From positions 3,348,001 through 3,412,000 of the forward strand of contig NZ_CP108095.1 of the NCBI RefSeq assembly GCF_036194065.1: a stretch of DNA of 64,000 nt. The letters are read 5' to 3'. Every line of letters starts with the position of its first letter. The first letter of the stretch is position 1. The DNA comes from Streptomyces sp. NBC_00239. GTDB taxonomy: Bacteria; Actinomycetota; Actinomycetes; Streptomycetales; Streptomycetaceae. A program made the translations under genes and the position numbers. This document shows, piece after piece, positions 1 through 64,000 of this stretch. Under the pieces are notes generated by a model. That model did not search any database. It was not told where the DNA came from and worked only from the letters and a program-made list of their open reading frames with translations.

Positions 1-1
1 G

Positions 2-343
2 CTCGGCGTGCTGCTGCCCCTCGCGGGCGGCCGGCTGACGGTCTCCCCGCTGGCCTCGCTCGCCCGCACCACCGCCGTCGGCGCCCTGGTGTCGCTGGCC
101 ATCGAGATGCTGCAGAGCGGCGTGGCCGGGCAGGTCGTGAACGTGGACTCGCTGCTGCTCAACTCCGCCGGCGTGGCCCTGGCCCACCTGGCCGTGGTGC
201 CCGCGCTACGGGCCCGGCTGCGCCGGGGACAGCCGTACGCACCCGCCCCCGGAGCCGACTCTCAGGGGTCGACCCCGAGGATTTCCAGGGTCGGCATCGC
301 CCCGTGGAGCGACGTCCTGTCGGCGGTCCCGCGGGAGTATTGA
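2..343 (+). CDS. VanZ-like membrane protein, C-terminal part
   Basis: The open frame runs in from the left edge of the window, so the start is missing and only about 113 residues are visible. The visible part has a hydrophobic stretch with the pattern SLAIEMLQ followed by VNVDSLLLNSAGVALAHL. This matches the end of VanZ-family proteins, where an E-x-x-Q motif precedes a D-x-x-x-N-x-x-G motif and a last membrane helix. After the helix comes an Arg- and Pro-rich cytoplasmic tail. VanZ proteins are associated with glycopeptide resistance and the cell envelope, but the function of most homologues is unknown. The family call is good; the function is not established. Confidence 0.75.
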   Translation, partial: LGVLLPLAGGRLTVSPLASLARTTAVGALVSLAIEMLQSGVAGQVVNVDSLLLNSAGVALAHLAVVPALRARLRRGQPYAPAPGADSQGSTPRISRVGIAPWSDVLSAVPREY

Positions 344-378
344 GTCATCGCAGAGAGCGATCCGACGAAGGAGATCCC

Positions 379-588
379 ATGACCGCCCTGACCCGCCCCC
401 GTGACGGACGCATGATCGGCGGAGTGTGCGCCGGGCTGGCCCGCCGCTTCGGAATGTCCGCGACGACCATGCGGGTCATATTCGTGGCCTCGTGCCTGCT
501 GCCCGGCCCGCAGGTCCTGGTCTACCTGGCCCTGTGGCTGCTGCTGCCCAACGACCGGACCGCCGCCAAGGCCACGACCGCCTGGTAG
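379..588 (+). CDS. PspC domain small membrane protein
   Basis: A 69-residue protein. It begins with a basic, Gly-rich stretch containing R-M-I-G-G-V-C-A-G-L-A, the hallmark of the PspC family, followed by one long hydrophobic helix ending in ALWLLLP. The ATG at 379 was chosen because GAAGGAG lies just upstream; a longer frame from 304 has no such site. PspC proteins take part in phage-shock or envelope-stress responses in other bacteria. In Streptomyces stand-alone copies are common and their roles are mostly unproven. The stop codon falls in the first unit of a 26-bp tandem duplication. Confidence 0.85.
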   Translation: MTALTRPRDGRMIGGVCAGLARRFGMSATTMRVIFVASCLLPGPQVLVYLALWLLLPNDRTAAKATTAW

Positions 589-638
589 CCCGCCGGGCCC
601 AGTGTCCGAGCGAGCCCGCCGGGCTCAGTGGCCGAGCG
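587..638. repeat. 26-bp tandem duplication
   Basis: Positions 587-612 and 613-638 are two adjacent 26-bp units differing at two positions. Each contains the palindromic core GCCCGCCGGGC. The first copy starts inside the stop codon of the PspC gene; the second copy contains the stop codon and last codons of the convergent lipoprotein gene. Confidence 0.9.
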
Positions 639-1380
639 CCACGGAGAGCTTGTCGAGCTGCTTGTCGGCGAGGTCGTGCGGCACTTCGGCCTTGCCCCGG
701 CCGGCCACGTTCAGGGCCATCAGACGCACGACCGTCGCGCCCTCGCGCACGACGACCAGGTGGACCGGGGCCGAGACGCCCTCGGCGGCGGCGGTGGTCG
801 TCCAGCTGACGCTCTCGTCGCCCGCGACCCGGTAGGCCGCGGTCCGTACGTCCTTGTAGGTGCCGGTCTGCTTCTCGACCGTCGCCGAGAAACCGTCCTT
901 GCAGGCGCCGAGCGCCGAGCGGAGTCCCGCCATCAGGCGGCGCGCGTCGGCCTCGGCGTAGGAGCTGAGCGAGGCGGACACGGCGAGGCCTAGCTGGGTG
1001 CGGGAGCCGATGCCCCGGTTGACGGTCTCACGCGCGGCCGGGTCGGGCTCGTCGCCCATGATGTCGGCGAGCGGCTGGCAGGGCGCGCGGTCGGCCTGCG
1101 GCTGGCCGTCCGGAGCGGACGGGTTCTTGGCGCCGTCCGAGATCTGGTAGCCCTCGAGATCGCCCTGGGCGAGCGCCGCCCGCCGCAGCGGGGAGCCCGG
1201 CGCCGGGGAGGCCGGGAGGCCCGCGGCGGAGGTCGCCGGAGCGCCCGCGGCGGGCGGCCGACCGGAGCTCTTGCCCTCGCCGCGGTTCTTCGTGTCGGCG
1301 GGCTCGCCGGAGCAGCCGGCCGCCAGCAGGAGCACGGGGACCGCCAGGAGCGCGACCGCCCCCCTCGCCTTCGCGTGCAT
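625..1380 (-). CDS. putative secreted lipoprotein
   Basis: A 251-residue protein of unknown function. The N-terminus has a basic start (MHAKAR), a hydrophobic core and the lipobox L-A-A-G-C at about residues 20-24, so it should be exported and lipid-anchored at the cysteine. A Pro/Ala/Gly-rich linker of about 60 residues follows, then a globular domain with two Cys residues and no motif I can name. The ATG at 1380 was preferred over an upstream in-frame start because it places the signal peptide at the N-terminus. It stands alone, convergent with the PspC gene. Lipoproteins of this layout are abundant in Streptomyces and often annotated only as hypothetical. Confidence 0.75.
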   Translation of the reverse strand: MHAKARGAVALLAVPVLLLAAGCSGEPADTKNRGEGKSSGRPPAAGAPATSAAGLPASPAPGSPLRRAALAQGDLEGYQISDGAKNPSAPDGQPQADRAPCQPLADIMGDEPDPAARETVNRGIGSRTQLGLAVSASLSSYAEADARRLMAGLRSALGACKDGFSATVEKQTGTYKDVRTAAYRVAGDESVSWTTTAAAEGVSAPVHLVVVREGATVVRLMALNVAGRGKAEVPHDLADKQLDKLSVALGH

Positions 1381-1447
1381 GATCGTCAGAACCTCACAGC
1401 CCGTCCGTGTTCCGGCAGTTGGGGGGATCCTGGCACAGGGTGCGACA

Positions 1448-1479
1448 AGGCGCACACCTCCTCAAAGAGGCGTGCGCCT
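1448..1479 (-). terminator. stem-loop downstream of small secreted protein gene
   Basis: A 13-bp stem with one mismatch around a 6-nt loop (CTCAAA). It lies 33 nt past the stop codon of the 1513-1791 gene, as expected for its terminator. Confidence 0.6.
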
Positions 1480-1512
1480 GTCGATTGCGCGTACGAGACG
1501 CGGCAAGGGGAG

Positions 1513-1791
1513 CTAGGCGGGCAGGCCGGCCGGCAGACCGCCGAGGAGGCCGGTCACGCTCTTCAGCGGGTCGGACGACTCGCTCTGACCCTCCTCACCC
1601 TGGGCCGCCGTCTGGTTGGTGGCCTTGCCGAGGGTGTCCGCGATCGGCACCGCGCTGGTCAGGCCGGTGACGGTGCTGAGCGCGTCGGCGGCGCCCAGGG
1701 CGGGAGCGGCCGAAGCGGTGCCCGCGGCGGCCGCGGCGAAGGCGACACCGAGAGCGGCGACACCGAGGGTCTTGGCAGCTGACTGCTTCAT
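1513..1791 (-). CDS. small secreted Ala/Gly-rich protein
   Basis: A 92-residue protein with a clear Sec signal peptide: MKQSAAK, an Ala-rich core, and a likely AxA cleavage site (ASA-AP) near residue 29. The mature part is only about 63 residues, begins with APALG, and is rich in Gly, Leu, Thr and Ser. There are no cysteines and no transmembrane segment after the signal. An AAGGA site lies upstream of the ATG. The composition resembles small surface proteins that streptomycetes secrete, but it does not match the chaplin or rodlin patterns I know, so I leave the function open. It is monocistronic, flanked by a stem-loop on each side. Confidence 0.65.
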   Translation of the reverse strand: MKQSAAKTLGVAALGVAFAAAAAGTASAAPALGAADALSTVTGLTSAVPIADTLGKATNQTAAQGEEGQSESSDPLKSVTGLLGGLPAGLPA

Positions 1792-1876
1792 GAAATCTCG
1801 TCCTTGCGACGGGGAATTGAGCGGCTCCGCAAGCTAGCCACCTCAAACCCCTCACCGCAAACATCCTTAAATACGA

Positions 1877-1912
1877 GAAAGCGCCCGGGAATTGACCCTC
1901 CCGGGCGCTTTC
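1877..1912 (-). terminator. terminator of add
   Basis: A perfect 14-bp stem (GAAAGCGCCCGGGA and its complement) with an 8-nt loop, placed 19 nt past the add stop codon. Confidence 0.85.
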
Positions 1913-1930
1913 GGAACGTCAGGCTCTGCC

Positions 1931-3079
1931 CTAGGCAGATACAGAACCGCTGGTGGACGCGGTCTGACGGAACAGCCACTCCGACTTCAGCTCGGCGTAA
2001 CCGGGCTTCACGACGTCGTTGATCATGGCCAGTCGTTCATCGAAAGGAATGAACGCGGACTTCATCGCATTGACCGTGAACCACTGCATGTCGTCGAGCG
2101 AATAACCGAACGTGTCGACCAGGTGCTCGAACTCGCGGGTCATGCTGGTGCCGCTCATCAGCCGGTTGTCGGTGTTGACCGTCAGACGGAAGTGCAGCTT
2201 GCGCAGCAGGCCGATCGGGTGCTCGGCGTACGAGGCGGCTGCACCGGTCTGCAGGTTCGAGGTGGGGCACATCTCCAGCGGGATGCGCTTGTCGCGCACG
2301 TACGAGGCGAGGCGGCCCAGCGTGACCGCGCCGTCCTCGGCGACCTCGATGTCATCGATGATCTTCACGCCGTGGCCGAGCCGGTCGGCGCCGCACCACT
2401 GCAGCGCCTGCCAGATCGACGGCAGGCCGAAGGCCTCGCCGGCGTGGATCGTGAAGTGGTTGTTCTCGCGCTTCAGGTACTCGAAGGCGTCGAGGTGGCG
2501 AGTGGGAGGGAACCCGGCCTCGGCGCCGGCGATGTCGAAGCCGACGACGCCGTTGTCCCGGTAGCGGTTGGCCAGCTCCGCGATCTCCAGGGCGCGCGCC
2601 GCGTGCCGCATGGCGGTCAGCAGCGCGCCGACGCGGATGCGGTGGCCGTTGGCCCTGGCGCGGCGCTCGCCCTCGCGGAAGCCGTCGTTCACGGCCTCGA
2701 CGACCTCTTCGAGGGTCAGACCGGCTTCCAGGTGCTGCTCGGGCGCGTAACGGATCTCGGCGTAGACGACGCCGTCCTCGGCCAGGTCCTCGGCGCACTC
2801 GGCGGCGACCCGGAAGAGCGCCTCCTTGGTCTGCATGACGGCACAGGTGTGCGCGAACGTCTCCAGGTAGCGCGGGAGGGACCCGGAGTCGGCGGCGTCG
2901 CGGAACCAGATGCCGAGCTTGTCGGCGTCGGTCTCGGGGAGCTTGTCGTAGCCGACGGCCTGGGCCAGCTCGATGATGGTGCCGGGGCGCAGACCGCCGT
3001 CGAGGTGGTCGTGCAGGAGCACCTTCGGGGCGCGGCGGATCTGATCCGGGGTGGGCAGGTTGGGCGTCTCGCTCGTCAT
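1931..3079 (-). CDS. add: adenosine deaminase
   Basis: A 382-residue enzyme that deaminates adenosine (and deoxyadenosine) to inosine in the cytoplasm for purine salvage. Metal-binding and catalytic signatures of the family are visible: HDHLDG at residues 23-28 (family H-x-H), HAGE near residue 210, a GHG motif soon after, and [10 protein letters not shown] toward the C-terminus, which carries the Asp residues that bind zinc and substrate. Length is slightly above the usual 330-350. The promoter lies immediately upstream: TAGAGT ends 6 nt before the ATG with no Shine-Dalgarno site, suggesting a leaderless transcript. A palindrome shared with the nucleoside transporter operon overlaps the promoter. 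Confidence 0.95.
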
Positions 3080-3082
3080 CTC

Positions 3083-3113
3083 GGCACTCTAGCGCCTACG
3101 CGCGTAGAGTGCC
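3083..3113 (-). promoter_or_regulatory. add promoter with palindromic operator
   Basis: Positions 3096-3107 are the perfect 12-bp palindrome CTACGCGCGTAG. Overlapping it is a 9-bp inverted repeat, GGCACTCTA (3083-3091) and its complement (3105-3113). On the minus strand TAGAGT (a TAnnnT -10 box) ends 6 nt before the add ATG. The palindrome covers the expected -35 to -10 spacer, a typical place for a repressor to bind. Close copies sit before deoA, the transporter ATPase gene and bmpA. Confidence 0.7.
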
Positions 3114-3193
3114 CTGCCGGGCCGTGCGGTCGATACGTAACAGTGACCGTGCGGACGGGTGGCGTACACCCGGGCGTCTGAGACTGTTTCGCC

Positions 3194-3892
3194 ATGGCAC
3201 AGCATGCGCCGCCGGTGCGCGGGGCCCGTCTGGGACGGGCGACCCGCGCGAACGGCTCCGAGGTTGTCAGTGGTGTCGTCCTCTTACTGCCCGACGTCTC
3301 CCGCCTTCCCGCCGGCCCGGTCCGCGCCTTGAACAGGGCGCTGAGCAGGGCGGGCGCGGCAGAGGGGCTCGCCGTCCACGGGGTGCGCGGCGGCACCCCG
3401 GAGTGGGCCGCGGACGAGGTGGTACGGCGGTACGGAGACGTGCCGGTCTGCCTGGCCGGGTACGGACAGGGGGGTCTGGCCGCGCTGCGTTCGGCGGGCC
3501 ATCAGGCCGTCAACTCCGTCCTGGCCCTTGCCCCTTGCCTGCCGGAGCCGGCTCCCACGGCCTCCCCCGAACCGGTAAAGCAGCTGGCCGGCCGGCAGGT
3601 GCTGATCGTGCACGGCACGAACGACGCGCGCACGGACCCGGAGTTGTCCTTCCGGATGGCGGCCCGCGCGAAGAAGGCGAATCGTTCGACCTGCCGCTTC
3701 GAGGTCCACTCCGACGGGCACTCGCTGCGCGAGCACCGGGCCGAAGTGGTGTCCCTCGCCGTGGACTTCGTCCTGGGCGCGCTCTTCTCCGGCCGGTACT
3801 CGCGCCCGCTCACCGACGCCTTGGCCGCGCCGCCGCCGCTGGGGCTTCGCATGCCGCTCGCCTCGGGCTTCGGCCGGTCCCTGCGCGGGTAG
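3194..3892 (+). CDS. alpha/beta hydrolase-like protein with a TTA codon
   Basis: A 232-residue protein with the outline of a small alpha/beta hydrolase: an early hydrophobic strand (VVSGVVLLLPD), a nucleophile-elbow-like turn (GYGQGG near residue 93), a later strand (QVLIVHGTNDARTDPE) in which the Asp would be the acid, and a C-terminal DGHSLREH with the likely catalytic His. The elbow has Gln where Ser is usual (G-x-S-x-G), so hydrolase activity is doubtful unless another residue serves. Codon 31 (3284-3286) is TTA, the rarest Streptomyces codon, read by the bldA leucyl-tRNA. It stands alone, divergent from add. Confidence 0.65.
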   Translation: MAQHAPPVRGARLGRATRANGSEVVSGVVLLLPDVSRLPAGPVRALNRALSRAGAAEGLAVHGVRGGTPEWAADEVVRRYGDVPVCLAGYGQGGLAALRSAGHQAVNSVLALAPCLPEPAPTASPEPVKQLAGRQVLIVHGTNDARTDPELSFRMAARAKKANRSTCRFEVHSDGHSLREHRAEVVSLAVDFVLGALFSGRYSRPLTDALAAPPPLGLRMPLASGFGRSLRG

Positions 3893-3943
3893 CGCCCGGG
3901 CCGCTCGCGCCGCCGCCCCAGCCTCGTCTGGAGGTACCCCCGG

Positions 3944-3967
3944 ACCCGGTTCCCGGCGGAGCCGGGT
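3944..3967 (+). terminator. stem-loop after the hydrolase gene
   Basis: A 9-bp stem (ACCCGGTTC with GAGCCGGGT, one G-T pair) around a 6-nt loop, about 50 nt past the stop codon. It runs directly into a member of the dispersed repeat family. Confidence 0.45.
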
Positions 3968-3974
3968 CGCCCAG

Positions 3975-4027
3975 TTGGGGCTCCGCCCCAAACCCGCGCC
4001 TCAAACCCCTGCGAGGCCGGATTCGGC
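3975..4027. repeat. dispersed repeat copy 1
   Basis: This copy contains GGGGCTCCGCCCC, a short hairpin, followed by an ACCCGCGCCTCAAA core and a GCGAGGCCGG end. Similar elements occur at about 30784, 44650 and, in degenerate form, near 30655, 30721, 49797 and 52617. The rest of the 3893-4269 gap is GC-rich with no gene that I can support. Confidence 0.7.
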
Positions 4028-4232
4028 ATCTCGCCGCACGGCGGTGGTCGCGCCGGTCCGTCCGTACCCGCCGTTCCGCCCCCTCACGGACGGATGGCAC
4101 GGACGGCCCCGGCGCGACCACGACGGCGTGCGTGCCCGCTCCCCCTCGCGCCGTGCGGTCCACTCTGCCCGCGAGCAATGGTCCGTACCGCAGGGCCGAC
4201 GCTTCCGGTTGGCGCCTTGCGGGAACCGGAGG

Positions 4233-4244
4233 GGTTTACAAACC
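4233..4244. promoter_or_regulatory. short inverted repeat upstream of LuxR-type gene
   Basis: GGTTTACAAACC lies 26 nt upstream of the start of the regulator gene. An A/T-rich dyad in such GC-rich DNA is a plausible autoregulatory operator or promoter element, but nothing else supports it. Confidence 0.35.
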
Positions 4245-4269
4245 GTCCGGGACAGGGACGAATGGGAGC

Positions 4270-5403
4270 ATGTCAGCCGATCATGTGAGCCCGGCTGCCC
4301 GGCGCCTTTACGGGTACGCGGCCGGCCGGCACGCCTTCAGCACCGACGAGGCCGTCGCCGCGCTCGGCCCGGAGACGGACGGGGCGCTGGCGGAGCTGCT
4401 CGCCGCCCACCTGCTCCAGCGGGCCGCGGGCACCCGGGACACGTGGAGCGCGGTCGAGCCGCGGGCGGCGGCGGCCCGCGCGCTGGCGCCGCTCGCCGTG
4501 CGGATGCGCGAGGCCCAGGAGGAGATGGACCGCACCCGGCACCGGCTGGAGGAGCTGGTGCCGGCGTACGAGTCGGGCGCCGCGCAGCGTGCCGGGGAGG
4601 GGTCCGGCGGGCTGGAGCTGGTGACCGATCTGGGCGCGGTGCGCTCGATCATCGAGGAGCTGGCGGCGTCCTGCGAGGAGGAGCTGCTCACCTCACAGCC
4701 CGGCGGCGGCCGTCCGGTGGAGACGCTCGAGGACGCGATCGGGCGCGACGAGGCGATGCTGGCGCGCGGGGTGCGGATCCGGACCATCTACCAGCACACC
4801 GCGCGCTACGACCGGCCGACGGCCGCGTACGTGGAGCGGGTCACCGCGCTGGGCGCGCAGGTACGCACGCTCGGGGACGGGCTGATGCGGATGCTGGTGT
4901 TCGACGGGCGGACCGGGCTGATGGCGGTACGGGGCGCGGACGGGGCGGCGCAGAACGGCGCGGCGCTGGTGGTGCGGGAGCCGAACGTCGTGGACTTCAT
5001 GACGGCGGCCTTCGAGCGGTCGTGGCTGGGCGCGGAGCCGTTCCCCACCACGGTGGGGCCGGACCTGGCGCGCACCATCTCGGACGGGCTGCGGCAGACG
5101 ATCGTGCGGATGCTGGCGGAGGGCGTCGAGGACAAGGTGATCGCCCGGCGGCTGGGCATGTCGCAGCGCACCTGCCAGCGGCACATCTCGGAGATCATGC
5201 GGGCGGTCGGCGCGAAGAGCCGGTTCCAGGCGGGCTGGCGCGCCGCCTGCGCCCGGCGGACCGTGGAGCCGTCCGAGCCGTCCGAGCCGCAGGAGCCGCA
5301 GGAGCTACTGGAGCTGTCGGAGAGGCCGGAGGGGGCCGTGGAAGCCCGGGCCGTCAGAGCTCCGGGAGGAGGCGGCCGCGGCGGGAGAGCAGGAAGCGCT
5401 TGA
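4270..5403 (+). CDS. LuxR/TrmB-like transcriptional regulator
   Basis: A 377-residue regulator. The N-terminal 80 residues look like a TrmB-type winged helix (AARRLYGYAAGRHAFSTDEA then ALGPETDGALAELL), followed by a coiled region (MREAQEEMDRTRHRLEEL), a middle sensor-like domain, and a C-terminal LuxR helix-turn-helix (EGVEDKVIARRLGMSQRTCQ) near residues 300-320. This architecture is common in streptomycetes and usually controls neighbouring or secondary-metabolism genes; the ligand is unknown. After the HTH comes a low-complexity tail of Glu, Pro and Ser repeats. The ATG at 4270 follows GGGAG. Its last 50 nt overlap the end of the convergent LysR gene. Confidence 0.8.
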   Translation: MSADHVSPAARRLYGYAAGRHAFSTDEAVAALGPETDGALAELLAAHLLQRAAGTRDTWSAVEPRAAAARALAPLAVRMREAQEEMDRTRHRLEELVPAYESGAAQRAGEGSGGLELVTDLGAVRSIIEELAASCEEELLTSQPGGGRPVETLEDAIGRDEAMLARGVRIRTIYQHTARYDRPTAAYVERVTALGAQVRTLGDGLMRMLVFDGRTGLMAVRGADGAAQNGAALVVREPNVVDFMTAAFERSWLGAEPFPTTVGPDLARTISDGLRQTIVRMLAEGVEDKVIARRLGMSQRTCQRHISEIMRAVGAKSRFQAGWRAACARRTVEPSEPSEPQEPQELLELSERPEGAVEARAVRAPGGGGRGGRAGSA

Positions 5404-6286
5404 AGGCCGCCACGGGCAGGGTGTCGGGGTGGCCGTCGAGCCAGGCGACGCCGATCTCGCGGGCCGCTCGCGGGGCGGTGACGGTCAGTTCGACCACGCC
5501 CGGCCGGGCCACCGCGGGCGGCGGCAGCAGCGCCACGCCGAGGCCCGCGGCCACCAGGCCGCGCAGCGTCTCCGCCTCCTCGCCCTCGAACGCCACCCGC
5601 GGGGTGAAACCCGCCTGGGCGCACAGGTCGTCGGTGATCCGGCGCAGCCCGTACCCCGGTTCGAGGGTCACGAAGGTCTCGTCCGCGGCCTCCGCGAGGC
5701 GGATCCGCTTGCGGGTCGCGAGCCGGTGGTCGTCGGGGACCACCAGGCGCAGCCGCTGCTCGTCGAGGCGGCGGGCCACCAGGTCGGGGGCGTCGGGCAG
5801 CGGTGAGGTGAGGCACAGGTCCAGCTCGCCGGAGCGCAGCCGCTCCAGCATGGCCTCGCCGTAGTTCTGCACCAGGGAGAAGCGGACCCGGGGGTGGTCG
5901 ACGCGGAAGGCCCGGATCAGGGCGGGGACGGTCTCCGACCCCATGGTGTGGAGGAATCCGAACGCGACCTTGCCGGAGGCGGGATCGGCGTCGGCCCGTA
6001 CGGATTCGGCGGCCCGGTCGATCTCGGCGAGGGCGCGTTCCGCCGAGGCCAGGAGGGTGCGGCCGGCGGTGGTCAGCGTGACGGTCCGGCCCTTGCGGGC
6101 GAACAGGGCGACGCCCAGGTCCTGTTCGAGCCGGACCATGGCGCGGGACAGCGTCGGCTGGGGAACTCCCAGCTCGTGCGCGGCCCTCGTGACGTGCTCG
6201 TGCCGGGCGACCGCCGCGAAGTAGGCGAGGCGCGGCGCGAGCATTGTTGTCACGGCCGTGTCTTCTTCGTAACGGTTCATTGACAT
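5354..6286 (-). CDS. LysR-family transcriptional regulator
   Basis: A 310-residue LysR-type regulator. The winged HTH occupies about residues 15-75 (YFAAVARHEHVTRAAHELG, then QPTLSRAMVRLEQDLGVALF), and a periplasmic-binding-fold sensor domain runs from about 100 to 300. Start choice is between two in-frame ATGs at 6286 and 6280, both served by AGAAGG. It is divergent from an MFS exporter gene with only about 90 nt between them, the classic arrangement in which the LysR protein controls its neighbour and itself. A perfect dyad CACTGA-TACG-TCAGTG lies between them. The effector is unknown. It overlaps the convergent LuxR-type gene by 50 nt. Confidence 0.9.
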   Translation of the reverse strand: MSMNRYEEDTAVTTMLAPRLAYFAAVARHEHVTRAAHELGVPQPTLSRAMVRLEQDLGVALFARKGRTVTLTTAGRTLLASAERALAEIDRAAESVRADADPASGKVAFGFLHTMGSETVPALIRAFRVDHPRVRFSLVQNYGEAMLERLRSGELDLCLTSPLPDAPDLVARRLDEQRLRLVVPDDHRLATRKRIRLAEAADETFVTLEPGYGLRRITDDLCAQAGFTPRVAFEGEEAETLRGLVAAGLGVALLPPPAVARPGVVELTVTAPRAAREIGVAWLDGHPDTLPVAAFKRFLLSRRGRLLPEL

Positions 6287-6302
6287 GCACCCTTCTGAGC
6301 TG

Positions 6303-6318
6303 CACTGATACGTCAGTG
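6303..6318. promoter_or_regulatory. candidate operator between LysR and MFS genes
   Basis: A perfect 6-4-6 inverted repeat, CACTGA TACG TCAGTG, sits between the divergent genes, 17 nt from the LysR start and within the likely MFS promoter. A second, imperfect dyad (CCATGCATTGG) follows at about 6336. The region is unusually A/T-rich for this window, as expected for a divergent control region. Confidence 0.55.
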
Positions 6319-6379
6319 AATTGATTATCGCGATTCCATGCATTGGACGCATGAAAGAAGGAGTCGTAATTTCGAGGAC

Positions 6380-7714
6380 ATGCCTCCCGCTCATACCGGG
6401 GCACCCGTCACCTCGGGTGCCTCCACCCTGCCGTTCCCGGAAGCCGAAGCCGCGCCGGAAGCCGACGCCGCGCGCGACACCGCGCCCGTGGCCGGCCCCG
6501 CCGCCGAGCCGCTCTCCCCCGGCCGCCCCGGCTACCGCCGGATGAGCCTCGCGCTCTTCGCCGCCGGACTCGCGACCTTCGCCCTCCTCTACTCCACCCA
6601 GGCCCTGCTGCCCGCCATCTCCGCCGACTTCGGCGTGACGGCCGGTCAGGCCAGCTGGACGGTGTCCGCCGCGACGGGCGCGCTCGCCCTGTTCGTGCTG
6701 CCGCTGAGCGCCCTGTCCGAGCGCTTCGGCCGGACCCGGATGATGACCTGTTCGATGGCCGTGGCCGTCGCGGTCGGCCTGCTGATCCCCCTCGCCCCCG
6801 ACCTCGACGCGCTGATCGCGCTGCGCGCGGTGCAGGGCGCGGCGATCGCGGGCATCCCCGCCTCGGCGATGGCGTACCTCGCGGAGGAGGTCCGGCCCAA
6901 GGCGCTGGTCGGCGCGATCGGGCTGTTCGTCGCGGGCAACTCGCTGGGCGGCATGAGCGGCCGCCTCGTCACCGGGTGGGCGGCCCAGCTGGGCGGCTGG
7001 CGGGCCGGGCTGGCCGCGGTGGGCGTGCTGGCCCTGGTGTGCGCGGTGGTCTTCCGGGTGCTGCTGCCCAGGGCCCGCTTCTTCTCGCCGGCCGCACTCG
7101 CGCCGCGGGCGCTGGGCCGGACCGTGGCCGGGCACCTCAAGGACCCGCTGCTGCTGCGCCTGTACGCGATCGGCGCGCTCTTCATGACGGTCTTCGGCGC
7201 CGTGTACACGGTGATCGGCTACCGGCTGGCCGAGGAGCCGTTCTCGCTGGGCCAGGGCGTGATCGGCTCGATCTTCCTCGTGTACCTCGTCGGTACGGTC
7301 TCCTCGGCCGCCGCCGGACAGCTCGTCGCCCGGCTCGGCCGGCGCGGGGCCCTGTACCTGGCGGTGTCCACCACGGCGGCGGGTCTGCTGCTGTCGCTGT
7401 CCGACCGGCTGGGCGCGGTCCTGGCCGGCCTGGTGCTGATCACCGCGGGCTTCTTCGCGGGCCACGCGGTCGCCTCGTCGTCGGTCAGCCGCACCGCGAA
7501 GAGCGGCCGGGCGCAGGCGTCCGCGCTCTACCAGTCCTCGTACTACCTGGGCAGCAGCGCGGGCGGCACGCTCGGAGCGGTCGCCTTCCACGCGGCGGGC
7601 TGGCAGGCCACCGTGCTGCTGGGGCTGCTGGCGGTGCTGGGCGTCGTCTCCATCACCCTGTACGGCTCCCGGGTGGCCCGCGCCGAGCGCCTGATGCTGC
7701 GCACCGCGCGGTAG
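6380..7714 (+). CDS. MFS transporter (drug or metabolite exporter, DHA1 type)
   Basis: About 444 residues with 12 predicted membrane helices, beginning near residue 58 (LALFAAGLATFALLYSTQ). The conserved loop 2-3 motif of the major facilitator superfamily is present (LSERFGRTRMM), as is a motif-C-like GAIGLFVAGNSLGGMSGR in helix 5, typical of proton-driven efflux pumps. The first 55 residues are a disordered acidic and Pro-rich tail. The start is uncertain: ATG at 6380 (used here) or ATG at 6338, adding 14 residues; neither has a well-spaced Shine-Dalgarno site. Divergence from the LysR gene suggests inducible export of a compound sensed by that regulator. Confidence 0.85.
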   Translation: MPPAHTGAPVTSGASTLPFPEAEAAPEADAARDTAPVAGPAAEPLSPGRPGYRRMSLALFAAGLATFALLYSTQALLPAISADFGVTAGQASWTVSAATGALALFVLPLSALSERFGRTRMMTCSMAVAVAVGLLIPLAPDLDALIALRAVQGAAIAGIPASAMAYLAEEVRPKALVGAIGLFVAGNSLGGMSGRLVTGWAAQLGGWRAGLAAVGVLALVCAVVFRVLLPRARFFSPAALAPRALGRTVAGHLKDPLLLRLYAIGALFMTVFGAVYTVIGYRLAEEPFSLGQGVIGSIFLVYLVGTVSSAAAGQLVARLGRRGALYLAVSTTAAGLLLSLSDRLGAVLAGLVLITAGFFAGHAVASSSVSRTAKSGRAQASALYQSSYYLGSSAGGTLGAVAFHAAGWQATVLLGLLAVLGVVSITLYGSRVARAERLMLRTAR

Positions 7715-7834
7715 TCAGCACTCCGGCGCGAGGCGCAGAAAAAATACGGTGGTCCGGCGCGCAACTGGCGCCGGGCCGCCTAGCGTCACACTTTCGAGGG
7801 CCCGACGGGGCCCGGTGACGGCGAGGGGGACGGC

Positions 7835-8548
7835 ATGGGGCCGATTCGTAAGATACGCACGACCCGGCGGCGGGCGGTGGCCGCGGCCGCGACGGCCGCG
7901 CTGGTGGTGCCGCTGACGGTGGCGGTCACGGCGGCGCCGGCCCAGGCCGCCTCGTGCAACCTGACCACCGGCCCGTACCAGCGCGAGGTGGAGAAGTTCC
8001 TGGGGCGCCCGGTGGACGGGCGGCAGTCCGCGGCGGACTGCGAGGCGACCAAGGCGTTCCAGGCGAAGCACGGCATCACCCCGACCGTGGGGTACGCGGG
8101 GATCCTCACCTGGCGGACGATGAGCACGATGCTCGCCCAGCGGGCCGCGGGGACCAACCCGAACAAGGACGGGAAGTGCCCGGTCAACCGCGGACGGATC
8201 GCGTGCGTGGACCTGACGCGGCAGCTGAGCTGGATCCAGGACGGCCGGACCCTGAAGTACGGCCCGGTCCCGGTGCGCACCGGGAAGGACGGCACCGAGA
8301 CCCGGACCGGCCTGAAGAAGATCTACCAGCGCGAGCTGAACCACTGGTCGTCGATCTACCACGTGTGGATGCCGTACTCGCAGTTCTTCGACGGCGGCCA
8401 GGCCTTCCACTCCGTCACCAAGAGCATGTGGAACCCGCCGGGCTCGGGCGGCTGCGTGAACATGCGGCCCGCGGACGCCAAGGCCTACTGGAACATGCTG
8501 CGCAACGGGGAGGACGTCTACGTGTACGGCCGCAAGCCGGGCACGTGA
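7835..8548 (+). CDS. secreted L,D-transpeptidase-like protein with atypical SGGC motif
   Basis: A 237-residue exported protein: a long basic N-terminus (KIRTTRRR), a hydrophobic core and an AQA-AS cleavage site near residue 40. A short peptidoglycan-binding-like segment follows (EVEKFLGRPVDGRQ to FQAKHGITPTVGY), then a YkuD (L,D-transpeptidase) domain. YkuD enzymes make 3-3 cross-links using a Cys in a [ST]HGC-x-N motif with a His upstream. Here the upstream His is present (AFHSVTKSMW) and the nucleophile region reads SGGCVNM, so Gly replaces the motif His. The Cys and Asn remain. The GTGG-rich leader carries TAGCGT at 7781 and a GAGGGGG ribosome site. Confidence 0.8.
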   Translation: MGPIRKIRTTRRRAVAAAATAALVVPLTVAVTAAPAQAASCNLTTGPYQREVEKFLGRPVDGRQSAADCEATKAFQAKHGITPTVGYAGILTWRTMSTMLAQRAAGTNPNKDGKCPVNRGRIACVDLTRQLSWIQDGRTLKYGPVPVRTGKDGTETRTGLKKIYQRELNHWSSIYHVWMPYSQFFDGGQAFHSVTKSMWNPPGSGGCVNMRPADAKAYWNMLRNGEDVYVYGRKPGT

Positions 8549-8588
8549 GACCGGCCCCCGAGCGCTTCCGGCTGCCGCTGTCAGACCT

Positions 8589-8620
8589 CTGGGGTACGTT
8601 CCGGAGTATCGGAACCCCAG
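8589..8620. promoter_or_regulatory. 32-bp interrupted inverted repeat before the sigma gene
   Basis: CTGGGG (8589-8594) pairs with CCCCAG (8615-8620), and inside it TTCCG (8599-8603) pairs with CGGAA (8610-8614). It ends just before the ribosome binding site (GGGGAAGG) of the sigma factor gene, so it could be an operator or a 5' UTR hairpin. Confidence 0.5.
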
Positions 8621-8633
8621 GGGGAAGGCAGAC

Positions 8634-9659
8634 ATGAGCGAGCTCGCGACCAGGCCCGAACTGGACGGCCTGCTGGACCGCCACCGGGTCGAGCTGACCG
8701 GCTACTGCTACCGGATGCTCGGTTCGTCCTTCGACGCGGAGGACGCGGTCCAGGAGGCGTACATCCGCGCCTGGCGCAGCTACGACAAGTTCGAGGGCCG
8801 CTCCTCGGTGCGCTCGTGGCTGTACCGGATCGCCACCAACGTGTGCCTGGACATGCTCAGCGCCGGCAACAAGCGGGCCCGCCCGATGGACCTGTCGGCG
8901 CCGCAGTCCCAGTCCTCGGCCGTGCTGAACACGCTGCCGGAGGTGACGTGGCTGGAGCCGGTGCCGGACAGCCGGGTGCTGCCGCAGACCGCCGACCCGG
9001 CGGAGATGGCGCTGGCCCGCGAGTCGGTGCGGCTCGCCTTCGTGGCGGCGCTCCAGCACCTGCCCTCCCGGCAGCGGGCGGTGCTGATCCTGCGCGAGGT
9101 ACTGGCCTGGAAGGCCGACGAGGTCGCGGAGCTGCTCGGCACCACGGTGGCCTCGGTGAACAGCGCGCTCCAGCGGGCCCGGGCCACGCTCGCCGCGCAG
9201 CACCTGCGCGAGAGCGAGGCCGTCGACCCGCTCGACGAGGAGCAGCGCAAGCTGCTGGACCGCTATCTCGCGGCCTTCGAGGGGTACGACATCGACCAGC
9301 TGACGGCGCTGCTGGCCGAGGACGCGGTGCTGTCGATGCCGCCGTTCGACCTGTGGCTCCAGGGGCCGGCCGACATCGCGGCCTGGCACCGGGAGCAGGG
9401 CAGCGGCTGCAAGGGCTCCCGGATGCTGGCGACCACGGCCAACGGGCTGCCCGCCTTCGCCCAGTACCGGCGGTCCGAGGACGGCGACGGGCACGTCCCG
9501 TGGGCCCTGCAGGTCCTGGAGATCTCAGGCGGGAAGATCGTCGGACTGAATTCGTTCCTCGACACGGACCGGTGGTTCCCGATGTTCGGGCTCCCCGACC
9601 GCCTCCCCGCCGAGCCCGTCACCGATCGCGTCACCGATCCCGTCGACGAGCCCGCCTAG
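8634..9659 (+). CDS. ECF RNA polymerase sigma factor with SnoaL-like C-terminal domain
   Basis: A 341-residue group 4 sigma factor. Region 2 covers about residues 15-90 (YCYRMLGSSFDAEDAVQEAY, then SVRSWLYRIATNVCLD) and region 4 about 135-195 (LPSRQRAVLILREVL, then VAELLGTTVASVNSALQRAR). The C-terminal 130 residues form a SnoaL/NTF2-like domain (LLDRYLAAFEGYDIDQLTAL), which in related sigma factors acts in place of a separate anti-sigma factor. The layout matches the TIGR02960 (SigG/SigJ-like) families. No anti-sigma gene is adjacent, but a STAS-domain gene overlaps its 3' end in the opposite direction by 135 nt. Confidence 0.9.
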   Translation: MSELATRPELDGLLDRHRVELTGYCYRMLGSSFDAEDAVQEAYIRAWRSYDKFEGRSSVRSWLYRIATNVCLDMLSAGNKRARPMDLSAPQSQSSAVLNTLPEVTWLEPVPDSRVLPQTADPAEMALARESVRLAFVAALQHLPSRQRAVLILREVLAWKADEVAELLGTTVASVNSALQRARATLAAQHLRESEAVDPLDEEQRKLLDRYLAAFEGYDIDQLTALLAEDAVLSMPPFDLWLQGPADIAAWHREQGSGCKGSRMLATTANGLPAFAQYRRSEDGDGHVPWALQVLEISGGKIVGLNSFLDTDRWFPMFGLPDRLPAEPVTDRVTDPVDEPA

Positions 9660-9959
9660 GCCCGCCAGGCCGATCAGCAGGCGCAGCCGCGCCCCGGTGC
9701 CCGTCAGCCGCAGCCGGGCGCCGTGCCGGCGTGCGGTGAGCACCAGCCGGGCCAGCACGTCGACCGCGCCGAGGCCCGGCTCGGTGACCGCGGAGACGTC
9801 GCAGCGGACGTCGCCGGGGCCGTCCCGGCACAGCATCTCCTGTAAGCGCGCGCACAGTGCCGGCGCGTCCCCGGGCCCCGGTGCGGGCCCGGGGACGATC
9901 AGGGTCTCCCGTTCGATGGTGTCCACGGGAGGTGGACCGGCGCGGCGGCCGGAACTCAT
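9525..9959 (-). CDS. STAS-domain protein (anti-sigma factor antagonist-like)
   Basis: About 144 residues. A STAS fold is suggested by an early beta strand, then CDVSAVTEPGLGAVDVLARL, the usual region around the phosphorylatable Ser/Thr of SpoIIAA-type antagonists, then ARRHGARLRLTG. The exact Ser of the D-S-S-G signature is absent (EPGLGA), so phospho-switching is not expected. The C-terminus is a Gly-rich then acidic tail. The start may be ATG 9959 or GTG 9998. It lies 64 nt downstream of deoA, possibly co-transcribed, and its 3' end is antisense to the sigma factor gene for 135 nt. Codon statistics favour both overlapping genes being real. Confidence 0.6.
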   Translation of the reverse strand: MSSGRRAGPPPVDTIERETLIVPGPAPGPGDAPALCARLQEMLCRDGPGDVRCDVSAVTEPGLGAVDVLARLVLTARRHGARLRLTGTGARLRLLIGLAGLGGLVDGIGDAIGDGLGGEAVGEPEHREPPVRVEERIQSDDLPA

Positions 9960-9966
9960 CGGTCCC

Positions 9967-10009
9967 GGACACCGCTCCCGGCCACCGCCCCGGGACACCG
10001 CTCCCGGCC
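9967..10009. repeat. 17-bp direct repeat, two copies
   Basis: GGACACCGCTCCCGGCC occurs at 9967-9983 and again at 9993-10009, either side of the alternative STAS start codons. On the minus strand each unit supplies a GGGAG that could serve as a ribosome binding site. Confidence 0.75.
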
Positions 10010-10023
10010 GCGGCCGGAGGCCG

Positions 10024-11301
10024 TCAGGCGATGCGGTCGAGCACGATCGGGGCGGCCTTGAAGTCCGTGCCCGCCGGGGCCACGTCGTACGAACCCTCCA
10101 GCGAGGCGAGCGCGTAGTCGAACTTCTCGGGGGTGTCCGTGTGCAGGGTCATCAGCGGCTGGCCCGCGGTGACCGTGTCGCCCGGCTTGGCGTGCAGCTC
10201 GATGCCCGCGCCCGCCTGCACCGGGTCCTCCTTGCGGGCCCGGCCGGCGCCCAGGCGCCAGGCGCCGACGCCCACCGCGTACGCGTCGAGGCGGGTCAGG
10301 ACGCCGGAGGCGGAGGCCGTGACCACGTGCTGCTCGCGGGCCACCGGCAGGGCCGCGTCCGGGTCGCCGCCCTGGGCCGCGATCATCCGGCGCCAGTGGT
10401 CCATCGCGGTGCCGTCGGCGAGGGCCTTCGCCGGGTCGGCGTCCTTGATGCCGGCCGCGTCGAGCATCTCGCGCGCCAGCGCGATGGTCAGCTCGACCAC
10501 GTCGGCGGGGCCGCCGCCGGCCAGCACCTCCACGGACTCCCGGACCTCCAGGGCGTTGCCCGCGGTCAGGCCGAGCGGGGTCGACATGTCGGTGAGCAGC
10601 GCGACGGTCTTGACGCCGGAGTCGGTGCCCAGGCCCACCATGGTGCGGGCCAGTTCGCGGGCGTCCTCGATGTTCTTCATGAAGGCGCCGGAGCCGACCT
10701 TCACGTCGAGGACCAGGGAGCCGGTGCCCTCGGCGATCTTCTTGGACATGATCGAGGAGGCGATCAGCGGGATGGCCTCGACGGTGCCGGTCACGTCGCG
10801 CAGCGCGTACAGCTTCTTGTCGGCCGGGGCCAGTCCGTCGCCCGCCGCGCAGATCACCGCACCGGTGGTGTCGAGGACGTGCAGCATCTCCTCGTTGGAG
10901 AGCAGCGCGCGCCAGCCGGGGATGGACTCCAGCTTGTCGAGAGTGCCGCCGGTGTGGCCCAGACCGCGGCCGGAGAGCTGCGGCACGGCCGCGCCGCAGG
11001 CGGCGACGAGCGGGGCCAGCGGCAGGGTGATCTTGTCGCCGACGCCGCCGGTGGAGTGCTTGTCGGCGGTGGGGCGGGACAGCGAGTCGAAGTTCATGCG
11101 CTCGCCGCTCGCGATCATCGCGGCGGTCCAGCGGGCGATCTCGGCCCGGTTCATGCCGTTGAGCAGGATGGCCATGGCCAGCGCGGACATCTGCTCGTCG
11201 GCGACCACACCGCGCGTGTACGCGTCGATGACCCAGTCGATCTGCTCGGGGCTCAGCTCACCGCGGTCGCGCTTGGTCCGGATGACGGAGATGACGTCCA
11301 T
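10024..11301 (-). CDS. deoA: thymidine phosphorylase
   Basis: A 425-residue pyrimidine nucleoside phosphorylase that converts thymidine (and deoxyuridine) with phosphate to the base and deoxyribose 1-phosphate. Family features are clear: the N-terminal alpha domain (VIRTKRDRGELSPEQIDWVI), the phosphate-binding KHSTGGVGDK near residues 80-89, SGRGLGHTGGTLDKLESI around 110-127, and the C-terminal alpha/beta domain (AGAGIELHAKPGDTVTAGQP). Length is normal. It is downstream of cdd in the same direction, with a 100-nt gap containing the palindrome CTACGCGCATAG and an AAGGAAG ribosome site, so it probably has its own regulated promoter as well as read-through. Confidence 0.95.
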   Translation of the reverse strand: MDVISVIRTKRDRGELSPEQIDWVIDAYTRGVVADEQMSALAMAILLNGMNRAEIARWTAAMIASGERMNFDSLSRPTADKHSTGGVGDKITLPLAPLVAACGAAVPQLSGRGLGHTGGTLDKLESIPGWRALLSNEEMLHVLDTTGAVICAAGDGLAPADKKLYALRDVTGTVEAIPLIASSIMSKKIAEGTGSLVLDVKVGSGAFMKNIEDARELARTMVGLGTDSGVKTVALLTDMSTPLGLTAGNALEVRESVEVLAGGGPADVVELTIALAREMLDAAGIKDADPAKALADGTAMDHWRRMIAAQGGDPDAALPVAREQHVVTASASGVLTRLDAYAVGVGAWRLGAGRARKEDPVQAGAGIELHAKPGDTVTAGQPLMTLHTDTPEKFDYALASLEGSYDVAPAGTDFKAAPIVLDRIA

Positions 11302-11314
11302 GAGTTACTTCCTT

Positions 11315-11326
11315 CTACGCGCATAG
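11315..11326 (-). promoter_or_regulatory. deoA operator (nucleoside palindrome, one mismatch)
   Basis: CTACGCGCATAG lies 14 nt upstream of the deoA start, next to its ribosome binding site. It differs by one base from the perfect palindrome upstream of add and of the ABC transporter ATPase gene. Confidence 0.65.
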
Positions 11327-11401
11327 AGAGGGGTGTGGGCGGTACAGCGGGGAAGTACGACGGCCCCCCGCCCCGCAGGGCGAAGGGCCGTCGTCGTACG
11401 G

Positions 11402-11806
11402 CTATCTCAGATGGTCGGGCCCGAAGGCCTGCGGCAGCATGGCCGAGAGCGGCAGCACCCCGTCGGGGGTCTCCACCAGCAGCTCGGGGCCGCCGAATTC
11501 GTACAGCAGCTGCCGGCAGCGCCCGCACGGGACGAGGATCTCGCCCTTGCCGTCCACGCACGTGAAGTGCGTGAGCCGGCCGCCGCCGGTCGCCTGCAGC
11601 GAGGAGACCAGGCCGCACTCGGCGCACAGGCCCAGTCCGTAGCTGGCGTTCTCCACGTTGCAGCCGGTGACCACGCGCCCGTCGTCGACCTGGGCGGCCA
11701 CGCCGACCGGGAAGCCGGAGTACGGGGCGTAGGCGCGGGACATGGCGTCCTTGGCCTGCTCCCGCAGGGCGTCCCAGCCGGCGGCGGGCGCGCCGGGCGC
11801 GGTCAC
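11402..11806 (-). CDS. cdd: cytidine deaminase
   Basis: A 134-residue zinc enzyme converting cytidine and deoxycytidine to uridine forms. The active site is complete: NVENASYG (substrate-binding Asn/Glu) near residues 48-55, CAE (zinc Cys and catalytic Glu) soon after, and PCGRCRQ with the other two zinc cysteines near 87-93. Length is that of the homotetrameric class. The GTG start at 11806 overlaps the permease stop by 4 nt (GTGA), so translation is coupled to the transporter genes. Placed between transporter and deoA, it completes a cytidine/deoxycytidine route: import, deamination, phosphorolysis. Confidence 0.95.
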   Translation of the reverse strand: MTAPGAPAAGWDALREQAKDAMSRAYAPYSGFPVGVAAQVDDGRVVTGCNVENASYGLGLCAECGLVSSLQATGGGRLTHFTCVDGKGEILVPCGRCRQLLYEFGGPELLVETPDGVLPLSAMLPQAFGPDHLR

Positions 11807-13068
11807 TTGCCCTGGCCCTTCCGGTACGGCATGCCGTCCGCCTTGGGCATCCGCAGCCGCTGCGCGGAGAGCGCGAGGACCAGCAGGGTGGTGACGTACG
11901 GGGCGGCGTCGACGAACTGGCTCGGGACCTCGTCGGTCAGCGCGTACCAGAGGAAGAGCAGCACCGAGAACGCGGCGGCGACGCCGGCCTGGACGTACTT
12001 CTTCTTGTACAGCTGCCAGGCCGTGGCCACGACCAGGAGGATCGCGAGGAGCAGCAGCATGGCGTGCACGTTCTCGGCGCCGCCGCGCAGCTTGAGGCTG
12101 TCGGTGAAGCCGAAGAGGCCCGCGCCCAGCGCCATGCCGCCCGGCATCCAGTTACCGAAGATCATCGCGGCGAGACCGATGTAGCCTCGGCCGCCGGTCT
12201 GGCCCTCCTGGTAGATGCCGGTGGAGACGATCGCGAGGAACGCGCCGCCGAGGCCGGCCAGGGCGCCGGAGACGATCACGGCGATGTACTTGTACTTGTA
12301 CACGTTGACGCCGAGGGACTCGGCGGCGACCGGGTTCTCGCCGCATGAGCGCAGCCGCAGGCCGAAGGAGGTCCGCCACAGCACCCAGGTGCTCGCGGGG
12401 ATCAGCAGCAGGGCGACGACGGTCAGCAGCGACAGGTTGGTGACCAGGCCGCCGATGACGCCGGCGATGTCCGAGAGCAGGAACCAGTGCTTGCCCTGGA
12501 GGGTGGTCATCCAGTCGGACAACCCGGGCACGTCGATCTCGGTGATCGGGTCGATGCGCGGCGACTGCTTGGAGGAGCCGCCGGGCTCCTCGTTGAACGT
12601 GTAGTTCGACAGGTACTGCGTCATGCCGGCGGCCAGGATGGTCACCGCCACACCGGAGACGATGTGGTTGACGTTGAAGGTCACCGTGATGATCGCGTGC
12701 AGCAGGCCGCCGAGCGCGCCGCCGAGGATGCCCACCAGGACGCCCGTCCAGGGACCCCACTGGTAGCCGGCCCAGGCACCGAACCAGGTGCCGAGGATCA
12801 TCATGCCCTCGAGGCCGATGTTGACCACGCCGGCCCGCTCGGACCACAGGCCGCCGAGGCCGGCGAGGCCGATCGGGACCGCGAGCTTCAGGGCGCCGGA
12901 GACCTGGCCGACGGAGGTCAGGTCGTCGGCGCCGCTGATCAGGCGGACCGCCGAGATCAGCACGAGGCCGCCGGCGATGATCAGCAGGATCCAGGGCAGG
13001 GTGAGCTTCTTGCGGCCGCCGCCCGCCTTGGGCGCGGACTTTGCCGCGGAGACAGTGCTGGTGCTCAC
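11803..13068 (-). CDS. nucleoside ABC transporter permease (second subunit)
   Basis: A 421-residue integral membrane protein with about nine hydrophobic helices. It belongs to the sugar/nucleoside-type branched permease family (LivH/RbsC-like): the long conserved segments GLAGLGGLWSERAGVVNIGL, then GGALGGLLHA, and RSCGENPVAAESLGVNV (the EAA-like loop that contacts the ATPase) are visible. It forms the import channel together with the permease encoded just upstream. GTG start at 13068 overlaps the upstream gene by 4 nt. Partner of the BmpA-type binding lipoprotein, consistent with purine or pyrimidine nucleoside uptake. Confidence 0.9.
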   Translation of the reverse strand: MSTSTVSAAKSAPKAGGGRKKLTLPWILLIIAGGLVLISAVRLISGADDLTSVGQVSGALKLAVPIGLAGLGGLWSERAGVVNIGLEGMMILGTWFGAWAGYQWGPWTGVLVGILGGALGGLLHAIITVTFNVNHIVSGVAVTILAAGMTQYLSNYTFNEEPGGSSKQSPRIDPITEIDVPGLSDWMTTLQGKHWFLLSDIAGVIGGLVTNLSLLTVVALLLIPASTWVLWRTSFGLRLRSCGENPVAAESLGVNVYKYKYIAVIVSGALAGLGGAFLAIVSTGIYQEGQTGGRGYIGLAAMIFGNWMPGGMALGAGLFGFTDSLKLRGGAENVHAMLLLLAILLVVATAWQLYKKKYVQAGVAAAFSVLLFLWYALTDEVPSQFVDAAPYVTTLLVLALSAQRLRMPKADGMPYRKGQGK

Positions 13069-14180
13069 GCCGCGACCTCCTTCTCGGTCTTCATGGCGCC
13101 GCCGGCGGCGAGTTCCTCGCCGACCTTCTGCTGCTGGCGGCGGATGCCGTAACGGCGGACGAGCTCGTACGAGACGACCACCGCGATCACGATCAGGCCC
13201 TTCATGATCGTGGCGATTTCCTTGGCGTAGCCGTACTGGTCGAGCACGGCCGAGGCCTTGTCCAGGAACGCGATCAGGAGCGCCGCGAAGAAGATGCCGA
13301 CCGGGTGGTTGCGGCCGAGCAGCGCGATCGTGATGCCCGTGAAGCCGATACCGGCCGGGAAGGACAGGCTGTACGTGTGGGTGTCGCCCAGCAGGGTCGG
13401 CATGCCGATGAGGCCGGCGACCGCACCCGAGATCAGCATCGCGGTGAGGATCATCTTCTTGCCGTCGACGCCCGAGGCCTGGGCCGCGGACTCGCTGGCG
13501 CCGGAGGCGCGCAGGTCGAAGCCGAAGCGGGTCCGGTTGAGGACGAACCAGTAGACGATGCCGAGGGCGAAGGCGACGAAGGTGAAGCCGTAGATCTCAC
13601 CGGAGTCGCCCAGGCTCAGGGCCGGGAACCAGCCGGACTCGGGGATGTCGCCGGTGGTGAGGTCGTTCGAGCCCTCCAGCTGCACGCCGAAGTTCTCGGG
13701 CCGCAGCAGCCAGGCCACCAGGGCGGTCGCGATGGCGTTCAGCATGATCGTCGAGACGACCTCGCTGACACCGCGCTTGGCCCTGAGGATGCCGGCGATG
13801 CCGGCCCAGAAGGCGCCGACGCACATGGCGACGAGCACGATCAGCAGGATGTGCAGCGGACCCGGCAGGCTCACTGCCGCACCGACCACGGCGGCCACCA
13901 TCGCGGCGAGGCGGTACTGGCCGTCGACGCCGATGTTGAAGAGGTTCATCCGGAAGCCGATGGCGACGGCCAGGGCTGCCAGGTAGTACGTGCCGGTCTG
14001 ATTGACGATCAGGACCTGGACGTCCTCGTAACCGGCGTTCTCCACCATCAGGCGGATCGGCTCGATCGGGTTGACGCCCGTGGCGAGCAGCACCACGGCG
14101 GTCAGCACGAAGGCGCTGACCAGCGCGAGCACCGGCCCGGCGGCACCCAGGATCAGCTTGTCCTTGTCGATTTTCATCAT
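13065..14180 (-). CDS. nucleoside ABC transporter permease (first subunit)
   Basis: A 371-residue membrane protein starting MMKIDKDKL, with a first helix (ILGAAGPVLALVSAFVL) and about ten in all. The EAA-like loop reads RASGASESAAQASGVD. Such permeases pair with a second permease and one double ATPase. The start at 14180 was set by the ATGA overlap with the ATPase stop codon; a longer frame reaching 14711 runs through the ATPase gene and is spurious. Neighbouring BmpA and salvage enzymes point to nucleosides as substrate rather than sugars. Confidence 0.9.
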   Translation of the reverse strand: MMKIDKDKLILGAAGPVLALVSAFVLTAVVLLATGVNPIEPIRLMVENAGYEDVQVLIVNQTGTYYLAALAVAIGFRMNLFNIGVDGQYRLAAMVAAVVGAAVSLPGPLHILLIVLVAMCVGAFWAGIAGILRAKRGVSEVVSTIMLNAIATALVAWLLRPENFGVQLEGSNDLTTGDIPESGWFPALSLGDSGEIYGFTFVAFALGIVYWFVLNRTRFGFDLRASGASESAAQASGVDGKKMILTAMLISGAVAGLIGMPTLLGDTHTYSLSFPAGIGFTGITIALLGRNHPVGIFFAALLIAFLDKASAVLDQYGYAKEIATIMKGLIVIAVVVSYELVRRYGIRRQQQKVGEELAAGGAMKTEKEVAA

Positions 14181-15919
14181 CGGGCCTCGTCCTCCGGCGA
14201 ATCGGCCGCGGCGGAGTCGTTGTCGGTGCTCGCTGCGTTCTCGTCGTGATCCAGGTGTCCCCGGGCCGCGCCGGTCATGGCGGTGCCCAGTTCCTCCGGG
14301 GTGATGGTCGCGGGGTCGGCGTCCGCGACCAGGCGCCCGCGGTAGATCACGCGCAGCGTGTCCGACAGGCCGATCAGCTCGTCCAGGTCCGCGGAGATCA
14401 GCAGGACGGCCAGGCCCTCGCGACGTGCCTCCCGGATCGCGTCCCAGATCTGCGCCTGCGCGCCGACGTCCACACCACGGGTGGGGTGGGCGGCGATCAG
14501 GAACTTCGGGTTGTGGCTCATCTCGCGGCCGACGATCAGCTTCTGCTGGTTGCCGCCGGAGAGCGAGGCCGCGGTGACCTCGATGCCCGGGGTGCGGACG
14601 TCGTACTCGCGCACGATCCGCTCGGTGTCCTTGCGGGCCGCCTTCGGGTCGAGGATGCCGCGCTTGGAGTTGGGCTCTTCGGTGACGTGGCCCAGGATGC
14701 GGTTCTCCCACAGCGGGGACTCCAGCAGCAGGCCGTGCCGGTGCCGGTCCTCGGGGATGTAGCCGATGCCGCCCTCACGCCGCTTGCGGGTGGGGGCGGT
14801 GGAGATGTCCTGGCCGTCGAGGCTGATGACGCCGCCGTCCGGGAGGCACATGCCCATCAGGGCCTCGATGAGCTCCGTCTGGCCGTTGCCCTCGACGCCG
14901 GCGATGCCGAGCACCTCACCCTTGTGGATGGTGAAGCTGATGTCGTCCAGCAGCAGCCGGCCGGCCTCGGTCCTCTCGCGGACCGCGGAGTCCTCCGAGG
15001 ACTCGCGGACCAGGACCTCGGGCTCCGCGACGACCGCGCCCTCCGCGCCGACGGTCAAGCCCGTCACCTGGAGCATCGGGATGTCGGTCACCGTGGACTC
15101 GCGGGTTTCGGGCGAGGGCAGCTCGCTGCCGACCATCAGCTCGGCGAGCTGCTTGGTGGTGGCGGTCTTCGGGTCGGCGGTGCCGACCGTGGTGCCGCGC
15201 CGGATGACGGTGATGTCGTCGGCGACCTTCAGGATCTCGCCCAGCTTGTGCGAGATGAAGATGACCGTCAGACCCTCCGCCTTGAGCTCGCGGAGGTTGC
15301 CGAAGAGCGCGTCCACCTCCTGCGGCACGAGCACGGCGGTCGGCTCGTCGAGGATGAGGATCTTCGCACCGCGGTAGAGGACCTTGAGGATCTCCACGCG
15401 CTGGCGGTCGGCGACGCCCAGGTCCTCGACCAGGGCGTCCGGGCGTACGCCCAGACCGTAGGCGTCGGAGATCTCCAGGATCTTCTTGCGGGCCTTGGCA
15501 CCGATGCCGTACAGCTTCTCGCCGCCGAGAACCACGTTCTCCAGGACGGTGAGGTTGTCGGCCAGCATGAAGTGCTGGTGCACCATGCCGATGCCGCGGG
15601 CGATGGCATCTGCGGGGGTGCTGAAGGCGACCTGCTCCCCGTCGATCGCGATGGTGCCCTCGTCCGGCTTCTGCATGCCGTAGAGGATCTTCATCAGAGT
15701 CGACTTGCCGGCACCGTTCTCACCGATCAGGGCATGCACAGTGCCCTTGCGGACCGTGATCGCGATGTCCTTGTTGGCGACGACGCCGGGGAAGCGCTTG
15801 GTAATGCCGTGCAGTTCTACGGCGGGGGGCGGGCTGGACGCGTTGATGACGCACTCTCCTTGGCGCGAAGGAGCGGAAGGCAGGGAGGACAGGGCGGGTC
15901 GTGAAGGTATCGCGTCCAC
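14177..15919 (-). CDS. nucleoside ABC transporter ATP-binding protein (double ABC domain)
   Basis: About 580 residues with two ABC domains in tandem, as in RbsA/NupO-type importers. The first has Walker A GENGAGKST, the signature region GVADRQRVEILKVLYRGAK and Walker B ILILDEPT. The second has a degenerate Walker A (GVEGNGQTEL), a full LSGGNQQKL signature and a Walker B in which KFLIAAHPTRG lacks the usual Asp-Glu pair, so probably only one site hydrolyses ATP well. The GTG at 15919 follows AGAGG; a later start after AAGGAG near 15861 would need a non-standard codon. A palindromic operator sits 8-19 nt upstream. Confidence 0.9.
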   Translation of the reverse strand: MDAIPSRPALSSLPSAPSRQGECVINASSPPPAVELHGITKRFPGVVANKDIAITVRKGTVHALIGENGAGKSTLMKILYGMQKPDEGTIAIDGEQVAFSTPADAIARGIGMVHQHFMLADNLTVLENVVLGGEKLYGIGAKARKKILEISDAYGLGVRPDALVEDLGVADRQRVEILKVLYRGAKILILDEPTAVLVPQEVDALFGNLRELKAEGLTVIFISHKLGEILKVADDITVIRRGTTVGTADPKTATTKQLAELMVGSELPSPETRESTVTDIPMLQVTGLTVGAEGAVVAEPEVLVRESSEDSAVRERTEAGRLLLDDISFTIHKGEVLGIAGVEGNGQTELIEALMGMCLPDGGVISLDGQDISTAPTRKRREGGIGYIPEDRHRHGLLLESPLWENRILGHVTEEPNSKRGILDPKAARKDTERIVREYDVRTPGIEVTAASLSGGNQQKLIVGREMSHNPKFLIAAHPTRGVDVGAQAQIWDAIREARREGLAVLLISADLDELIGLSDTLRVIYRGRLVADADPATITPEELGTAMTGAARGHLDHDENAASTDNDSAAADSPEDEAR

Positions 15920-15926
15920 GAGACCT

Positions 15927-15938
15927 CTACGCGCGTAG
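15927..15938 (-). promoter_or_regulatory. operator of the transporter operon
   Basis: A perfect copy of CTACGCGCGTAG, 8 nt upstream of the ATPase GTG start. The ribosome site AGAGG abuts it. Bound protein here would block transcription or translation initiation. Confidence 0.7.
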
Positions 15939-15976
15939 CTCTGTCGAAAGTGAAAACTTCAGGCCACAAATGCGGC

Positions 15977-16019
15977 CCGGGGTCCGGGAGCGGTGAAGAG
16001 ACCGCAACCCGGACCCCGG
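15977..16019 (-). terminator. terminator of bmpA
   Basis: A two-tier hairpin: outer 12-bp stem CCGGGGTCCGGG (15977-15988) with its complement (16008-16019), inner 5-bp stem GCGGT/ACCGC. It lies 27 nt past the bmpA stop, separating bmpA from the ATPase gene. Confidence 0.8.
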
Positions 16020-16045
16020 CGACCGTCAGATCGAGACGACCTGCC

Positions 16046-17107
16046 TTACGGCGCGGTCTTGACCTTGATCTTGCCGGCGATGATCTCGGCCTTCGCCTTG
16101 TCGACCGCGGCGATGAGCTCGGTCATCTTCTTGTACTCGGGGTTGGAGTCGGCCAGGCCGACGCCGTCCTTGTCGAGGCCGTAGCGGACCTCACCGGACT
16201 GCGGCTTGCCGTCCTTGACCGACTTGATCAGGTTGTAGACCGAGTCCGAGACGTCCTTGGTGACGGAGGTCAGGATCTTGGCCTTGAACTTCGCCAGACC
16301 GGCCTGGTTGTACTGGTCCGAGTCCACACCGATGGCCCACTTGCCCGCGGTGGAAGCGGCCTCGATCGCACCGGAACCGGCGAGACCGGCAGCGGCGTAG
16401 ACCACGTCGGCGCCCTTGGCGATCTGGCCCTCGGCGGCCTGCTTGCCGAGGTCGGGCTTGGCGAAGCCCTCGAAGTTCGGCGGCTGCGACAGGTACTGGG
16501 TCAGCACCACGGCCTTGGGGTTGGTGTCCTTGACGCCCTGGACGTAGCCGGCCTCGAACTTCTTGATCAGCGGGACCTCGACACCGCCGATGAAGCCGAC
16601 CTTGCCGGTCTTGGACGCCTTGGCGGCGGCGACGCCGGCCAGGTAGGAGCCCTGCTCCTCGTTGAAGACCATGTTCGCGATGTTCGGCGCGGTCACCGAG
16701 GTGTCGTCGATGATGCCGAAGGTGGTCTTCGGGAACTTCGCGGCGACCTTCTTGATGGCCGGGGCGTAGGCGAAGCCGACACCGATGACCGGGTTGCTGC
16801 CCTTGCGCGCGAGCTCGGTGAGGCGCTGCACCTTGTCGGCGTCGCTCTCGCCCTCGGTGGGCTCGGCCTCCGCGCCCTTGACGCCGAGGTCCTTCTCGGC
16901 CTTCTCCAGACCGGCGAACGCGGCGTCGTTGAACGACTGGTCGCCGCGGCCGCCGATGTCGTACGCGATGGCGGCGGTGGAACCCGCCGACGAGGACGAG
17001 TCCGAGGACGCGGTGTCGGAGGACTTCTTTCCACCACACGCAGTGGCGGAGAGGGCGAGGGCCGCGGACGCAATGCCCACGGTCGCGATCCTGGTGATCC
17101 GGCGCAA
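16046..17107 (-). CDS. bmpA: BmpA-family nucleoside-binding lipoprotein
   Basis: A 353-residue substrate-binding lipoprotein. Signal peptide MRRITRIATVG, lipobox A-T-A-C with the modified Cys at residue 24, a Ser/Asp linker, then the BMP (PnrA-like) domain: AYDIGGRGDQSFNDAAFAGL near residues 48-67 and IGVDSDQYNQAG further on, both positions that contact the nucleoside in PnrA homologues. It delivers nucleosides to the permeases encoded downstream. The start codon is TTG, supported by AAGGAG 7 nt upstream. It has its own terminator and its own copy of the palindrome, so it can be made at higher levels than the membrane subunits, as is usual for binding proteins. Confidence 0.92.
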   Translation of the reverse strand: MRRITRIATVGIASAALALSATACGGKKSSDTASSDSSSSAGSTAAIAYDIGGRGDQSFNDAAFAGLEKAEKDLGVKGAEAEPTEGESDADKVQRLTELARKGSNPVIGVGFAYAPAIKKVAAKFPKTTFGIIDDTSVTAPNIANMVFNEEQGSYLAGVAAAKASKTGKVGFIGGVEVPLIKKFEAGYVQGVKDTNPKAVVLTQYLSQPPNFEGFAKPDLGKQAAEGQIAKGADVVYAAAGLAGSGAIEAASTAGKWAIGVDSDQYNQAGLAKFKAKILTSVTKDVSDSVYNLIKSVKDGKPQSGEVRYGLDKDGVGLADSNPEYKKMTELIAAVDKAKAEIIAGKIKVKTAP

Positions 17108-17168
17108 GGGGAGGCTCCTTCAAAACCTGACCGAAGCGCCACGACCGGCGCTGGTTTCGCGGCGATCG

Positions 17169-17180
17169 TAACGCGCGTAG
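17169..17180 (-). promoter_or_regulatory. bmpA operator (10 of 12 match)
   Basis: TAACGCGCGTAG, matching the nucleoside palindrome at 10 of 12 positions, 61 nt upstream of the bmpA TTG start. This is the position expected for a promoter-overlapping operator on a transcript with a leader. Confidence 0.55.
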
Positions 17181-17293
17181 ATGTCAGTTAAGAGCCCGTT
17201 CAGGAGTCGTTATCGGATCGTCGCGAACCGGACAGTGACCGATCGGTAACCCGAAGGGCCTAAAACCCTGTTGCCAGCGGGCTCCGGGGAGCT

Positions 17294-17319
17294 TCCCGGA
17301 CCCCCTGGAGGGTCCGGGA
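17294..17319 (-). terminator. terminator of the M20 amidohydrolase gene
   Basis: A perfect 10-bp stem, TCCCGGACCC and its complement, with a 6-nt loop, 27 nt after the stop codon. Confidence 0.75.
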
Positions 17320-17346
17320 GCGGATCGGAAATCCTTTGGCCTTCCG

Positions 17347-18591
17347 TTACGAAACGGGCCTGGCCCGGCGGGCGTCGATGAGGGCCGCGGCCGTGAAGAG
17401 CTCGACCCCGACGGCGATCGCGGACTCGTCCACGTCGAAGTCGCCGCGGTGCAGATCGTGCTTGACGCTGCCGCCCGGGGTGCGGACGCCCAGCCGGGCC
17501 ATCGCGCCGGGGACGTGCTCCAGGTACCAGGAGAAGTCCTCGCCGCCCAGGCTCTGCTCGGTGTCCTCGACGGCGTGGGCGCCGCGGCGGGCCGCCATCG
17601 CGTCCCGCAGCAGTTCGGTGACCACCGGGTCGTTGACGACCGGCGGCACCCCGCGCACGTAGGTGATCTCCGACTTGGCCCCGTGGAGCGCGGCGACCTC
17701 GTCGATGGCCGCGTGGATCAGGTCGGGGGCGTCGTGCCAGGCGTTGATGTCCAGGCAGCGGATGGTGCCGGAGAGCTCGGCGTGCATCGGGATGACGTTG
17801 CAGGCGTGGCCGGACTCGATCCGTCCCCAGGTGACCGACAGCCCGGAGCGGGCGTCGAGCCGGCGGGCCAGCAGGGCGGGCACGTCGACGGCGACCCGGG
17901 CGGCGGCGGTGACCAGGTCGGTGGTCAGGTGCGGGCGCGCGGTGTGCCCGCCGGGCCCGGACAGGGCCACCTCCAGCCGGTCGCAGGCGGAGGTGATGGC
18001 ACCGGCCCGCAGCCCGATGCGGCCGGCGTCGACCCGCGGGTCGCAGTGCACGGCGATCATCTGTCCCACGCCGTCCAGCACGCCCGACTCGATGGCCTCG
18101 GCGGCGCCGCCGGGCAGGACTTCCTCGGCGGGCTGGAACAGCAGCCGGACGGGCCGCGGCAGCAGCCCTTCGCGGTGCAGCCGGGCCAGCACCAGGCCGG
18201 TGCCGAGCACGGTGGCGGTGTGTACGTCGTGGCCGCAGGCGTGGGCCCGGTCGGGGACCGTGGAGCGGTACGGGGCGGACACCTTGGCGTCCGGGATGGG
18301 CAGGGCGTCGATGTCCGCGCGGATGGCGAGCATGGGGCGCTTGCCGTCCCATGTGCCGATGTCACAGATCAGGCCGGTCCCGGTGGCGAGGATCCGTGGC
18401 CGGAGCCCGGCTTTCTCGAGTCTGGCTTTGATCGCGGCGGTGGTCCGGAACTCCTGGTGGCCCAGCTCGGGATGCATGTGCAAGTCCCGGCGGAACGCGA
18501 TCAGTTCGGCACGCAGGTGCTCCGGGAGCTTGCCGGGCAGGTCCGGCTCGGCCGGCTCTCCGGGCAGGGCGGTCTGGGAGTCGCGGGACAT
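17347..18591 (-). CDS. M20-family amidohydrolase (aminoacylase/carboxypeptidase type)
   Basis: About 414 residues. M20D peptidase features: RRDLHMHPELGHQEFRTTAA near the N-terminus, the metal-binding Cys-Gly-His-Asp in HACGHDVHTA, QPAEEVLPGGA with the catalytic Glu pair, the dimerisation-domain motif GPGGHTARPH, and a C-terminal GGEDFSWYL. Members hydrolyse N-acyl amino acids, hippurate or indole-amino-acid conjugates; the substrate here is not evident. Start at ATG 18591 is preferred because GGGTGA lies 8 nt upstream; GTG 18603 is possible. It lies between the bmpA promoter and the nonulosonate cluster and may or may not belong to the latter. Confidence 0.88.
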   Translation of the reverse strand: MSRDSQTALPGEPAEPDLPGKLPEHLRAELIAFRRDLHMHPELGHQEFRTTAAIKARLEKAGLRPRILATGTGLICDIGTWDGKRPMLAIRADIDALPIPDAKVSAPYRSTVPDRAHACGHDVHTATVLGTGLVLARLHREGLLPRPVRLLFQPAEEVLPGGAAEAIESGVLDGVGQMIAVHCDPRVDAGRIGLRAGAITSACDRLEVALSGPGGHTARPHLTTDLVTAAARVAVDVPALLARRLDARSGLSVTWGRIESGHACNVIPMHAELSGTIRCLDINAWHDAPDLIHAAIDEVAALHGAKSEITYVRGVPPVVNDPVVTELLRDAMAARRGAHAVEDTEQSLGGEDFSWYLEHVPGAMARLGVRTPGGSVKHDLHRGDFDVDESAIAVGVELFTAAALIDARRARPVS

Positions 18592-18728
18592 CAACTGGTT
18601 CACCCGTTTAAGGGTAGGCGCACCCCAGGGCCAACTGGCTGGAGATCAGCAAAAGTTCAGCCCGTTAGGGTAAGAAAAACCGGCTTCCAGGCGCATAGGC
18701 TCCTGCGGCTGGGGGTAAACTCCGCCGC

Positions 18729-20072
18729 TCATCCGGCCGGGGTGGGTGTCGGAAGGGGTCCCGCCGCGGTGCTGAGCCTGCGCACGTCACGTGCCGTCTC
18801 GGTCACGTCGGACAGGAAACTGCGGGCCCGCGGCGAGGCCGTGCCGGTGAGCCAGTCGGGGTCGATGTCCACCACGGCGACGGTGACGCCGGTGCCGGTC
18901 AGGGCGTACGGCAGGGTGTGGACGACCGTGGACGGAAAGCTGACGATCGTACGGCCCACGGGTCCACGGCGGGCGATGAGTTCGAGCGGGAGGTCCGGTC
19001 GGACGATCTCCAGGCCGGTGGCCTCGCCGAGGGTGCGCAGTTTGTCGTTGGTCTCGCGGCGGTGCGCGAAGTAGCGGGTGGCGCCGTGGGCCCGGGCCAG
19101 GCCGCGGACGGCGGCCACGTACCGGTCGAGGTCGACGACGCCGGTCTCCACGAGCGAGGTGCCGACGAGGTCGGTGCCCTTGCCGATGCGCGGGGGGCCG
19201 AACGCGGACCGGGTCCAGGCGAAGTCGTTGACCCGCAGCCGGACTCCGTCGGGGACGGTGACGGGCATCGAGCTGAACACCTCGACCCGGTGGCCGGCGC
19301 GGGGCGTGAAGCGGCGGCGGGCGGTGCCGGAGACCGGCGCGTACGCCAGTTCGCGGGTCCGGCCGGCGAGGCCGCGGCCGCCGACCCGGTGCCAGCGCAC
19401 CAGCCGTTCGCCGCGGGCGATCTGGGAGACGAACTCCATGGTGGCGGTGCCGTCGTCGACGACGACCAGCTCTTCCGCCTTCACCAGCGTCAGGAGCAGC
19501 TGTACGTAGCGGGAGAACGGGTCTCCGACGACGATCCGCGAGGCCCCGCGCACCCGGCGGGCGAGTGCGGCGAGGGCCTTGAGCGGGGCCGCGCCGCCGC
19601 CCCGGGCCTCCTGCCACTGCACCTGGTGGCCCTCGTCCCGGGCCAGCGCGGCCATCCGGCGCAGCTGGCCGCGGGACATCGGGTCCACCGGCGGCAGCAC
19701 GACGATCCGCAGGTCGTCGTACCGCCGCCGGCCGGTGTCGTCCGAGGGCGGGTCGCCGGCCCGGTCGGGCAGGCCGGCCGCCCGCTCCGGTTCGTGCCCC
19801 GGCCGCTGCGCCGACTCGTGGCGGCGCAGCGAGGGCTGGGCCGGTACGCCGTCCAGCAGGGCGGCTCCCGGTTCCGCGGGGGCCGTCCTGGTGCCGTCGG
19901 CGCCGTGGTCGCCCCCGGTCCCGTCGGTCCCGGTGCCGTCCGTCCCCGTGGCCCCGCCGCCGGCCGGTGCGGGCGCGGCCGGGCCGGTGTCCGCGTAGGC
20001 CCACTCCAGGACGTTGAGCAGCTGGACCGGGCTCTCCACGAAGGCCAGGGTCGTCGGGTGCGAAGTCACCAC
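18729..20072 (-). CDS. putative glycosyltransferase of the nonulosonate polymer cluster
   Basis: A 447-residue cytoplasmic protein without signal or membrane segments. It starts LAFVESPVQLLNVLEWAY, a signature seen at the start of polysialyltransferase-like and capsule-type transferases. A lineage-specific low-complexity insertion of about 80 residues (Gly/Thr/Asp then Pro/Arg rich) separates the first strand from the rest. Later segments resemble a GT-B fold: RIVVGDPFSRYVQLLL, VVDDGTATMEF, and HRRETNDKLRTLGE where a nucleotide-sugar site could be. The GTG at 20072 follows GAGGAG. It is the last gene of a block whose order (this gene, NeuB-like, NeuA-like) suggests that it polymerises or attaches an activated nonulosonic acid. 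Confidence 0.6.
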   Translation of the reverse strand: MVTSHPTTLAFVESPVQLLNVLEWAYADTGPAAPAPAGGGATGTDGTGTDGTGGDHGADGTRTAPAEPGAALLDGVPAQPSLRRHESAQRPGHEPERAAGLPDRAGDPPSDDTGRRRYDDLRIVVLPPVDPMSRGQLRRMAALARDEGHQVQWQEARGGGAAPLKALAALARRVRGASRIVVGDPFSRYVQLLLTLVKAEELVVVDDGTATMEFVSQIARGERLVRWHRVGGRGLAGRTRELAYAPVSGTARRRFTPRAGHRVEVFSSMPVTVPDGVRLRVNDFAWTRSAFGPPRIGKGTDLVGTSLVETGVVDLDRYVAAVRGLARAHGATRYFAHRRETNDKLRTLGEATGLEIVRPDLPLELIARRGPVGRTIVSFPSTVVHTLPYALTGTGVTVAVVDIDPDWLTGTASPRARSFLSDVTETARDVRRLSTAAGPLPTPTPAG

Positions 20073-20146
20073 GTGCTCCTCGGGTCGGGGCGGGCCGTGC
20101 CGGACGGGCGGCGGGAAAGCGGGGCGGCGGCGGGGCGGGGAGGGGC

Positions 20147-21070
20147 TCAGACCGAAGCGGGGGCGAGCTCGGCGACCTCGCCCTGGACGCGGCGGAGCTT
20201 CTTCATCGGGCCGAGCTCGGACTCGTAGACCTTCTTGACGCCGTCACCGAGGGCGGTCTCGATGGTGCGGATGTCGCGGACGAGGCGGGCGAGGCCTCCG
20301 GGCTCGACGGAGGCGGCCTGGTCGGAGCCCCACATGGCGCGGTCGAGGGTGATGTGGCGCTCGACGAAGGTGGCGCCGAGGGCGACCGCGGCGAGGGTGG
20401 TCTGCAGGCCGGTCTCGTGGCCGCTGTAGCCGATGGGGACGTTCGGGTACTCCTCCTGGAGCGTGTTGATCACGCGCAGGTTGAGCTCCTCGGCCTTGGC
20501 CGGGTAGGTGGAGGTGGCGTGGCAGAGCAGGATGTTCGCGCTGCCGAGGACCTCGACGGCGTGGCGGATCTGCGCCGGGGTCGACATGCCGGTGGAGAGG
20601 ATGACGGTCTTGCCGGTGGCGCGCAGGGCGCGCAGCAGCTCGTCGTCGGTCAGCGAGGCGGAGGCGACCTTGTGGGCCGGCACGTCGAACTTCTCCAGGA
20701 AGGCGACGGCCTCGGTGTCCCAGGGGGAGGCGAACCAGTCGATGCCGCGCTGCTTGGCGTGCGCGTCGATGGCGAGGTACTCCTCCTCGCCGAACTCCAC
20801 CTTGTGGCGGTAGTCGATGTACGTCATGCGGCCCCAGGGGGTGTCGCGCTCGATGTCCCACTGGTCGCGGGGGGTGCAGATCTCCGGGGTGCGCTTCTGG
20901 AACTTGACGGCGTCACAGCCGGCCTCGGCGGCGGCGTCGATGAGCGCGAAGGCGTTGCCGAGGTCGCCGTTGTGGTTGATGCCGATCTCGCCGACGACGT
21001 AGACGGGCTGACCGGGGCCGGCGGTGCGGGAGCCGAGCTGGCGCAGGCGGGGCGAAGAGGTGGCGGTCAT
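20147..21070 (-). CDS. NeuB-like N-acylneuraminate/nonulosonate synthase without SAF domain
   Basis: A 307-residue TIM-barrel enzyme of the sialic acid synthase family, which condenses phosphoenolpyruvate with a six-carbon sugar to make a nine-carbon nonulosonic acid. Family marks: VYVVGEIGINHNGDLGNAF near residue 23, DAVKFQKR at about 52, STGMST, CHATSTYPAKAEELNL, GYSGHETG and VERHITLDRAMWGSDQA. Usual NeuB proteins are about 345 residues and end in a SAF (antifreeze-like) domain that caps the dimer partner's active site. Here the protein stops right after the barrel, so that domain is missing. This could mean a KDN or related product, or a separate cap protein. Gap of 144 nt after the NeuA-like gene. 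Confidence 0.85.
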   Translation of the reverse strand: MTATSSPRLRQLGSRTAGPGQPVYVVGEIGINHNGDLGNAFALIDAAAEAGCDAVKFQKRTPEICTPRDQWDIERDTPWGRMTYIDYRHKVEFGEEEYLAIDAHAKQRGIDWFASPWDTEAVAFLEKFDVPAHKVASASLTDDELLRALRATGKTVILSTGMSTPAQIRHAVEVLGSANILLCHATSTYPAKAEELNLRVINTLQEEYPNVPIGYSGHETGLQTTLAAVALGATFVERHITLDRAMWGSDQAASVEPGGLARLVRDIRTIETALGDGVKKVYESELGPMKKLRRVQGEVAELAPASV

Positions 21071-21214
21071 GGCAGGGAACGTCCTTCGGTGGTGAGGTGT
21101 ACGGGGTGCCCGGAGGCCGGGGACTGCTTCGGGGTGGTCCGCCTCCGGGGCGGGTACGGGCTTCGGGTCGGGCAGGCGGGCGGGGTGGCTGGCTGGCCTG
21201 CGGGAGGTGCGGCG

Positions 21215-22048
21215 CTAGGGCGCGTGCACGTCCTGCGGGGTGTACGGAGGTACGCCGTGCAGGTCCGCGAGGGAGACGAGTGCGTCGGGATCCGCGGGGT
21301 CCACGGGGTCGAGGTGGCAGTCCGGTTCCACGGCGTCCAGCAGCGGGGCCAGGGCGCGGGCGCGGGCCAGGTCGTGCGGGTCGTCGATCTCCAGCACGCG
21401 CGCCGGGTCGGTGTGGACGGGCAGGATGCGGCCGAAGAATCGGTGGCCGGCGGCCCGGAACCCGGAGGCGTTCATCGCGTACGCGGCGCCGGTCTCCAGC
21501 AGGTCGAGCGGCCGGTCCTGGCGGCGCGGCCGGTGCGACTCGTCGTGGTTGACGCCGTATCCGGTCCGGCCGGAGGGGACTGCGCTCTCGCGCCACAGGA
21601 AACCGTGGAAGGGGGCCACCGTCATCGCCGAGTCGGCGCCGCGCACGGTGACCGCGGCGGCGACCCCCTCGATCTCGGCGGCGGTGACGAAGGGGCTGGT
21701 CGCCTGGACCAGGAGGACCACGTCCACGCGGACGCCGCGCAGCGCCTCGAAGGCGTCCATGGCGTGCAGGACCGCGGACTCGCTGGTGGCGGTGTCCCCC
21801 GCGATGGCGGCCGGCCGGGGCACGACCTCGGCGCCGGCCTCGCGGGCGGCGGCGGCGATCGCCTCGTCGTCGGTGGAGACCACGACGTCGGTGACCAGGC
21901 CGGCTTCCAGGCAGGCGTGGACCGCGCGGGCGACCAGCGGCACTCCGCCGACCTCGGCGAGGTTCTTGGCGGGGACGCCCTTGGAGCCGCCGCGGGCGGG
22001 GATGACCGCGAGGACCACGGGGTGGGCGGAGCCGGGCTTGAGGTTCAC
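21215..22048 (-). CDS. NeuA-like CMP-nonulosonate cytidylyltransferase
   Basis: A 277-residue nucleotidyltransferase that would activate a nonulosonic acid as its CMP ester. The N-terminal CTP-binding loop AVIPARGGSKGVPAKNL lies near residues 14-30; VVSTDDEAIAAAA, VLLVQATSPFVTAAEI and the C-terminal EIDDPHDLARARAL (metal-binding Asp pair) follow in family order. Between them is a short Arg-rich loop. The GTG start at 22048 overlaps the upstream gene's stop by 4 nt. A C-terminal extension rich in Asp and Pro has no known role. With the NeuB-like enzyme next to it, this is good evidence for a sialic-type sugar in the cell wall polymer. Confidence 0.88.
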   Translation of the reverse strand: MNLKPGSAHPVVLAVIPARGGSKGVPAKNLAEVGGVPLVARAVHACLEAGLVTDVVVSTDDEAIAAAAREAGAEVVPRPAAIAGDTATSESAVLHAMDAFEALRGVRVDVVLLVQATSPFVTAAEIEGVAAAVTVRGADSAMTVAPFHGFLWRESAVPSGRTGYGVNHDESHRPRRQDRPLDLLETGAAYAMNASGFRAAGHRFFGRILPVHTDPARVLEIDDPHDLARARALAPLLDAVEPDCHLDPVDPADPDALVSLADLHGVPPYTPQDVHAP

Positions 22049-23382
22049 AGTTCTCCCATCCGGCGGATGGCCGGGGCCACCCGCTGTACGCCGTGCCGGT
22101 AGGCACCGCGCGCCGCGTCCCGCAGGGCGGAGCGCACGTAGCGCCGTACCTTCGACCCCTCGGCCACCGGGCGGGCGGCGCCGGGCAGCGGGGTGCCGTC
22201 GGGGCCGAGGTGGTGGCGGGCGAGGATGCCGGGCAGGTAGCCGGGCGCGGTGGCGCGCGTGTAGTAGGGGGCGATCGGGGGCAGTTGGGGGAGCGCGGCG
22301 AGTTCGGCCACCCGTGCGCGGGCGGTCTCGAAGGCCCGGTCGTACGGGCCGTCGGCGGCGACGCCCTGGCGGGCCAGCCAGGCGGCGTCGGGCCGCGGGC
22401 GCAGCCCCTCGTCGAGCTGGTCCCAGGAGGCCAGGCAGCCGGAGCCGAGGAAGTGGTGGTTGCCCAGCGCCTCGCGGATGCCGAGGTCGGTGAGGACGGC
22501 GGTGGGGATGCCCCGGTGCAGGGATTCCAGCGCGGCCGTGGAGCTGACCGTCACCAGCAGGTCGGTGCGGTCCAGGACCTCGCCCATGTTCCCGTACACC
22601 AGGCGGCAGTTGGCGGGCAGGCCGCCGGGGACCTTCTCGGCGAGCCGCTGGTAGGGCAGCTCTTCGAGGTGGGTGGTGTGTTCGCCGGGCTTGCTGCGCA
22701 GCTTGACCAGCACCTCGCGGTCGGGGTGCAGCCGGGCGTGTTCGGCGGCGCGGCGCAGCAGGTAGCCGCGGTCGGCGCGGCTCTCGGGGACCGAGGGCTG
22801 GGCGGCGAAGACGACGGTGTGCGCACGGCCGGTGCGCTCCTCGTACGGGGCTCCGCCGAGGAAGGGCAGCGCGGCCTCGGTGACGCTCGACGGGTCGGCG
22901 CCCACTCCCTCGTACACGGCCCGGAACCGGTCCGCGTCGTGACGGGAGTTGGCGAGCACGAGGTCGGCGCCGTGCCGCAGCAGCAGCCCGTCGGCGAGTT
23001 TCTCGTACACGACGCCGACGTAGCCGGTGACGATCACCGGCCGGTCCGCGGGCTGCGGCCACAGGGCGCGCATTCCGTGCAGCACGGCCTGGACGGCCCC
23101 GCCCACGAGGGCGAGGACGACCGCGTCGAACCGGCCGTCCCGGACCTCCGCGAGGAATTGCGCGCAGGTCACCTCGGTCAGCCGGTCGGCGCGGACGCCG
23201 ACCTCACCGAGCTGGCGTGCGGTCGGGGTGGCCCGGCCGCGCAGCAGGAATCCGGTGAGGCTGGGTTCGGGGGCGAGGCGCTGGGCGGTGAGAGCGCCCC
23301 ATTTCCATCGCGTATCGGAATCGGCGAGTACGGCAACCCGCATCGTTCCGGGAGCACTTACGCCGTTGGTACTTACTGGCAC
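22045..23382 (-). CDS. putative GT-B glycosyltransferase (DUF6716-like)
   Basis: About 445 residues. Sequence begins MRVAVLADSDTRWKWGALTA after a 13-residue lead; this start is typical of a Streptomyces family of unknown function (DUF6716 from memory). The first half has a Rossmann-like pattern (DAVVLALVGGAVQAVLHGM, VIVTGYVGVVYEKLADGL); the second half has LVTVSSTAALESLHRGIPTA, which resembles the donor-binding part of GT-B enzymes such as CDP-glycerol and polysialyl transferases. First gene of the leftward block; NeuA and, after a gap, NeuB follow. The GTG at 23382 was kept because TAGCTT ends 6 nt before it, a leaderless pattern; ATG 23343 is the alternative. Confidence 0.65.
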   Translation of the reverse strand: MPVSTNGVSAPGTMRVAVLADSDTRWKWGALTAQRLAPEPSLTGFLLRGRATPTARQLGEVGVRADRLTEVTCAQFLAEVRDGRFDAVVLALVGGAVQAVLHGMRALWPQPADRPVIVTGYVGVVYEKLADGLLLRHGADLVLANSRHDADRFRAVYEGVGADPSSVTEAALPFLGGAPYEERTGRAHTVVFAAQPSVPESRADRGYLLRRAAEHARLHPDREVLVKLRSKPGEHTTHLEELPYQRLAEKVPGGLPANCRLVYGNMGEVLDRTDLLVTVSSTAALESLHRGIPTAVLTDLGIREALGNHHFLGSGCLASWDQLDEGLRPRPDAAWLARQGVAADGPYDRAFETARARVAELAALPQLPPIAPYYTRATAPGYLPGILARHHLGPDGTPLPGAARPVAEGSKVRRYVRSALRDAARGAYRHGVQRVAPAIRRMGEL

Positions 23383-23568
23383 GGCCCGAAGCTATGCCTG
23401 AATTCCGGTGATCGGCCCAACGACCGCACAACAGAGGGTTAACAGCCAGTCGACGAATCGCGAATACCGCCGGGAATGGCTCGGGTTAACTGTCCTGCCA
23501 TTCGCCGTTCACCGAAAGTCCTTGCCCGGGCCATGGTGAATGCGGCGCCAAGTCCTAGTGTCACGTAG
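23383..23568. promoter_or_regulatory. divergent control region of the nonulosonate polymer cluster
   Basis: A 186-nt gap between two gene blocks of the same pathway. To the left TAGCTT precedes the GTG at 23382 by 6 nt; to the right TAGTGT (23556-23561) precedes the GTG at 23569 by 7 nt. Neither start has a Shine-Dalgarno site, so both transcripts are probably leaderless. The gap is A/T-richer than its surroundings and contains several short dyads but no strong operator. Confidence 0.55.
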
Positions 23569-24546
23569 GTGGTCAAGCTTTCAGTCGTCGTGCCGTTCTT
23601 CAACGTGCAGACATACGCACCAGACGCCCTCCGGAGCCTTCGCTCGAATGCGCGGGACGATTTCGAGTTCATCCTCGTCGACGACTGCTCGTCGGACGCG
23701 ACGCCCGAACTCCTGGAACGGGCCGCCCGCGAGCTGCCCGGCGCGGTGCACATCAGGCACGAGAAGAACGGCGGTCTCGCCACCGCCCGGAACACCGGGA
23801 TCGACGCGTCGAGCGGCGAGTACCTCACCTTCATGGACGGGGACGACTGGCTCGCCCCCGGCCACCTGAGCCGTGTGCTGGCCGCCATCGAGGGGCTGGG
23901 CTGCGACTTCGTGCGCATCGACCACGTGGAGTGCACGGGGAAGAACCGGACGGTGCGGCGGATGCCGCACGGGCCGCAGGGCGAGGTGCTGGACCCGCGC
24001 AAGGCGATCCTGCCCGCCGACCGGTCGACGTCGGTGGACTACCCGTACGCCTGGGCCGGCATGTACCACCGGCGGCTCGTGGACCGCGGGCTGCTGCACT
24101 TCACGGACGGCCTGCGCACGGCCGAGGACCGGCCGTGGATCTGGCGGCTGCACCGGGAGGCGGCGACCTTCGCGTCCGTCGGCCTGCCGGGGATCTTCTA
24201 CCGGCGCGGCGTCGCCACCTCGCTGACGCAGATCGGCGACGTGCGCCAACTCGACTTCATCCGGGCATTTGACCAGGTACTGGAAGAAACCGCCCGGGAC
24301 CGGGACGCGGACCTTCTGATGCCCAAGGCCGTCCGTACCTATTGCGCAATCATTTCGCATCACGTGGGATCCATCGAAAGGTTCGAACCGGCCGTGGCCA
24401 GGAAACTCCGTTCGATGAGCGCGGCCGCACTCCGGCGAATGCCGCAGGACGTTCTCGACGCGGCATTGAATTCGATGGACGTACAGCGCGCGGTCCGGCT
24501 GCGCAGGCTCCGCCGCCGTTCCGCCGGCACGGAGGTGGCCGTCTGA
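23569..24546 (+). CDS. family 2 glycosyltransferase
   Basis: A 325-residue GT-A fold enzyme. It shows the GT2 start SVVVPFFNVQTYAPDALRSL, the UDP-binding strand FEFILVDDCSSDATPELL, NGGLATARNTGIDASSGEYL and the DxD motif in FMDGDDWL near residue 92. Such enzymes transfer sugars in polysaccharide and teichoic-type polymer synthesis. The C-terminal 130 residues are helical and Arg-rich, perhaps for membrane or partner contact. It is first in a rightward operon, overlapping the next gene by one nucleotide (TGATG). Role proposed: adding a neutral or amino sugar to the nonulosonate polymer or making its linkage unit. Confidence 0.88.
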   Translation: MVKLSVVVPFFNVQTYAPDALRSLRSNARDDFEFILVDDCSSDATPELLERAARELPGAVHIRHEKNGGLATARNTGIDASSGEYLTFMDGDDWLAPGHLSRVLAAIEGLGCDFVRIDHVECTGKNRTVRRMPHGPQGEVLDPRKAILPADRSTSVDYPYAWAGMYHRRLVDRGLLHFTDGLRTAEDRPWIWRLHREAATFASVGLPGIFYRRGVATSLTQIGDVRQLDFIRAFDQVLEETARDRDADLLMPKAVRTYCAIISHHVGSIERFEPAVARKLRSMSAAALRRMPQDVLDAALNSMDVQRAVRLRRLRRRSAGTEVAV

Positions 24547-25910
24547 TGGGCGCCGTCCGCACCACGCAGATCTTCCTCGCGTCCACTCTCTACGGCACGG
24601 CCACGCTGGCGGCAGCCCTGGACGCCGGCTGTTTCGGGCCGGCCCGGCGGCGGATCCTGCTCGTCAGCAACAACTCGGCGGTACCGGAGACCACTCCGGG
24701 GCCGGCCGAGATGCCCGGATTCACCCGGCTCGCCGCCCGCTTCGACGAGGTGCGCGACTGGAACGCGGCCATCGCGCCCTTCCACCCCGGCGGCTGGCAG
24801 CCGCGCTCCGACGACGCCCCGCTGTGGGAGCGCCAGCTGCGCGCGCTGTGGGGCCTGGGCGACGACCGGATCGAGCTGATCGTCGAGTCCGTCCAGGTGG
24901 CCCCGGCTCAGGCACTCGTCCAGCTCTTCGCGGGCACCCCCGTCGAGGTGTACGCCGACGGACTGATGAGCTACGGCCCCACCCGCAACAAGCTCGACCC
25001 GCAGACCGGTGTGCGCATCAAGCGGCTCCTCCACCTCGACCTGGTGCCGGGGCTGGAACCGCTGCTGCTCACCGAGTTCGGGGTGCCCGCGGAGATCGTG
25101 CCCACGGAGGCCTTCCGCAAGGTCCTCGACGAGCTCGCCGAGGACCCCGACTGCGCGCCCGGGCAGCCCGCGGACGGCAGCCGCCCGGCGGTGCTGCTCG
25201 GCCAGTACCTGTCCGCGCTCGGCCTGATCACCGCGCAGGAAGAGGAGGAGCTGCACGTCCGCATGGTCCGCGGCGCCCACGCGCTCGGCCACGGCCACCT
25301 CGTCTTCAAGCCGCACCCGAGCGCCCCCGCCCGCTGGTCGCGGATGGTCGAGGAGGAGGCGGAGCGCATCGGGGCCCGGCTCACCGTCGTCGACTCCCCC
25401 GTCCTCGCCGAGGTCCTCTACCGGCAGCTCGACCCGGCGCTGGTCGTCGGCTGCTTCTCCACCGGCCTGCTCACCGCCGCCACCCTGTACGGGATCCCCG
25501 TCGCGCGCACCGGCACCGGCCCGCTGCTCGACCGGGTCACCCCGTACCAGAACAGCAACCGGGTGCCGCTGACCATCGTCGACGCGCTGCTGCCCGAGCT
25601 GGAGGACGCGAAGGCGGTACGCGCCTGGAGCCCGCCGGGTCCCGCCGTGCTGGAGGACCTCACCGGCCTGGTCACGGCCGTCGGGTTCGCGATGCAGGCG
25701 CAGATCCTCGCCCCGCGCCGCGCGGAGGCCGAGCGCTACCTCGCCCGCCACCTCGACGCCCACACCTGGCGCTACTTCAAGAAGCGCCGGCTGACCGCAC
25801 TGGGCCTGCCCGGCGCCGTCCCGCCCCAGCTGGCCTTCATCCCGCGCAGCCCGGCCGTCCGCCGGGTGGTCCGCCGGGTCCGCCACCTGCGCCGGGCCGC
25901 ACTCGGATGA
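24546..25910 (+). CDS. polysialyltransferase-family glycosyltransferase
   Basis: A 454-residue cytoplasmic protein resembling the bacterial alpha-2,8-polysialyltransferase family (PF07388). It starts TTQIFLASTLYGTATLAAAL, the family's opening strand, and has HLVFKPHPSAP (the H-P element of CMP-sialyl transferases) near residue 255, and LVVGCFSTGLLTAATLYGIP (the Ser-Thr donor-binding loop) near 300. Family members extend chains of CMP-activated sialic acid. Together with adjacent NeuA and NeuB it suggests a homopolymer or copolymer of a nonulosonic acid. The ATG at 24546 shares one base with the GT2 stop codon, and the gene overlaps the acyltransferase gene by 4 nt. Confidence 0.82.
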   Translation: MGAVRTTQIFLASTLYGTATLAAALDAGCFGPARRRILLVSNNSAVPETTPGPAEMPGFTRLAARFDEVRDWNAAIAPFHPGGWQPRSDDAPLWERQLRALWGLGDDRIELIVESVQVAPAQALVQLFAGTPVEVYADGLMSYGPTRNKLDPQTGVRIKRLLHLDLVPGLEPLLLTEFGVPAEIVPTEAFRKVLDELAEDPDCAPGQPADGSRPAVLLGQYLSALGLITAQEEEELHVRMVRGAHALGHGHLVFKPHPSAPARWSRMVEEEAERIGARLTVVDSPVLAEVLYRQLDPALVVGCFSTGLLTAATLYGIPVARTGTGPLLDRVTPYQNSNRVPLTIVDALLPELEDAKAVRAWSPPGPAVLEDLTGLVTAVGFAMQAQILAPRRAEAERYLARHLDAHTWRYFKKRRLTALGLPGAVPPQLAFIPRSPAVRRVVRRVRHLRRAALG

Positions 25911-27100
25911 CCACCACCGCCGCGAGCGCCGGACCCGCCGGCACGAAGGCCACCGACGCCGGCGACGCCGGCGGCACCGCTGACTCCGACGCCGTGACCA
26001 CCGTGCCCGCCCGGCGTGGCGGCCCGCCCGCGCCGGCGGGCCGGCCCCCGGTACGGCTGCGCGCCCTCGACGGGCTGCGGCTGCTCGCGGCCCTGATGGT
26101 CGCCGGCTACCACTACGCGGGCCGCGGCGGGGAAGTCTCCGAGGCCTGGGGGGAGTCGCCCCGCGCACTGTTCCCGACGGCCTCGCCCTGGCTGGCGTAC
26201 GGCTGTCTCGGCGTCCAGATCTTCTTCGTGATCAGCGGGTTCGTGATCTGCATGAGCGCGTGGAACCGGCCGCTGCGGTCCTTCTTCGCCTCCCGCGTGG
26301 CCCGGCTCTATCCCGCGTACTGGGCGGCGATCGTCCTGGTCACCGTGGTGTTCGCGCTGCCCTGGGTGGCGCAGGAGACGGTGTCCGGCTCGGACTTCCT
26401 GGTCAACCTGACGATGCTCCAGCAGCCGCTGGGCGCGGACCGGGTGCTGGGCGTGTGCTGGACCCTCTGGGCCGAGCTGCGCTTCTACGCCCTCTTCGCG
26501 CTGTTCGTGGTGCTGCCGGGCGGCGGGCGCCGGCGGACCCTGCTGTTCTGCGCGGTGTGGACGCTGGCCGCGGCCCTGACCGACATGGCGGACCTGGGCA
26601 AGGAGCACTTCCTCCAGCAGCTGCTGATGCCGCAGTACGCGCCCTTCTTCATCGGCGGGATCGGCCTGTACCTGGTGCACCGCAACCGGCGGGACGCCCT
26701 GGCCTGGGGCGTCGCGGCGGCGGGCTGGCTGCTCGGCCAGCACTACGCGGTGACGGGCCTGTGGCACGCCCCGGACCCGCGCTTCTTCTCGTACCGCAGC
26801 GAGGGCGTGATCGTGGCCGTGGTCACGGCCGGCTTCGTGCTGGTCGCGCTCATCGCGGTGGGCAGGCTGGACTGGATGAACTGGCGCTGGCTGACCGTGG
26901 CGGGCGCCCTCACCTACCCGTTCTACCTGGTGCACGAGCACCTGGGCTGGGTGGTGATCCGTCAGCTGCACCAGACCCTGGGGCTGCCGCCGCTCGTCAC
27001 CCTGCCGGGGTCGGTCGCGCTGATGCTGGGGCTGGCCTGGCTGGTCCACCGGCTGGTGGAACGCCCCCTGACCCCGACGCTGCGCAAGGCGCTCAACTGA
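25907..27100 (+). CDS. membrane acyltransferase (acyltransferase 3 / OafA-like)
   Basis: A 397-residue protein with a disordered Ala/Gly/Asp N-terminus of about 45 residues, then about ten membrane helices. Acyltransferase 3 marks: RLRALDGLRLLAALMVAGYHY at about 46-66, CLGVQIFFVISGFVICMSAW, FFASRVARLYPAYWAAI, and a late YPFYLVHEHLG. Such enzymes O-acetylate or otherwise acylate surface sugars using cytoplasmic acyl-CoA. Start ATG 25907 overlaps the upstream stop (ATGA), so it is part of the polymer operon and probably decorates the nonulosonate chain. Its last 8 nt overlap the convergent LysE gene. Confidence 0.88.
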   Translation: MTTTAASAGPAGTKATDAGDAGGTADSDAVTTVPARRGGPPAPAGRPPVRLRALDGLRLLAALMVAGYHYAGRGGEVSEAWGESPRALFPTASPWLAYGCLGVQIFFVISGFVICMSAWNRPLRSFFASRVARLYPAYWAAIVLVTVVFALPWVAQETVSGSDFLVNLTMLQQPLGADRVLGVCWTLWAELRFYALFALFVVLPGGGRRRTLLFCAVWTLAAALTDMADLGKEHFLQQLLMPQYAPFFIGGIGLYLVHRNRRDALAWGVAAAGWLLGQHYAVTGLWHAPDPRFFSYRSEGVIVAVVTAGFVLVALIAVGRLDWMNWRWLTVAGALTYPFYLVHEHLGWVVIRQLHQTLGLPPLVTLPGSVALMLGLAWLVHRLVERPLTPTLRKALN

Positions 27101-27749
27101 GGGCGAGCTTCGCGGCGAAGCCGAGGAAGAGCACGCTCGCGGCCGAGGTGGCCCCGGCCGAGAGCCGCTTGCGCCGCCGGAAGGCCGCCGACAGCCGGGC
27201 GCCGCTGAATATGAGGGTGCTCAGGTACAGGAAGCTGGCCAGCTGCGACAGCGTGCCGAGCAGCAGGAACGACAGCGCCGGGTAGGCGTAGTCGGGGTCC
27301 ACGAACTGCACGAAGAAGGACAGCAGGAAGAGGATCGCCTTCGGGTTCAGCAGGCTGACCACCAGCGCCCGCCGGTAGGGCCGCTCCGCCGCCGGGCCGG
27401 GCTGCGGCGAACCGGCCTCGGCGGGCTCCTCGGCCCGGGTGCTGCGGGTCCGCCACATGCCCCAGGCCGCCCGCATCATCCCGACGGCCAGCCAGGCCAG
27501 GTAGCCGGCGCCCAGCACCTTGACGATGCCGAACAGCAGCGGGCTGGCCTGCAGCAGCGCCCCCGCGCCGACCGCGGCCAGCACCATCAGCACGGTGTCG
27601 CCCGTGAACACCCCGCAGGCGGCCCGGTAGCCGTCGCGGACCCCGCGGCGGGAGGCCACGGACAGCACGTACAGCGAATTGGGCCCCGGCAGCAGCACGA
27701 TCAGCACCAGCGCCGCGACATAGGTCGGAAGATCGGTCACACCCAGCAT
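27093..27749 (-). CDS. LysE/RhtB-family amino acid exporter
   Basis: A 218-residue membrane protein with six helices. The family signature LIVLLPGPNSLYVLSVASRR near residues 17-36 is characteristic of LysE/RhtB exporters, which expel basic or neutral amino acids (the LeuE branch looks closest). A polar loop of about 25 residues in the middle (TRSTRAEEPAEAGSP) is typical. LNPKAILFLLSFF is the second conserved motif. Single gene, convergent with the polymer operon, with no regulator adjacent. Confidence 0.85.
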   Translation of the reverse strand: MLGVTDLPTYVAALVLIVLLPGPNSLYVLSVASRRGVRDGYRAACGVFTGDTVLMVLAAVGAGALLQASPLLFGIVKVLGAGYLAWLAVGMMRAAWGMWRTRSTRAEEPAEAGSPQPGPAAERPYRRALVVSLLNPKAILFLLSFFVQFVDPDYAYPALSFLLLGTLSQLASFLYLSTLIFSGARLSAAFRRRKRLSAGATSAASVLFLGFAAKLALS

Positions 27750-27794
27750 GTCCAGGAGTCTCCCACAGGGGTCCGACAGCGCTCCCGGCCTTTC

Positions 27795-29378
<1,584 letters not shown>

Positions 29379-29496
29379 GTGCTGTACCTCCGTGAAGGGG
29401 CCGGGTCACGTCCTGGCAACATCGTCGAGCCGTTCGCAACCATGCAGGTCCGAGCAGCATCCATTAGGTACACACGCAGATTTCGGGGGAAGAGCG

Positions 29497-30357
29497 ATGC
29501 GCCGTAAGTCCGTCATAATCCACACGATCGCGGCAGTCGCGGCGGTCACGCTCGCGTCAGGCTGCAATCCGCAGGCCTCCGCCGGGGCCGCCGTGTCGGA
29601 GCCGACCGGTGCCGGCACGCCGTCGGGGTCGGCCTCGGGTCCGGCCCCGGGGTCGGGCTCCTCGGACGGCAAGCCGGGCGGATCCGGCGCCCCGTCGGAC
29701 GCCGCGTCGCCGTCCGCCCCCGCGACGGGGGTGCTGATGAAGGACGGCACGGAGAGCGAGCAGGTCCGCGAGCTGCAGGCGCGCCTGAAGCAGCTCGGCC
29801 ACTTCAAGCGCAGCCCCACCGCCTTCTACGGGTCGATCACGAGCACCGCCGTCAAGGCGTTCCAGAGCGGGCAGGGCCTGCCCGCGACCGGCTCGGTGAA
29901 CGACGCGACCTGGCAGAAGCTGCTGGGGCTGACCCGCGAGCCGACGGAGAACGAGCTGCGGCCGCCGACCACCAACGAGCTGGACACGCCGGACCCGCGG
30001 TGCCTGACCGGCCGGGTGCTGTGCATCAGCAAGGAGAGCCGCACCCTGGCGTGGATGATCGACGGCAAGGTGGTCTCGGCGATGGACGTCCGCTTCGGGT
30101 CGGAGAACACCCCGACCCGCGAGGGCCTGTTCAGCGTGGAGTGGAAGGCCCGCAAGTGGACCTCGACGATCTACCACACGCCCATGCCGTACGCGATGTT
30201 CTTCAGCCGCGGCCAGGCCGTGCACTACTCGGCGGACTTCGCCGCGCGCGGCTACGCGGGGGCCTCGCACGGCTGCGTGAACGTCCGGGACAAGGCGAAG
30301 CTGTCGGCGCTGTTCGACCAGGTGAAGACGGGCGACAAGGTCGTCGTCTACTGGTGA
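29497..30357 (+). CDS. lipoprotein L,D-transpeptidase with peptidoglycan-binding domain
   Basis: A 286-residue exported lipoprotein: MRRKSVIIHT, a hydrophobic core, lipobox L-A-S-G-C with Cys at 23, then a long Ser/Gly/Pro linker. A PG-binding domain follows (SEQVRELQARLKQLGHF, AVKAFQSGQGLPATGSVN), then a YkuD domain with canonical residues: HYSADF upstream and SHGCVNVRD containing the nucleophilic Cys. It would form 3-3 cross-links in the wall or attach other proteins. It is complete, unlike the SGGC paralogue at 7835. ATG 29497 is preceded by GGGGGAAGAG. A 14-bp-stem terminator lies 8 nt past the stop. Confidence 0.92.
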   Translation: MRRKSVIIHTIAAVAAVTLASGCNPQASAGAAVSEPTGAGTPSGSASGPAPGSGSSDGKPGGSGAPSDAASPSAPATGVLMKDGTESEQVRELQARLKQLGHFKRSPTAFYGSITSTAVKAFQSGQGLPATGSVNDATWQKLLGLTREPTENELRPPTTNELDTPDPRCLTGRVLCISKESRTLAWMIDGKVVSAMDVRFGSENTPTREGLFSVEWKARKWTSTIYHTPMPYAMFFSRGQAVHYSADFAARGYAGASHGCVNVRDKAKLSALFDQVKTGDKVVVYW

Positions 30358-30365
30358 CGGAGGGG

Positions 30366-30404
30366 GGCGCGAGCGGGGCCGGGGGAACGTGCCCCGCTCG
30401 CGCC
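30366..30404 (+). terminator. terminator of the lipoprotein L,D-transpeptidase gene
   Basis: A perfect 14-bp stem, GGCGCGAGCGGGGC and its complement, with an 11-nt loop. Confidence 0.85.
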
Positions 30405-31017
30405 GGTTGCGCAGAGCCCAGGGGTACGGGGGGAACCCCGGCTCATGCGCGGCCGATGACCAGTCGGCTCACTAGGTACTGCGCCGACCGCTCGAAAAGT
30501 GTTACAGCCGTGTGCACGAATCCGATGAACCGTTTCGCCACCGCGTCCGTGCCCCTCCCGAAACCGGTCCGCCCCCCCTGTTTGCAACGGCGGATTGCAG
30601 CGCCGCCAGTGCCCTGACGCGCAACCCGCAGCCTCGCCGGCGCCCTGGGCATGACCAGCCTCTCCGGCGTTTGAGGAGCGGGTCCGGGCAGAGCCCGGCA
30701 ACCCCCTCGCCCCCTCCAGCCCCTCCGGCGCTTGAGGAGCGGGTCCGGGCGGAGCCCGGTGCCCGGCGCCAGCCGGGTTGTTCGTTGGGGCTCCGCCCCA
30801 AACCCCGCGCCTCAAACGCCGGCGAGGCTGGGTGTTGCGCCCGAGGCGCCGGCGATGCTGGGCATTGCGCCCAAGGGCGCCGGCGAGGCTGAAGATGGCC
30901 CGCTCAGGCTGAGGCGCACCTGAAACGCCGACGAGGCCGGGGGCTGCCCGGAACGGCGTCGGCGAGGCCGGGGGCTGCCCGGAAGGGCGTCGGCCGAGCC
31001 GGGCGGGCTGGGACGCG
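30405..31017. repeat. gene-free gap filled with degenerate dispersed repeats
   Basis: No credible gene in 613 nt. Units at about 30655-30705 and 30721-30771 (both reading CCGGCGTTTGAGGAGCGGGT-like) are inverted relative to the unit at 30784-30835 (GGGGCTCCGCCCC then CCTCAAACGCCGGCGAGGC). From 30836 to about 31010 shorter units of the GGCGCCGGCGAGGCTG and GGCGTCGGCGAGGCCGGGG types recur in tandem. A CRISPR array is excluded because the units vary and there are no unique spacers. Confidence 0.75.
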
Positions 31018-32166
31018 TCAGGCCGCGGGGCGGCCGAAGCCGAGGGTGGGGAGGGTTCCTTCGCCCGGCGTCGTGCCTCCCGGCGGCTTCTGGAGGATCT
31101 CGTCGCCCGGATCCTTGCCACCGTCACGCCCGCCGTCCCCGCCACCGGAACCCGAGCCGCTCGACCCGCCGCTCCCGCTCCCGGTGTCACCGGCGCCACC
31201 GCCGAGCAGCCGGTCGCAGAACTTCTCCACCCGCGTGCCGCGGGCCGCCCGCTCCAGCAGGCTCTTGCGCTCGCCGTCCAGCCGCCCCGCCCGCAGTTCG
31301 CGGCACCAGCCGGCCAGCTTGGTCGCGCTCTCGGTGCCGCCGGCCGTGCCGTCGGTGCCGCCCGCGTTCCGGTCCCGGTCGCGGTCCTTCTCCTTGGCTC
31401 CGCCGTCCTCGCCGGGGCTGGGGCTGCCGCTCCCGGTGCCGGGCGAGGCCGTGTCCGCACCGCCGATGGGGCCTTCGGTGACGCGCAGCGGCTCGGCCGG
31501 CTCACCCGTGCCGGGTTCCTCGTACCCCGGGCTGCCCGAGGGCCGCGGCGCGGGGTCGAGGGTCACCGAGACGGACGGGCCGGGGCCCGCGACGACGCGG
31601 GGGCCCGGGAGCAGGCCGGTGCCGGCCGCGGCGGCGACCCCGCCGATGGCGACGGCGGCGATCGCGGCCGCGAGGCCGAGCCGCAGCGGGCGCCGGATCC
31701 GGCCGGGCAGCGGCGCGGCGTGGGCGGACTCGGGCAGTACGCCCAGGCGGACGGTGAGCAGGTCGTCGTCTACGGGGGCCGGCCGCGGCGCGGCGACGGC
31801 GTGCACGGCCCGGAACGCGGCCAGTGCGGCCGCCTCGCCGGGGAGTTCCCCGGAGCCGGCGGCGGGCATGGCGGGGACCAGGGAGTCGAGCGCGTCCGCA
31901 AGGCGCGCCGCCTCTTCCCGTACCCGCGCGGCTCGCCCGTCCGGCGCACGGCCGTCGGGACCACGCCCGCCCGGCCCGTACCCGTCCCGCGCGTGGGCGT
32001 CGGCGGGGTCGCCGTCCGCCGCGGGCCCGCGAACGGCGCGCAGGGGCGTCCGGAGATCGTCCTGTGGGTGACGGCGTCCGGCGGGCACGACCGGTTCGAC
32101 GGGTTCGCCGCGCAGCAGTTTTTCCGCTGCGGCTCCGTCAAGCCACTCGTAGCGATCGTCGGCCAT
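31018..32166 (-). CDS. membrane protein coupled to ECF sigma factor (putative anti-sigma factor)
   Basis: A 382-residue protein with one membrane helix near residues 155-180 (LGLAAAIAAVAIGGVAAAAG). The N-terminal side has a helix-rich region (RVREEAARLADALDSLVPA) but not the zinc-binding H-x3-C-x2-C of common anti-sigma factors. The outer part is disordered (Pro, Ser, Gly, Glu, Asp) with one short globular segment containing two Cys residues (GWCREL, EKFCDRL). Its start ATG 32166 overlaps the sigma factor stop by one base (TGATG), so they are translated together. I infer an anti-sigma role from that coupling; the sequence itself does not prove it. Confidence 0.65.
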   Translation of the reverse strand: MADDRYEWLDGAAAEKLLRGEPVEPVVPAGRRHPQDDLRTPLRAVRGPAADGDPADAHARDGYGPGGRGPDGRAPDGRAARVREEAARLADALDSLVPAMPAAGSGELPGEAAALAAFRAVHAVAAPRPAPVDDDLLTVRLGVLPESAHAAPLPGRIRRPLRLGLAAAIAAVAIGGVAAAAGTGLLPGPRVVAGPGPSVSVTLDPAPRPSGSPGYEEPGTGEPAEPLRVTEGPIGGADTASPGTGSGSPSPGEDGGAKEKDRDRDRNAGGTDGTAGGTESATKLAGWCRELRAGRLDGERKSLLERAARGTRVEKFCDRLLGGGAGDTGSGSGGSSGSGSGGGDGGRDGGKDPGDEILQKPPGGTTPGEGTLPTLGFGRPAA

Positions 32167-32903
32167 CACATGTCCTTCTGCGTACGCCAACGCGATTGCG
32201 TCACACCCGTGCGCTCCGCGGGACCGTCGCGATGTGCGCGGGGCGCCGGTACGGCGTCCAGGTCCCGGCTGTCCCCCTGGCCTCCGGGGCCCCCGGAGTC
32301 ACCGGGCGCGCCGTGGCCTTCCGCATTATCCCCGAACTCGCTGCCGAGCATCTCGGCGAGCCGCTTGAGGCCGCGGTGGGCCGCGGTGCGGACCGCGCCG
32401 GGCCGCTTGCCCAGGGTCTCGGCGGCGCTCTTGGCGTCGAGTCCGACGACAACGCGCAGCACCACGGCCTCGGCCTGGTCCTGCGGGAGCCGGGCGATGA
32501 GGGCCATGGTGCGTCCGGTGGAGAGGGCCTCCATGGCCTCGACGGCCGTGTCGGAGTCGGCCGCGCGGCCGGTGAGTTCCGTCTCGTCGCCGCCGACGGC
32601 CGGCCGGCGGCCGCGCATCCGGACGTGGTCGAGCGCCCGGTTGCGGGCGATCCGGGCGGCCCAGCCCCGGAACCGGTCGGCGTCGCCGCTGAACGAATCG
32701 AGGTCGCGGGCGATCTGCAGCCAGGCCTCGGACGTGACGTCCTCGGCCTCCGTGTCGCCCACCAGCGTGCGTACGTACCCAAGCAGGCGCGGGTGCACCG
32801 CGCGGTACACAGTCCGGAAGGCGTTCTCGTCGCCGCACTGCGCCGCGAGCACCGCGGCGGTCAGCTCCGCGTCGTCCCCCAGCAAAGTCCCCAACCCGTT
32901 CAC
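32166..32903 (-). CDS. ECF RNA polymerase sigma factor
   Basis: A 245-residue group 4 sigma factor. Region 2: AFRTVYRAVHPRLLGYVRTL, DVTSEAWLQIARDLDSF, and RGWAARIARNRALDHVR near residues 25-100. Region 4: LPQDQAEAVVLRVVVG, SAAETLGKRPGAVRTAAHRG around 140-185. The C-terminal 55 residues are disordered and polar. The downstream gene encodes its likely membrane-bound anti-sigma factor. The ATG at 32903 lacks a strong ribosome site. The promoter and target regulon cannot be determined here; ECF sigma factors commonly autoregulate. Confidence 0.9.
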   Translation of the reverse strand: MNGLGTLLGDDAELTAAVLAAQCGDENAFRTVYRAVHPRLLGYVRTLVGDTEAEDVTSEAWLQIARDLDSFSGDADRFRGWAARIARNRALDHVRMRGRRPAVGGDETELTGRAADSDTAVEAMEALSTGRTMALIARLPQDQAEAVVLRVVVGLDAKSAAETLGKRPGAVRTAAHRGLKRLAEMLGSEFGDNAEGHGAPGDSGGPGGQGDSRDLDAVPAPRAHRDGPAERTGVTQSRWRTQKDM

Positions 32904-33251
32904 TGTGTCCTGTACGTCCTGCGCAAATCAGCACGTTACGGCTTTCAAGCACCTCTCGTCCACGAGTTGTACAACCAGCAACCATTCATGCGCGAAGCGG
33001 GGTGTGACAGAAAACGCATCCACGGCGCTGACACATGTACGGGCTTGTCGCACGAGCCCGTAACGGACGGCGGCCGGGGCCTCTCCTGTGGGGGGTGGCG
33101 GCCTCGGCTGTCGCTCCGGACCCTCCCGGTCGTTTCACGCCTCCCCCGCCCTCCTCTTAAGGGTGAAATCCGCGTATCCGTACGACGGCTCCCCCCGGCC
33201 CTCGATAGCGTGGCCGCACCCCCTGTCGCGTACGCCCCGAGGAGTCCCCCG
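32904..33251. promoter_or_regulatory. divergent gap between sigma factor and OHCU genes
   Basis: This 348-nt gap holds no gene. It contains a good dyad TACGGGCT (33038-33045) and its complement (33055-33062) with a 9-nt loop, and TAGCGT at 33206-33211, a likely -10 box for the rightward gene, 41 nt before its start. Sigma-factor autoregulatory elements may lie near 32925-32950. Confidence 0.45.
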
Positions 33252-33806
33252 CTGTCCAGCCACCTCCCGGCCCAGGTCCGCGGCAGCTCCGGGCTCGCCC
33301 GTTTCAACGCCGCGGCCGCGCAGGCCGCGGAAGAAGCACTGCTGCACTGCTGCGGCAGCCGACGCTGGGCGCACCGGCTGGCCGCCCACCGACCGTACCC
33401 GGATCTGGGCGCCCTGCTGGCCGCCGCCGACGAAGCGGGGTACGACCTCTCCCCCGCCGACCTCACCGAGGCGCTGGCCGACGAGTCGTCGGCGGAGCTG
33501 CACCACGGCGCGCCGTACGCCGCCCACCTGGCACTCGGCGCGGCGCACGCGGAGTACGAGCGGAAGTTCGGGCACGCCTTCGTGATCTGCCTGGACGAAC
33601 ACCCGGCCGAAGAACACCCGGATCAGGTGCTGGCCGGAATCCGCCGGCGGATGGCGTACGAACCGGAGGAGGAACGCGCGGTCGCCGCCGACGAGCTGCG
33701 ACGACTCGCCCGGGGCCGCCTCGTCGCCCTGATTGATGGAGTAGGCACCGAATACCTGAATTGGGCTGATTTCAGCCTGTCGGATAGTCCGTCCGTGCCT
33801 GTTTGA
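33252..33806 (+). CDS. 2-oxo-4-hydroxy-4-carboxy-5-ureidoimidazoline decarboxylase
   Basis: A 184-residue enzyme of the OHCU decarboxylase family (UraD/PucL N-domain), which performs the last step of urate to (S)-allantoin conversion. Family marks: GSSGLARFNAAAA, HCCGSRRWAHRLAAHRPYPD, and FGHAFVICLDEH. The start is unusual: the best candidate is CTG at 33252, preceded by GAGGAG with 7-nt spacing. The only in-frame standard alternative (GTG 33210) lies within the likely -10 element. If correct, it is a CTG-initiated gene. It is isolated from other urate genes, but nucleoside salvage genes in the same window feed the purine breakdown pathway. Confidence 0.75.
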   Translation: MSSHLPAQVRGSSGLARFNAAAAQAAEEALLHCCGSRRWAHRLAAHRPYPDLGALLAAADEAGYDLSPADLTEALADESSAELHHGAPYAAHLALGAAHAEYERKFGHAFVICLDEHPAEEHPDQVLAGIRRRMAYEPEEERAVAADELRRLARGRLVALIDGVGTEYLNWADFSLSDSPSVPV

Positions 33807-33939
33807 TCACACAGGAGGCCCCCGGGCGAAGGAACCGACAAGTCGTCGCTACGATGTCCGGGGCCGGAGGACCGTACCCGGCCGGGCCCGACCGACAACG
33901 AAGCCGGCTGGCCCCCGCCCCGCTTCCGGAGGGTTTTCC

Positions 33940-34320
33940 GTGCCGGCTGGAACGTTGTACCGCGGCCGGGAAGGAATGTGGTCCTGGGTGGCTCATCGAG
34001 TCACCGGCGTCCTCATTTTCTTCTTCCTGTTCGTACACGTCCTCGACACCGCTCTCGTCCGCGTCTCTCCCGAGGCGTACGACGATGTCGTGGCTACCTA
34101 CAAGACTCCGATCGTCGCGCTGCTGGAGTACGGCCTCGTCGCCGCAATCCTGTTCCACGCGCTCAACGGTCTCCGTGTCATCGCCGTGGACTTCTGGTCC
34201 AAGGGCCCGCGCTACCAGAAGCAGATGCTCTGGTCCGTCGTGGGCGTCTGGGTCGTGCTGATGGCCGGGGCCCTGTACCCCGTGCTCGGCCACGCGGCTG
34301 CTGAACTGTTCGGGAAGTGA
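33940..34320 (+). CDS. sdhC: succinate dehydrogenase cytochrome b556 subunit
   Basis: A 126-residue membrane anchor with three helices. The SdhC signature WSWVAHRVTGVLIFFFLFVH lies near residues 14-33 with the heme-ligand His in LFVHVLDT, and HALNGLRV occurs in the second part. It anchors the flavoprotein and iron-sulfur subunits to the membrane and helps bind quinone. The GTG at 33940 has an excellent GGAGGG site. First of the sdhCDAB operon. Confidence 0.95.
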   Translation: MPAGTLYRGREGMWSWVAHRVTGVLIFFFLFVHVLDTALVRVSPEAYDDVVATYKTPIVALLEYGLVAAILFHALNGLRVIAVDFWSKGPRYQKQMLWSVVGVWVVLMAGALYPVLGHAAAELFGK

Positions 34321-34325
34321 CGCAC

Positions 34326-34802
34326 ATGTCTTCTGACACCTCTTCCGCGATCGGCGACGTCGAGGGCGTGAGCCTCTACGACGTCGACAACCCGGCCCCG
34401 TACATCGAGGCACCGCGCAAGCGCACCGGCAAGACGCCGCGCTCGACCCGCGGCAACTTCGAGATGGTCGCGTGGCTGTTCATGCGTCTCTCGGGCATCG
34501 TCCTGGTCGTGCTCGTCCTCGGCCACCTGCTGATCCAGCTGGTGCTCGACGGCGGCGTCTCCAAGATCGGCTTCGCCTTCGTGGCCGGCCGCTGGGCCTC
34601 GCCGTTCTGGCAGGTCTGGGACCTGCTGATGCTGTGGCTGGCGATGCTGCACGGCGCCAACGGCCTGCGTACCGTCATCAACGACTACGCGGAGCGCGCC
34701 AACACGCGGCTGTGGCTGAAGGGCCTGCTCTACACCGCCACGGTGTTCACCATCCTTCTGGGCACGCTGGTGATCTTCACCTTCGACCCGAACATCCGCT
34801 AG
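34326..34802 (+). CDS. sdhD: succinate dehydrogenase hydrophobic membrane anchor subunit
   Basis: A 158-residue subunit with an N-terminal acidic cytoplasmic tail of about 50 residues, then three membrane helices: MVAWLFMRLSGIVLVVLVLG, VWDLLMLWLAMLHGANGL, and ATVFTILLGTLVIF. The conserved HGANGLRTVINDY element near residue 116 contributes to heme and quinone binding. Start ATG 34326 has GGGAAG 9 nt upstream; GTG 34317, overlapping the sdhC stop by 4 nt, is an alternative. Second gene of the operon. Confidence 0.93.
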   Translation: MSSDTSSAIGDVEGVSLYDVDNPAPYIEAPRKRTGKTPRSTRGNFEMVAWLFMRLSGIVLVVLVLGHLLIQLVLDGGVSKIGFAFVAGRWASPFWQVWDLLMLWLAMLHGANGLRTVINDYAERANTRLWLKGLLYTATVFTILLGTLVIFTFDPNIR

Positions 34803-34824
34803 GCACGGGCTGAGGCAACCGACT

Positions 34825-36579
34825 ATGAAGATCCACAAGTACGACACCGTCATCGTCGGCGCCGGTGGCGCGGGCATGCGCGCCGCCATCGAGGCGACGA
34901 AGCGCAGCCGCACCGCCGTCCTGACGAAGCTGTACCCGACCCGCTCCCACACGGGTGCCGCGCAGGGCGGCATGGCCGCCGCGCTGGCGAACGTGGAAGA
35001 GGACAACTGGGAGTGGCACACCTTCGACACGGTCAAGGGCGGTGACTACCTGGTCGACCAGGACGCCGCCGAGATCCTGGCGAAGGAGGCCATCGACGCG
35101 GTCCTCGACCTGGAGAAGATGGGCCTGCCGTTCAACCGCACCCCGGACGGCACCATCGACCAGCGCCGCTTCGGCGGCCACTCGCGCAACCACGGCGAGG
35201 CCCCGGTCCGCCGGTCCTGCTACGCCGCGGACCGCACCGGTCACATGATCCTCCAGACGCTGTACCAGAACTGCGTCAAGGAGGGCGTGGAGTTCTTCAA
35301 CGAGTTCTACGTCCTGGACCAGCTGATCACCGAGGTCGACGGGGTCAAGCACTCCGCGGGCGTCGTGGCGTACGAGCTGGCCACCGGCGAGCTGCACGTC
35401 TTCCAGGCGAAGTCCGTCATCTACGCCTCCGGCGGCACCGGCAAGTTCTTCAAGGTGACCTCCAACGCGCACACCCTCACCGGCGACGGCCAGGCGGCCT
35501 GCTACCGGCGCGGTCTGCCGCTGGAGGACATGGAGTTCTTCCAGTTCCACCCGACGGGCATCTGGCGCATGGGCATCCTGCTGACGGAGGGCGCCCGCGG
35601 TGAGGGCGGCATCCTCCGCAACAAGGACGGCGAGCGCTTCATGGAGAAGTACGCGCCGGTCATGAAGGACCTCGCGTCCCGTGACGTCGTCTCGCGCTCC
35701 ATCTACACGGAGATCCGTGAGGGCCGCGGCTGCGGTCCCGCCGGGGACCACGTGTACCTGGACCTGACGCACCTCCCGCCGGAGCAGCTGGACGCCAAGC
35801 TCCCGGACATCACGGAGTTCGCGCGCACCTACCTGGGCATCGAGCCGTACACGGACCCGATCCCGATCCAGCCCACCGCGCACTACGCCATGGGCGGCAT
35901 CCCGACCAACGTCGAGGGTGAGGTCCTCTCGGACAACACCACCGTCGTCCCGGGCCTGTACGCGGCCGGCGAGGTCGCGTGCGTCTCCGTGCACGGCGCC
36001 AACCGCCTGGGCACCAACTCGCTGCTGGACATCAACGTGTTCGGCAAGCGCTCCGGCATCGCGGCGGCGCGGTACGCCGCCGAGAACGACTACGTCGAGC
36101 TGCCGGAGAACCCGGCCCAGCTCGTGGTCGACCAGGTCGAGCGGCTGCGCAACTCCACGGGCCACGAGCGGGTCGCCGACCTGCGTCTGGAGCTCCAGGA
36201 GACGATGGACGCCAACGTGATGGTGTTCCGCACCGAGCAGACGATCAAGACCGCGGTCGAGAAGATCGCGGAGCTGCGCGAGCGGTACCACAACGTCTCG
36301 ATCCAGGACAAGGGCAAGCGGTTCAACACGGACCTGCTGGAAGCCATCGAGCTGGGCAACCTGCTCGACCTGGCCGAGGTCATGGCCGTGTCGGCCCTGG
36401 CCCGCAAGGAGTCCCGCGGCGGTCACTACCGCGAGGACTACCCGAACCGCGACGACGTCAACTTCATGCGCCACACCATGGCGTACCGCGAGGTCGGCGA
36501 CGACGGCACGGACTCGGTCCGCCTCGACTACAAGCCGGTCGTCACCACCCGCTACCAGCCGATGGAGCGTAAGTACTGA
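34825..36579 (+). CDS. sdhA: succinate dehydrogenase flavoprotein subunit
   Basis: A 584-residue FAD enzyme that oxidises succinate to fumarate in the TCA cycle. It has the dinucleotide-binding start YDTVIVGAGGAGMRAAIEA, the covalent FAD site THTGA-like SHTGAAQGG near residue 42, the substrate-site HPTGIW, the RSIYTEIREGRGCG loop with the catalytic Arg, HYAMGGIPTN, and GANRLGTNSLLD. Length is normal. It is separated from sdhD by 22 nt and ends overlapping sdhB by one base. Confidence 0.97.
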   Translation: MKIHKYDTVIVGAGGAGMRAAIEATKRSRTAVLTKLYPTRSHTGAAQGGMAAALANVEEDNWEWHTFDTVKGGDYLVDQDAAEILAKEAIDAVLDLEKMGLPFNRTPDGTIDQRRFGGHSRNHGEAPVRRSCYAADRTGHMILQTLYQNCVKEGVEFFNEFYVLDQLITEVDGVKHSAGVVAYELATGELHVFQAKSVIYASGGTGKFFKVTSNAHTLTGDGQAACYRRGLPLEDMEFFQFHPTGIWRMGILLTEGARGEGGILRNKDGERFMEKYAPVMKDLASRDVVSRSIYTEIREGRGCGPAGDHVYLDLTHLPPEQLDAKLPDITEFARTYLGIEPYTDPIPIQPTAHYAMGGIPTNVEGEVLSDNTTVVPGLYAAGEVACVSVHGANRLGTNSLLDINVFGKRSGIAAARYAAENDYVELPENPAQLVVDQVERLRNSTGHERVADLRLELQETMDANVMVFRTEQTIKTAVEKIAELRERYHNVSIQDKGKRFNTDLLEAIELGNLLDLAEVMAVSALARKESRGGHYREDYPNRDDVNFMRHTMAYREVGDDGTDSVRLDYKPVVTTRYQPMERKY

Positions 36580-37337
36580 TGGCTACCCCGACCCTGGACA
36601 AGATGGAAGAGGCGGCCGCGGCCTCCCCGTTCATCACGGTCACGTTCCGGATCCGCCGCTACAACCCCGAGGTGTCGGAAGACGCCCAGTGGCAGGACTT
36701 CCAGATCGAGATCGACCCGAAGGAGCGCGTGCTCGACGGTCTCCACAAGATCAAGTGGGACCTCGACGGCACGCTGACCTTCCGCCGGTCGTGCGCGCAC
36801 GGCATCTGCGGCTCCGACGCGATGCGGATCAACGGCAAGAACAGGCTCGCCTGCAAGACGCTGATCAAGGACATCAACCCGGAGAAGCCCATCACCGTCG
36901 AGGCCATCAAGGGCCTCACCGTGATGAAGGACCTCATCGTCGACATGGAGCCCTTCTTCCAGGCGTACCGGGACGTCATGCCGTTCCTGGTCACCAAGGG
37001 CAACGAGCCGACGCGCGAGCGCCTGCAGTCCGCCGAGGACCGCGAGCGCTTCGACGACACCACCAAGTGCATCCTGTGCGCCGCGTGCACGTCCTCGTGC
37101 CCGGTGTTCTGGAACGACGGCCAGTACTTCGGCCCGGCGGCGATCGTCAACGCGCACCGCTTCATCTTCGACTCGCGCGACGAGGCCGGCGAGCAGCGGC
37201 TGGAGATCCTGAACGACAAGGACGGCGTGTGGCGCTGCCGCACGACCTTCAACTGCACCGACGCGTGCCCCCGCGGCATCGAGGTCACGAAGGCCATCCA
37301 GGAAGTCAAGCGCGCGCTCATCACGCGCCGTTTCTGA
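36579..37337 (+). CDS. sdhB: succinate dehydrogenase iron-sulfur subunit
   Basis: A 252-residue protein carrying three clusters that pass electrons from FAD to quinone. The [2Fe-2S] site is SCAHGICGSDAMRINGKNRL followed by a Cys, in which Asp replaces the third Cys as in E. coli SdhB. The [4Fe-4S] and [3Fe-4S] sites are CILCAACTSSCPVF and CRTTFNCTDACPRG with the ligand Cys residues in place. The ATG overlaps the sdhA stop codon. The four genes form one operon, ended by a strong terminator 29 nt downstream. Confidence 0.97.
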   Translation: MATPTLDKMEEAAAASPFITVTFRIRRYNPEVSEDAQWQDFQIEIDPKERVLDGLHKIKWDLDGTLTFRRSCAHGICGSDAMRINGKNRLACKTLIKDINPEKPITVEAIKGLTVMKDLIVDMEPFFQAYRDVMPFLVTKGNEPTRERLQSAEDRERFDDTTKCILCAACTSSCPVFWNDGQYFGPAAIVNAHRFIFDSRDEAGEQRLEILNDKDGVWRCRTTFNCTDACPRGIEVTKAIQEVKRALITRRF

Positions 37338-37365
37338 CCTGACCCCTGGCCGTCTTCCGGCCGCA

Positions 37366-37405
37366 CGAGGGCCCCGCTCCCGGTTTTCCGGGGGCGGGGC
37401 CCTCG
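37366..37405 (+). terminator. terminator of the sdhCDAB operon
   Basis: A 12-bp perfect stem (CGAGGGCCCCGC and complement) enclosing a second 5-bp stem (CCCGG/CCGGG) with a TTTT loop. No U-tract follows, which is normal in Streptomyces. Confidence 0.9.
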
Positions 37406-37594
37406 TCGTCGTCCAAGGGCGTCTGCCCGACCCGGGCCACGGTCGCGTACGGGACGCCCCCGTCGACCTCCCGGACGGTCCCGCCGAGGGGCTGACGATC
37501 GGCGCGGAGCCGACGCGCCCGTAGGTGGCGTATCAGGGTGGGGTAGGGGGTGTCCCCGATGGGCGGGGGATCATGGTCGCGGGATTCTTGGGGC

Positions 37595-38755
37595 ATGAAG
37601 AACTCGACCGCACACACGGCCCGTTGGATCTCCCTCGCCGCCTCCGGCGCGGCGCTCGTGGCACTGTCGGTGGGCGCCCTGCCCGCCGGGGCCGCCGAGC
37701 GGCCGTCGGCCGGTGCGGTCGCCGGCACGGTCACCGCCGGCACGGTCACCGGCTCCGGCACGATAGACCGGGGCGCGTTGCGGCAGGCGCTGGCCGGAGT
37801 GCCGGACGAGGTGATCGCCGGGGCCATGGCCCGGGTGGGCGGCCGGGACGGCCGGTGGAGAGGGACCGCGGGCGGACTGTCGACCGACCCCCAGGCCTCG
37901 CTGCGGATCGGCAGCATCACCAAGCTGTTCACCTCCACCGTGGTGCTCCAGCTGGTCGGTGAAGGCCGGCTGCGCCTGGACACCCCGGTCCAGGAGGTCC
38001 TGCCCGGCACCTTCCCGGCGCACTGGGCGCCGATCACCATCGAGGAACTCCTCAGTCACACCAGCGGGCTGCCGGCGCCGCGGTGCCTGGAGCGGGACCG
38101 GCCCTACACGCCGGCCGAGCTGGTGGCGAACGTGGCGGGGTGCGGCATCGACCCGACCCCGAAGGGGCAGATCACCCAGGTCTACAGCGGCGTCAACTAC
38201 TTCGTGCTCGGCCTGGCCGTCGAGAAGGTCACCGGACGGCCGTTCGCGCAGGAGGTGCAGCGGCGGATCGCCCGGCCGCTGGGACTGCGGCACACGTACG
38301 TGCCCGCGGCCGGTGACACCGCGATACCGTCGCCCTCGCTCGCGGCGCCCACTCCGGTGGACCCCTGGCCCTGGGCCGAGGGCGGGATGATCTCCAGCGC
38401 CCCCGATCTGGAGCGGTTCCTGACGCAGCTGCTGCGCGGCCGGCTGCTGCCGCCCGCCCAGCAGAAGGTCCTGTTCGAGATGCCCGCACACGCGGAGCGC
38501 GGCTTCAGCCGGGCCGGCATGCAGTACTACCGGCTGCCCGACGGCACCGAGGTATGGGGCAAGACGGGTTCCTACGGTGCCTACGTGAGCGGCGTGTTCG
38601 CCACCCGGAGCCAGAGCCGGGTCCTGGTCTACTCGCTGATACCCACCGGCTTCCGGCCGGAGCCCAAGGAGGGCGAGCCCCGGCCCCGCTTCCCGGAGGA
38701 GCCGTACATCAATCGGATCGCGCAGGCGGCCTTCGGCGGGGCGGTCGGGCGGTGA
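37595..38755 (+). CDS. serine hydrolase (beta-lactamase/DD-peptidase fold)
   Basis: A 386-residue exported protein: MKNSTAHTARW, hydrophobic core, and a signal cleavage around AGAAE near residue 35. The class-C beta-lactamase/DD-peptidase fold motifs are complete: S-I-T-K in IGSITKLF (nucleophile), Y-S-G-V-N-Y (Y-x-N type), and WGKTGSYG near the C-terminus (H/K-T-G). Homologues act as D-alanyl-D-alanine carboxypeptidases or esterases. The ATG at 37595 lacks a strong Shine-Dalgarno site. It stands alone downstream of sdh. Its stop codon is inside a short tandem repeat. Confidence 0.85.
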   Translation: MKNSTAHTARWISLAASGAALVALSVGALPAGAAERPSAGAVAGTVTAGTVTGSGTIDRGALRQALAGVPDEVIAGAMARVGGRDGRWRGTAGGLSTDPQASLRIGSITKLFTSTVVLQLVGEGRLRLDTPVQEVLPGTFPAHWAPITIEELLSHTSGLPAPRCLERDRPYTPAELVANVAGCGIDPTPKGQITQVYSGVNYFVLGLAVEKVTGRPFAQEVQRRIARPLGLRHTYVPAAGDTAIPSPSLAAPTPVDPWPWAEGGMISSAPDLERFLTQLLRGRLLPPAQQKVLFEMPAHAERGFSRAGMQYYRLPDGTEVWGKTGSYGAYVSGVFATRSQSRVLVYSLIPTGFRPEPKEGEPRPRFPEEPYINRIAQAAFGGAVGR

Positions 38756-38833
38756 CGGCGCGGGGCGGTGACGGCGCGGGGCGGGAGGGCAGGGGTGCGG
38801 GAGGGCACGGGTGCGGGAGGGCGCGGGTGCGGG
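38750..38833. repeat. 16-bp tandem repeats at the 3' end of the serine hydrolase gene
   Basis: CGGTGACGGCGCGGGG occurs twice in tandem (38750-38765 and 38766-38781), the first copy holding the stop codon. From about 38792 a second 16-bp unit (CGGGTGCGGGAGGGCR) repeats about two and a half times up to 38833, just before the next gene's promoter. Confidence 0.8.
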
Positions 38834-38875
38834 AATTCACTGGGGTGGGACGGGTGGGGGTGCCAGGATGACCGG

Positions 38876-39634
38876 ATGATCATTTCTCATGATGTGGACG
38901 GGTCGCCGCAGGCACCCGCCGTGGTCCTCCTGCACTCGTCCGTCTGCGACCGCCGGATGTGGGACCCCCAGTGGAAGCCGCTGGCCGAGGCCGGCTTCCG
39001 GGTGGTCCGCGCCGACTTCCGCACCTGTGGCGAATCCCCGGCGGGGACGGAGCCGTACTCCGACGACACCGACGTACTCGACCTGCTGGACAGCCTCGGC
39101 ATCGAGCGGGCCGCGCTGGTCGGATCCTCGTACGGCGGCCGGGTCGCGTTGCGGATCGCCTCGATGCACCCGGAGCGGGTGACCTCGCTCGCGCTGCTCT
39201 GCACGGCACTGCCCGGGCAGCAGCGGGGCCCGGAACTCCAGGCGTTCCGCACGGCGGAGGACGCGCTGCTGGAGTCCGGCGACCTCGACGGCGCGGTGCA
39301 GCTCAACGTCCGGACCTGGCTGGGGCCCGAGGCCGGGCAGGAGGCGCGGGAACTGGTCGCGCGGATGCAGCGCCGCATCTTCGAGGTGTCCCTCGCCCCG
39401 GGCGCCGGGGACCACGAACTCCCCGAGCCCGAGGTGGACCTGTCCGCCGTGACGCCCCGCACCCTGGTCCTGTCCGGGGCCCACGACGTCGCCGACTTCC
39501 GGGCGATCGCCGCCGCGCTGCCCGCACAGCTCCCGGACGCCCGTCACGTGGAACTCCCGTGGGCCGGACACCTGCCCTCGCTGGAGCGCCCGGCCGAGAT
39601 CACCGCCCTGCTGCGGGAGTTCCTGACCGCCTAG
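38876..39634 (+). CDS. alpha/beta hydrolase
   Basis: A 252-residue alpha/beta hydrolase, 3-oxoadipate enol-lactonase-like in layout: PAVVLLHSSVCDRRMWDPQW with the oxyanion region, RVVRADFRTCGESP, the nucleophile elbow VGSSYGGRVAL (Ser in G-S-S-Y-G) near residue 82, a strand LVLSGAHDVADF with a possible acidic residue, and PWAGHLPSLERP with the catalytic His. The substrate cannot be read from sequence. The ATG at 38876 follows CAGGAT at a distance of 6 nt, suggesting a leaderless transcript. Confidence 0.85.
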   Translation: MIISHDVDGSPQAPAVVLLHSSVCDRRMWDPQWKPLAEAGFRVVRADFRTCGESPAGTEPYSDDTDVLDLLDSLGIERAALVGSSYGGRVALRIASMHPERVTSLALLCTALPGQQRGPELQAFRTAEDALLESGDLDGAVQLNVRTWLGPEAGQEARELVARMQRRIFEVSLAPGAGDHELPEPEVDLSAVTPRTLVLSGAHDVADFRAIAAALPAQLPDARHVELPWAGHLPSLERPAEITALLREFLTA

Positions 39635-39721
39635 CCGGGCGCGCCACCCGGGGGCGTCTCCGGGGCGCGCCTCCGGGCCGCGTCGGCTCGACGCACCGCG
39701 GGGGCGCGTCGCCCGGCCGCC

Positions 39722-39913
39722 TCAGCGGGCGCGGTCCGCCGACCGGGCGGCCATGGCCAGGGCGACCACCCACCCGATCAGCGACCAGCCGAGGAACAGA
39801 TTGACCACGAGCACCGAGCCCCGGTTCGGCACGCTCCTCGCGAAGGCGATCACCGCCGGGATGAAGTAGAGGAGTACCAGCACCAGCAGTACTCCGGGAC
39901 CCACGTTGTCCAT
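39722..39913 (-). CDS. small membrane protein, superinfection immunity family
   Basis: A 63-residue protein with two hydrophobic helices: VLLVLVLLYFIPAVIAFAR and VVNLFLGWSLIGWVVALAMA. The NLFLGW-x-x-IGW pattern is the hallmark of the Imm_superinfect family (PF14373), named for T4 Imm but widespread in bacterial chromosomes with no known phage role. It is isolated, convergent with the hydrolase gene. Confidence 0.75.
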   Translation of the reverse strand: MDNVGPGVLLVLVLLYFIPAVIAFARSVPNRGSVLVVNLFLGWSLIGWVVALAMAARSADRAR

Positions 39914-40249
39914 CGCCCCAACCCCCTCTTGCGCCTGTCGGGCGGCCGTCTGCCGCCGGCCCGCGCTCGCTGCCCGGGCGCCCTGCCCCCATCGTTCGGC
40001 AGGGCGCGTGCAGCCCTTCGTACCAAGCCGGTCCGGTGGCCACCAGCGGCCCGGGCGGTGCCGACCGGCATCCGCCCCGCATCCGACCGCGACCCGCCCC
40101 GAACAGCCCCCGGCCGACCCCCGCCCCCCTTCGCGCCACCGCGCGCACTGCCGACTGAACGCGTTCAGAAGTTTCGCTTGAACGTGTTCAAAACAAGCCC
40201 TACAGTGAGTCCTGTCAGCTTTTTGAACACGTTCAAGGAGGCGGGGGGC
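39914..40249 (+). promoter_or_regulatory. promoter with three palindromic operators for the TetR operon
   Basis: Three related dyads occur: TGAACGCGTTCA at about 40156-40167, TTGAACGTGTTCAA at about 40178-40191, and TTGAACACGTTCAA at 40223-40236. Between the last two lies a good promoter: -35 TTGAAC (within the second dyad), 17-nt spacer, -10 TACAGT (40201-40206). The third dyad sits just past the expected transcription start and next to the AAGGAGG ribosome site. Binding to any of them would block transcription. The earlier part, 39914-40150, is GC-rich with no gene that I can support. Confidence 0.8.
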
Positions 40250-40654
40250 ATGGACCTCACCGTGGTCGCGTACGTCATCTACCTGCTCATCAGCGTCGGG
40301 CTCACCATCTGGGTGGCCCGCACGCTCACCAGCAACGGGCGGATCTTCATCTCGGACGTCCTACAGGGCAACGAAAAGCTCGCGGACGCCGTCAACCACC
40401 TGCTGGTGGTGGGCTTCTACCTGGTCAACCTCGGCTTCGTCACGCTCTACCTGCGGGCCGCCGACAGCGTCGAGGACGCGCGGGGCCTGTTCGAGGCGCT
40501 CTCGGTCAAGCTCGGCGTGGTCCTGCTGGTGCTCGGCTTCATGCACCTGGCCAACGTCTGGGTGCTGAACAAGATCCGCCGCCGGGGTGTCATGGAGCGT
40601 GAGAACACCCCGCCGGTCGCCCCGCAGGGCTGGACCACCCCCGCCGGAGCCTGA
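40250..40654 (+). CDS. small integral membrane protein of the TetR operon
   Basis: A 134-residue protein with three membrane helices: VVAYVIYLLISVGLTIWVA, HLLVVGFYLVNLGFVTLYL and KLGVVLLVLGFMHLANVWVL. Between helices is a conserved-looking polar stretch (NGRIFISDVLQGNEKLADAV). No family function known to me. It has an excellent ribosome site (AAGGAGG) and is the first gene after the triple-operator promoter, so it is likely the main target of the TetR regulator. The thiol-disulfide oxidoreductase-like gene starts 3 nt after its stop. Confidence 0.75.
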   Translation: MDLTVVAYVIYLLISVGLTIWVARTLTSNGRIFISDVLQGNEKLADAVNHLLVVGFYLVNLGFVTLYLRAADSVEDARGLFEALSVKLGVVLLVLGFMHLANVWVLNKIRRRGVMERENTPPVAPQGWTTPAGA

Positions 40655-40656
40655 CC

Positions 40657-41061
40657 GTGTACGCGGTCCGGAGCCTGACCGTCCTGTACGACGCCCACTG
40701 CCCGCTCTGCGTGCACATCCGGCAGTGGCTGCTGGGCCAGCGGTGGCTCGTACCGCTCTCGCTCGTCCCGGCCGGCTCCTTCGAGGCGCGCAAGCGCTTC
40801 CCGGCGCTGGACCACGAGGCGACGCTGCGGGAGATCACCGTGATCGGGGACGCCGGGCAGGTGTTCACCGGCACCAGCGCCTTCATCGTGTGCCTGTGGG
40901 CACTGGCCGAGCACCGGCCGAAGGCCCACTGGCTGGCCACTCCGGCCGGTCGGCCCTTCGCACGGGCCACCATGCTCGCCGCGGCGAAATACCGGGAGGT
41001 CACCCGGGCCGTGGCGGAATGCACCGACGGGGCGTGCCCGGCTCCCGGAATGCCCGGATAG
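40657..41061 (+). CDS. DCC-family thiol-disulfide oxidoreductase-like protein (DUF393)
   Basis: A 134-residue protein with the family motif near its start: VLYDAHCPLCVHIRQWL, i.e. D-x-x-C-x-x-C, a thioredoxin-like redox pair. LVPLSLVPAGSFEARKRFPAL and HWLATPAGRPFARATML are the usual helices of the family. Function in the family is poorly known, though the motif suggests disulfide exchange. GTG start 3 nt after the membrane-protein gene; two Cys residues near the C-terminus (ECTDGACP) are extra. Co-transcribed with the membrane protein and probably with the TetR gene. Confidence 0.8.
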   Translation: MYAVRSLTVLYDAHCPLCVHIRQWLLGQRWLVPLSLVPAGSFEARKRFPALDHEATLREITVIGDAGQVFTGTSAFIVCLWALAEHRPKAHWLATPAGRPFARATMLAAAKYREVTRAVAECTDGACPAPGMPG

Positions 41062-41072
41062 GCTCGGACACC

Positions 41073-42077
41073 GTGACAGACACGAAGTCCCCGGATCCGA
41101 AGGCCACCGCCGCGACCGACGCCGGTGCGGCCGATGCCAAGGCGGCCAAGAGCGAGCAGACCCGCACGCTCATCCTGGAAACCGCGCTCCGCCTGTTCCA
41201 GGAGCGCGGTTTCGACAAGACGACGATGCGGGGCATCGCCAAGGAGGCCGGGGTCTCCGTCGGCAACGCGTACTACTACTTCGAGTCGAAGGAACATCTG
41301 GTCCAGGGCTTCTACGACCGGATCGGCGCCGAGCACCAGCGGGCGGTCCGGCCGGTCCTCGACACGGAGACGGACCTGCAGGCCCGACTGGCGGGGGTCC
41401 TGACGTCCTGGCTCGACATCGCGGCGCCGTACCACGAGTTCGCCGCCCAGTTCTTCAAGAACGCGGCCGACCCGGAGAGTCCGCTCAGCCCGTTCTCCGC
41501 GGAGTCCGAGCCGGCCCGGCGGCAGGCCATCGACATGCACCGCGAGGTGCTCGCCGGGGCGAAGACGAAGGTGCCGGCCGAGCTCGCGGACATCCTGCCC
41601 GAGCTGATGTGGCTCTCCCAGATGGGCCTGGTCCTCTACTGGGTGTTCGACCGCTCCGAGAACAGCGAGAAGACGCGGCGGATGGCCGAGCGCGGGGCGG
41701 CGCTGACCACCCGCGGCATCGTCCTCGCCCGGTTCCGGGTGATGCGCCCGCTGGTGCGGGAACTGCACGAGCTGTTCGACGACTTCCTGCCGGGCATGGT
41801 GCAGACCGCCGCCGCGGCGAAGACCGCCAAGAGCGCGAAGAGCGCGGCCGGTACGACCGGTACGACCGGTACGGACACCGCGGCCGGTACGGAGAGCACG
41901 GCCGGTGCGGGGGCCGGCAAGGCAGCGAAGACGGCCAAGGGCGCGAGGACCGTCAGGAGCGTACGGACCTTCAAGCGCGCCTCCTCGGCCGCCCCGGACG
42001 CCTCCACCACCGCGGAGGCCCCGGGAGCCCAGGACGCCCCGGACGCCGAGCGCCCCGGGAGCACCGCGGGCGACTGA
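41073..42077 (+). CDS. TetR-family transcriptional regulator with long low-complexity tail
   Basis: A 334-residue regulator. After a 30-residue disordered Asp/Ala N-terminus comes the TetR HTH (LILETALRLFQERGFDKTTM, GIAKEAGVSVGNAYYYFESK) at about residues 33-80, and a ligand-binding helical domain to about 235. The last 95 residues are low complexity: Ala/Lys/Ser then three copies of the 9-nt unit GGTACGACC (Gly-Thr-Thr). Start GTG 41073 is preceded by TAGGCT at 8 nt and no Shine-Dalgarno, so it may also have its own leaderless promoter. The GAAC-x-x-GTTC dyads upstream of the operon are its likely operators, making this an autoregulated module. Confidence 0.88.
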   Translation: MTDTKSPDPKATAATDAGAADAKAAKSEQTRTLILETALRLFQERGFDKTTMRGIAKEAGVSVGNAYYYFESKEHLVQGFYDRIGAEHQRAVRPVLDTETDLQARLAGVLTSWLDIAAPYHEFAAQFFKNAADPESPLSPFSAESEPARRQAIDMHREVLAGAKTKVPAELADILPELMWLSQMGLVLYWVFDRSENSEKTRRMAERGAALTTRGIVLARFRVMRPLVRELHELFDDFLPGMVQTAAAAKTAKSAKSAAGTTGTTGTDTAAGTESTAGAGAGKAAKTAKGARTVRSVRTFKRASSAAPDASTTAEAPGAQDAPDAERPGSTAGD

Positions 42078-42124
42078 GGTGTTCCGCCGCGCCGGTCACC
42101 CGGTCGGGGCGGCGCCGGGCCGGC

Positions 42125-43681
42125 CTACAGCCAGTTCAGCTCCCACAGCCGCCACACGCCGGTGCCGTCGGAGAGGAACTGCCCGCCGGTGACGGCGTCC
42201 CGGCTCACCACGAAGTCCTTCTTCTGCCAGATCGGCAGCATGGGCGCTTCCTCGGCCACCAGTTGCTGGAGTTCCCGGAAGTCGGTGGCGGCCAGCGAGC
42301 GGTCGCTGAAGGACTGGGTCCGGGTGATCAGGCGGTCGATCGCCTCGTCCTGGAAGCCGTTGTTCATGGACGAGTCGGCGCCGACCAGCGGGGCGATGAA
42401 GTTGTCCGGGTCCGGGAAGTCGGCGATCCAGCCGATCGTGTAGGCGTCGAAGCGGCCGGCCGCGTAGGCCTTCTGGAACTCGGGCCACTCGTCGACGGAC
42501 TCGGTCTTCACCTTGAAGAGCCCGGTCGACTCCAGCTGCCGCTTGATCTCGGCGGCCTCGGAGATGTTCGTGCCGCGGACGTTCAGGCCGAGGGTGAAGC
42601 TCACCGGGGTGTTGACGCCGGCGTCCCTGAGAAGCTTCTTCGCCTCGGCCGCGTCCGGCTGCGGATAGGTGTCGAAGAACGGCGTGCTGTGGCTGCCGAC
42701 GCCCTGCGGAACCAGCGAGTACAGCGGCGTGACGGTGCCCTGGTACGGGCCGCTGGCGATCTTGGAGCGGTCCAGGACGGCGGCCACGGCCTGGCGGACG
42801 GACCGGTCGGCCATCGGCGAGCCCTTGCGGACGTTGAAGACCATGCTGCGGGTCTCGGTGCCGCCGGACTGCTGGTAGCGGGTGTCCGCCAGCCCCGGGC
42901 GCAGCCCGGCCAGCACCTCGGGGGGCAGGTCGCGGTGGGCCACGTCGATCTTGCGGTCCTGCCAGGCCGCGTTCAGCTCCTCGGAGTTCTTGAAGTAGCG
43001 GATGGTGACCGGCGCGTGCGGGGAGTCGGCCTCGCCGAGGTACGCGTCGTTGGGCTCCAGGCGGACCTCGCTGCCCGCCGTGAAGGAGTTCAGCACGTAC
43101 GGGCCCGAGCCGTCGGCCCGGTCGCCCTCGCGCAGCCGGTCGGCCGGGTAGCTCTCCCGGTCGACGATCGACGCGGCCCCGGTGGCGATCTTGAACGGGA
43201 ACGTCGCGTCGCGCGTGTTGAGGTTGAAGGTGACCGTCCGGCCGTGCACGGAGATCGACTTCAGGGTGTTGAAGAGCGGCGCCGGACCCTGGTCCGAGTT
43301 GATCGCCTTGATCCGGTCGAAGGAGTGCTTGACGTCCTCGGCGGTGACCTCGCGGCCGTTGGCGAACTTCAGCCCGTCCCGGACCCCGCACTCGTACGTC
43401 GTCAGCTTCTGCCCGATGAACTTGCAGGAGTCCGCCGCGTCCGGGACCGGGTCGGCGGAACCCGGCCGGATCGTCATGAGCGACTGGTAGACGTTGCTGA
43501 ACAGCGCCCAGGAGCCGGCGTCGTACGCACCGGCCGGGTCGAGGGAGGAGGCGACGTCGGTCGTCCCGACCTTGATCGCGTCTCCCGTCCCGGTGGCGGA
43601 CGGCAGGAACTGCCAGGCTCCGACACCCGCGACGGCCAGGACAAATCCGGCCGCGAGGGCCCTGGAAGGAACAGACCGCAT
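42125..43681 (-). CDS. solute-binding protein, family 5 (peptide/nickel ABC type)
   Basis: A 518-residue exported protein with an N-terminal signal anchor (ALAAGFVLAVAGVGAWQFL) but no lipobox cysteine in the usual place, which is atypical for a Gram-positive binding protein. SBP_bac_5 domain marks are clear: the early TTDVASSLDPAGAYDAGSWA, CGVRDGLKFANGREVTAEDV near residue 97, and ALLLQ-type hinge regions further on. Such proteins capture peptides, opines or metals for an ABC importer, but no permease or ATPase genes are nearby. It may serve a distant transporter or act as a sensor. Confidence 0.85.
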   Translation of the reverse strand: MRSVPSRALAAGFVLAVAGVGAWQFLPSATGTGDAIKVGTTDVASSLDPAGAYDAGSWALFSNVYQSLMTIRPGSADPVPDAADSCKFIGQKLTTYECGVRDGLKFANGREVTAEDVKHSFDRIKAINSDQGPAPLFNTLKSISVHGRTVTFNLNTRDATFPFKIATGAASIVDRESYPADRLREGDRADGSGPYVLNSFTAGSEVRLEPNDAYLGEADSPHAPVTIRYFKNSEELNAAWQDRKIDVAHRDLPPEVLAGLRPGLADTRYQQSGGTETRSMVFNVRKGSPMADRSVRQAVAAVLDRSKIASGPYQGTVTPLYSLVPQGVGSHSTPFFDTYPQPDAAEAKKLLRDAGVNTPVSFTLGLNVRGTNISEAAEIKRQLESTGLFKVKTESVDEWPEFQKAYAAGRFDAYTIGWIADFPDPDNFIAPLVGADSSMNNGFQDEAIDRLITRTQSFSDRSLAATDFRELQQLVAEEAPMLPIWQKKDFVVSRDAVTGGQFLSDGTGVWRLWELNWL

Positions 43682-43816
43682 ACCGCTTTAACTCCTTGTG
43701 AGCCCCACCCGCGCGCCGGTGTGTGGGTCTCACTTCGTCGGCAGCGCCTGCAACGTCGATCACTCAACCATGGAATTTTCACAATCGGAAGGGCGATTTG
43801 CCCTAGGAGTCGGGAC

Positions 43817-45127
43817 TCAACTCTGGTATGAGGCGAGCTCGACGACGGTGATGTCGGAGGGCGCGCCGACCCGTACCGGCGGGCCCCACGCGCCCGCGCC
43901 GCGGGACACGTAGAGCTGGGTGTCCCCGTACCGCTCCAGGCCCGCGACGGTCGGGTTCGCGAGATCGGCGAGGTAGTTGCCGGGCCACAGCTGGCCGCCG
44001 TGGGTGTGGCCGGAGAGCTGGAGGTCCACACCGTGTTCGACGGCGTCGTGGATCACGATCGGCTGGTGGGCGAGGAGGACCGCGGTCCGGCCTCGGTCCC
44101 GGTCGCCGAGGGCCTTCGCGAAGTCCGGGCCGTGGCCCTCGCTCTCGCCCGCCACGTCGTTGACGCCGGCGAGGTCGAATCCGGGCAGCTCCGTACGGGC
44201 GTTCTCCAGCGGGTGCAGGCCCAGTTCGCGGACGTGGTCCACCCACTGCTGGGCGCCGGAGAAGTACTCGTGGTTGCCGGTGACGAAGAAGCTGCCGTGC
44301 CGGGCCCGCAGCCGGGCGAGGGGTTCGGCGGCCGGGCCCAGGTCGGGGACGCTGCCGTCGACGAGGTCGCCGACGATCGCGATCAGGTCGGGCTGGGTGG
44401 AGTTGACCGTACGGACGATCCGCTCGGTGTGCGCACGGCCGAGCACGGGGCCGAGGTGGACGTCGCTGACCACGGCGATGCGGAAGCCGTGGGCTGCGCG
44501 GGGCAGCTTGGCGAGGGGGACGGTGACGCGTTTTACGCGGGGGCCGCGCAGCACGCCGTGGGTACCGTAGGCGACGGTGGCTCCCGCCGCGGTGACCGCT
44601 GCCGCGGCCAGGGTTCGCGCGACGAACACACGCCGGGTCTGCGTGGCGCCTTCGGGGGCTCCGCTCCCGGACCCCCGCGCCTCAAACGCCGGCGAGGCCG
44701 GATTCGCCCCCGGCGAGGCTGGACTCGTCCCCGGACCGGGGTCCGGGGCGGAGTCCCTGTGGGTGGCGGTGGCGGGTTCGGGGACGGGTGCCGGGGTCGG
44801 GCTTGCCGGGCGTGCGCGGCGGAGCCAGACGAATCTCACCGGCTCGGCCACCAGCAGGGCCAGGACCAGGTACAGGAGCAGCGCCAGCCACAGGTAGCCC
44901 GGCCAGGACACCGCCTGCTGGACCGCGAAGGGGGCGCCCGCGCGGCCCGAGACCAGTGCGGCGACGGACAGCAGCGGCAGCGCGATCAGCAGCCAGGCGC
45001 CCGCCCGCCGGGCCCGGCCGCCGGGGGCCGTCGTGTCACGGACCAGCCGGATCCACACCCACCGGTGGACGAGCACCAGCAGGGCCAGGACGGCGAGGGC
45101 GACCAGCGCGAAGACGACGACGGTCAT
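43817..45127 (-). CDS. membrane-anchored metallophosphoesterase
   Basis: A 436-residue protein. Three N-terminal helices (residues 1-110: VVVFALVALAVLALLVLVHR, ARRAGAWLLIALPLLSV, GYLWLALLLYLVLALLVAEP) are followed by a Pro/Ser/Gly linker of about 50 residues, a Tat-like or extra helix (TRRVFVARTLAAAAVTAAGA), and a calcineurin-like phosphoesterase domain: DVHLGP, GDLVDG, GNHEYF, HQPIVI and GHTHGGQ, all metal ligands present. YkuE/YaeI-type enzymes hydrolyse phospholipids or nucleotides at the membrane. The linker is encoded by a copy of the dispersed repeat. Start 45127 overlaps the next gene's stop by 4 nt. Confidence 0.88.
   Translation of the reverse strand: MTVVVFALVALAVLALLVLVHRWVWIRLVRDTTAPGGRARRAGAWLLIALPLLSVAALVSGRAGAPFAVQQAVSWPGYLWLALLLYLVLALLVAEPVRFVWLRRARPASPTPAPVPEPATATHRDSAPDPGPGTSPASPGANPASPAFEARGSGSGAPEGATQTRRVFVARTLAAAAVTAAGATVAYGTHGVLRGPRVKRVTVPLAKLPRAAHGFRIAVVSDVHLGPVLGRAHTERIVRTVNSTQPDLIAIVGDLVDGSVPDLGPAAEPLARLRARHGSFFVTGNHEYFSGAQQWVDHVRELGLHPLENARTELPGFDLAGVNDVAGESEGHGPDFAKALGDRDRGRTAVLLAHQPIVIHDAVEHGVDLQLSGHTHGGQLWPGNYLADLANPTVAGLERYGDTQLYVSRGAGAWGPPVRVGAPSDITVVELASYQS
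44650..44720. repeat. dispersed repeat copy inside the metallophosphoesterase gene
   Basis: The sequence GGGGGCTCCGCTCCC then CGCGCCTCAAACGCCGGCGAGGC is nearly identical to the intergenic copies at 3975 and 30784. Here it is in-frame coding DNA for a linker (about residues 127-160), read from the other strand. A short second unit (CCCCGGCGAGGCTGG) follows. Confidence 0.75.
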
Positions 45128-45378
45128 GCCGCGACACGTGATTCGCGCCGCAGGGTCCGCACCGAACGCAACCCGATCAGCCCGACGACCGTCCCCAGGA
45201 GAAAGGACGTGACCGCCAGGGTGAGGTGCACCCAGAAATAGGCCGTCGGGTCGCCCGCATCGTCGAAGGCCAGCCCGCTGCCGTCCTTCCACAGGTTCCG
45301 GACGAAGGACACCCAGATGAACCAGCTGAACGCCCCGAAGGCGAGCAGGAACCAGGAGGCGGCGCGGCTCAGTTTCAT
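45124..45378 (-). CDS. SCO4848-family small membrane protein
   Basis: An 84-residue protein with two helices (SWFLLAFGAFSWFIWVSFVR and YFWVHLTLAVTSFLLGTVVGLIGL) and a basic C-terminus. It matches the Actinobacterial family known as SCO4848-type membrane proteins, of unknown function. Its stop overlaps the metallophosphoesterase start by 4 nt (ATGA), so the two are coupled. The start ATG 45378 was chosen because it begins the first helix; the longer frame to 46068 runs through the opposite gene. Confidence 0.8.
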   Translation of the reverse strand: MKLSRAASWFLLAFGAFSWFIWVSFVRNLWKDGSGLAFDDAGDPTAYFWVHLTLAVTSFLLGTVVGLIGLRSVRTLRRESRVAA

Positions 45379-45499
45379 GCCCTCAGTATCGGTTCCGTCC
45401 CCAGGACGGACGCGTCGGGGTGGGCTGTCCCGGCATCGCTTGCGGCGGTTTGGCTCAACGGACTCGGCAACCAGCCGGACTGCATGTACGTTCACCTGC

Positions 45500-46756
45500 G
45501 TGTCTGCCAAGAAGACCGCGCTGACGGTCGTTACCGCCGCGCTGCTGCTGCCCGCCCTGACCGCAGGGCCGGTGCACGCCGCGCCGACCCCGCCCCCGGA
45601 CGGAAAGGGCTCCGTCAAGAAGGGGGCGGTCAAGGAGCCCGCACCGCCCGCCTCGATGTCCACGGTCGGCGGCGTCCGGCTCGGGCAGCCGGGCACCCAG
45701 GTGAACCTCGGTCCGGGCGCCCCCGCGCTGCCGGCCTCGCTGACCGGGCGTTCCTGGATCGTGGCGGACGCCGAGTCGGGCGAGGTGCTCGCCTCGCACA
45801 ACGCGCACTGGCGGCTGCCCCCGGCGTCCACGATGAAGATGCTGTTCGCGGACACCGTCCTGCCGAGCCTGCCCAAGGACCAGGTGCACAAGGTCACCGA
45901 AACGGAGCTCCAGGGCGTCGGCGCGGGCAGCAGCCTGGTCGGGGTGAAGGAGGACCAGGAGTACTCCGTCCACGACCTGTGGCTCGGGGTCTTCCTGATG
46001 TCCGGCAACGACGCCGTGCACGTGCTGTCCGCGATGAACGGCGGCGTGCAGAAGACCGTCGCCGACATGCAGGCTCACGCCGAGGAGCTCCAGGCCCTCG
46101 ACACGCACGTGGTGTCGCCGGACGGCTACGACTCCCCCGGGCAGGTGAGCAGCGCGTACGACCTGTCGCTGATCGCCCGCTCCGGCATGCAGAAGAAGGA
46201 CTTCCGGGAGTACTGCGCGACGGGTTCGGCGCAGTTCCCGGGCGCGGCCAAGCCGGGTGAGAAGCGGCCGACGTTCGGCATCCAGAACACCAACCGGCTG
46301 CTGACCGGCGCGCACGGCATGACCCCGTACAAGGGCATCGCCGGCGTGAAGAACGGCACCACGACGATGGCCGGTTCCACCTTCACGGGGGTCGCGCAGC
46401 GCGGCGACCGCAAGCTGCTCGTCACCGTCATGAACCCGAGCGCGGCAGGCGGCAACAGCGTCTACGAGGAGACCGCGGACCTGTTCGACTGGGGCTTCGC
46501 GGCCGCCGGGAAGGTCAAGCCGGTCGGCGAGCTGGTGCCGCCGAAGAGCGCCGACACCACCTCGCACGGCTCGCCCGCGCAGTCGCACGAGAAGACCGAG
46601 GTCCCGGCCGCGGCCGAAGAGGAGAGCGGCGGCGGCTTCGGCACCGCGCTCGCCGTCACCGGCGGGGCGCTGGCCGTGCTGTCGGGCGGGGTCTTCGCGG
46701 TCAACCGGCGCTGGCCGAGGCGGCCCCGGAGCCGCCGGGCGACGGGCCGCGACTGA
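45500..46756 (+). CDS. serine-type D-Ala-D-Ala carboxypeptidase with possible LAVTG sorting signal
   Basis: A 418-residue penicillin-binding protein of the DacA/PBP5 type that trims the terminal D-Ala from wall peptides. After a signal peptide (VVTAALLLPALTAGPVHA) and a Pro/Lys linker, the catalytic motifs are S-T-M-K (PPASTMKM), S-G-N (LMSGNDAV) and K-N-G (GVKNGTT) in place of K-T-G. The C-terminus ends ALAVTGGALAVLSGGVFAVN followed by RRWPRRPRSRR: LAVTG (46649-46663), a hydrophobic helix and a basic tail, the layout of a class E sortase LAxTG signal. GTG start with TACGTT 7 nt upstream suggests a leaderless transcript. It overlaps the convergent YihY gene by 56 nt. Confidence 0.9.
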   Translation: MSAKKTALTVVTAALLLPALTAGPVHAAPTPPPDGKGSVKKGAVKEPAPPASMSTVGGVRLGQPGTQVNLGPGAPALPASLTGRSWIVADAESGEVLASHNAHWRLPPASTMKMLFADTVLPSLPKDQVHKVTETELQGVGAGSSLVGVKEDQEYSVHDLWLGVFLMSGNDAVHVLSAMNGGVQKTVADMQAHAEELQALDTHVVSPDGYDSPGQVSSAYDLSLIARSGMQKKDFREYCATGSAQFPGAAKPGEKRPTFGIQNTNRLLTGAHGMTPYKGIAGVKNGTTTMAGSTFTGVAQRGDRKLLVTVMNPSAAGGNSVYEETADLFDWGFAAAGKVKPVGELVPPKSADTTSHGSPAQSHEKTEVPAAAEEESGGGFGTALAVTGGALAVLSGGVFAVNRRWPRRPRSRRATGRD

Positions 46757-47744
46757 CGCCTCCGGCGTCCGTGGCGCCTCCGCGCCCGTCGTCCCCGCGC
46801 CCGTCGTCCCCGCCCCCGGTCTTCCCGGCGCCGTCGTCGGCGCCATCGCCATCGCGGGATCCGTCCTCCCCGGGCCCCGTCTCCGTCTCCTCGGAGGCGG
46901 GGCCCGTCGCCGTCCACGCGGCGCAGAACAGCAGCAGCTTCGCGGTGAAGTTGATCCACAGCAGCAGGGCGACGGGCACGCCGAACGCCCCGTACATGCT
47001 CTTGGCGGCGACCTCCCGGAAGTAGCCGCTGAGCAGCAGCTTCAGCAGTTCAAAACCGGCCGCGCCGATCAGGGCCGCCACCACCAGCCGGCGCCGCGGC
47101 GGCTCGACGCCGGGCAGCAGGGTCAGCAGGTACAGCAGGAGCAGGAAGGCGGCGAGCACGCCCACGCCGAAGGCCGCGACCCGCAGCAGCACGCCGCCGG
47201 CCCCCTCCCGGGGGATGCCCAGCCAGTCGGCGCTCTTGCCGACCGCGCTCGCCCCCGCGACGGAGGCGAGTGCCGAGGCCAGCGCGGCGCCGCCGAGGCC
47301 GAGCAGCACGCCGGCGTCCTTGAGTTTGCGGACGATGGGGTTGCCGTCCTGCTCGTCGTCGCGCTCCCACACCGCGCGCAGGCAGTCGCGCATCGAGGAG
47401 ACCCAGCCGATGCCGGTGACCAGAAGGACCGCGCCGGCGACCAGTCCGATGGTGCCGGCGTTGTCGACGAGGGCGGAGATGTTCAGCTGGTCGGAGATGC
47501 CGGGGACCTGCTCGGCGAGCCTGGCTTCCATCTTGTCGAGCTGCTCCGGGGTGAGCAGCGCCGCGCCGACCGCGGCGGCCACGGTGATCAGCGGGAACAA
47601 CGACAGGAAGCTGATGAAGGTGATGGCCGCGGCGAGCCGACTCCAGTGGACCCGGTCGAGCGTCTCGTACGAGCGCCACGCGTGGGTCCGCATGAGGCGG
47701 GCGAGCCACGGCCCGATCACGGGGAGTTTCTTCAGCCAGTCCAT
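46701..47744 (-). CDS. YihY/BrkB-family inner membrane protein
   Basis: A 347-residue membrane protein with about six helices. The YihY/virulence factor BrkB signature is visible: RLAAAITFISFLSLFPLITV near residue 36, and GAFGVPVALLLWINFTAKLL further on. The C-terminal 70 residues are disordered and rich in Gly, Asp and Arg. Family members were first mistaken for RNase BN; the actual role, possibly lipid or solute transport, is unproven. Its 3' end is antisense to 56 nt of the carboxypeptidase gene, over the tail of both. Confidence 0.88.
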   Translation of the reverse strand: MDWLKKLPVIGPWLARLMRTHAWRSYETLDRVHWSRLAAAITFISFLSLFPLITVAAAVGAALLTPEQLDKMEARLAEQVPGISDQLNISALVDNAGTIGLVAGAVLLVTGIGWVSSMRDCLRAVWERDDEQDGNPIVRKLKDAGVLLGLGGAALASALASVAGASAVGKSADWLGIPREGAGGVLLRVAAFGVGVLAAFLLLLYLLTLLPGVEPPRRRLVVAALIGAAGFELLKLLLSGYFREVAAKSMYGAFGVPVALLLWINFTAKLLLFCAAWTATGPASEETETGPGEDGSRDGDGADDGAGKTGGGDDGRGDDGRGGATDAGGVSRGPSPGGSGAASASAG

Positions 47745-47852
47745 GACGTCACCGTAGACGCGGATGGCCTACGGATCGGGGAACGCCGGACCAGGTGCCA
47801 CAAGGTGGTGAAATCAGAGGTTTTGTCCCGATTGGGGGATACGGTCGGTTTC

Positions 47853-48011
47853 ATGATGAAGTCCCGAGCCGTCCGGCCGTTCCACTCGCTGGTGCTGCGG
47901 TCCCTGCGTTTCCGCGCCCGCCGGGCCCGTCAGGCCTGGAGCGTCGTCGGCTCGTCACGGTGGGAGGCGCACTGCGCCGGGACGCCCGCGGGGCCGGTCC
48001 CGAAAGGGTAG
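47853..48011 (+). CDS. possible small basic protein (uncertain)
   Basis: A 52-residue frame starting MMKSRAVRPFH, strongly basic (eleven Arg/Lys in the first 30 residues), with no signal or membrane helix. TACGGT (47839-47844) lies 8 nt upstream of the ATG without a Shine-Dalgarno site, the same leaderless pattern as other genes here. Against it: the second half is antisense to the end of the 2'-5' RNA ligase-like gene, whose codon usage can force such frames. No family recognised. Confidence 0.3.
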   Translation: MMKSRAVRPFHSLVLRSLRFRARRARQAWSVVGSSRWEAHCAGTPAGPVPKG

Positions 48012-48517
48012 TCGCGCAGCTTGCGCCAGATCCCGTCCGCCCCCTGCTCATACAGCGCGAAGCCCTCGGAGGTCCAGCCCGCCTCGAAGTCCGCCAGCTC
48101 GGCGTACGCCCGGTCCATCGCCTCCTCGGAGATGCCGTGGGCGACGGTGACGTGCGGGTGGTACGGGAAGAGCAGCTCGCGCTGGAGGGGGCCGTCCTCG
48201 GCCCGCACCAGGCTCTGCAGCCGGGTGCAGGCGGCCGCACCCTCGACGACCTGGACGAAGACCACCGGCGACAGCGGGCGGAAGGTACCCGTGCCGGCCA
48301 GGCGCATCGGGAACGGCCGGCCGGCCGCCGCGACCTCGGCGAGGTGCGCGCGGATCCCCGGGAGCCGGGCCTCGTCCACCTCGGTGGGCGGCACGAGCGT
48401 CACGTGCGTGGGAATGCCGTACGCGGCGGCGTCCCCGAAGCCGGCCCGCCGCTCCTGGAGCAGGCTGCCGTACGGCTCCGGGACCGCGATCGAAACGCCG
48501 AGCGTTACGGTCCCCAC
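47930..48517 (-). CDS. 2'-5' RNA ligase family protein
   Basis: A 195-residue protein of the 2H phosphoesterase superfamily. Both H-x-T motifs are present in the right spacing: PTHVTLVPP near residue 37 and YHPHVTVAHG near 121, separated by a central strand. 2H proteins include 2'-5' RNA ligases and cyclic phosphodiesterases acting on RNA ends or small 2',3'-cyclic nucleotides; homologues in Streptomyces are uncharacterised. No partner is adjacent. Confidence 0.85.
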   Translation of the reverse strand: MGTVTLGVSIAVPEPYGSLLQERRAGFGDAAAYGIPTHVTLVPPTEVDEARLPGIRAHLAEVAAAGRPFPMRLAGTGTFRPLSPVVFVQVVEGAAACTRLQSLVRAEDGPLQRELLFPYHPHVTVAHGISEEAMDRAYAELADFEAGWTSEGFALYEQGADGIWRKLRDYPFGTGPAGVPAQCASHRDEPTTLQA

Positions 48518-48544
48518 GTGTTCTCCTCCGTCGTCCTCACGAGT

Positions 48545-48572
48545 GTGCTGCCGCCCAGTGTGGCGGCAGCAC
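48545..48572 (-). terminator. terminator of trpS
   Basis: A perfect 11-bp stem (GTGCTGCCGCC and its complement) with a 6-nt loop, 38 nt past the trpS stop codon. Confidence 0.8.
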
Positions 48573-48610
48573 CCCCCTTACTGCCAGGGTCCCAGGTCCC
48601 CGGGTGTGCC

Positions 48611-49636
<1,026 letters not shown>

Positions 49637-49820
49637 TCAGGTGCAGGGCTGGTCTCGGCCGTGCGGTGGCCGGAACCCGCCGGGTCCGAGGGCCCGCTGA
49701 GGTGAGGATCACAGCAGGCAGTACGGCCCGGCCCGGTACCGGCGGGTATCCGCACGGCTGGATCTTGCCCCGGTCGAACGACCGTTAGCGAATACGGCCT
49801 CTCCGGCGCTTGGGGCGCGG

Positions 49821-49847
49821 GGCTCCGGGGGCGGAGCCCCCGGAGCC
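49821..49847. terminator. terminator of glyA (repeat-derived)
   Basis: A perfect 11-bp stem, GGCTCCGGGGG and its complement, with loop CGGAG, 65 nt past the glyA stop. It resembles the hairpin of the dispersed repeat family, which also occurs here (about 49797-49850). Confidence 0.75.
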
Positions 49848-49911
49848 GCCCCGCCGGGCGGCACCGGAGGGAGAGCGGACACCGGGCGCCCGCTCCCCCG
49901 GACGCGCCGGA

Positions 49912-51177
49912 TCAGGCGAGCGGCAGGCCCGGTGCCGGGTGGGCGGCCATCAGCTCGGCCACCTCGGCGCGGATCACCGCGAGGGCCGCCTCGTCGCCGG
50001 TGCCGGCGGCCGTGACACCGCGGTCGATCCAGTCGGCGACCGCGGCCATGTCGGCGGTGCCCAGGCCGCGCGAGGTCAGCGACGGGGTGCCGATGCGCAC
50101 GCCGGACGGGTCGAAGGGCTTGCGGGTGTCGTACGGGACGGTGTTGTAGTTCACCACGATGCCCGCCCGGTCCAGCGCCTTGGCGGCGACCTTGCCCGGC
50201 ACGTCCTTGGGGGTGAGGTCCATCAGGATCAGGTGGTTGTCGGTGCCGCCCGAGACCAGGTCGAAGCCCCGCTCCAGCAGCGCTTCGGCCAGCGCCTTCG
50301 CGTTGTCGACCACCGCGTGCGCGTACGTGCGGAAGGAGTCCTGGGAGGCCTCGTGCAGGGCCACCGCGATACCGGCGGTGGTCTGGTTGTGCGGACCGCC
50401 CTGCAAGCCCGGGAAGACCGCCTTGTCGATGGCCTTCGCGTGCTCCTCGCGGCACATCAGCATGGCGCCGCGCGGGCCGCGCAGGGTCTTGTGGGTGGTG
50501 GTCGACACGACGTCGACGTGCGGCACGGGCGAGGGGTGGGCGCCGCCCGCGATCAGGCCGGCGATGTGCGCGACGTCGGCGACGAGCACCGCGCCCGCCT
50601 CCTCCGCGATCTGCGCGAACGCCGCGAAGTCGATCGTCCGGGGCAGCGCCGTGCCACCGCAGAAGATCACCTTGGGGCGCTCCTTGAGGGCGAGCTCGCG
50701 CACCTCGTCGAAGTCGATCAGGCCGGTGTCGGGGCGTACGCCGTACTGGACGCCGCGGAACCAGGAGCCGGTGGCGGAGACGCCCCAGCCGTGCGTGAGG
50801 TGGCCGCCCATCGGCAGGGCCATGCCCATCACGGTGTCGCCGGGCTGCGCGAAGGCCAGGTAGACGGCCAGGTTCGCGGGCGAGCCGGAGTACGGCTGGA
50901 CGTTGGCGTGGTCGACGCCGAAGACGGCCTTGGCGCGCGCCACGGCCAGCGACTCGACCTGGTCGATGTTCTGCTGGCCCTCGTAGTAGCGGCGGCCCGG
51001 GTAGCCCTCGCTGTACTTGTTCTGCAGCACCGTGCCGGAGGCTTCCAGCACGGCCGCGGACACGTAGTTCTCGCTGGGGATCAGGCGCAGGGTCTCGGCC
51101 TGCAGGAGCTCCTCGGCCCCGACGAGCGCGGCGAGCGCGGGGTCGGCGGCGGCAAGGGCGGGATGGCGCACGGTCAT
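49912..51177 (-). CDS. glyA: serine hydroxymethyltransferase
   Basis: A 421-residue PLP enzyme that converts serine and tetrahydrofolate to glycine and methylene-THF, the main one-carbon source for purine and thymidylate synthesis. Family marks: LIPSENYVSAAVLEASG near residue 32, YPGRRYYEGQQNIDQVE at about 59-75, and the PLP lysine in STTTHKTLRGPRGA. The start ATG 51177 has GGAGG upstream; the longer frame to 51393 was rejected. A ZTP (pfl) riboswitch lies in the leader, so glyA is induced when the purine intermediate ZTP builds up. It is divergent from rocD. Confidence 0.97.
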   Translation of the reverse strand: MTVRHPALAAADPALAALVGAEELLQAETLRLIPSENYVSAAVLEASGTVLQNKYSEGYPGRRYYEGQQNIDQVESLAVARAKAVFGVDHANVQPYSGSPANLAVYLAFAQPGDTVMGMALPMGGHLTHGWGVSATGSWFRGVQYGVRPDTGLIDFDEVRELALKERPKVIFCGGTALPRTIDFAAFAQIAEEAGAVLVADVAHIAGLIAGGAHPSPVPHVDVVSTTTHKTLRGPRGAMLMCREEHAKAIDKAVFPGLQGGPHNQTTAGIAVALHEASQDSFRTYAHAVVDNAKALAEALLERGFDLVSGGTDNHLILMDLTPKDVPGKVAAKALDRAGIVVNYNTVPYDTRKPFDPSGVRIGTPSLTSRGLGTADMAAVADWIDRGVTAAGTGDEAALAVIRAEVAELMAAHPAPGLPLA

Positions 51178-51209
51178 GGCGTCGTCCTCCGGGGTCGTTG
51201 TCGAATCGT

Positions 51210-51302
51210 CCCCGCGACGGCCCAGGCGAGCGGCCCGCTGTTGCGGTCGTGCGCGCACGGCTCCCCCGGAGTTCGTTCTCCGTACGCCAGTCGCCGTGCG
51301 TG
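51210..51302 (-). ncRNA. ZTP (pfl) riboswitch in the glyA leader
   Basis: Reading the minus strand, GCACGGC/GCCGTGC-type arms form an 8-bp P1 (51300-51293 with 51261-51254). Inside it is the family sequence GACTGGCG (51286-51292 region), a CGGAG/CTCCG hairpin and GGGGGAGCC. A second domain follows: an AGCG/CGCT hairpin and the conserved CGCCTGGGCC (51228-51219). These are the two conserved blocks of the pfl RNA motif, known to bind ZTP and ZMP and to control one-carbon genes such as glyA. It ends about 30 nt before the ribosome site. The downstream switch (terminator or ribosome-site occlusion) was not resolved. Confidence 0.85.
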
Positions 51303-51410
51303 TCCTCACCTTAACGGGCGCACCACGCGCGAAGGTTTCCTCGTCCACCATCCGAGCGACGATAGAAGTGACGCCACCCCCGTCGCCGTCCAACGATGAA
51401 CGGAGACCCC

Positions 51411-52616
51411 GTGTCGACCACCACAGACGCCATCCGCTCCGCCGAGGCGCACAGCGCGCACAACTACCACCCGCTCCCGCTCGTGGTCGCCACGGCCGAG
51501 GGCGCGTGGATGACCGACGTCGAAGGCCGCAGATACCTCGACATGCTGGCCGGCTACTCGGCGCTCAACTTCGGCCACGGCAACCGGCGGCTGATCGAGG
51601 CGGCGAAGGCCCAGCTGGAACGGGTCACGCTGACCTCGCGCGCCTTCCACCACGACCGGTTCGCCGAATTCTGCGAGCAGCTCGCCGCGTTGTGCGGCAA
51701 GGAGATGGTGCTGCCCATGAACACCGGGGCCGAGGCCGTGGAGACGGCCGTCAAGACGGCCCGCAAGTGGGGCTACGAGGTGAAGGGCGTCCCCGACGGA
51801 CACGCGAAGATCGTGGTCGCGGCGGACAACTTCCACGGCCGCACCACCACGATCGTGTCGTTCTCCACGGACCACGACGCCCGCGACCACTTCGGCCCGT
51901 ACACCCCGGGCTTCGAGATCGTCCCGTACGGGGACCTCACCGCGATGGCGGCGGCGGTCACCGAGAACACGGTCGCGGTGCTCCTGGAGCCGATCCAGGG
52001 CGAGGCCGGGGTGCTGGTGCCGCCGGCCGGGTACCTCGCCGGCGTGCGGGAGCTGACCCGGCAGCGGAACGTGCTGCTCATGGCCGACGAGATCCAGTCG
52101 GGGCTGGGCCGTACGGGCCGCACCTTCGCGTGTGAGCACGAGGGCGTCGTCCCGGACGTGTACGTCCTCGGCAAGGCGCTCGGCGGCGGCATCGTGCCGG
52201 TGTCCGCGGTGGTCGCGGACCGCGACGTGCTGGGGGTCTTCCGGCCGGGCGAGCACGGCTCCACCTTCGGCGGCAACCCGCTGGCCTGCGCGGTCGCGCT
52301 GGAGGTCATCGCGATGCTGCGCGGCGGCGAGTACCAGCAGCGCGCCGCCGAACTCGGCGACCACCTGCACCGGGAGCTGGGGCTGCTCGTCGGCGGCGGG
52401 GTGACCGCGGTGCGCGGGCGGGGGCTGTGGGCGGGTGTGGACATCGCGCCGGAGCACGGGACGGGCCGGGAGGTCTCGGAGAAGCTGATGGAACTCGGGG
52501 TGCTGGTGAAGGACACGCACGGGGCCACGATTCGGCTTGCGCCGCCGCTGGTCATCGGCAAGGAGGACCTCGACTGGGGTCTCGAACAACTCCGCTCCCT
52601 CTTCCCCAACCCCTGA
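51411..52616 (+). CDS. rocD: ornithine aminotransferase
   Basis: A 401-residue class III PLP aminotransferase moving the delta-amino group of ornithine to 2-oxoglutarate. Marks: HNYHPLPLVVATAEGAWMTD near the start (typical of ornithine aminotransferase), NTGAEAVETAVKTARKWGY, EPIQGEAGVLVP, LMADEIQSGLGRTG and the PLP lysine in LGKALGGGIVPVSAV. GTG 51411 follows GGAGACCCC with proper spacing; an upstream ATG at 51396 has none. Single gene; it links arginine/ornithine breakdown to proline and glutamate. Confidence 0.93.
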   Translation: MSTTTDAIRSAEAHSAHNYHPLPLVVATAEGAWMTDVEGRRYLDMLAGYSALNFGHGNRRLIEAAKAQLERVTLTSRAFHHDRFAEFCEQLAALCGKEMVLPMNTGAEAVETAVKTARKWGYEVKGVPDGHAKIVVAADNFHGRTTTIVSFSTDHDARDHFGPYTPGFEIVPYGDLTAMAAAVTENTVAVLLEPIQGEAGVLVPPAGYLAGVRELTRQRNVLLMADEIQSGLGRTGRTFACEHEGVVPDVYVLGKALGGGIVPVSAVVADRDVLGVFRPGEHGSTFGGNPLACAVALEVIAMLRGGEYQQRAAELGDHLHRELGLLVGGGVTAVRGRGLWAGVDIAPEHGTGREVSEKLMELGVLVKDTHGATIRLAPPLVIGKEDLDWGLEQLRSLFPNP

Positions 52617-52780
52617 CCTCCGCCGGCCTCGCCGGGCCGCAACTGCCGGCTCCGCCGACGCCTCGGGGGCAACCTCCGGCCTCGCCGGCGAGGCTGAATT
52701 CGCCCGCCGGCGCCGGGCGGCTGAACCGGCCCGCCGAAGCCAGGCGGGTTTGGCGGGCGGGGCCACGGGGGCCGGTGGAC
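52617..52780. repeat. dispersed repeat remnants before the DMT transporter gene
   Basis: Units such as CCTCGCCGGCGAGGCTGAAT and GCCGGCTCCGCCGACGCCTCG, degenerate members of the repeat family, fill most of the gap. No gene seen. The -10 box TACAGT of the next gene is at 52781-52786. Confidence 0.6.
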
Positions 52781-52793
52781 TACAGTCCCTTTT

Positions 52794-53654
52794 GTGCTGG
52801 TTGGGATGTTGTGTGCGCTCGGGGCCGCCGTCTGCTTCGGCACGGCCTCGGTCCTGCAGGCCGTCGCCACCCGCGCCACCACCCCCGGCACCGGCTCCGG
52901 CGTGGACGCCCGCCTGCTGCTGCGGGCGCTGCACCAGTGGCGCTACCTGGCCGGCCTCGCACTGGACGGCCTCGGCTTCGTCCTCCAGATCATCGCGCTG
53001 CGTTCCATCCCGATCTACGCCGTCGGCGCCGCGCTCGCCGCGAGCCTCGCGGTCACCGCGGTGGTCGCCTCCCGGCTGCTGCACGTCCGCCTCAGCGGCA
53101 GCGAATGGGCCGCGGTCGGCGTCGTCTGCGCGGGGCTGGCGATGCTGGCCCTCGCCGCCGGCGAGGAGGGCACCGAGCCCGGCACCGACGCCCTGAAGTT
53201 CGCCATGCTGGGCTGCGCGCTGGCCGTACTCGCGGTGGGAGCCGTGGCCGGCCGGCTGCCCGACCGCAGCCGGGCGCTCGCCCTCGGCCTCGGATCGGGC
53301 ACCGGCTTCGGCGTGGTCGAGGTGTCCGTCCGCCTGATCGACAGCCTGTCCCCCGCCCACCTCCTCACCAATCCGGCGACGTACGCCCTGCTGCTCGGTG
53401 GCGGCGCCGCCTTCCTGCTGCTCACCTCGGCCCTCCAGCGCGGTTCGGTCACCACCGCCACCGCCGGAATGGAGCTGGGCGAGACGGTGGGGCCGGCCCT
53501 GGTGGGTGTCGTATGGCTGGGAGACCGCACCCGCGAGGGGCTGGCCTGGCTGGCGGTGGCCGGTTTCGCGGTCGCGGTGGCGGGCGCCCTCGCCCTGGCC
53601 CGCTTCGGCGAACTCCCCGGCGAGGCCGGCCCGGGACCGGCCCGCGACGCCTGA
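52794..53654 (+). CDS. DMT/EamA-family membrane transporter
   Basis: A 286-residue protein with ten short helices in two repeats, typical of the drug/metabolite transporter superfamily: LVGMLCALGAAVCFGTASVL at the start, and the second repeat near residue 150. RSIPIYAVGAALAASLAVTA and ELGETVGPALVGVVWLGDRT are conserved-looking. The substrate is unknown. GTG 52794 follows TACAGT by 7 nt and no Shine-Dalgarno, a leaderless layout. It is convergent with a MocR-type regulator gene 40 nt away, which may or may not control it. Confidence 0.8.
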   Translation: MLVGMLCALGAAVCFGTASVLQAVATRATTPGTGSGVDARLLLRALHQWRYLAGLALDGLGFVLQIIALRSIPIYAVGAALAASLAVTAVVASRLLHVRLSGSEWAAVGVVCAGLAMLALAAGEEGTEPGTDALKFAMLGCALAVLAVGAVAGRLPDRSRALALGLGSGTGFGVVEVSVRLIDSLSPAHLLTNPATYALLLGGGAAFLLLTSALQRGSVTTATAGMELGETVGPALVGVVWLGDRTREGLAWLAVAGFAVAVAGALALARFGELPGEAGPGPARDA

Positions 53655-53694
53655 CCGCTCCACGCCGCACCGCTTCCGCCGCCGCCCGGCCCGG

Positions 53695-55113
53695 TCAGGC
53701 CGCCACCACCGCCCGCAGGGCCGCGCACAGCACGTCCAGCGTCGGGGTCCAGGCGCTGTCCGGCGGGGTGGCGTAACCGATGACCAGCGCGTCGCGCGGC
53801 GGAAGCGCCGCGGCCGGGTGCCGGTAGCGGGCCAGGCCCTCCAGGACCAGACCGCGGTCGGCGGCCTCCCGCAGGACGGCCGGCTCGGTGCCCGCGGGCA
53901 GTTCCAGCACCGCGTGCAGGCCCGCCGCCACGCCCGACACCCGGGCCCGCGGGGCCCGTTCGGCGAGCGCCGCGACCAGCTGGTCGCGGCGCCGCCGGTA
54001 GCGCAGCCGCATCCCGCGCACGTGCCGGTCGTAGGAGCCCGAGGCGATGAACTGCGCCAGGGTCAGCTGCTCCAGGGCGCTGGACGTCCAGTCGCTGCCG
54101 CCCTTCGCCGCGACGACCTCGTCGGCCAGCGCGGGCGGCAGCACCAGCCAGCCGATCCGCAGGCCCGGCGCCAGCGACTTGCTCGCGGTGCCGCAGTAGA
54201 CCACCCGGTCCGGGTCCAGCCCCTGGAGCGCCCCGACCAGCTGCCCGTCGTAGCGGAACTCCCCGTCGTAGTCGTCCTCCAGGAGCAGCCCGCCGGTCGC
54301 GCCCGCCCACCGCACCAGCTCGGCGCGCCGCCGGGCGGGCAGCGCGTCCCCGGTGGGGAACCGGTGCGCCGGGGTCGCCAGCACCGCGCCCACCCCCGGG
54401 CCGGGCAGCTCCCCGGCACCCAGCGGTACGGTCTCCAGCCCGGCGTCGGCGAGCAGGTCGCGGTGGACGTCCAGTCCGTACGGGTCGACGGCCACGGCCC
54501 GGACGCCGCGCTCCCGCAGCACCCGCCCCAGCAGCATCAGCCCGTGCGCGAACCCGGCGCACGTCACGACCCGGCCGGGATCCGCGTACACCCCGCGGGC
54601 CCGCGCCAGGTACTCGGCGAGGACCGTCCGCAGTTCGGGGCGGCCGCGCGGGTCCCCGTACCCGAACGCCTCGTGGGGGGCCTCGGCCAGCGCCTGCCGG
54701 GCCGCCGCCAGCCAGGCCCGGCGCGGAAAGCCCGCCAGGTCCGGGGAGCCGGGCATCAGGCTGTACGCCGGGCCGCGCCGTTCGGGGGCCCGCGGCCGGG
54801 TCACCGGCCGGGCGGCGACCCGGGTGCCAGAGCCCTGACGGGCCGTCAGCCAGCCGCCCGCGACGAGTTCCGCGTAGGCGTCGGCGACCGTGTTGCGGGC
54901 GATGCCGAGGTCGGCGGCGAGCTGCCGCGAGGACGGCAGCCGGGTGCCCGCGGCGAGCCGGCCGCCGCGCACGGCCTCCCGCAGCGCCGCCACCAGCCCG
55001 GCGCGCACGCCGCGCACCCCGTGCGGAGCGGCGCCGCCGCGTTCACCCGCTTGCCCACCGGTGCCGAGCTCCAGATGCAGGTCAGCACCGAAAGTGGCCC
55101 ACGAATCCGTCAT
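53695..55113 (-). CDS. MocR-family regulator (GntR HTH fused to aminotransferase domain)
   Basis: A 472-residue fusion. The N-terminal 80 residues form a GntR winged helix (RLPSSRQLAADLGIARNTVA); the rest is a class I aminotransferase fold that senses PLP or an amine rather than catalysing. The PLP lysine is in CGTASKSLAPGLRIG and the DDYDGEFRYDG motif is present. PdxR and GabR-type members control vitamin B6 or amine genes. It starts at ATG 55113, 8 nt after TATGGT, without a ribosome site. The divergently transcribed carboxymuconolactone decarboxylase-like gene is its most likely target; their promoters face each other in 47 nt. Confidence 0.9.
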   Translation of the reverse strand: MTDSWATFGADLHLELGTGGQAGERGGAAPHGVRGVRAGLVAALREAVRGGRLAAGTRLPSSRQLAADLGIARNTVADAYAELVAGGWLTARQGSGTRVAARPVTRPRAPERRGPAYSLMPGSPDLAGFPRRAWLAAARQALAEAPHEAFGYGDPRGRPELRTVLAEYLARARGVYADPGRVVTCAGFAHGLMLLGRVLRERGVRAVAVDPYGLDVHRDLLADAGLETVPLGAGELPGPGVGAVLATPAHRFPTGDALPARRRAELVRWAGATGGLLLEDDYDGEFRYDGQLVGALQGLDPDRVVYCGTASKSLAPGLRIGWLVLPPALADEVVAAKGGSDWTSSALEQLTLAQFIASGSYDRHVRGMRLRYRRRRDQLVAALAERAPRARVSGVAAGLHAVLELPAGTEPAVLREAADRGLVLEGLARYRHPAAALPPRDALVIGYATPPDSAWTPTLDVLCAALRAVVAA

Positions 55114-55160
55114 GGGAGTGGACCATATCCGCCTGTCGGGCCCCTCGTACGGTGGGAGCC
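55114..55160. promoter_or_regulatory. 47-nt divergent promoter, two leaderless starts
   Basis: Both genes have TAnnnT boxes and no ribosome site: TATGGT (minus strand, 55127-55122) ends 8 nt before the MocR ATG, TACGGT (plus strand, 55148-55153) ends 7 nt before the ATG at 55161. With only 47 nt between starts the two promoters overlap, so binding of MocR would affect both. Confidence 0.65.
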
Positions 55161-55673
55161 ATGACGACCACGAAGGACGAGAAGACCACGCCGGTGTACG
55201 CCACCGAGGAGCCGCGGCGACTGGACTGGAGCAGGCACGCCCCCGGCGTCTTCCGGGCGATGATCGCCCTGGACGCGGCGGCGACCAAGCACCTCGACCC
55301 GGCCCTCGCCGAGCTGGTGAAGATCCGCGCCTCGCAGCTCAACCACTGCGCCTACTGCCTCGACATGCACACCACGGACGCGCTGGCGGAGGGCGAGAGC
55401 GTCCAGCGCATCGTGCAGCTCTCGGCCTGGGAGGAGTCCCGGCACTTCTACACCGAGAAGGAGCTGGCGGCCCTCGAACTGACCGAGGCCGTCACCGTCC
55501 TCACGGACGGCTTCGTGCCGGACGAGGTCTTCGCACGGGCCGCCGCCCAGTTCGACGAGACCGAGCTGTCCCACCTGCTCGGCCTGATCGCCACCATCAA
55601 CGCGTGGAACCGCTTCGGCGTGGCCTGCCGCCTGACGCCCGGCCACTACACGGCCGGCATGTTCAAGAACTGA
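55161..55673 (+). CDS. carboxymuconolactone decarboxylase-family protein (AhpD-like)
   Basis: A 170-residue protein. The redox motif is CAYC in LNHCAYCLDMHTTDALAEGE near residues 60-80, with the flanking Glu and His residues of AhpD-type peroxidases (E-x11-C-x-x-C-x3-H). Such proteins reduce peroxides with a thiol partner or act as lactone decarboxylases; the CxxC form favours the redox role. The ATG at 55161 was chosen over a GTG 9 nt upstream because of the TACGGT-7-nt spacing. Its neighbour on the other strand encodes a PLP-binding MocR regulator. Confidence 0.88.
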   Translation: MTTTKDEKTTPVYATEEPRRLDWSRHAPGVFRAMIALDAAATKHLDPALAELVKIRASQLNHCAYCLDMHTTDALAEGESVQRIVQLSAWEESRHFYTEKELAALELTEAVTVLTDGFVPDEVFARAAAQFDETELSHLLGLIATINAWNRFGVACRLTPGHYTAGMFKN

Positions 55674-55692
55674 CCACGCCGAGGGGCCAGGG

Positions 55693-55721
55693 CGTCAGGA
55701 CGTCAGGACGTCAGGACGTCA
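55693..55721. repeat. 8-bp microsatellite CGTCAGGA
   Basis: Three full copies and a partial fourth of CGTCAGGA. It spans the stop codon of the gene at 55711-56898 and lies between two convergent genes. Confidence 0.9.
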
Positions 55722-56898
55722 CCTCGAACGCGGCCAGGGCCGCGGCCAGTACGTCCTGCTGGCGGGGCCATTCGGCGGCCGGCGCGCGGACCAGCAGGGC
55801 GTACTTCTCGCCGGTGGGCGTGACGAAGACCCGCTCCACCCCGCGCCGCCGGCTGCCGGTCGAACCGTCGTACTCGTACACCAGCTCGGCGGCGGCCGGT
55901 CCACCCGCCTCGCCCGGGATCTCGGTGACGGACACCTCGGTGTAGCCGGGGTTCGAGGCGAGCGTGCCGGAGGCGCCGCGGACCGCGTCCAGCGGGCTCA
56001 GCTCCGGCTCGTCCACCCGGAAGACCTGGAGCAGCGACTCGCGGTCCGCGGAGCGGAAGAACACCCCGGTCTTCTCCTCGCTGCGCGCCCAGTCGTCGGG
56101 GACGGCGAGGGTGAAGCCCTTCGGGTCCTCGGCGATCCGGAACCCGTCCGGAACCGCGCCGGCGGTCGGCGAGGCCGACGCGGACGCCGATGCCGACGCC
56201 TCGGGCGAGGCGGACGGGTCGGGCGGGGTGGCCTCCCCCTGCGGGTCGTCGGTGGATGTGCCGGGCGAGGCGGTGACCGTCGCGCGGGCGGCCGGATCGT
56301 CGTTGCGCTGGACGAGCCAGACGGCGGCGCCGCCGCCCGCGAGTGCCGCCACCGCCACCACCGCGATCACCGGGCTGAACAGGGCGGACCGCTTGCGCGG
56401 CACCGGCGGGTACCCGGCCGCGGTGTCCCCCAGCGGGGGCAGCTGCGGCAGGGCGGGCAGCGACGGGAGCGGCGGCAGGGACGGCACCGGCGGACCGGCC
56501 GGCGCCACCCCGGGCAACGGCGGCAGCGCCCCGCCGGGCTGCCCGGAACCCGCCCCGGACGAGCCGTCCGCAACCGCCCCGGGACCCGCTTCGGTGCCGG
56601 GCCGATACGGAGAACCGTGCCCGCCACCCGCTTCGGTGCCGGGACCGTACGGAGACCCCGGCCCGCCGCCCGCCTCGGACCCGGGGCCGTGAGCGGACGC
56701 CGGACCGGAGGCAGAACCGGAACCGGCCGCCGGACCGTACGAGGGTGCCGGCCCGGGGCCCGCTGCGGGCGGGGTCGGAGGGGCCGGCGGCGGGGTCGGG
56801 GCCTGCGGGGGTTCCGGGGCCGGTTCGGGGCCGGTTTCCCAGCTCTGGGTCGCCGGGTTCCACCGCGGGCTGCCGCCCCCGCCCCCGCCTGCGGCCAC
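55711..56898 (-). CDS. membrane-anchored protein of the three-gene unknown module
   Basis: A 395-residue protein. The N-terminal 165 residues are Pro/Gly/Ala-rich with a PRWNPATQSWE motif at the start and repeats of GSPYGPGTEAGGG type. One membrane helix (SPVIAVVAVAALAGGGAAVWLV) follows, then a Ser/Thr-rich linker and an outer domain of about 150 residues (GFRIAEDPKGFTLAVPDDWA to AAFEVTS). That domain resembles the extracellular domains attached to Actinobacterial Ser/Thr kinases and Mog1/LpqN-like folds. There is no kinase here. GTG 56898 is 3 nt after the previous stop, with GGGAGG inside the previous gene. Third in the operon. Confidence 0.7.
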   Translation of the reverse strand: MAAGGGGGGSPRWNPATQSWETGPEPAPEPPQAPTPPPAPPTPPAAGPGPAPSYGPAAGSGSASGPASAHGPGSEAGGGPGSPYGPGTEAGGGHGSPYRPGTEAGPGAVADGSSGAGSGQPGGALPPLPGVAPAGPPVPSLPPLPSLPALPQLPPLGDTAAGYPPVPRKRSALFSPVIAVVAVAALAGGGAAVWLVQRNDDPAARATVTASPGTSTDDPQGEATPPDPSASPEASASASASASPTAGAVPDGFRIAEDPKGFTLAVPDDWARSEEKTGVFFRSADRESLLQVFRVDEPELSPLDAVRGASGTLASNPGYTEVSVTEIPGEAGGPAAAELVYEYDGSTGSRRRGVERVFVTPTGEKYALLVRAPAAEWPRQQDVLAAALAAFEVTS

Positions 56899-56901
56899 GG
56901 C

Positions 56902-57321
56902 TCAGCCTCCCAGCAGCTGGGTGAGGAGTCCCGCCACGGTGGCGCCGGAGGCCAGGAACTCCACGACCGGACCGGCCGAGGCCAGCGCCGCGTGCAGCCG
57001 GCCCAGGCGCCCCGGTGCGGCCGCGCCCGCCTCCTCGATCTCCTCGGCCGCGCCCGCCAGTTCCTCGTCGAGCGCGGTGGTCTCGGCCCGCGGGGTCAGC
57101 CGGGCGAGGTCCGCGCGCAGCTCGCGCACGGCGGCCAGCAGCTCCTGCTGGGCGGTGTCGACGGGCGCGGCGTAGTGGTTGTTGGTGTTGGTCGCGGTTC
57201 CGTGCGCGCCGAAGTTCACGGCGCTGCCGGAGATGTTCCCCACCTGGAAGGACGGCCCCGGACCGGGTGCCGGAGCCCCCGCACCGCCCGTCCCGCCCGT
57301 GCCGCGTTCGTCATGCGCCAT
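56902..57321 (-). CDS. small N/G-motif protein of the three-gene module
   Basis: A 139-residue protein without signal or clear membrane helix. After a Gly/Pro-rich start come residues 26-50 with SAVNFGAHGTATNTNNHY, a motif also present at the C-terminus of the protein encoded just upstream. The middle is an alpha-helical coiled-coil-like region (QQELLAAVRELRADLARLTP, LDEELAGAAEEIEEAG), and the end is small and hydrophobic (EFLASGATVAGLLTQLLGG). Its start overlaps the upstream gene by 11 nt. Sharing a motif with its operon partner suggests that the two interact. Confidence 0.7.
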   Translation of the reverse strand: MAHDERGTGGTGGAGAPAPGPGPSFQVGNISGSAVNFGAHGTATNTNNHYAAPVDTAQQELLAAVRELRADLARLTPRAETTALDEELAGAAEEIEEAGAAAPGRLGRLHAALASAGPVVEFLASGATVAGLLTQLLGG

Positions 57322-59134
57322 TGCCGGCCCCCCTGCCCTGGTTCCCGCCCTGCTGCGGCGTGCTCGTGTTCGTGTTGTGGGCGCTGCCTTCGCTGCCGAA
57401 GTTGACCGCGCTGTCGTGCACCGCCCCGACGTACGTCGCGCCCGCGGCCAGGTTGACGATCTTCTGCTCGAACTCGCCGGTCTGCCAGCCCGCGTCGCGC
57501 AGGGCCAGTTTCACCCCTGCGGCCACCCGGTCCTGAACGGTTTTCAGGTAGCGGTCGATGTCCATGTCCTGGAACACGGACGCGTCGAAGTCCGAACCGA
57601 GCTCGCGCACCGACAGGTGCGGGCCGGTGGGGCGGGCCCCGCCGTTGCCCTCGGTGACGATCCGCCAGGCGCTGACCAGCCCGCGGCCCAGCGTGGCGAG
57701 CGCGCCGCCCAGCGCGCGCGGGGTGTGCGTGGCCGCCCAGACCGCCTTGCCGAACGGGTTGTTGTTCCGGTACCGCTGCGCGAGCTCGTCCGCTTCCTGG
57801 AACAGGTCCCGCACCGGGAACAGCGCGTGCGGGGCCAGCTCCAGCATCAGCATCCCGCCCTGCGTGTGGACGCGCACGAAGACGGTGACGACCACCTCCT
57901 CGTCCCAGCCGCCGACCCGGATGCGCAGGAAGTGCCGGCGCTTCTCGCCGCCCTCCTCGACGGATCCGGCGCGGTGCACCCCGAAGTCCTCGGGCCGGTA
58001 CGGGCCCTGGTCGCGGTGGAGCAGCCCGTTGGCGGGAAGGAAGACGCACTCGTCGACGACCAGTTCGCGGAGCCGGTCGAGCACGGCGGCCGACGCCTGC
58101 GGGGAGCCGTGCGCGGAGGGCACCCGCAGGGCCTCGACGAGCGGCACGATCCGGTGCAGGATCTGCGCGTTGTCGAGGGGCACGGGCTTGCGGTCGGGCC
58201 CGAGGTCGGTGCGCGGGCGCAGCTCCACGGAGAGGTTCCACGGCCGGAGGTAGCCGCCGGCCCCGCAGAACGGGTTGTTGACGCTGTACATGACCAGCGG
58301 CCAGTGCTGCTCGGTGCGGATCCGGCGCTGCACCTTGCGGAAGCGCGCCCCGGTGAACTGCTCGGCCGGGTCGTTCGCGAGGTCGGGGTAGCGCTGCGGG
58401 GACAGCTCGGCGGCGAGCACGCGGGCGAACTGGCCGCGCTGGGCCGCCTTGAGCGCCGCGACGCAGGCGAAGAGGGCGAGGACGCCCCAGGCGGCGCCCT
58501 TGGTCAGCTCGTCGCCGACGCCACCGGCCGGGAACACCAGGGTCCCGAACGCCTCCCCGGGGCCGGACGGCTCGCCGTACGAGGACCCGGACGAGTCGAA
58601 GAACCCGGAGGACGAGTCGTCGTAGTAGTCGCTTTCGCTGTCACTCTCGGCGGTGAAGGCCGCGACGACCAGGATGACGATGGTGGCGAAGAACAGCAGA
58701 CGCGCGTAGAGGCGCACGAGGAACGCGAACACGCGGACGTAGACGGCGTGTCCGCGGGCCTTCTCGGTGATCCACGCGGCCAGGTTCAGCCCCAGGCAGG
58801 GGCCGACCAGCAGCAGGAACAGCCCCTCGGTGAGCAGGCTCCCGAGGACGAACAGCGCGACGATCCCGGTGGCCCAGAGGAGTTCGGCGCGGCGGGCGCG
58901 CAGCGCGTGGGCCAGCACGCGGGCGGCGTCGTAGCCGTACGAGGGGGCCGCTATGCGCTCCTCGTGGACGTACAGCTCGTCGATCACGCGGTCGCGGTAG
59001 GCGCCGTCGAGGTAGGTCCCGGCGCACAGCAGGCGGCCCGCCTCGCTGGCGGTCGGGGGTACCGGGGGCTTTCCGAGCAGCTGGGGGTCTCCCCGGCCTC
59101 CCGGAGGCTGGTGGGGCACGGCAGTCTGGGTCAC
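57311..59134 (-). CDS. large membrane protein of the three-gene module
   Basis: A 607-residue protein of unknown function. Four helices lie in the first 240 residues (ELLWATGIVALFVLGSLL, LFLLLVGPCLGLNLAAWI, FFATIVILVVAAF, AAWGVLALFACVAAL), with an acidic Ser/Tyr/Asp/Gly-rich loop between the third and fourth (SESDYYDDSSSGFFDSSGSS). The C-terminal 350 residues look cytoplasmic and globular, and end with an N/G-rich motif at about residues 570-590 (SAVNFGSEGSAHNTN). No enzyme motif is seen. ATG start, with a mdh terminator separating it from mdh. First of three overlapping genes. Confidence 0.7.
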   Translation of the reverse strand: MTQTAVPHQPPGGRGDPQLLGKPPVPPTASEAGRLLCAGTYLDGAYRDRVIDELYVHEERIAAPSYGYDAARVLAHALRARRAELLWATGIVALFVLGSLLTEGLFLLLVGPCLGLNLAAWITEKARGHAVYVRVFAFLVRLYARLLFFATIVILVVAAFTAESDSESDYYDDSSSGFFDSSGSSYGEPSGPGEAFGTLVFPAGGVGDELTKGAAWGVLALFACVAALKAAQRGQFARVLAAELSPQRYPDLANDPAEQFTGARFRKVQRRIRTEQHWPLVMYSVNNPFCGAGGYLRPWNLSVELRPRTDLGPDRKPVPLDNAQILHRIVPLVEALRVPSAHGSPQASAAVLDRLRELVVDECVFLPANGLLHRDQGPYRPEDFGVHRAGSVEEGGEKRRHFLRIRVGGWDEEVVVTVFVRVHTQGGMLMLELAPHALFPVRDLFQEADELAQRYRNNNPFGKAVWAATHTPRALGGALATLGRGLVSAWRIVTEGNGGARPTGPHLSVRELGSDFDASVFQDMDIDRYLKTVQDRVAAGVKLALRDAGWQTGEFEQKIVNLAAGATYVGAVHDSAVNFGSEGSAHNTNTSTPQQGGNQGRGAGNGA

Positions 59135-59184
59135 CGTGGCACCTTAGGGCGGCAGACTTACGGCCAACAGCCGTATTCACGCCA

Positions 59185-59215
59185 AAGCGCCCCGGCGAGG
59201 TTTACCGGGGCGCTT
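59185..59215 (-). terminator. terminator of mdh
   Basis: A perfect 11-bp stem (AAGCGCCCCGG and its complement) with a 9-nt loop, 88 nt past the mdh stop and before the three-gene module. Confidence 0.85.
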
Positions 59216-59302
59216 CGGGTGCAAGAGAGGCCGGTCAGGCTCCTGTTACGGGCCTTCTTCCGGACTTTCGCGGGCCTGCTGCGGGGCCTGCTGCGGGACT
59301 GA

Positions 59303-60601
<1,299 letters not shown>

Positions 60602-61147
60602 TCAGCGGACGGTGAAGCGGACCGCGTCCTCCAGGAACGGGACCTCCAGCCACGGCTCGGGCTCCACCACCAGCGCCAGCAGCGTGATCGCCACCCCGAG
60701 CAGCCCGTACGTGACCATGTCCGTGAAGCGGGACCGGACGGCCAGCATGCCGACCGAGGGCAGCATCCGGCGCATCACGGACGCCACGATCAGGGCCACG
60801 CCGATGATCAGGCAGCCGACCCGGAACTGGTCGAAGGCCGTGAGGAGAAGACCGACGGCGGTGGCGCCGAGCACCGTGAGCATGGGCCACTGACGGGCCG
60901 GGGCCGGCGCGTCGCCGGGCGCGGCGCGGCCGCCGCCCTCGGGGCGCGCGGTGTCGCGCGTGACCGACGGGAAGCGGCGCGAGGCGGGCCGCTGCACGTC
61001 GTCCCGGGAGCCGTCCCCGGGGCCCTCGGAGCCCTCGGGGCCCTCGGGGCCGCCGGAGGATCCGGGGCCGCCGTCGCCGGCCCTGGCCCCGCTGTCCTCG
61101 GCGCCGTCGGCGCGCTCAGCCAGCACTGGTTCCGTCTCCCGCCGCAT
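60602..61147 (-). CDS. DUF3017 membrane protein
   Basis: A 181-residue protein with an 85-residue disordered, Gly/Pro/Glu-rich N-terminus and three membrane helices ([55 protein letters not shown]). It matches the actinobacterial DUF3017 family, regularly found right after folD. Its start overlaps folD by 32 nt, so expression is coupled; function unknown. Confidence 0.85.
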
Positions 61148-62069
61148 CGCGCTCGTCCGCGATCCGCTCGGCCACGACCTGCTCGGCGGCGGCCCGCGCG
61201 GCGCCCGCCTCCCGCTCGGCCGCGGCGAGTTCCGCCGCCTCGACCACGTTGACCAGGAGCTGGGCCCGGGTCATCGGGCCGACTCCGCCCGGGTTCGGGG
61301 AGATCCAGCCGGCCACCTCGGCGACGCCGGGATGCACATCGCCCACGATCTTGCCCTGGTCGTCCCGGCTGACGCCCACGTCGAGCACGGCCGCGCCCGG
61401 CTTGATGTCCTCCGGCTTGACCAGGTGCGGCACGCCGGCCGCCGCCACGACGATGTCCGCCTGCCGCAGCTGCGCCGCGAGGTCGCGGGTGCCGGTGTGG
61501 CACAGCGTCACGGTGGCGTTCTCCGACCGGCGGGTCAGCAGCAGCCCGATCGACCGGCCGACCGTGATGCCGCGGCCGACCACCACGACGTGCGCGCCGT
61601 CGATGGCCACGCCGTGGTGGCGCAGCAGCTCGACGATCCCGTACGGCGTACAGGGCAGTGGGCCGGGCTCGTTCAGGACCAGCCGGCCCAGGGACATGGG
61701 GTGGAGTCCGTCCGCGTCTTTGGCCGGATCCATCAGTTCCAGGACGCGGTTGGTGTCGATGCCCTTGGGGAGCGGGAGTTGGACGATGTACCCCGTGCAC
61801 GCCGGGTTCTCGTTCAGTTCACGTACGACCGATTCGATGTCCTCCTGCGTGGCCGTGTCGGGCAGTTCCCGCTGGATCGACGCGATGCCGACCTCGGCGC
61901 AGTCCCGGTGCTTTCCGTTGACGTACCAACGGCTGCCCGGGTCGTCGCCGACCAGCAGTGTTCCCAGGCCGGGGGTGACGCCCCGGTCCTTGAGCGCCGC
62001 CACGCGGGCGGTCAGTTCGGACTTGACGGCGGCAGCCGTCGCCTTGCCGTCGAGAATCTGGGCGGTCAT
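61116..62069 (-). CDS. folD: methylenetetrahydrofolate dehydrogenase/cyclohydrolase
   Basis: A 317-residue bifunctional enzyme interconverting methylene-, methenyl- and formyl-THF for purine and formate pools. Marks: [20 protein letters not shown] with Tyr and the downstream Lys-His (GKHRDC) of the cyclohydrolase site, [20 protein letters not shown], and the NADP motif [17 protein letters not shown]. The usual length is about 285; the C-terminal Ala/Glu-rich helix (about 33 residues) is extra. ATG 62069 has GGGAGG 9 nt upstream. Together with glyA and purH it forms the one-carbon/purine theme of this end of the window. Confidence 0.95.
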
Positions 62070-62303
62070 GCGGTCCATCCTCCCGGATGGACCCGCCCCG
62101 GTTCCACTTGGAGGCGGGCGCCGGGCCGACAGGTTGCACTTGCACAACAGCTCGTGCACCGAACTGGACAAGAGCAAGGCGGTCCGGCAACGATGACCGA
62201 ATATGTAGTACCGCGGGCAGTGCCGGGGGGCGACCGCTCAGTTCCACCAGTTCCTCCACACGGGCCGCGCGTCCCCGCACTTCCATCGGAGGAACTCCCC
62301 AAC

Positions 62304-62894
62304 ATGAGCTTCGGCGACCCGAACAACCCGTACGGTCAGCAGCCCCAGCAGGGCCAGCCCGGCTACGGCTACCCGCAGCAGGCCCCCCAGGGCGTCCCGC
62401 CGCAGGGTGGTTACGGCTACCCGGCTCCGGGCCAGCAGCAGCCCTACGGCGGCGCCCCCGGCTACCCCAACCAGGCGGCCGTGCAGCAGCAGTACGCCGG
62501 CTGGGGCTCGCGCTTCGTCGCGCGCATCATCGACTCGCTGGTCATCTCGATCATCCCGATCATCCTCATGATCGCGGGCGGCTTCGACGCGGAGACCGGC
62601 GCGCCGGGCCCGCTCTACTACGTCGGCATCATCGTGCTGATCGCCAGCTCCATCGGCCTGTCGTACCTGCTGGGCACCACCGGCCAGACCCCGGGCCGCA
62701 AGGCCGTCAGCATCCAGGTGCTGAAGGAGGCGACCGGCCGCCCGCTCGGCTTCGGCATGGCGTTCGTCCGCGGTCTGCTGGACTTCCTCAACGCGCTCCC
62801 CTGCTACGTCGGCTACCTGTGGCCCGCGTTCGACGCGAAGAAGCAGCACTTCGCGGACAAGATCGTCGGCAGCGTCGTCGTCAAGAAGTTCTGA
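62304..62894 (+). CDS. RDD-family membrane protein with Gln/Pro/Gly-rich N-terminus
   Basis: A 196-residue protein. The first 60 residues are Gln/Pro/Tyr/Gly repeats (QQPQQGQPGYGYPQQAPQG-like), common in actinobacterial membrane proteins that interact with the cytoskeleton or the wall. The RDD domain follows: GWGSRFVARIIDSLVISI (R-x-x-A-x-x-x-D), four helices, and TPGRKAVSIQVLKE with the conserved basic residues. RDD proteins are thought to be transporters or exchangers, mostly unproven. ATG 62304 has GGAGG. Single gene, convergent with purH. Confidence 0.88.
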   Translation: MSFGDPNNPYGQQPQQGQPGYGYPQQAPQGVPPQGGYGYPAPGQQQPYGGAPGYPNQAAVQQQYAGWGSRFVARIIDSLVISIIPIILMIAGGFDAETGAPGPLYYVGIIVLIASSIGLSYLLGTTGQTPGRKAVSIQVLKEATGRPLGFGMAFVRGLLDFLNALPCYVGYLWPAFDAKKQHFADKIVGSVVVKKF

Positions 62895-62920
62895 CGCGCG
62901 CGAGCGGTCGTCGAAAAAGG

Positions 62921-62958
62921 CCGGAGGCCGTATCCCCCGCGGGGGATACGGCCTCCGG
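62921..62958. terminator. bidirectional terminator between RDD gene and purH
   Basis: A perfect 18-bp inverted repeat with a tiny loop centred on CCCCCGCGGGGG, 26 nt past the RDD stop and 19 nt past the purH stop on the other strand. Confidence 0.9.
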
Positions 62959-62977
62959 TCGTTCGTGCCGCCGTGCG

Positions 62978-64000
62978 TCAGTGGAAGAAGTGACGGGTGC
63001 CGGTGAAGTACATCGTCACGCCGGCCGCCTTGGCGGCCTCCACGACCAGCTCGTCGCGGACCGAACCGCCCGGCTGGACCACGGCCTTGATGCCCGCGGC
63101 GGTCAGGATCTCCAGCCCGTCCGGGAACGGGAAGAAGGCGTCGGAGGCGGCGTACGAGCCGCGCGCCCGCTCCTCGCCGGCCCGCTCCACCGCGAGCTTC
63201 GCGGAGTCGACGCGGTTGACCTGGCCCATGCCGACGCCGACCGAGGCGCCGTCCTTGGCGAGCAGGATCGCGTTGGACTTGACGGCCCGGCAGGCCTTCC
63301 ACGCGAAGGACAGCTCGGCGAGCTCCTCGGCGGACAGCGCCTCGCCGGTGGCCAGCGTCCAGTTCGCCGGGTCGTCGCCCTCGGCCTGGAAGACGTCGCT
63401 GTGCTGGAGGAGCACGCCGCCGCTGATCGGCTTCAGGTCGCCCGGCTGGTGCGGGTGGCCGTCGACCTTGAGCACGCGGATGTTCTTCTTCTTGGCCAGG
63501 ATCTCGACCGCGCCGTCCTCGTAGCCGGGGGCGGCGATGACCTCGGTGAAGATCTCGGCGACCTGCTCGGCGAGCGCCACGGTCACCGGGCGGTTGACGG
63601 CGATGACCCCGCCGAAGGCCGACAGCGGGTCGCAGGCGTGCGCCTTGCGGTGCGCCTCGGCGACGTCCGCGCCGACGGCGATGCCGCACGGGTTGGCGTG
63701 CTTGATGATCGCGACGCAGGGCTCGTCCTGGTCGTAGGCGGCGCGGCGGGCGGCGTCGGTGTCCACGTAGTTGTTGTAGGACATCTCCTTGCCGTGCAGC
63801 TGCTCGGCGTTGGCGAGCCCGCCCGGCTGGCCGTCCGTGTAGAGGGCGGCGGCCTGGTGCGGGTTCTCGCCGTAGCGCAGGCTCGCCTTGCGGTCCCAGG
63901 CGCCGGCCAGGAACTCGGGCAGCACCGCGCCCTCTTCGGGAGCGTACGCGTTCGTGAACCAGGAGGCCACGGCCACGTCGTACGCGGCGGTGTGCTGGAA
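62978..64000 (-). CDS. purH: AICAR transformylase/IMP cyclohydrolase, 3' part
   Basis: About 340 residues of the C-terminal, formyltransferase-containing half of PurH; the start lies beyond the right edge of the window. It adds the last carbon to the purine ring and closes it to IMP. Marks: [18 protein letters not shown] with the catalytic region, [16 protein letters not shown] holding the Lys-His pair of the transformylase, [28 protein letters not shown], and [15 protein letters not shown] near the end. ZMP is its substrate, the same molecule family sensed by the ZTP riboswitch before glyA. Complete at its 3' end with a terminator 19 nt downstream. Confidence 0.97.

Follow-up and report, generated by a model that had tools for sequence, protein, structure and literature searches.

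An operator palindrome shared by nucleoside uptake, salvage and other nucleotide genes points to one dedicated repressor in Streptomycetaceae

The palindrome CTACGCGCGTAG, whose general form is CTACNNGCGTAG, very probably serves as operator for a single dedicated repressor, one that would control the nucleotide economy of the Streptomycetaceae, a reading built on comparison of genome sequences. The motif is common to several functionally related transcription units, and it is kept before the orthologous genes of other species within the family, not outside it. The predicted regulon begins with uptake, through bmpA and the operon of the importer ATPase. It continues with the enzymes that deaminate or phosphorolyse nucleosides (add, a second add in some species, cdd, deoA, and punA) and with deoC for the use of deoxyribose, and it extends to purS of de novo purine synthesis and to the reductive breakdown of pyrimidines; a secreted 5'-nucleotidase may also belong to it. 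As a metabolic programme, nucleosides released outside would be imported, deaminated, and phosphorolysed, and their deoxyribose used, while purine synthesis and pyrimidine breakdown would be adjusted as well.

Four sites lie in the window, a stretch of 64,000 nucleotides from Streptomyces sp. NBC_00239, and they are the two exact, one 11/12, and one 10/12 copies that an earlier note on this DNA had described. The first is an exact CTACGCGCGTAG (3096..3107), located 16 bp 5' of the start codon of add (1931..3079, minus strand), which encodes adenosine deaminase (NF006847, 643.7 bits, cut-off 412). A -10-like TAGAGT is seen by eye between this motif and the ATG, and the add genes of relatives also have an exact copy. 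The second site, which reads CTATGCGCGTAG on the gene strand (11315..11326, 11/12), lies 13 bp 5' of the ATG of deoA, where it adjoins the ribosome-binding site. This gene (10024..11301, minus strand) encodes a pyrimidine-nucleoside/thymidine phosphorylase (NF004490, 642.6 bits, cut-off 269), and deoA of genome G246 is preceded by the same 11/12 variant. The third, again exact (15927..15938), lies 5' of the importer ATPase gene (14177..15919, minus strand), whose start codon is uncertain and whose product is a sugar/BMP-type ABC protein with NCBIfam matches below the equivalog cut-offs. On the same strand lie the genes for importer permease 1 (13065..14180) and permease 2 (11803..13068), both assigned by PF02653, and cdd for cytidine deaminase (11402..11806; NF004064, 185.2 bits, cut-off 74). 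Finally, the 10/12 copy, CTACGCGCGTTA on the gene strand (17169..17180), is found about 62 bp 5' of the TTG of bmpA and runs, by eye, into a -10-like TACGAT; bmpA (16046..17107, minus strand) encodes a PnrA/BMP-type substrate-binding lipoprotein (PF02608, 204.2 bits, cut-off 24.1).

No other promoter in the window carries the motif, as the earlier note had stated: the three further matches with two mismatches, at 3881, 51323, and 58698, are all inside open reading frames. The same note had placed the regulator outside the window, in agreement with a gene list in which no fitting regulator is seen by eye. Its view that chance was very unlikely has to be divided. Matches with up to two mismatches number seven in the window against a shuffle mean of 4.29 (sd 1.88), and 11 of 100 shuffles reached seven. 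Since this count is unremarkable, the window by itself is no proof of the near copies before deoA and bmpA, which would not be convincing if taken on their own. For the exact copies, by contrast, the view holds: the genome (9,315,054 bases) has four copies of CTACGCGCGTAG and none of the reversed-pattern control.

All four exact copies are inside 30 kb (C1:3334420-3363938), before punA, deoC, add, and the importer ATPase gene. Two of them are just beyond the window, at L005:5420 before punA, a purine-nucleoside phosphorylase gene (TIGR01698, 325.5 bits, cut-off 302.6) followed by one of phosphomutase type, and at L005:17857 before deoC (TIGR00126, 177.1 bits, cut-off 117.3). Places with exactly one mismatch number 27 genome-wide, which is at background when set against the 28 control places with at most one mismatch, and 8 of the 27 have one repeated context in common, which we take to be 23S rRNA. 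The relaxed pattern TACGCGCGTA has eight genome places compared with two for its control. The looser CTACNNGCGTAG has six, every one before nucleotide genes: the four exact copies and two one-mismatch places, CTACCCGCGTAG before purS (PF02700) and CTACGTGCGTAG before a carbon-nitrogen hydrolase gene in an operon with dihydropyrimidinase (TIGR02033, 567.2 bits, cut-off 393.25), both 1.0-1.4 Mb from the cluster. Because the control for CTACNNGCGTAG gives a similar count (6 forward and 5 reverse matches), the argument is one of specificity of place, not of number; four of the six places defined the motif, so that the independent ones are purS and the pyrimidine operon only. The hydrolase has N-carbamoylputrescine amidase as its nearest named model, with a score below the cut-off (260.6 vs 410.25 bits), and is called beta-ureidopropionase-like by its context; its operon with dihydropyrimidinase is that of the reductive pyrimidine pathway.

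Several further sites are found in trans. In G007 and G415, megabases separate a second adenosine deaminase gene (PF00962) from the cluster, and at five loci the second add gene carries an exact dyad just inside its start codon. The interval between mshD and a divergent secreted 5'-nucleotidase-like gene holds an exact copy in G307 and CTACGCGCGTTG in NBC_00239, the basis of this site thus being two genomes. The mshD gene of NBC_00239 is well assigned (TIGR03448, 372.8 bits, cut-off 163.1), and the model matches of the 5'-nucleotidase-like gene are partial and below cut-offs, with no Pfam match for the part read. Two loci of genus g135 (L129 and L131) have an exact copy about 100 bp 5' of the purN reading frame (L131 PurN, 220.2 bits, cut-off 150.1); the purN of NBC_00239 has no copy with fewer than two mismatches. 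A tally of 91 exact sites, taken from one or few loci per genome and including two own-genome duplicates, places 34 before punA, 21 before add or its paralogue, 16 before the importer ATPase gene, 3 before deoC, and 17 elsewhere. The last group consists of nine sites outside the family, one at a contig edge, two before purN, one between mshD and the 5'-nucleotidase gene, one before a HAD-type gene, and three without a plausible target.

The dyad is conserved throughout the family. Each of the 101 sampled Streptomyces genomes has two to six exact copies, which add up to 384 places where the control pattern has 56, and an exact copy occurs in 80 of 81 family genomes from 17 genera, with one to five copies each. 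The sole exception, G495, has CTACTCGCGTAG before deoC. Three divergent genera of the family have fewer copies, kept with one mismatch: at deoC, punA, and bmpA in G487, at deoC and punA in G490, and at deoC in G495. Among 30 Streptomyces loci, the purS site differs by one mismatch in 29 and by two in the other, with the same -10-like box after it, and the pyrimidine-operon site has one mismatch in 26, two mismatches in 2, and is absent in 2. Most variants of the site leave one half whole (CTACGC on one strand), the other half being the one that differs. The earlier note had postulated one operator for the nucleoside promoters, and the genome-wide specificity, the 101 Streptomyces and 80 family genomes, and the trans sites support it. 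Within the family, moreover, the dyad withstood a search of Streptomyces and family genomes for the random spread, or the absence from homologous promoters, that the note had named as grounds for refutation. The regulon appears wider than that note had supposed, with the de novo synthesis of purines and the breakdown of pyrimidines predicted to be part of it.

Outside this lineage, the picture is different. A class-wide sample has a copy in 44 of 44 genomes of the same genus and in 13 of 349 others, and none of the exact copies inspected outside the genus precedes a nucleoside gene; the inspection covered a single place per genome in 9 of these 13, among them G171, which has two places more. 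Eighteen deoA clusters of other families have no copy with up to one mismatch and no dyad in common, and a search for a variant dyad in these clusters and in that of a divergent family member (L243) gave none that was convincing. In G490 and G495, the importer-deoA stretch likewise has no copy with up to one mismatch. Because copies are missing from these stretches and from the deoA clusters of other families, the operator system is lineage-restricted, and its targets are not all constant.

As for the protein that binds the operator, it is, on balance, probably some DNA-binding protein other than the two candidates discussed below. Both of these are unproven, the genome stretches read were selected ones, and by eye a response-regulator gene and a sigma-factor gene lie near the sites (L005:11649-13187). 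No adjacent regulator gene was seen by eye in the stretches read at purS and the pyrimidine operon, and we found no specific point against such another protein.

The best candidate that can be named, tentatively and on circumstantial grounds, is a LacI-family protein encoded just 3' of glnR (L322:7254-8291), which would do the work of PurR and CytR together. SCO4158 sits beside glnR according to the accessible part of one study (PMC9739823), and because of this place the gene is regarded as the SCO4158 counterpart. The protein has the helix-turn-helix and the periplasmic-binding-protein-like domain of the LacI family, with scores above the Pfam cut-offs (PF00356, 49 bits, cut-off 27; PF13377, 108.9 bits, cut-off 26.5). 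Its best NCBIfam scores, in favour of the candidate, are those of the RbsR, PurR, GalS, and CytR models, all below the cut-offs: it scores 191.4 vs 382 bits for RbsR (NF047341), 179.7 vs 501 for PurR (NF007979), 170.3 vs 436 for CytR (NF008269), and also 164.4 vs 442.35 for CcpA (TIGR01481). A central CG step is typical of LacI operators and is present in most versions of the site, but the versions of the pyrimidine operon are without it. The LacI recognition code matches a residue of the recognition helix to an operator base position. The candidate has Tyr where CcpA has Arg (VSYVIN vs VSRVVN), and, by this code, the base of the operator at the position that matches the changed Tyr is an unusual one. 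Among the best 80 of 459 relatives, the 31-residue DNA-binding segment is identical in all 80 loci, CGCGTAGA, half the operator, stands in the start region of the gene in all 80, and glnR precedes the gene in 79. Against this, the half-site overlaps the -10-like box of the gene, its neighbouring bases are conserved too, and the promoter has half the dyad only; in addition, the relatives, whether the best 80 or the best 120, are almost only Streptomyces. Between the near end of the gene and the 5'-nucleotidase/mshD site lie about 6.6 kb, a distance that favours the candidate but may be coincidence. We know of no targets of the SCO4158-like protein. Other authors, in the accessible part of their study, propose possible regulation of glnR by SCO4158 (PMC9739823), which counts against the candidate. 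The promoter of the SCO4158-type gene, as another partly accessible article describes, served as a constitutive promoter (PMC4365011), a use that is neither for nor against it.

A DeoR-family protein encoded beside punA (L005:2152-3108, SCO4920-like), about 16 kb outside the window, is an unlikely regulator. Its gene is just 2.3 kb from the punA site, an orthologue with 81-100% identity is found in all 81 family genomes, the linkage to punA persists in the divergent genera G490, G495, and G500, and DeoR proteins sense sugar phosphates made by nucleoside breakdown. The product belongs to the DeoR family by PF08220 and PF00455, and with the E. coli-type DeoR model NF007961 it scores 73.1 bits where the cut-off is 244. 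The candidate is disfavoured by its own promoters, where the best dyad match has at least three mismatches in 48 of 48, and by its relatives in another family (L150-L156, 68-71% identity), whose recognition helix is nearly the same and which lie beside sugar-type ABC importers, so named by eye and a weak match. GATC-n6-GATC repeats, present no more than 250 bp 5' of the gene in four of these seven loci and in L168 (5 of 20 loci overall), also count against it. The sequence CTGCTGAAAGCAG is exact in only 11 of the 48 promoters of the DeoR gene and is no general feature of them.

The position of the dyad, with promoter elements and start points placed by eye for all sites, varies from gene to gene. 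It fills the -35/-10 spacer at add, deoC, and bmpA, overlaps the -35 at punA and purS, and is located 3' of the likely start point in the pyrimidine operon. The binder of a site whose placement differs so much from gene to gene is probably a repressor; an activator or a sigma factor would suit such variability less well. We infer that one protein acts on all sites. Bound to the dyad, which covers the promoter or follows closely after it, a repressor dimer would block transcription until a ligand signals; the signal may be a nucleoside, as the earlier note had inferred, but it may equally be a ribose or deoxyribose phosphate, a purine, or a related metabolite. That the dyad is instead part of the promoter (a sigma-factor element) or a chance GC-rich repetition is scarcely credible: the near-chance counts with up to two mismatches in the window alone would suit it, but the distance from the motif to the -10-like box is not constant, some sites lie past the likely start point or inside the coding start, and all six genome places precede nucleotide genes.

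The operator sites are real, and the regulon predicted from them belongs to a familiar type. CytR and DeoR of E. coli have operators before the genes for nucleoside uptake, cdd, deoC/deoA, and the phosphorylases, and the regulon described here similarly has one operator type before such genes. It differs in the operators themselves and in having the same site at purS and pyrimidine breakdown. In E. coli, the tasks of the whole gene set are split between PurR, CytR, and DeoR. UriR of Corynebacterium (NF051853) is a LacI-family nucleoside regulator of an actinobacterium, as the candidate beside glnR would be, but the latter scores 116 bits for its model, where the cut-off is 550. E. coli PurR, itself of the LacI family, is a repressor on palindromes before purine synthesis genes, according to the accessible text of one article (PMC10912719). 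The PurR model is among the best NCBIfam scores of the LacI candidate, whose score is nevertheless far below the PurR cut-off. The operator also differs in sequence from the PurR box. In Streptomyces coelicolor, XdhR is described, in the accessible part of a review, as a purine-salvage transcription factor for xdhABC and the actinorhodin genes (PMC6627660). The regulator sought here would likewise be a transcription factor of Streptomyces purine salvage, but add, punA, bmpA, and purS are not among the XdhR targets given in that part; the purine transcription factor that it treats for Streptomyces is XdhR, and the word PurR is absent from the whole review (PMC6627660). Searches of the open-licence literature by SCO numbers and by topic brought up no account of such an operator or of its regulon, although subscription work could exist, and the letters CTACGCGCGTAG occur there in two papers on other subjects.

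Control of antibiotic production and sporulation in Streptomyces runs through purine pools, GTP, ppGpp, and c-di-GMP, according to the accessible part of the same review (PMC6627660). A sharply defined operator with six genome places is at once a bait for the regulator and a map of its targets, and it also yields a regulator candidate that can be tested. It is conceivable, if rather doubtful, that one master repressor runs nucleoside scavenging, purine synthesis, and pyrimidine breakdown together. This would be the orphan SCO4158-like LacI protein, encoded next to glnR, the nitrogen regulator gene, with its recognition residue altered and a new operator to match. If so, nucleotide supply would be linked both to the control of nitrogen and to development.

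Between cdd and deoA, a GC-rich hairpin (GTACGACGACGGCCC...GGGCCGTCGTAC, window 11345-11400) lies directly upstream of the deoA operator, an 11/12 copy of the 12-bp dyad found before nucleoside genes; it could be an intra-operon terminator or attenuator. In the pyrimidine operon, several of the leaders (loci L290-L319, by eye) carry an extra CTACG half-site about 15 bp upstream of the dyad. An exact copy of the 12-bp dyad is found in genome G095, 16 bp upstream of a gene named by eye as a HAD-type hydrolase (L023:1501), on a different contig from that of the nucleoside cluster. Elsewhere in the own genome, two direct copies of CAACGCGCGTAG stand 22 bp apart (L184:1008 and 1030; C1:5981407 and 5981429), upstream of a gene that we take to encode a SIMPL-domain protein; this pair is perhaps the site of another regulator.

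The promoter of the DeoR-family gene, the neighbour of punA, is conserved over about 60 bp (loci L072-L101 and L132-L149), and 11 of these 48 promoters harbor an exact copy of a different dyad, CTGCTGAAAGCAG. Genes of DeoR-family relatives at L150-L153 and L168, whose neighbours are sugar-type importers, are preceded within 250 bp by GATC-n6-GATC repeats (three per locus in L150-L153), which may represent the own operator of these relatives.
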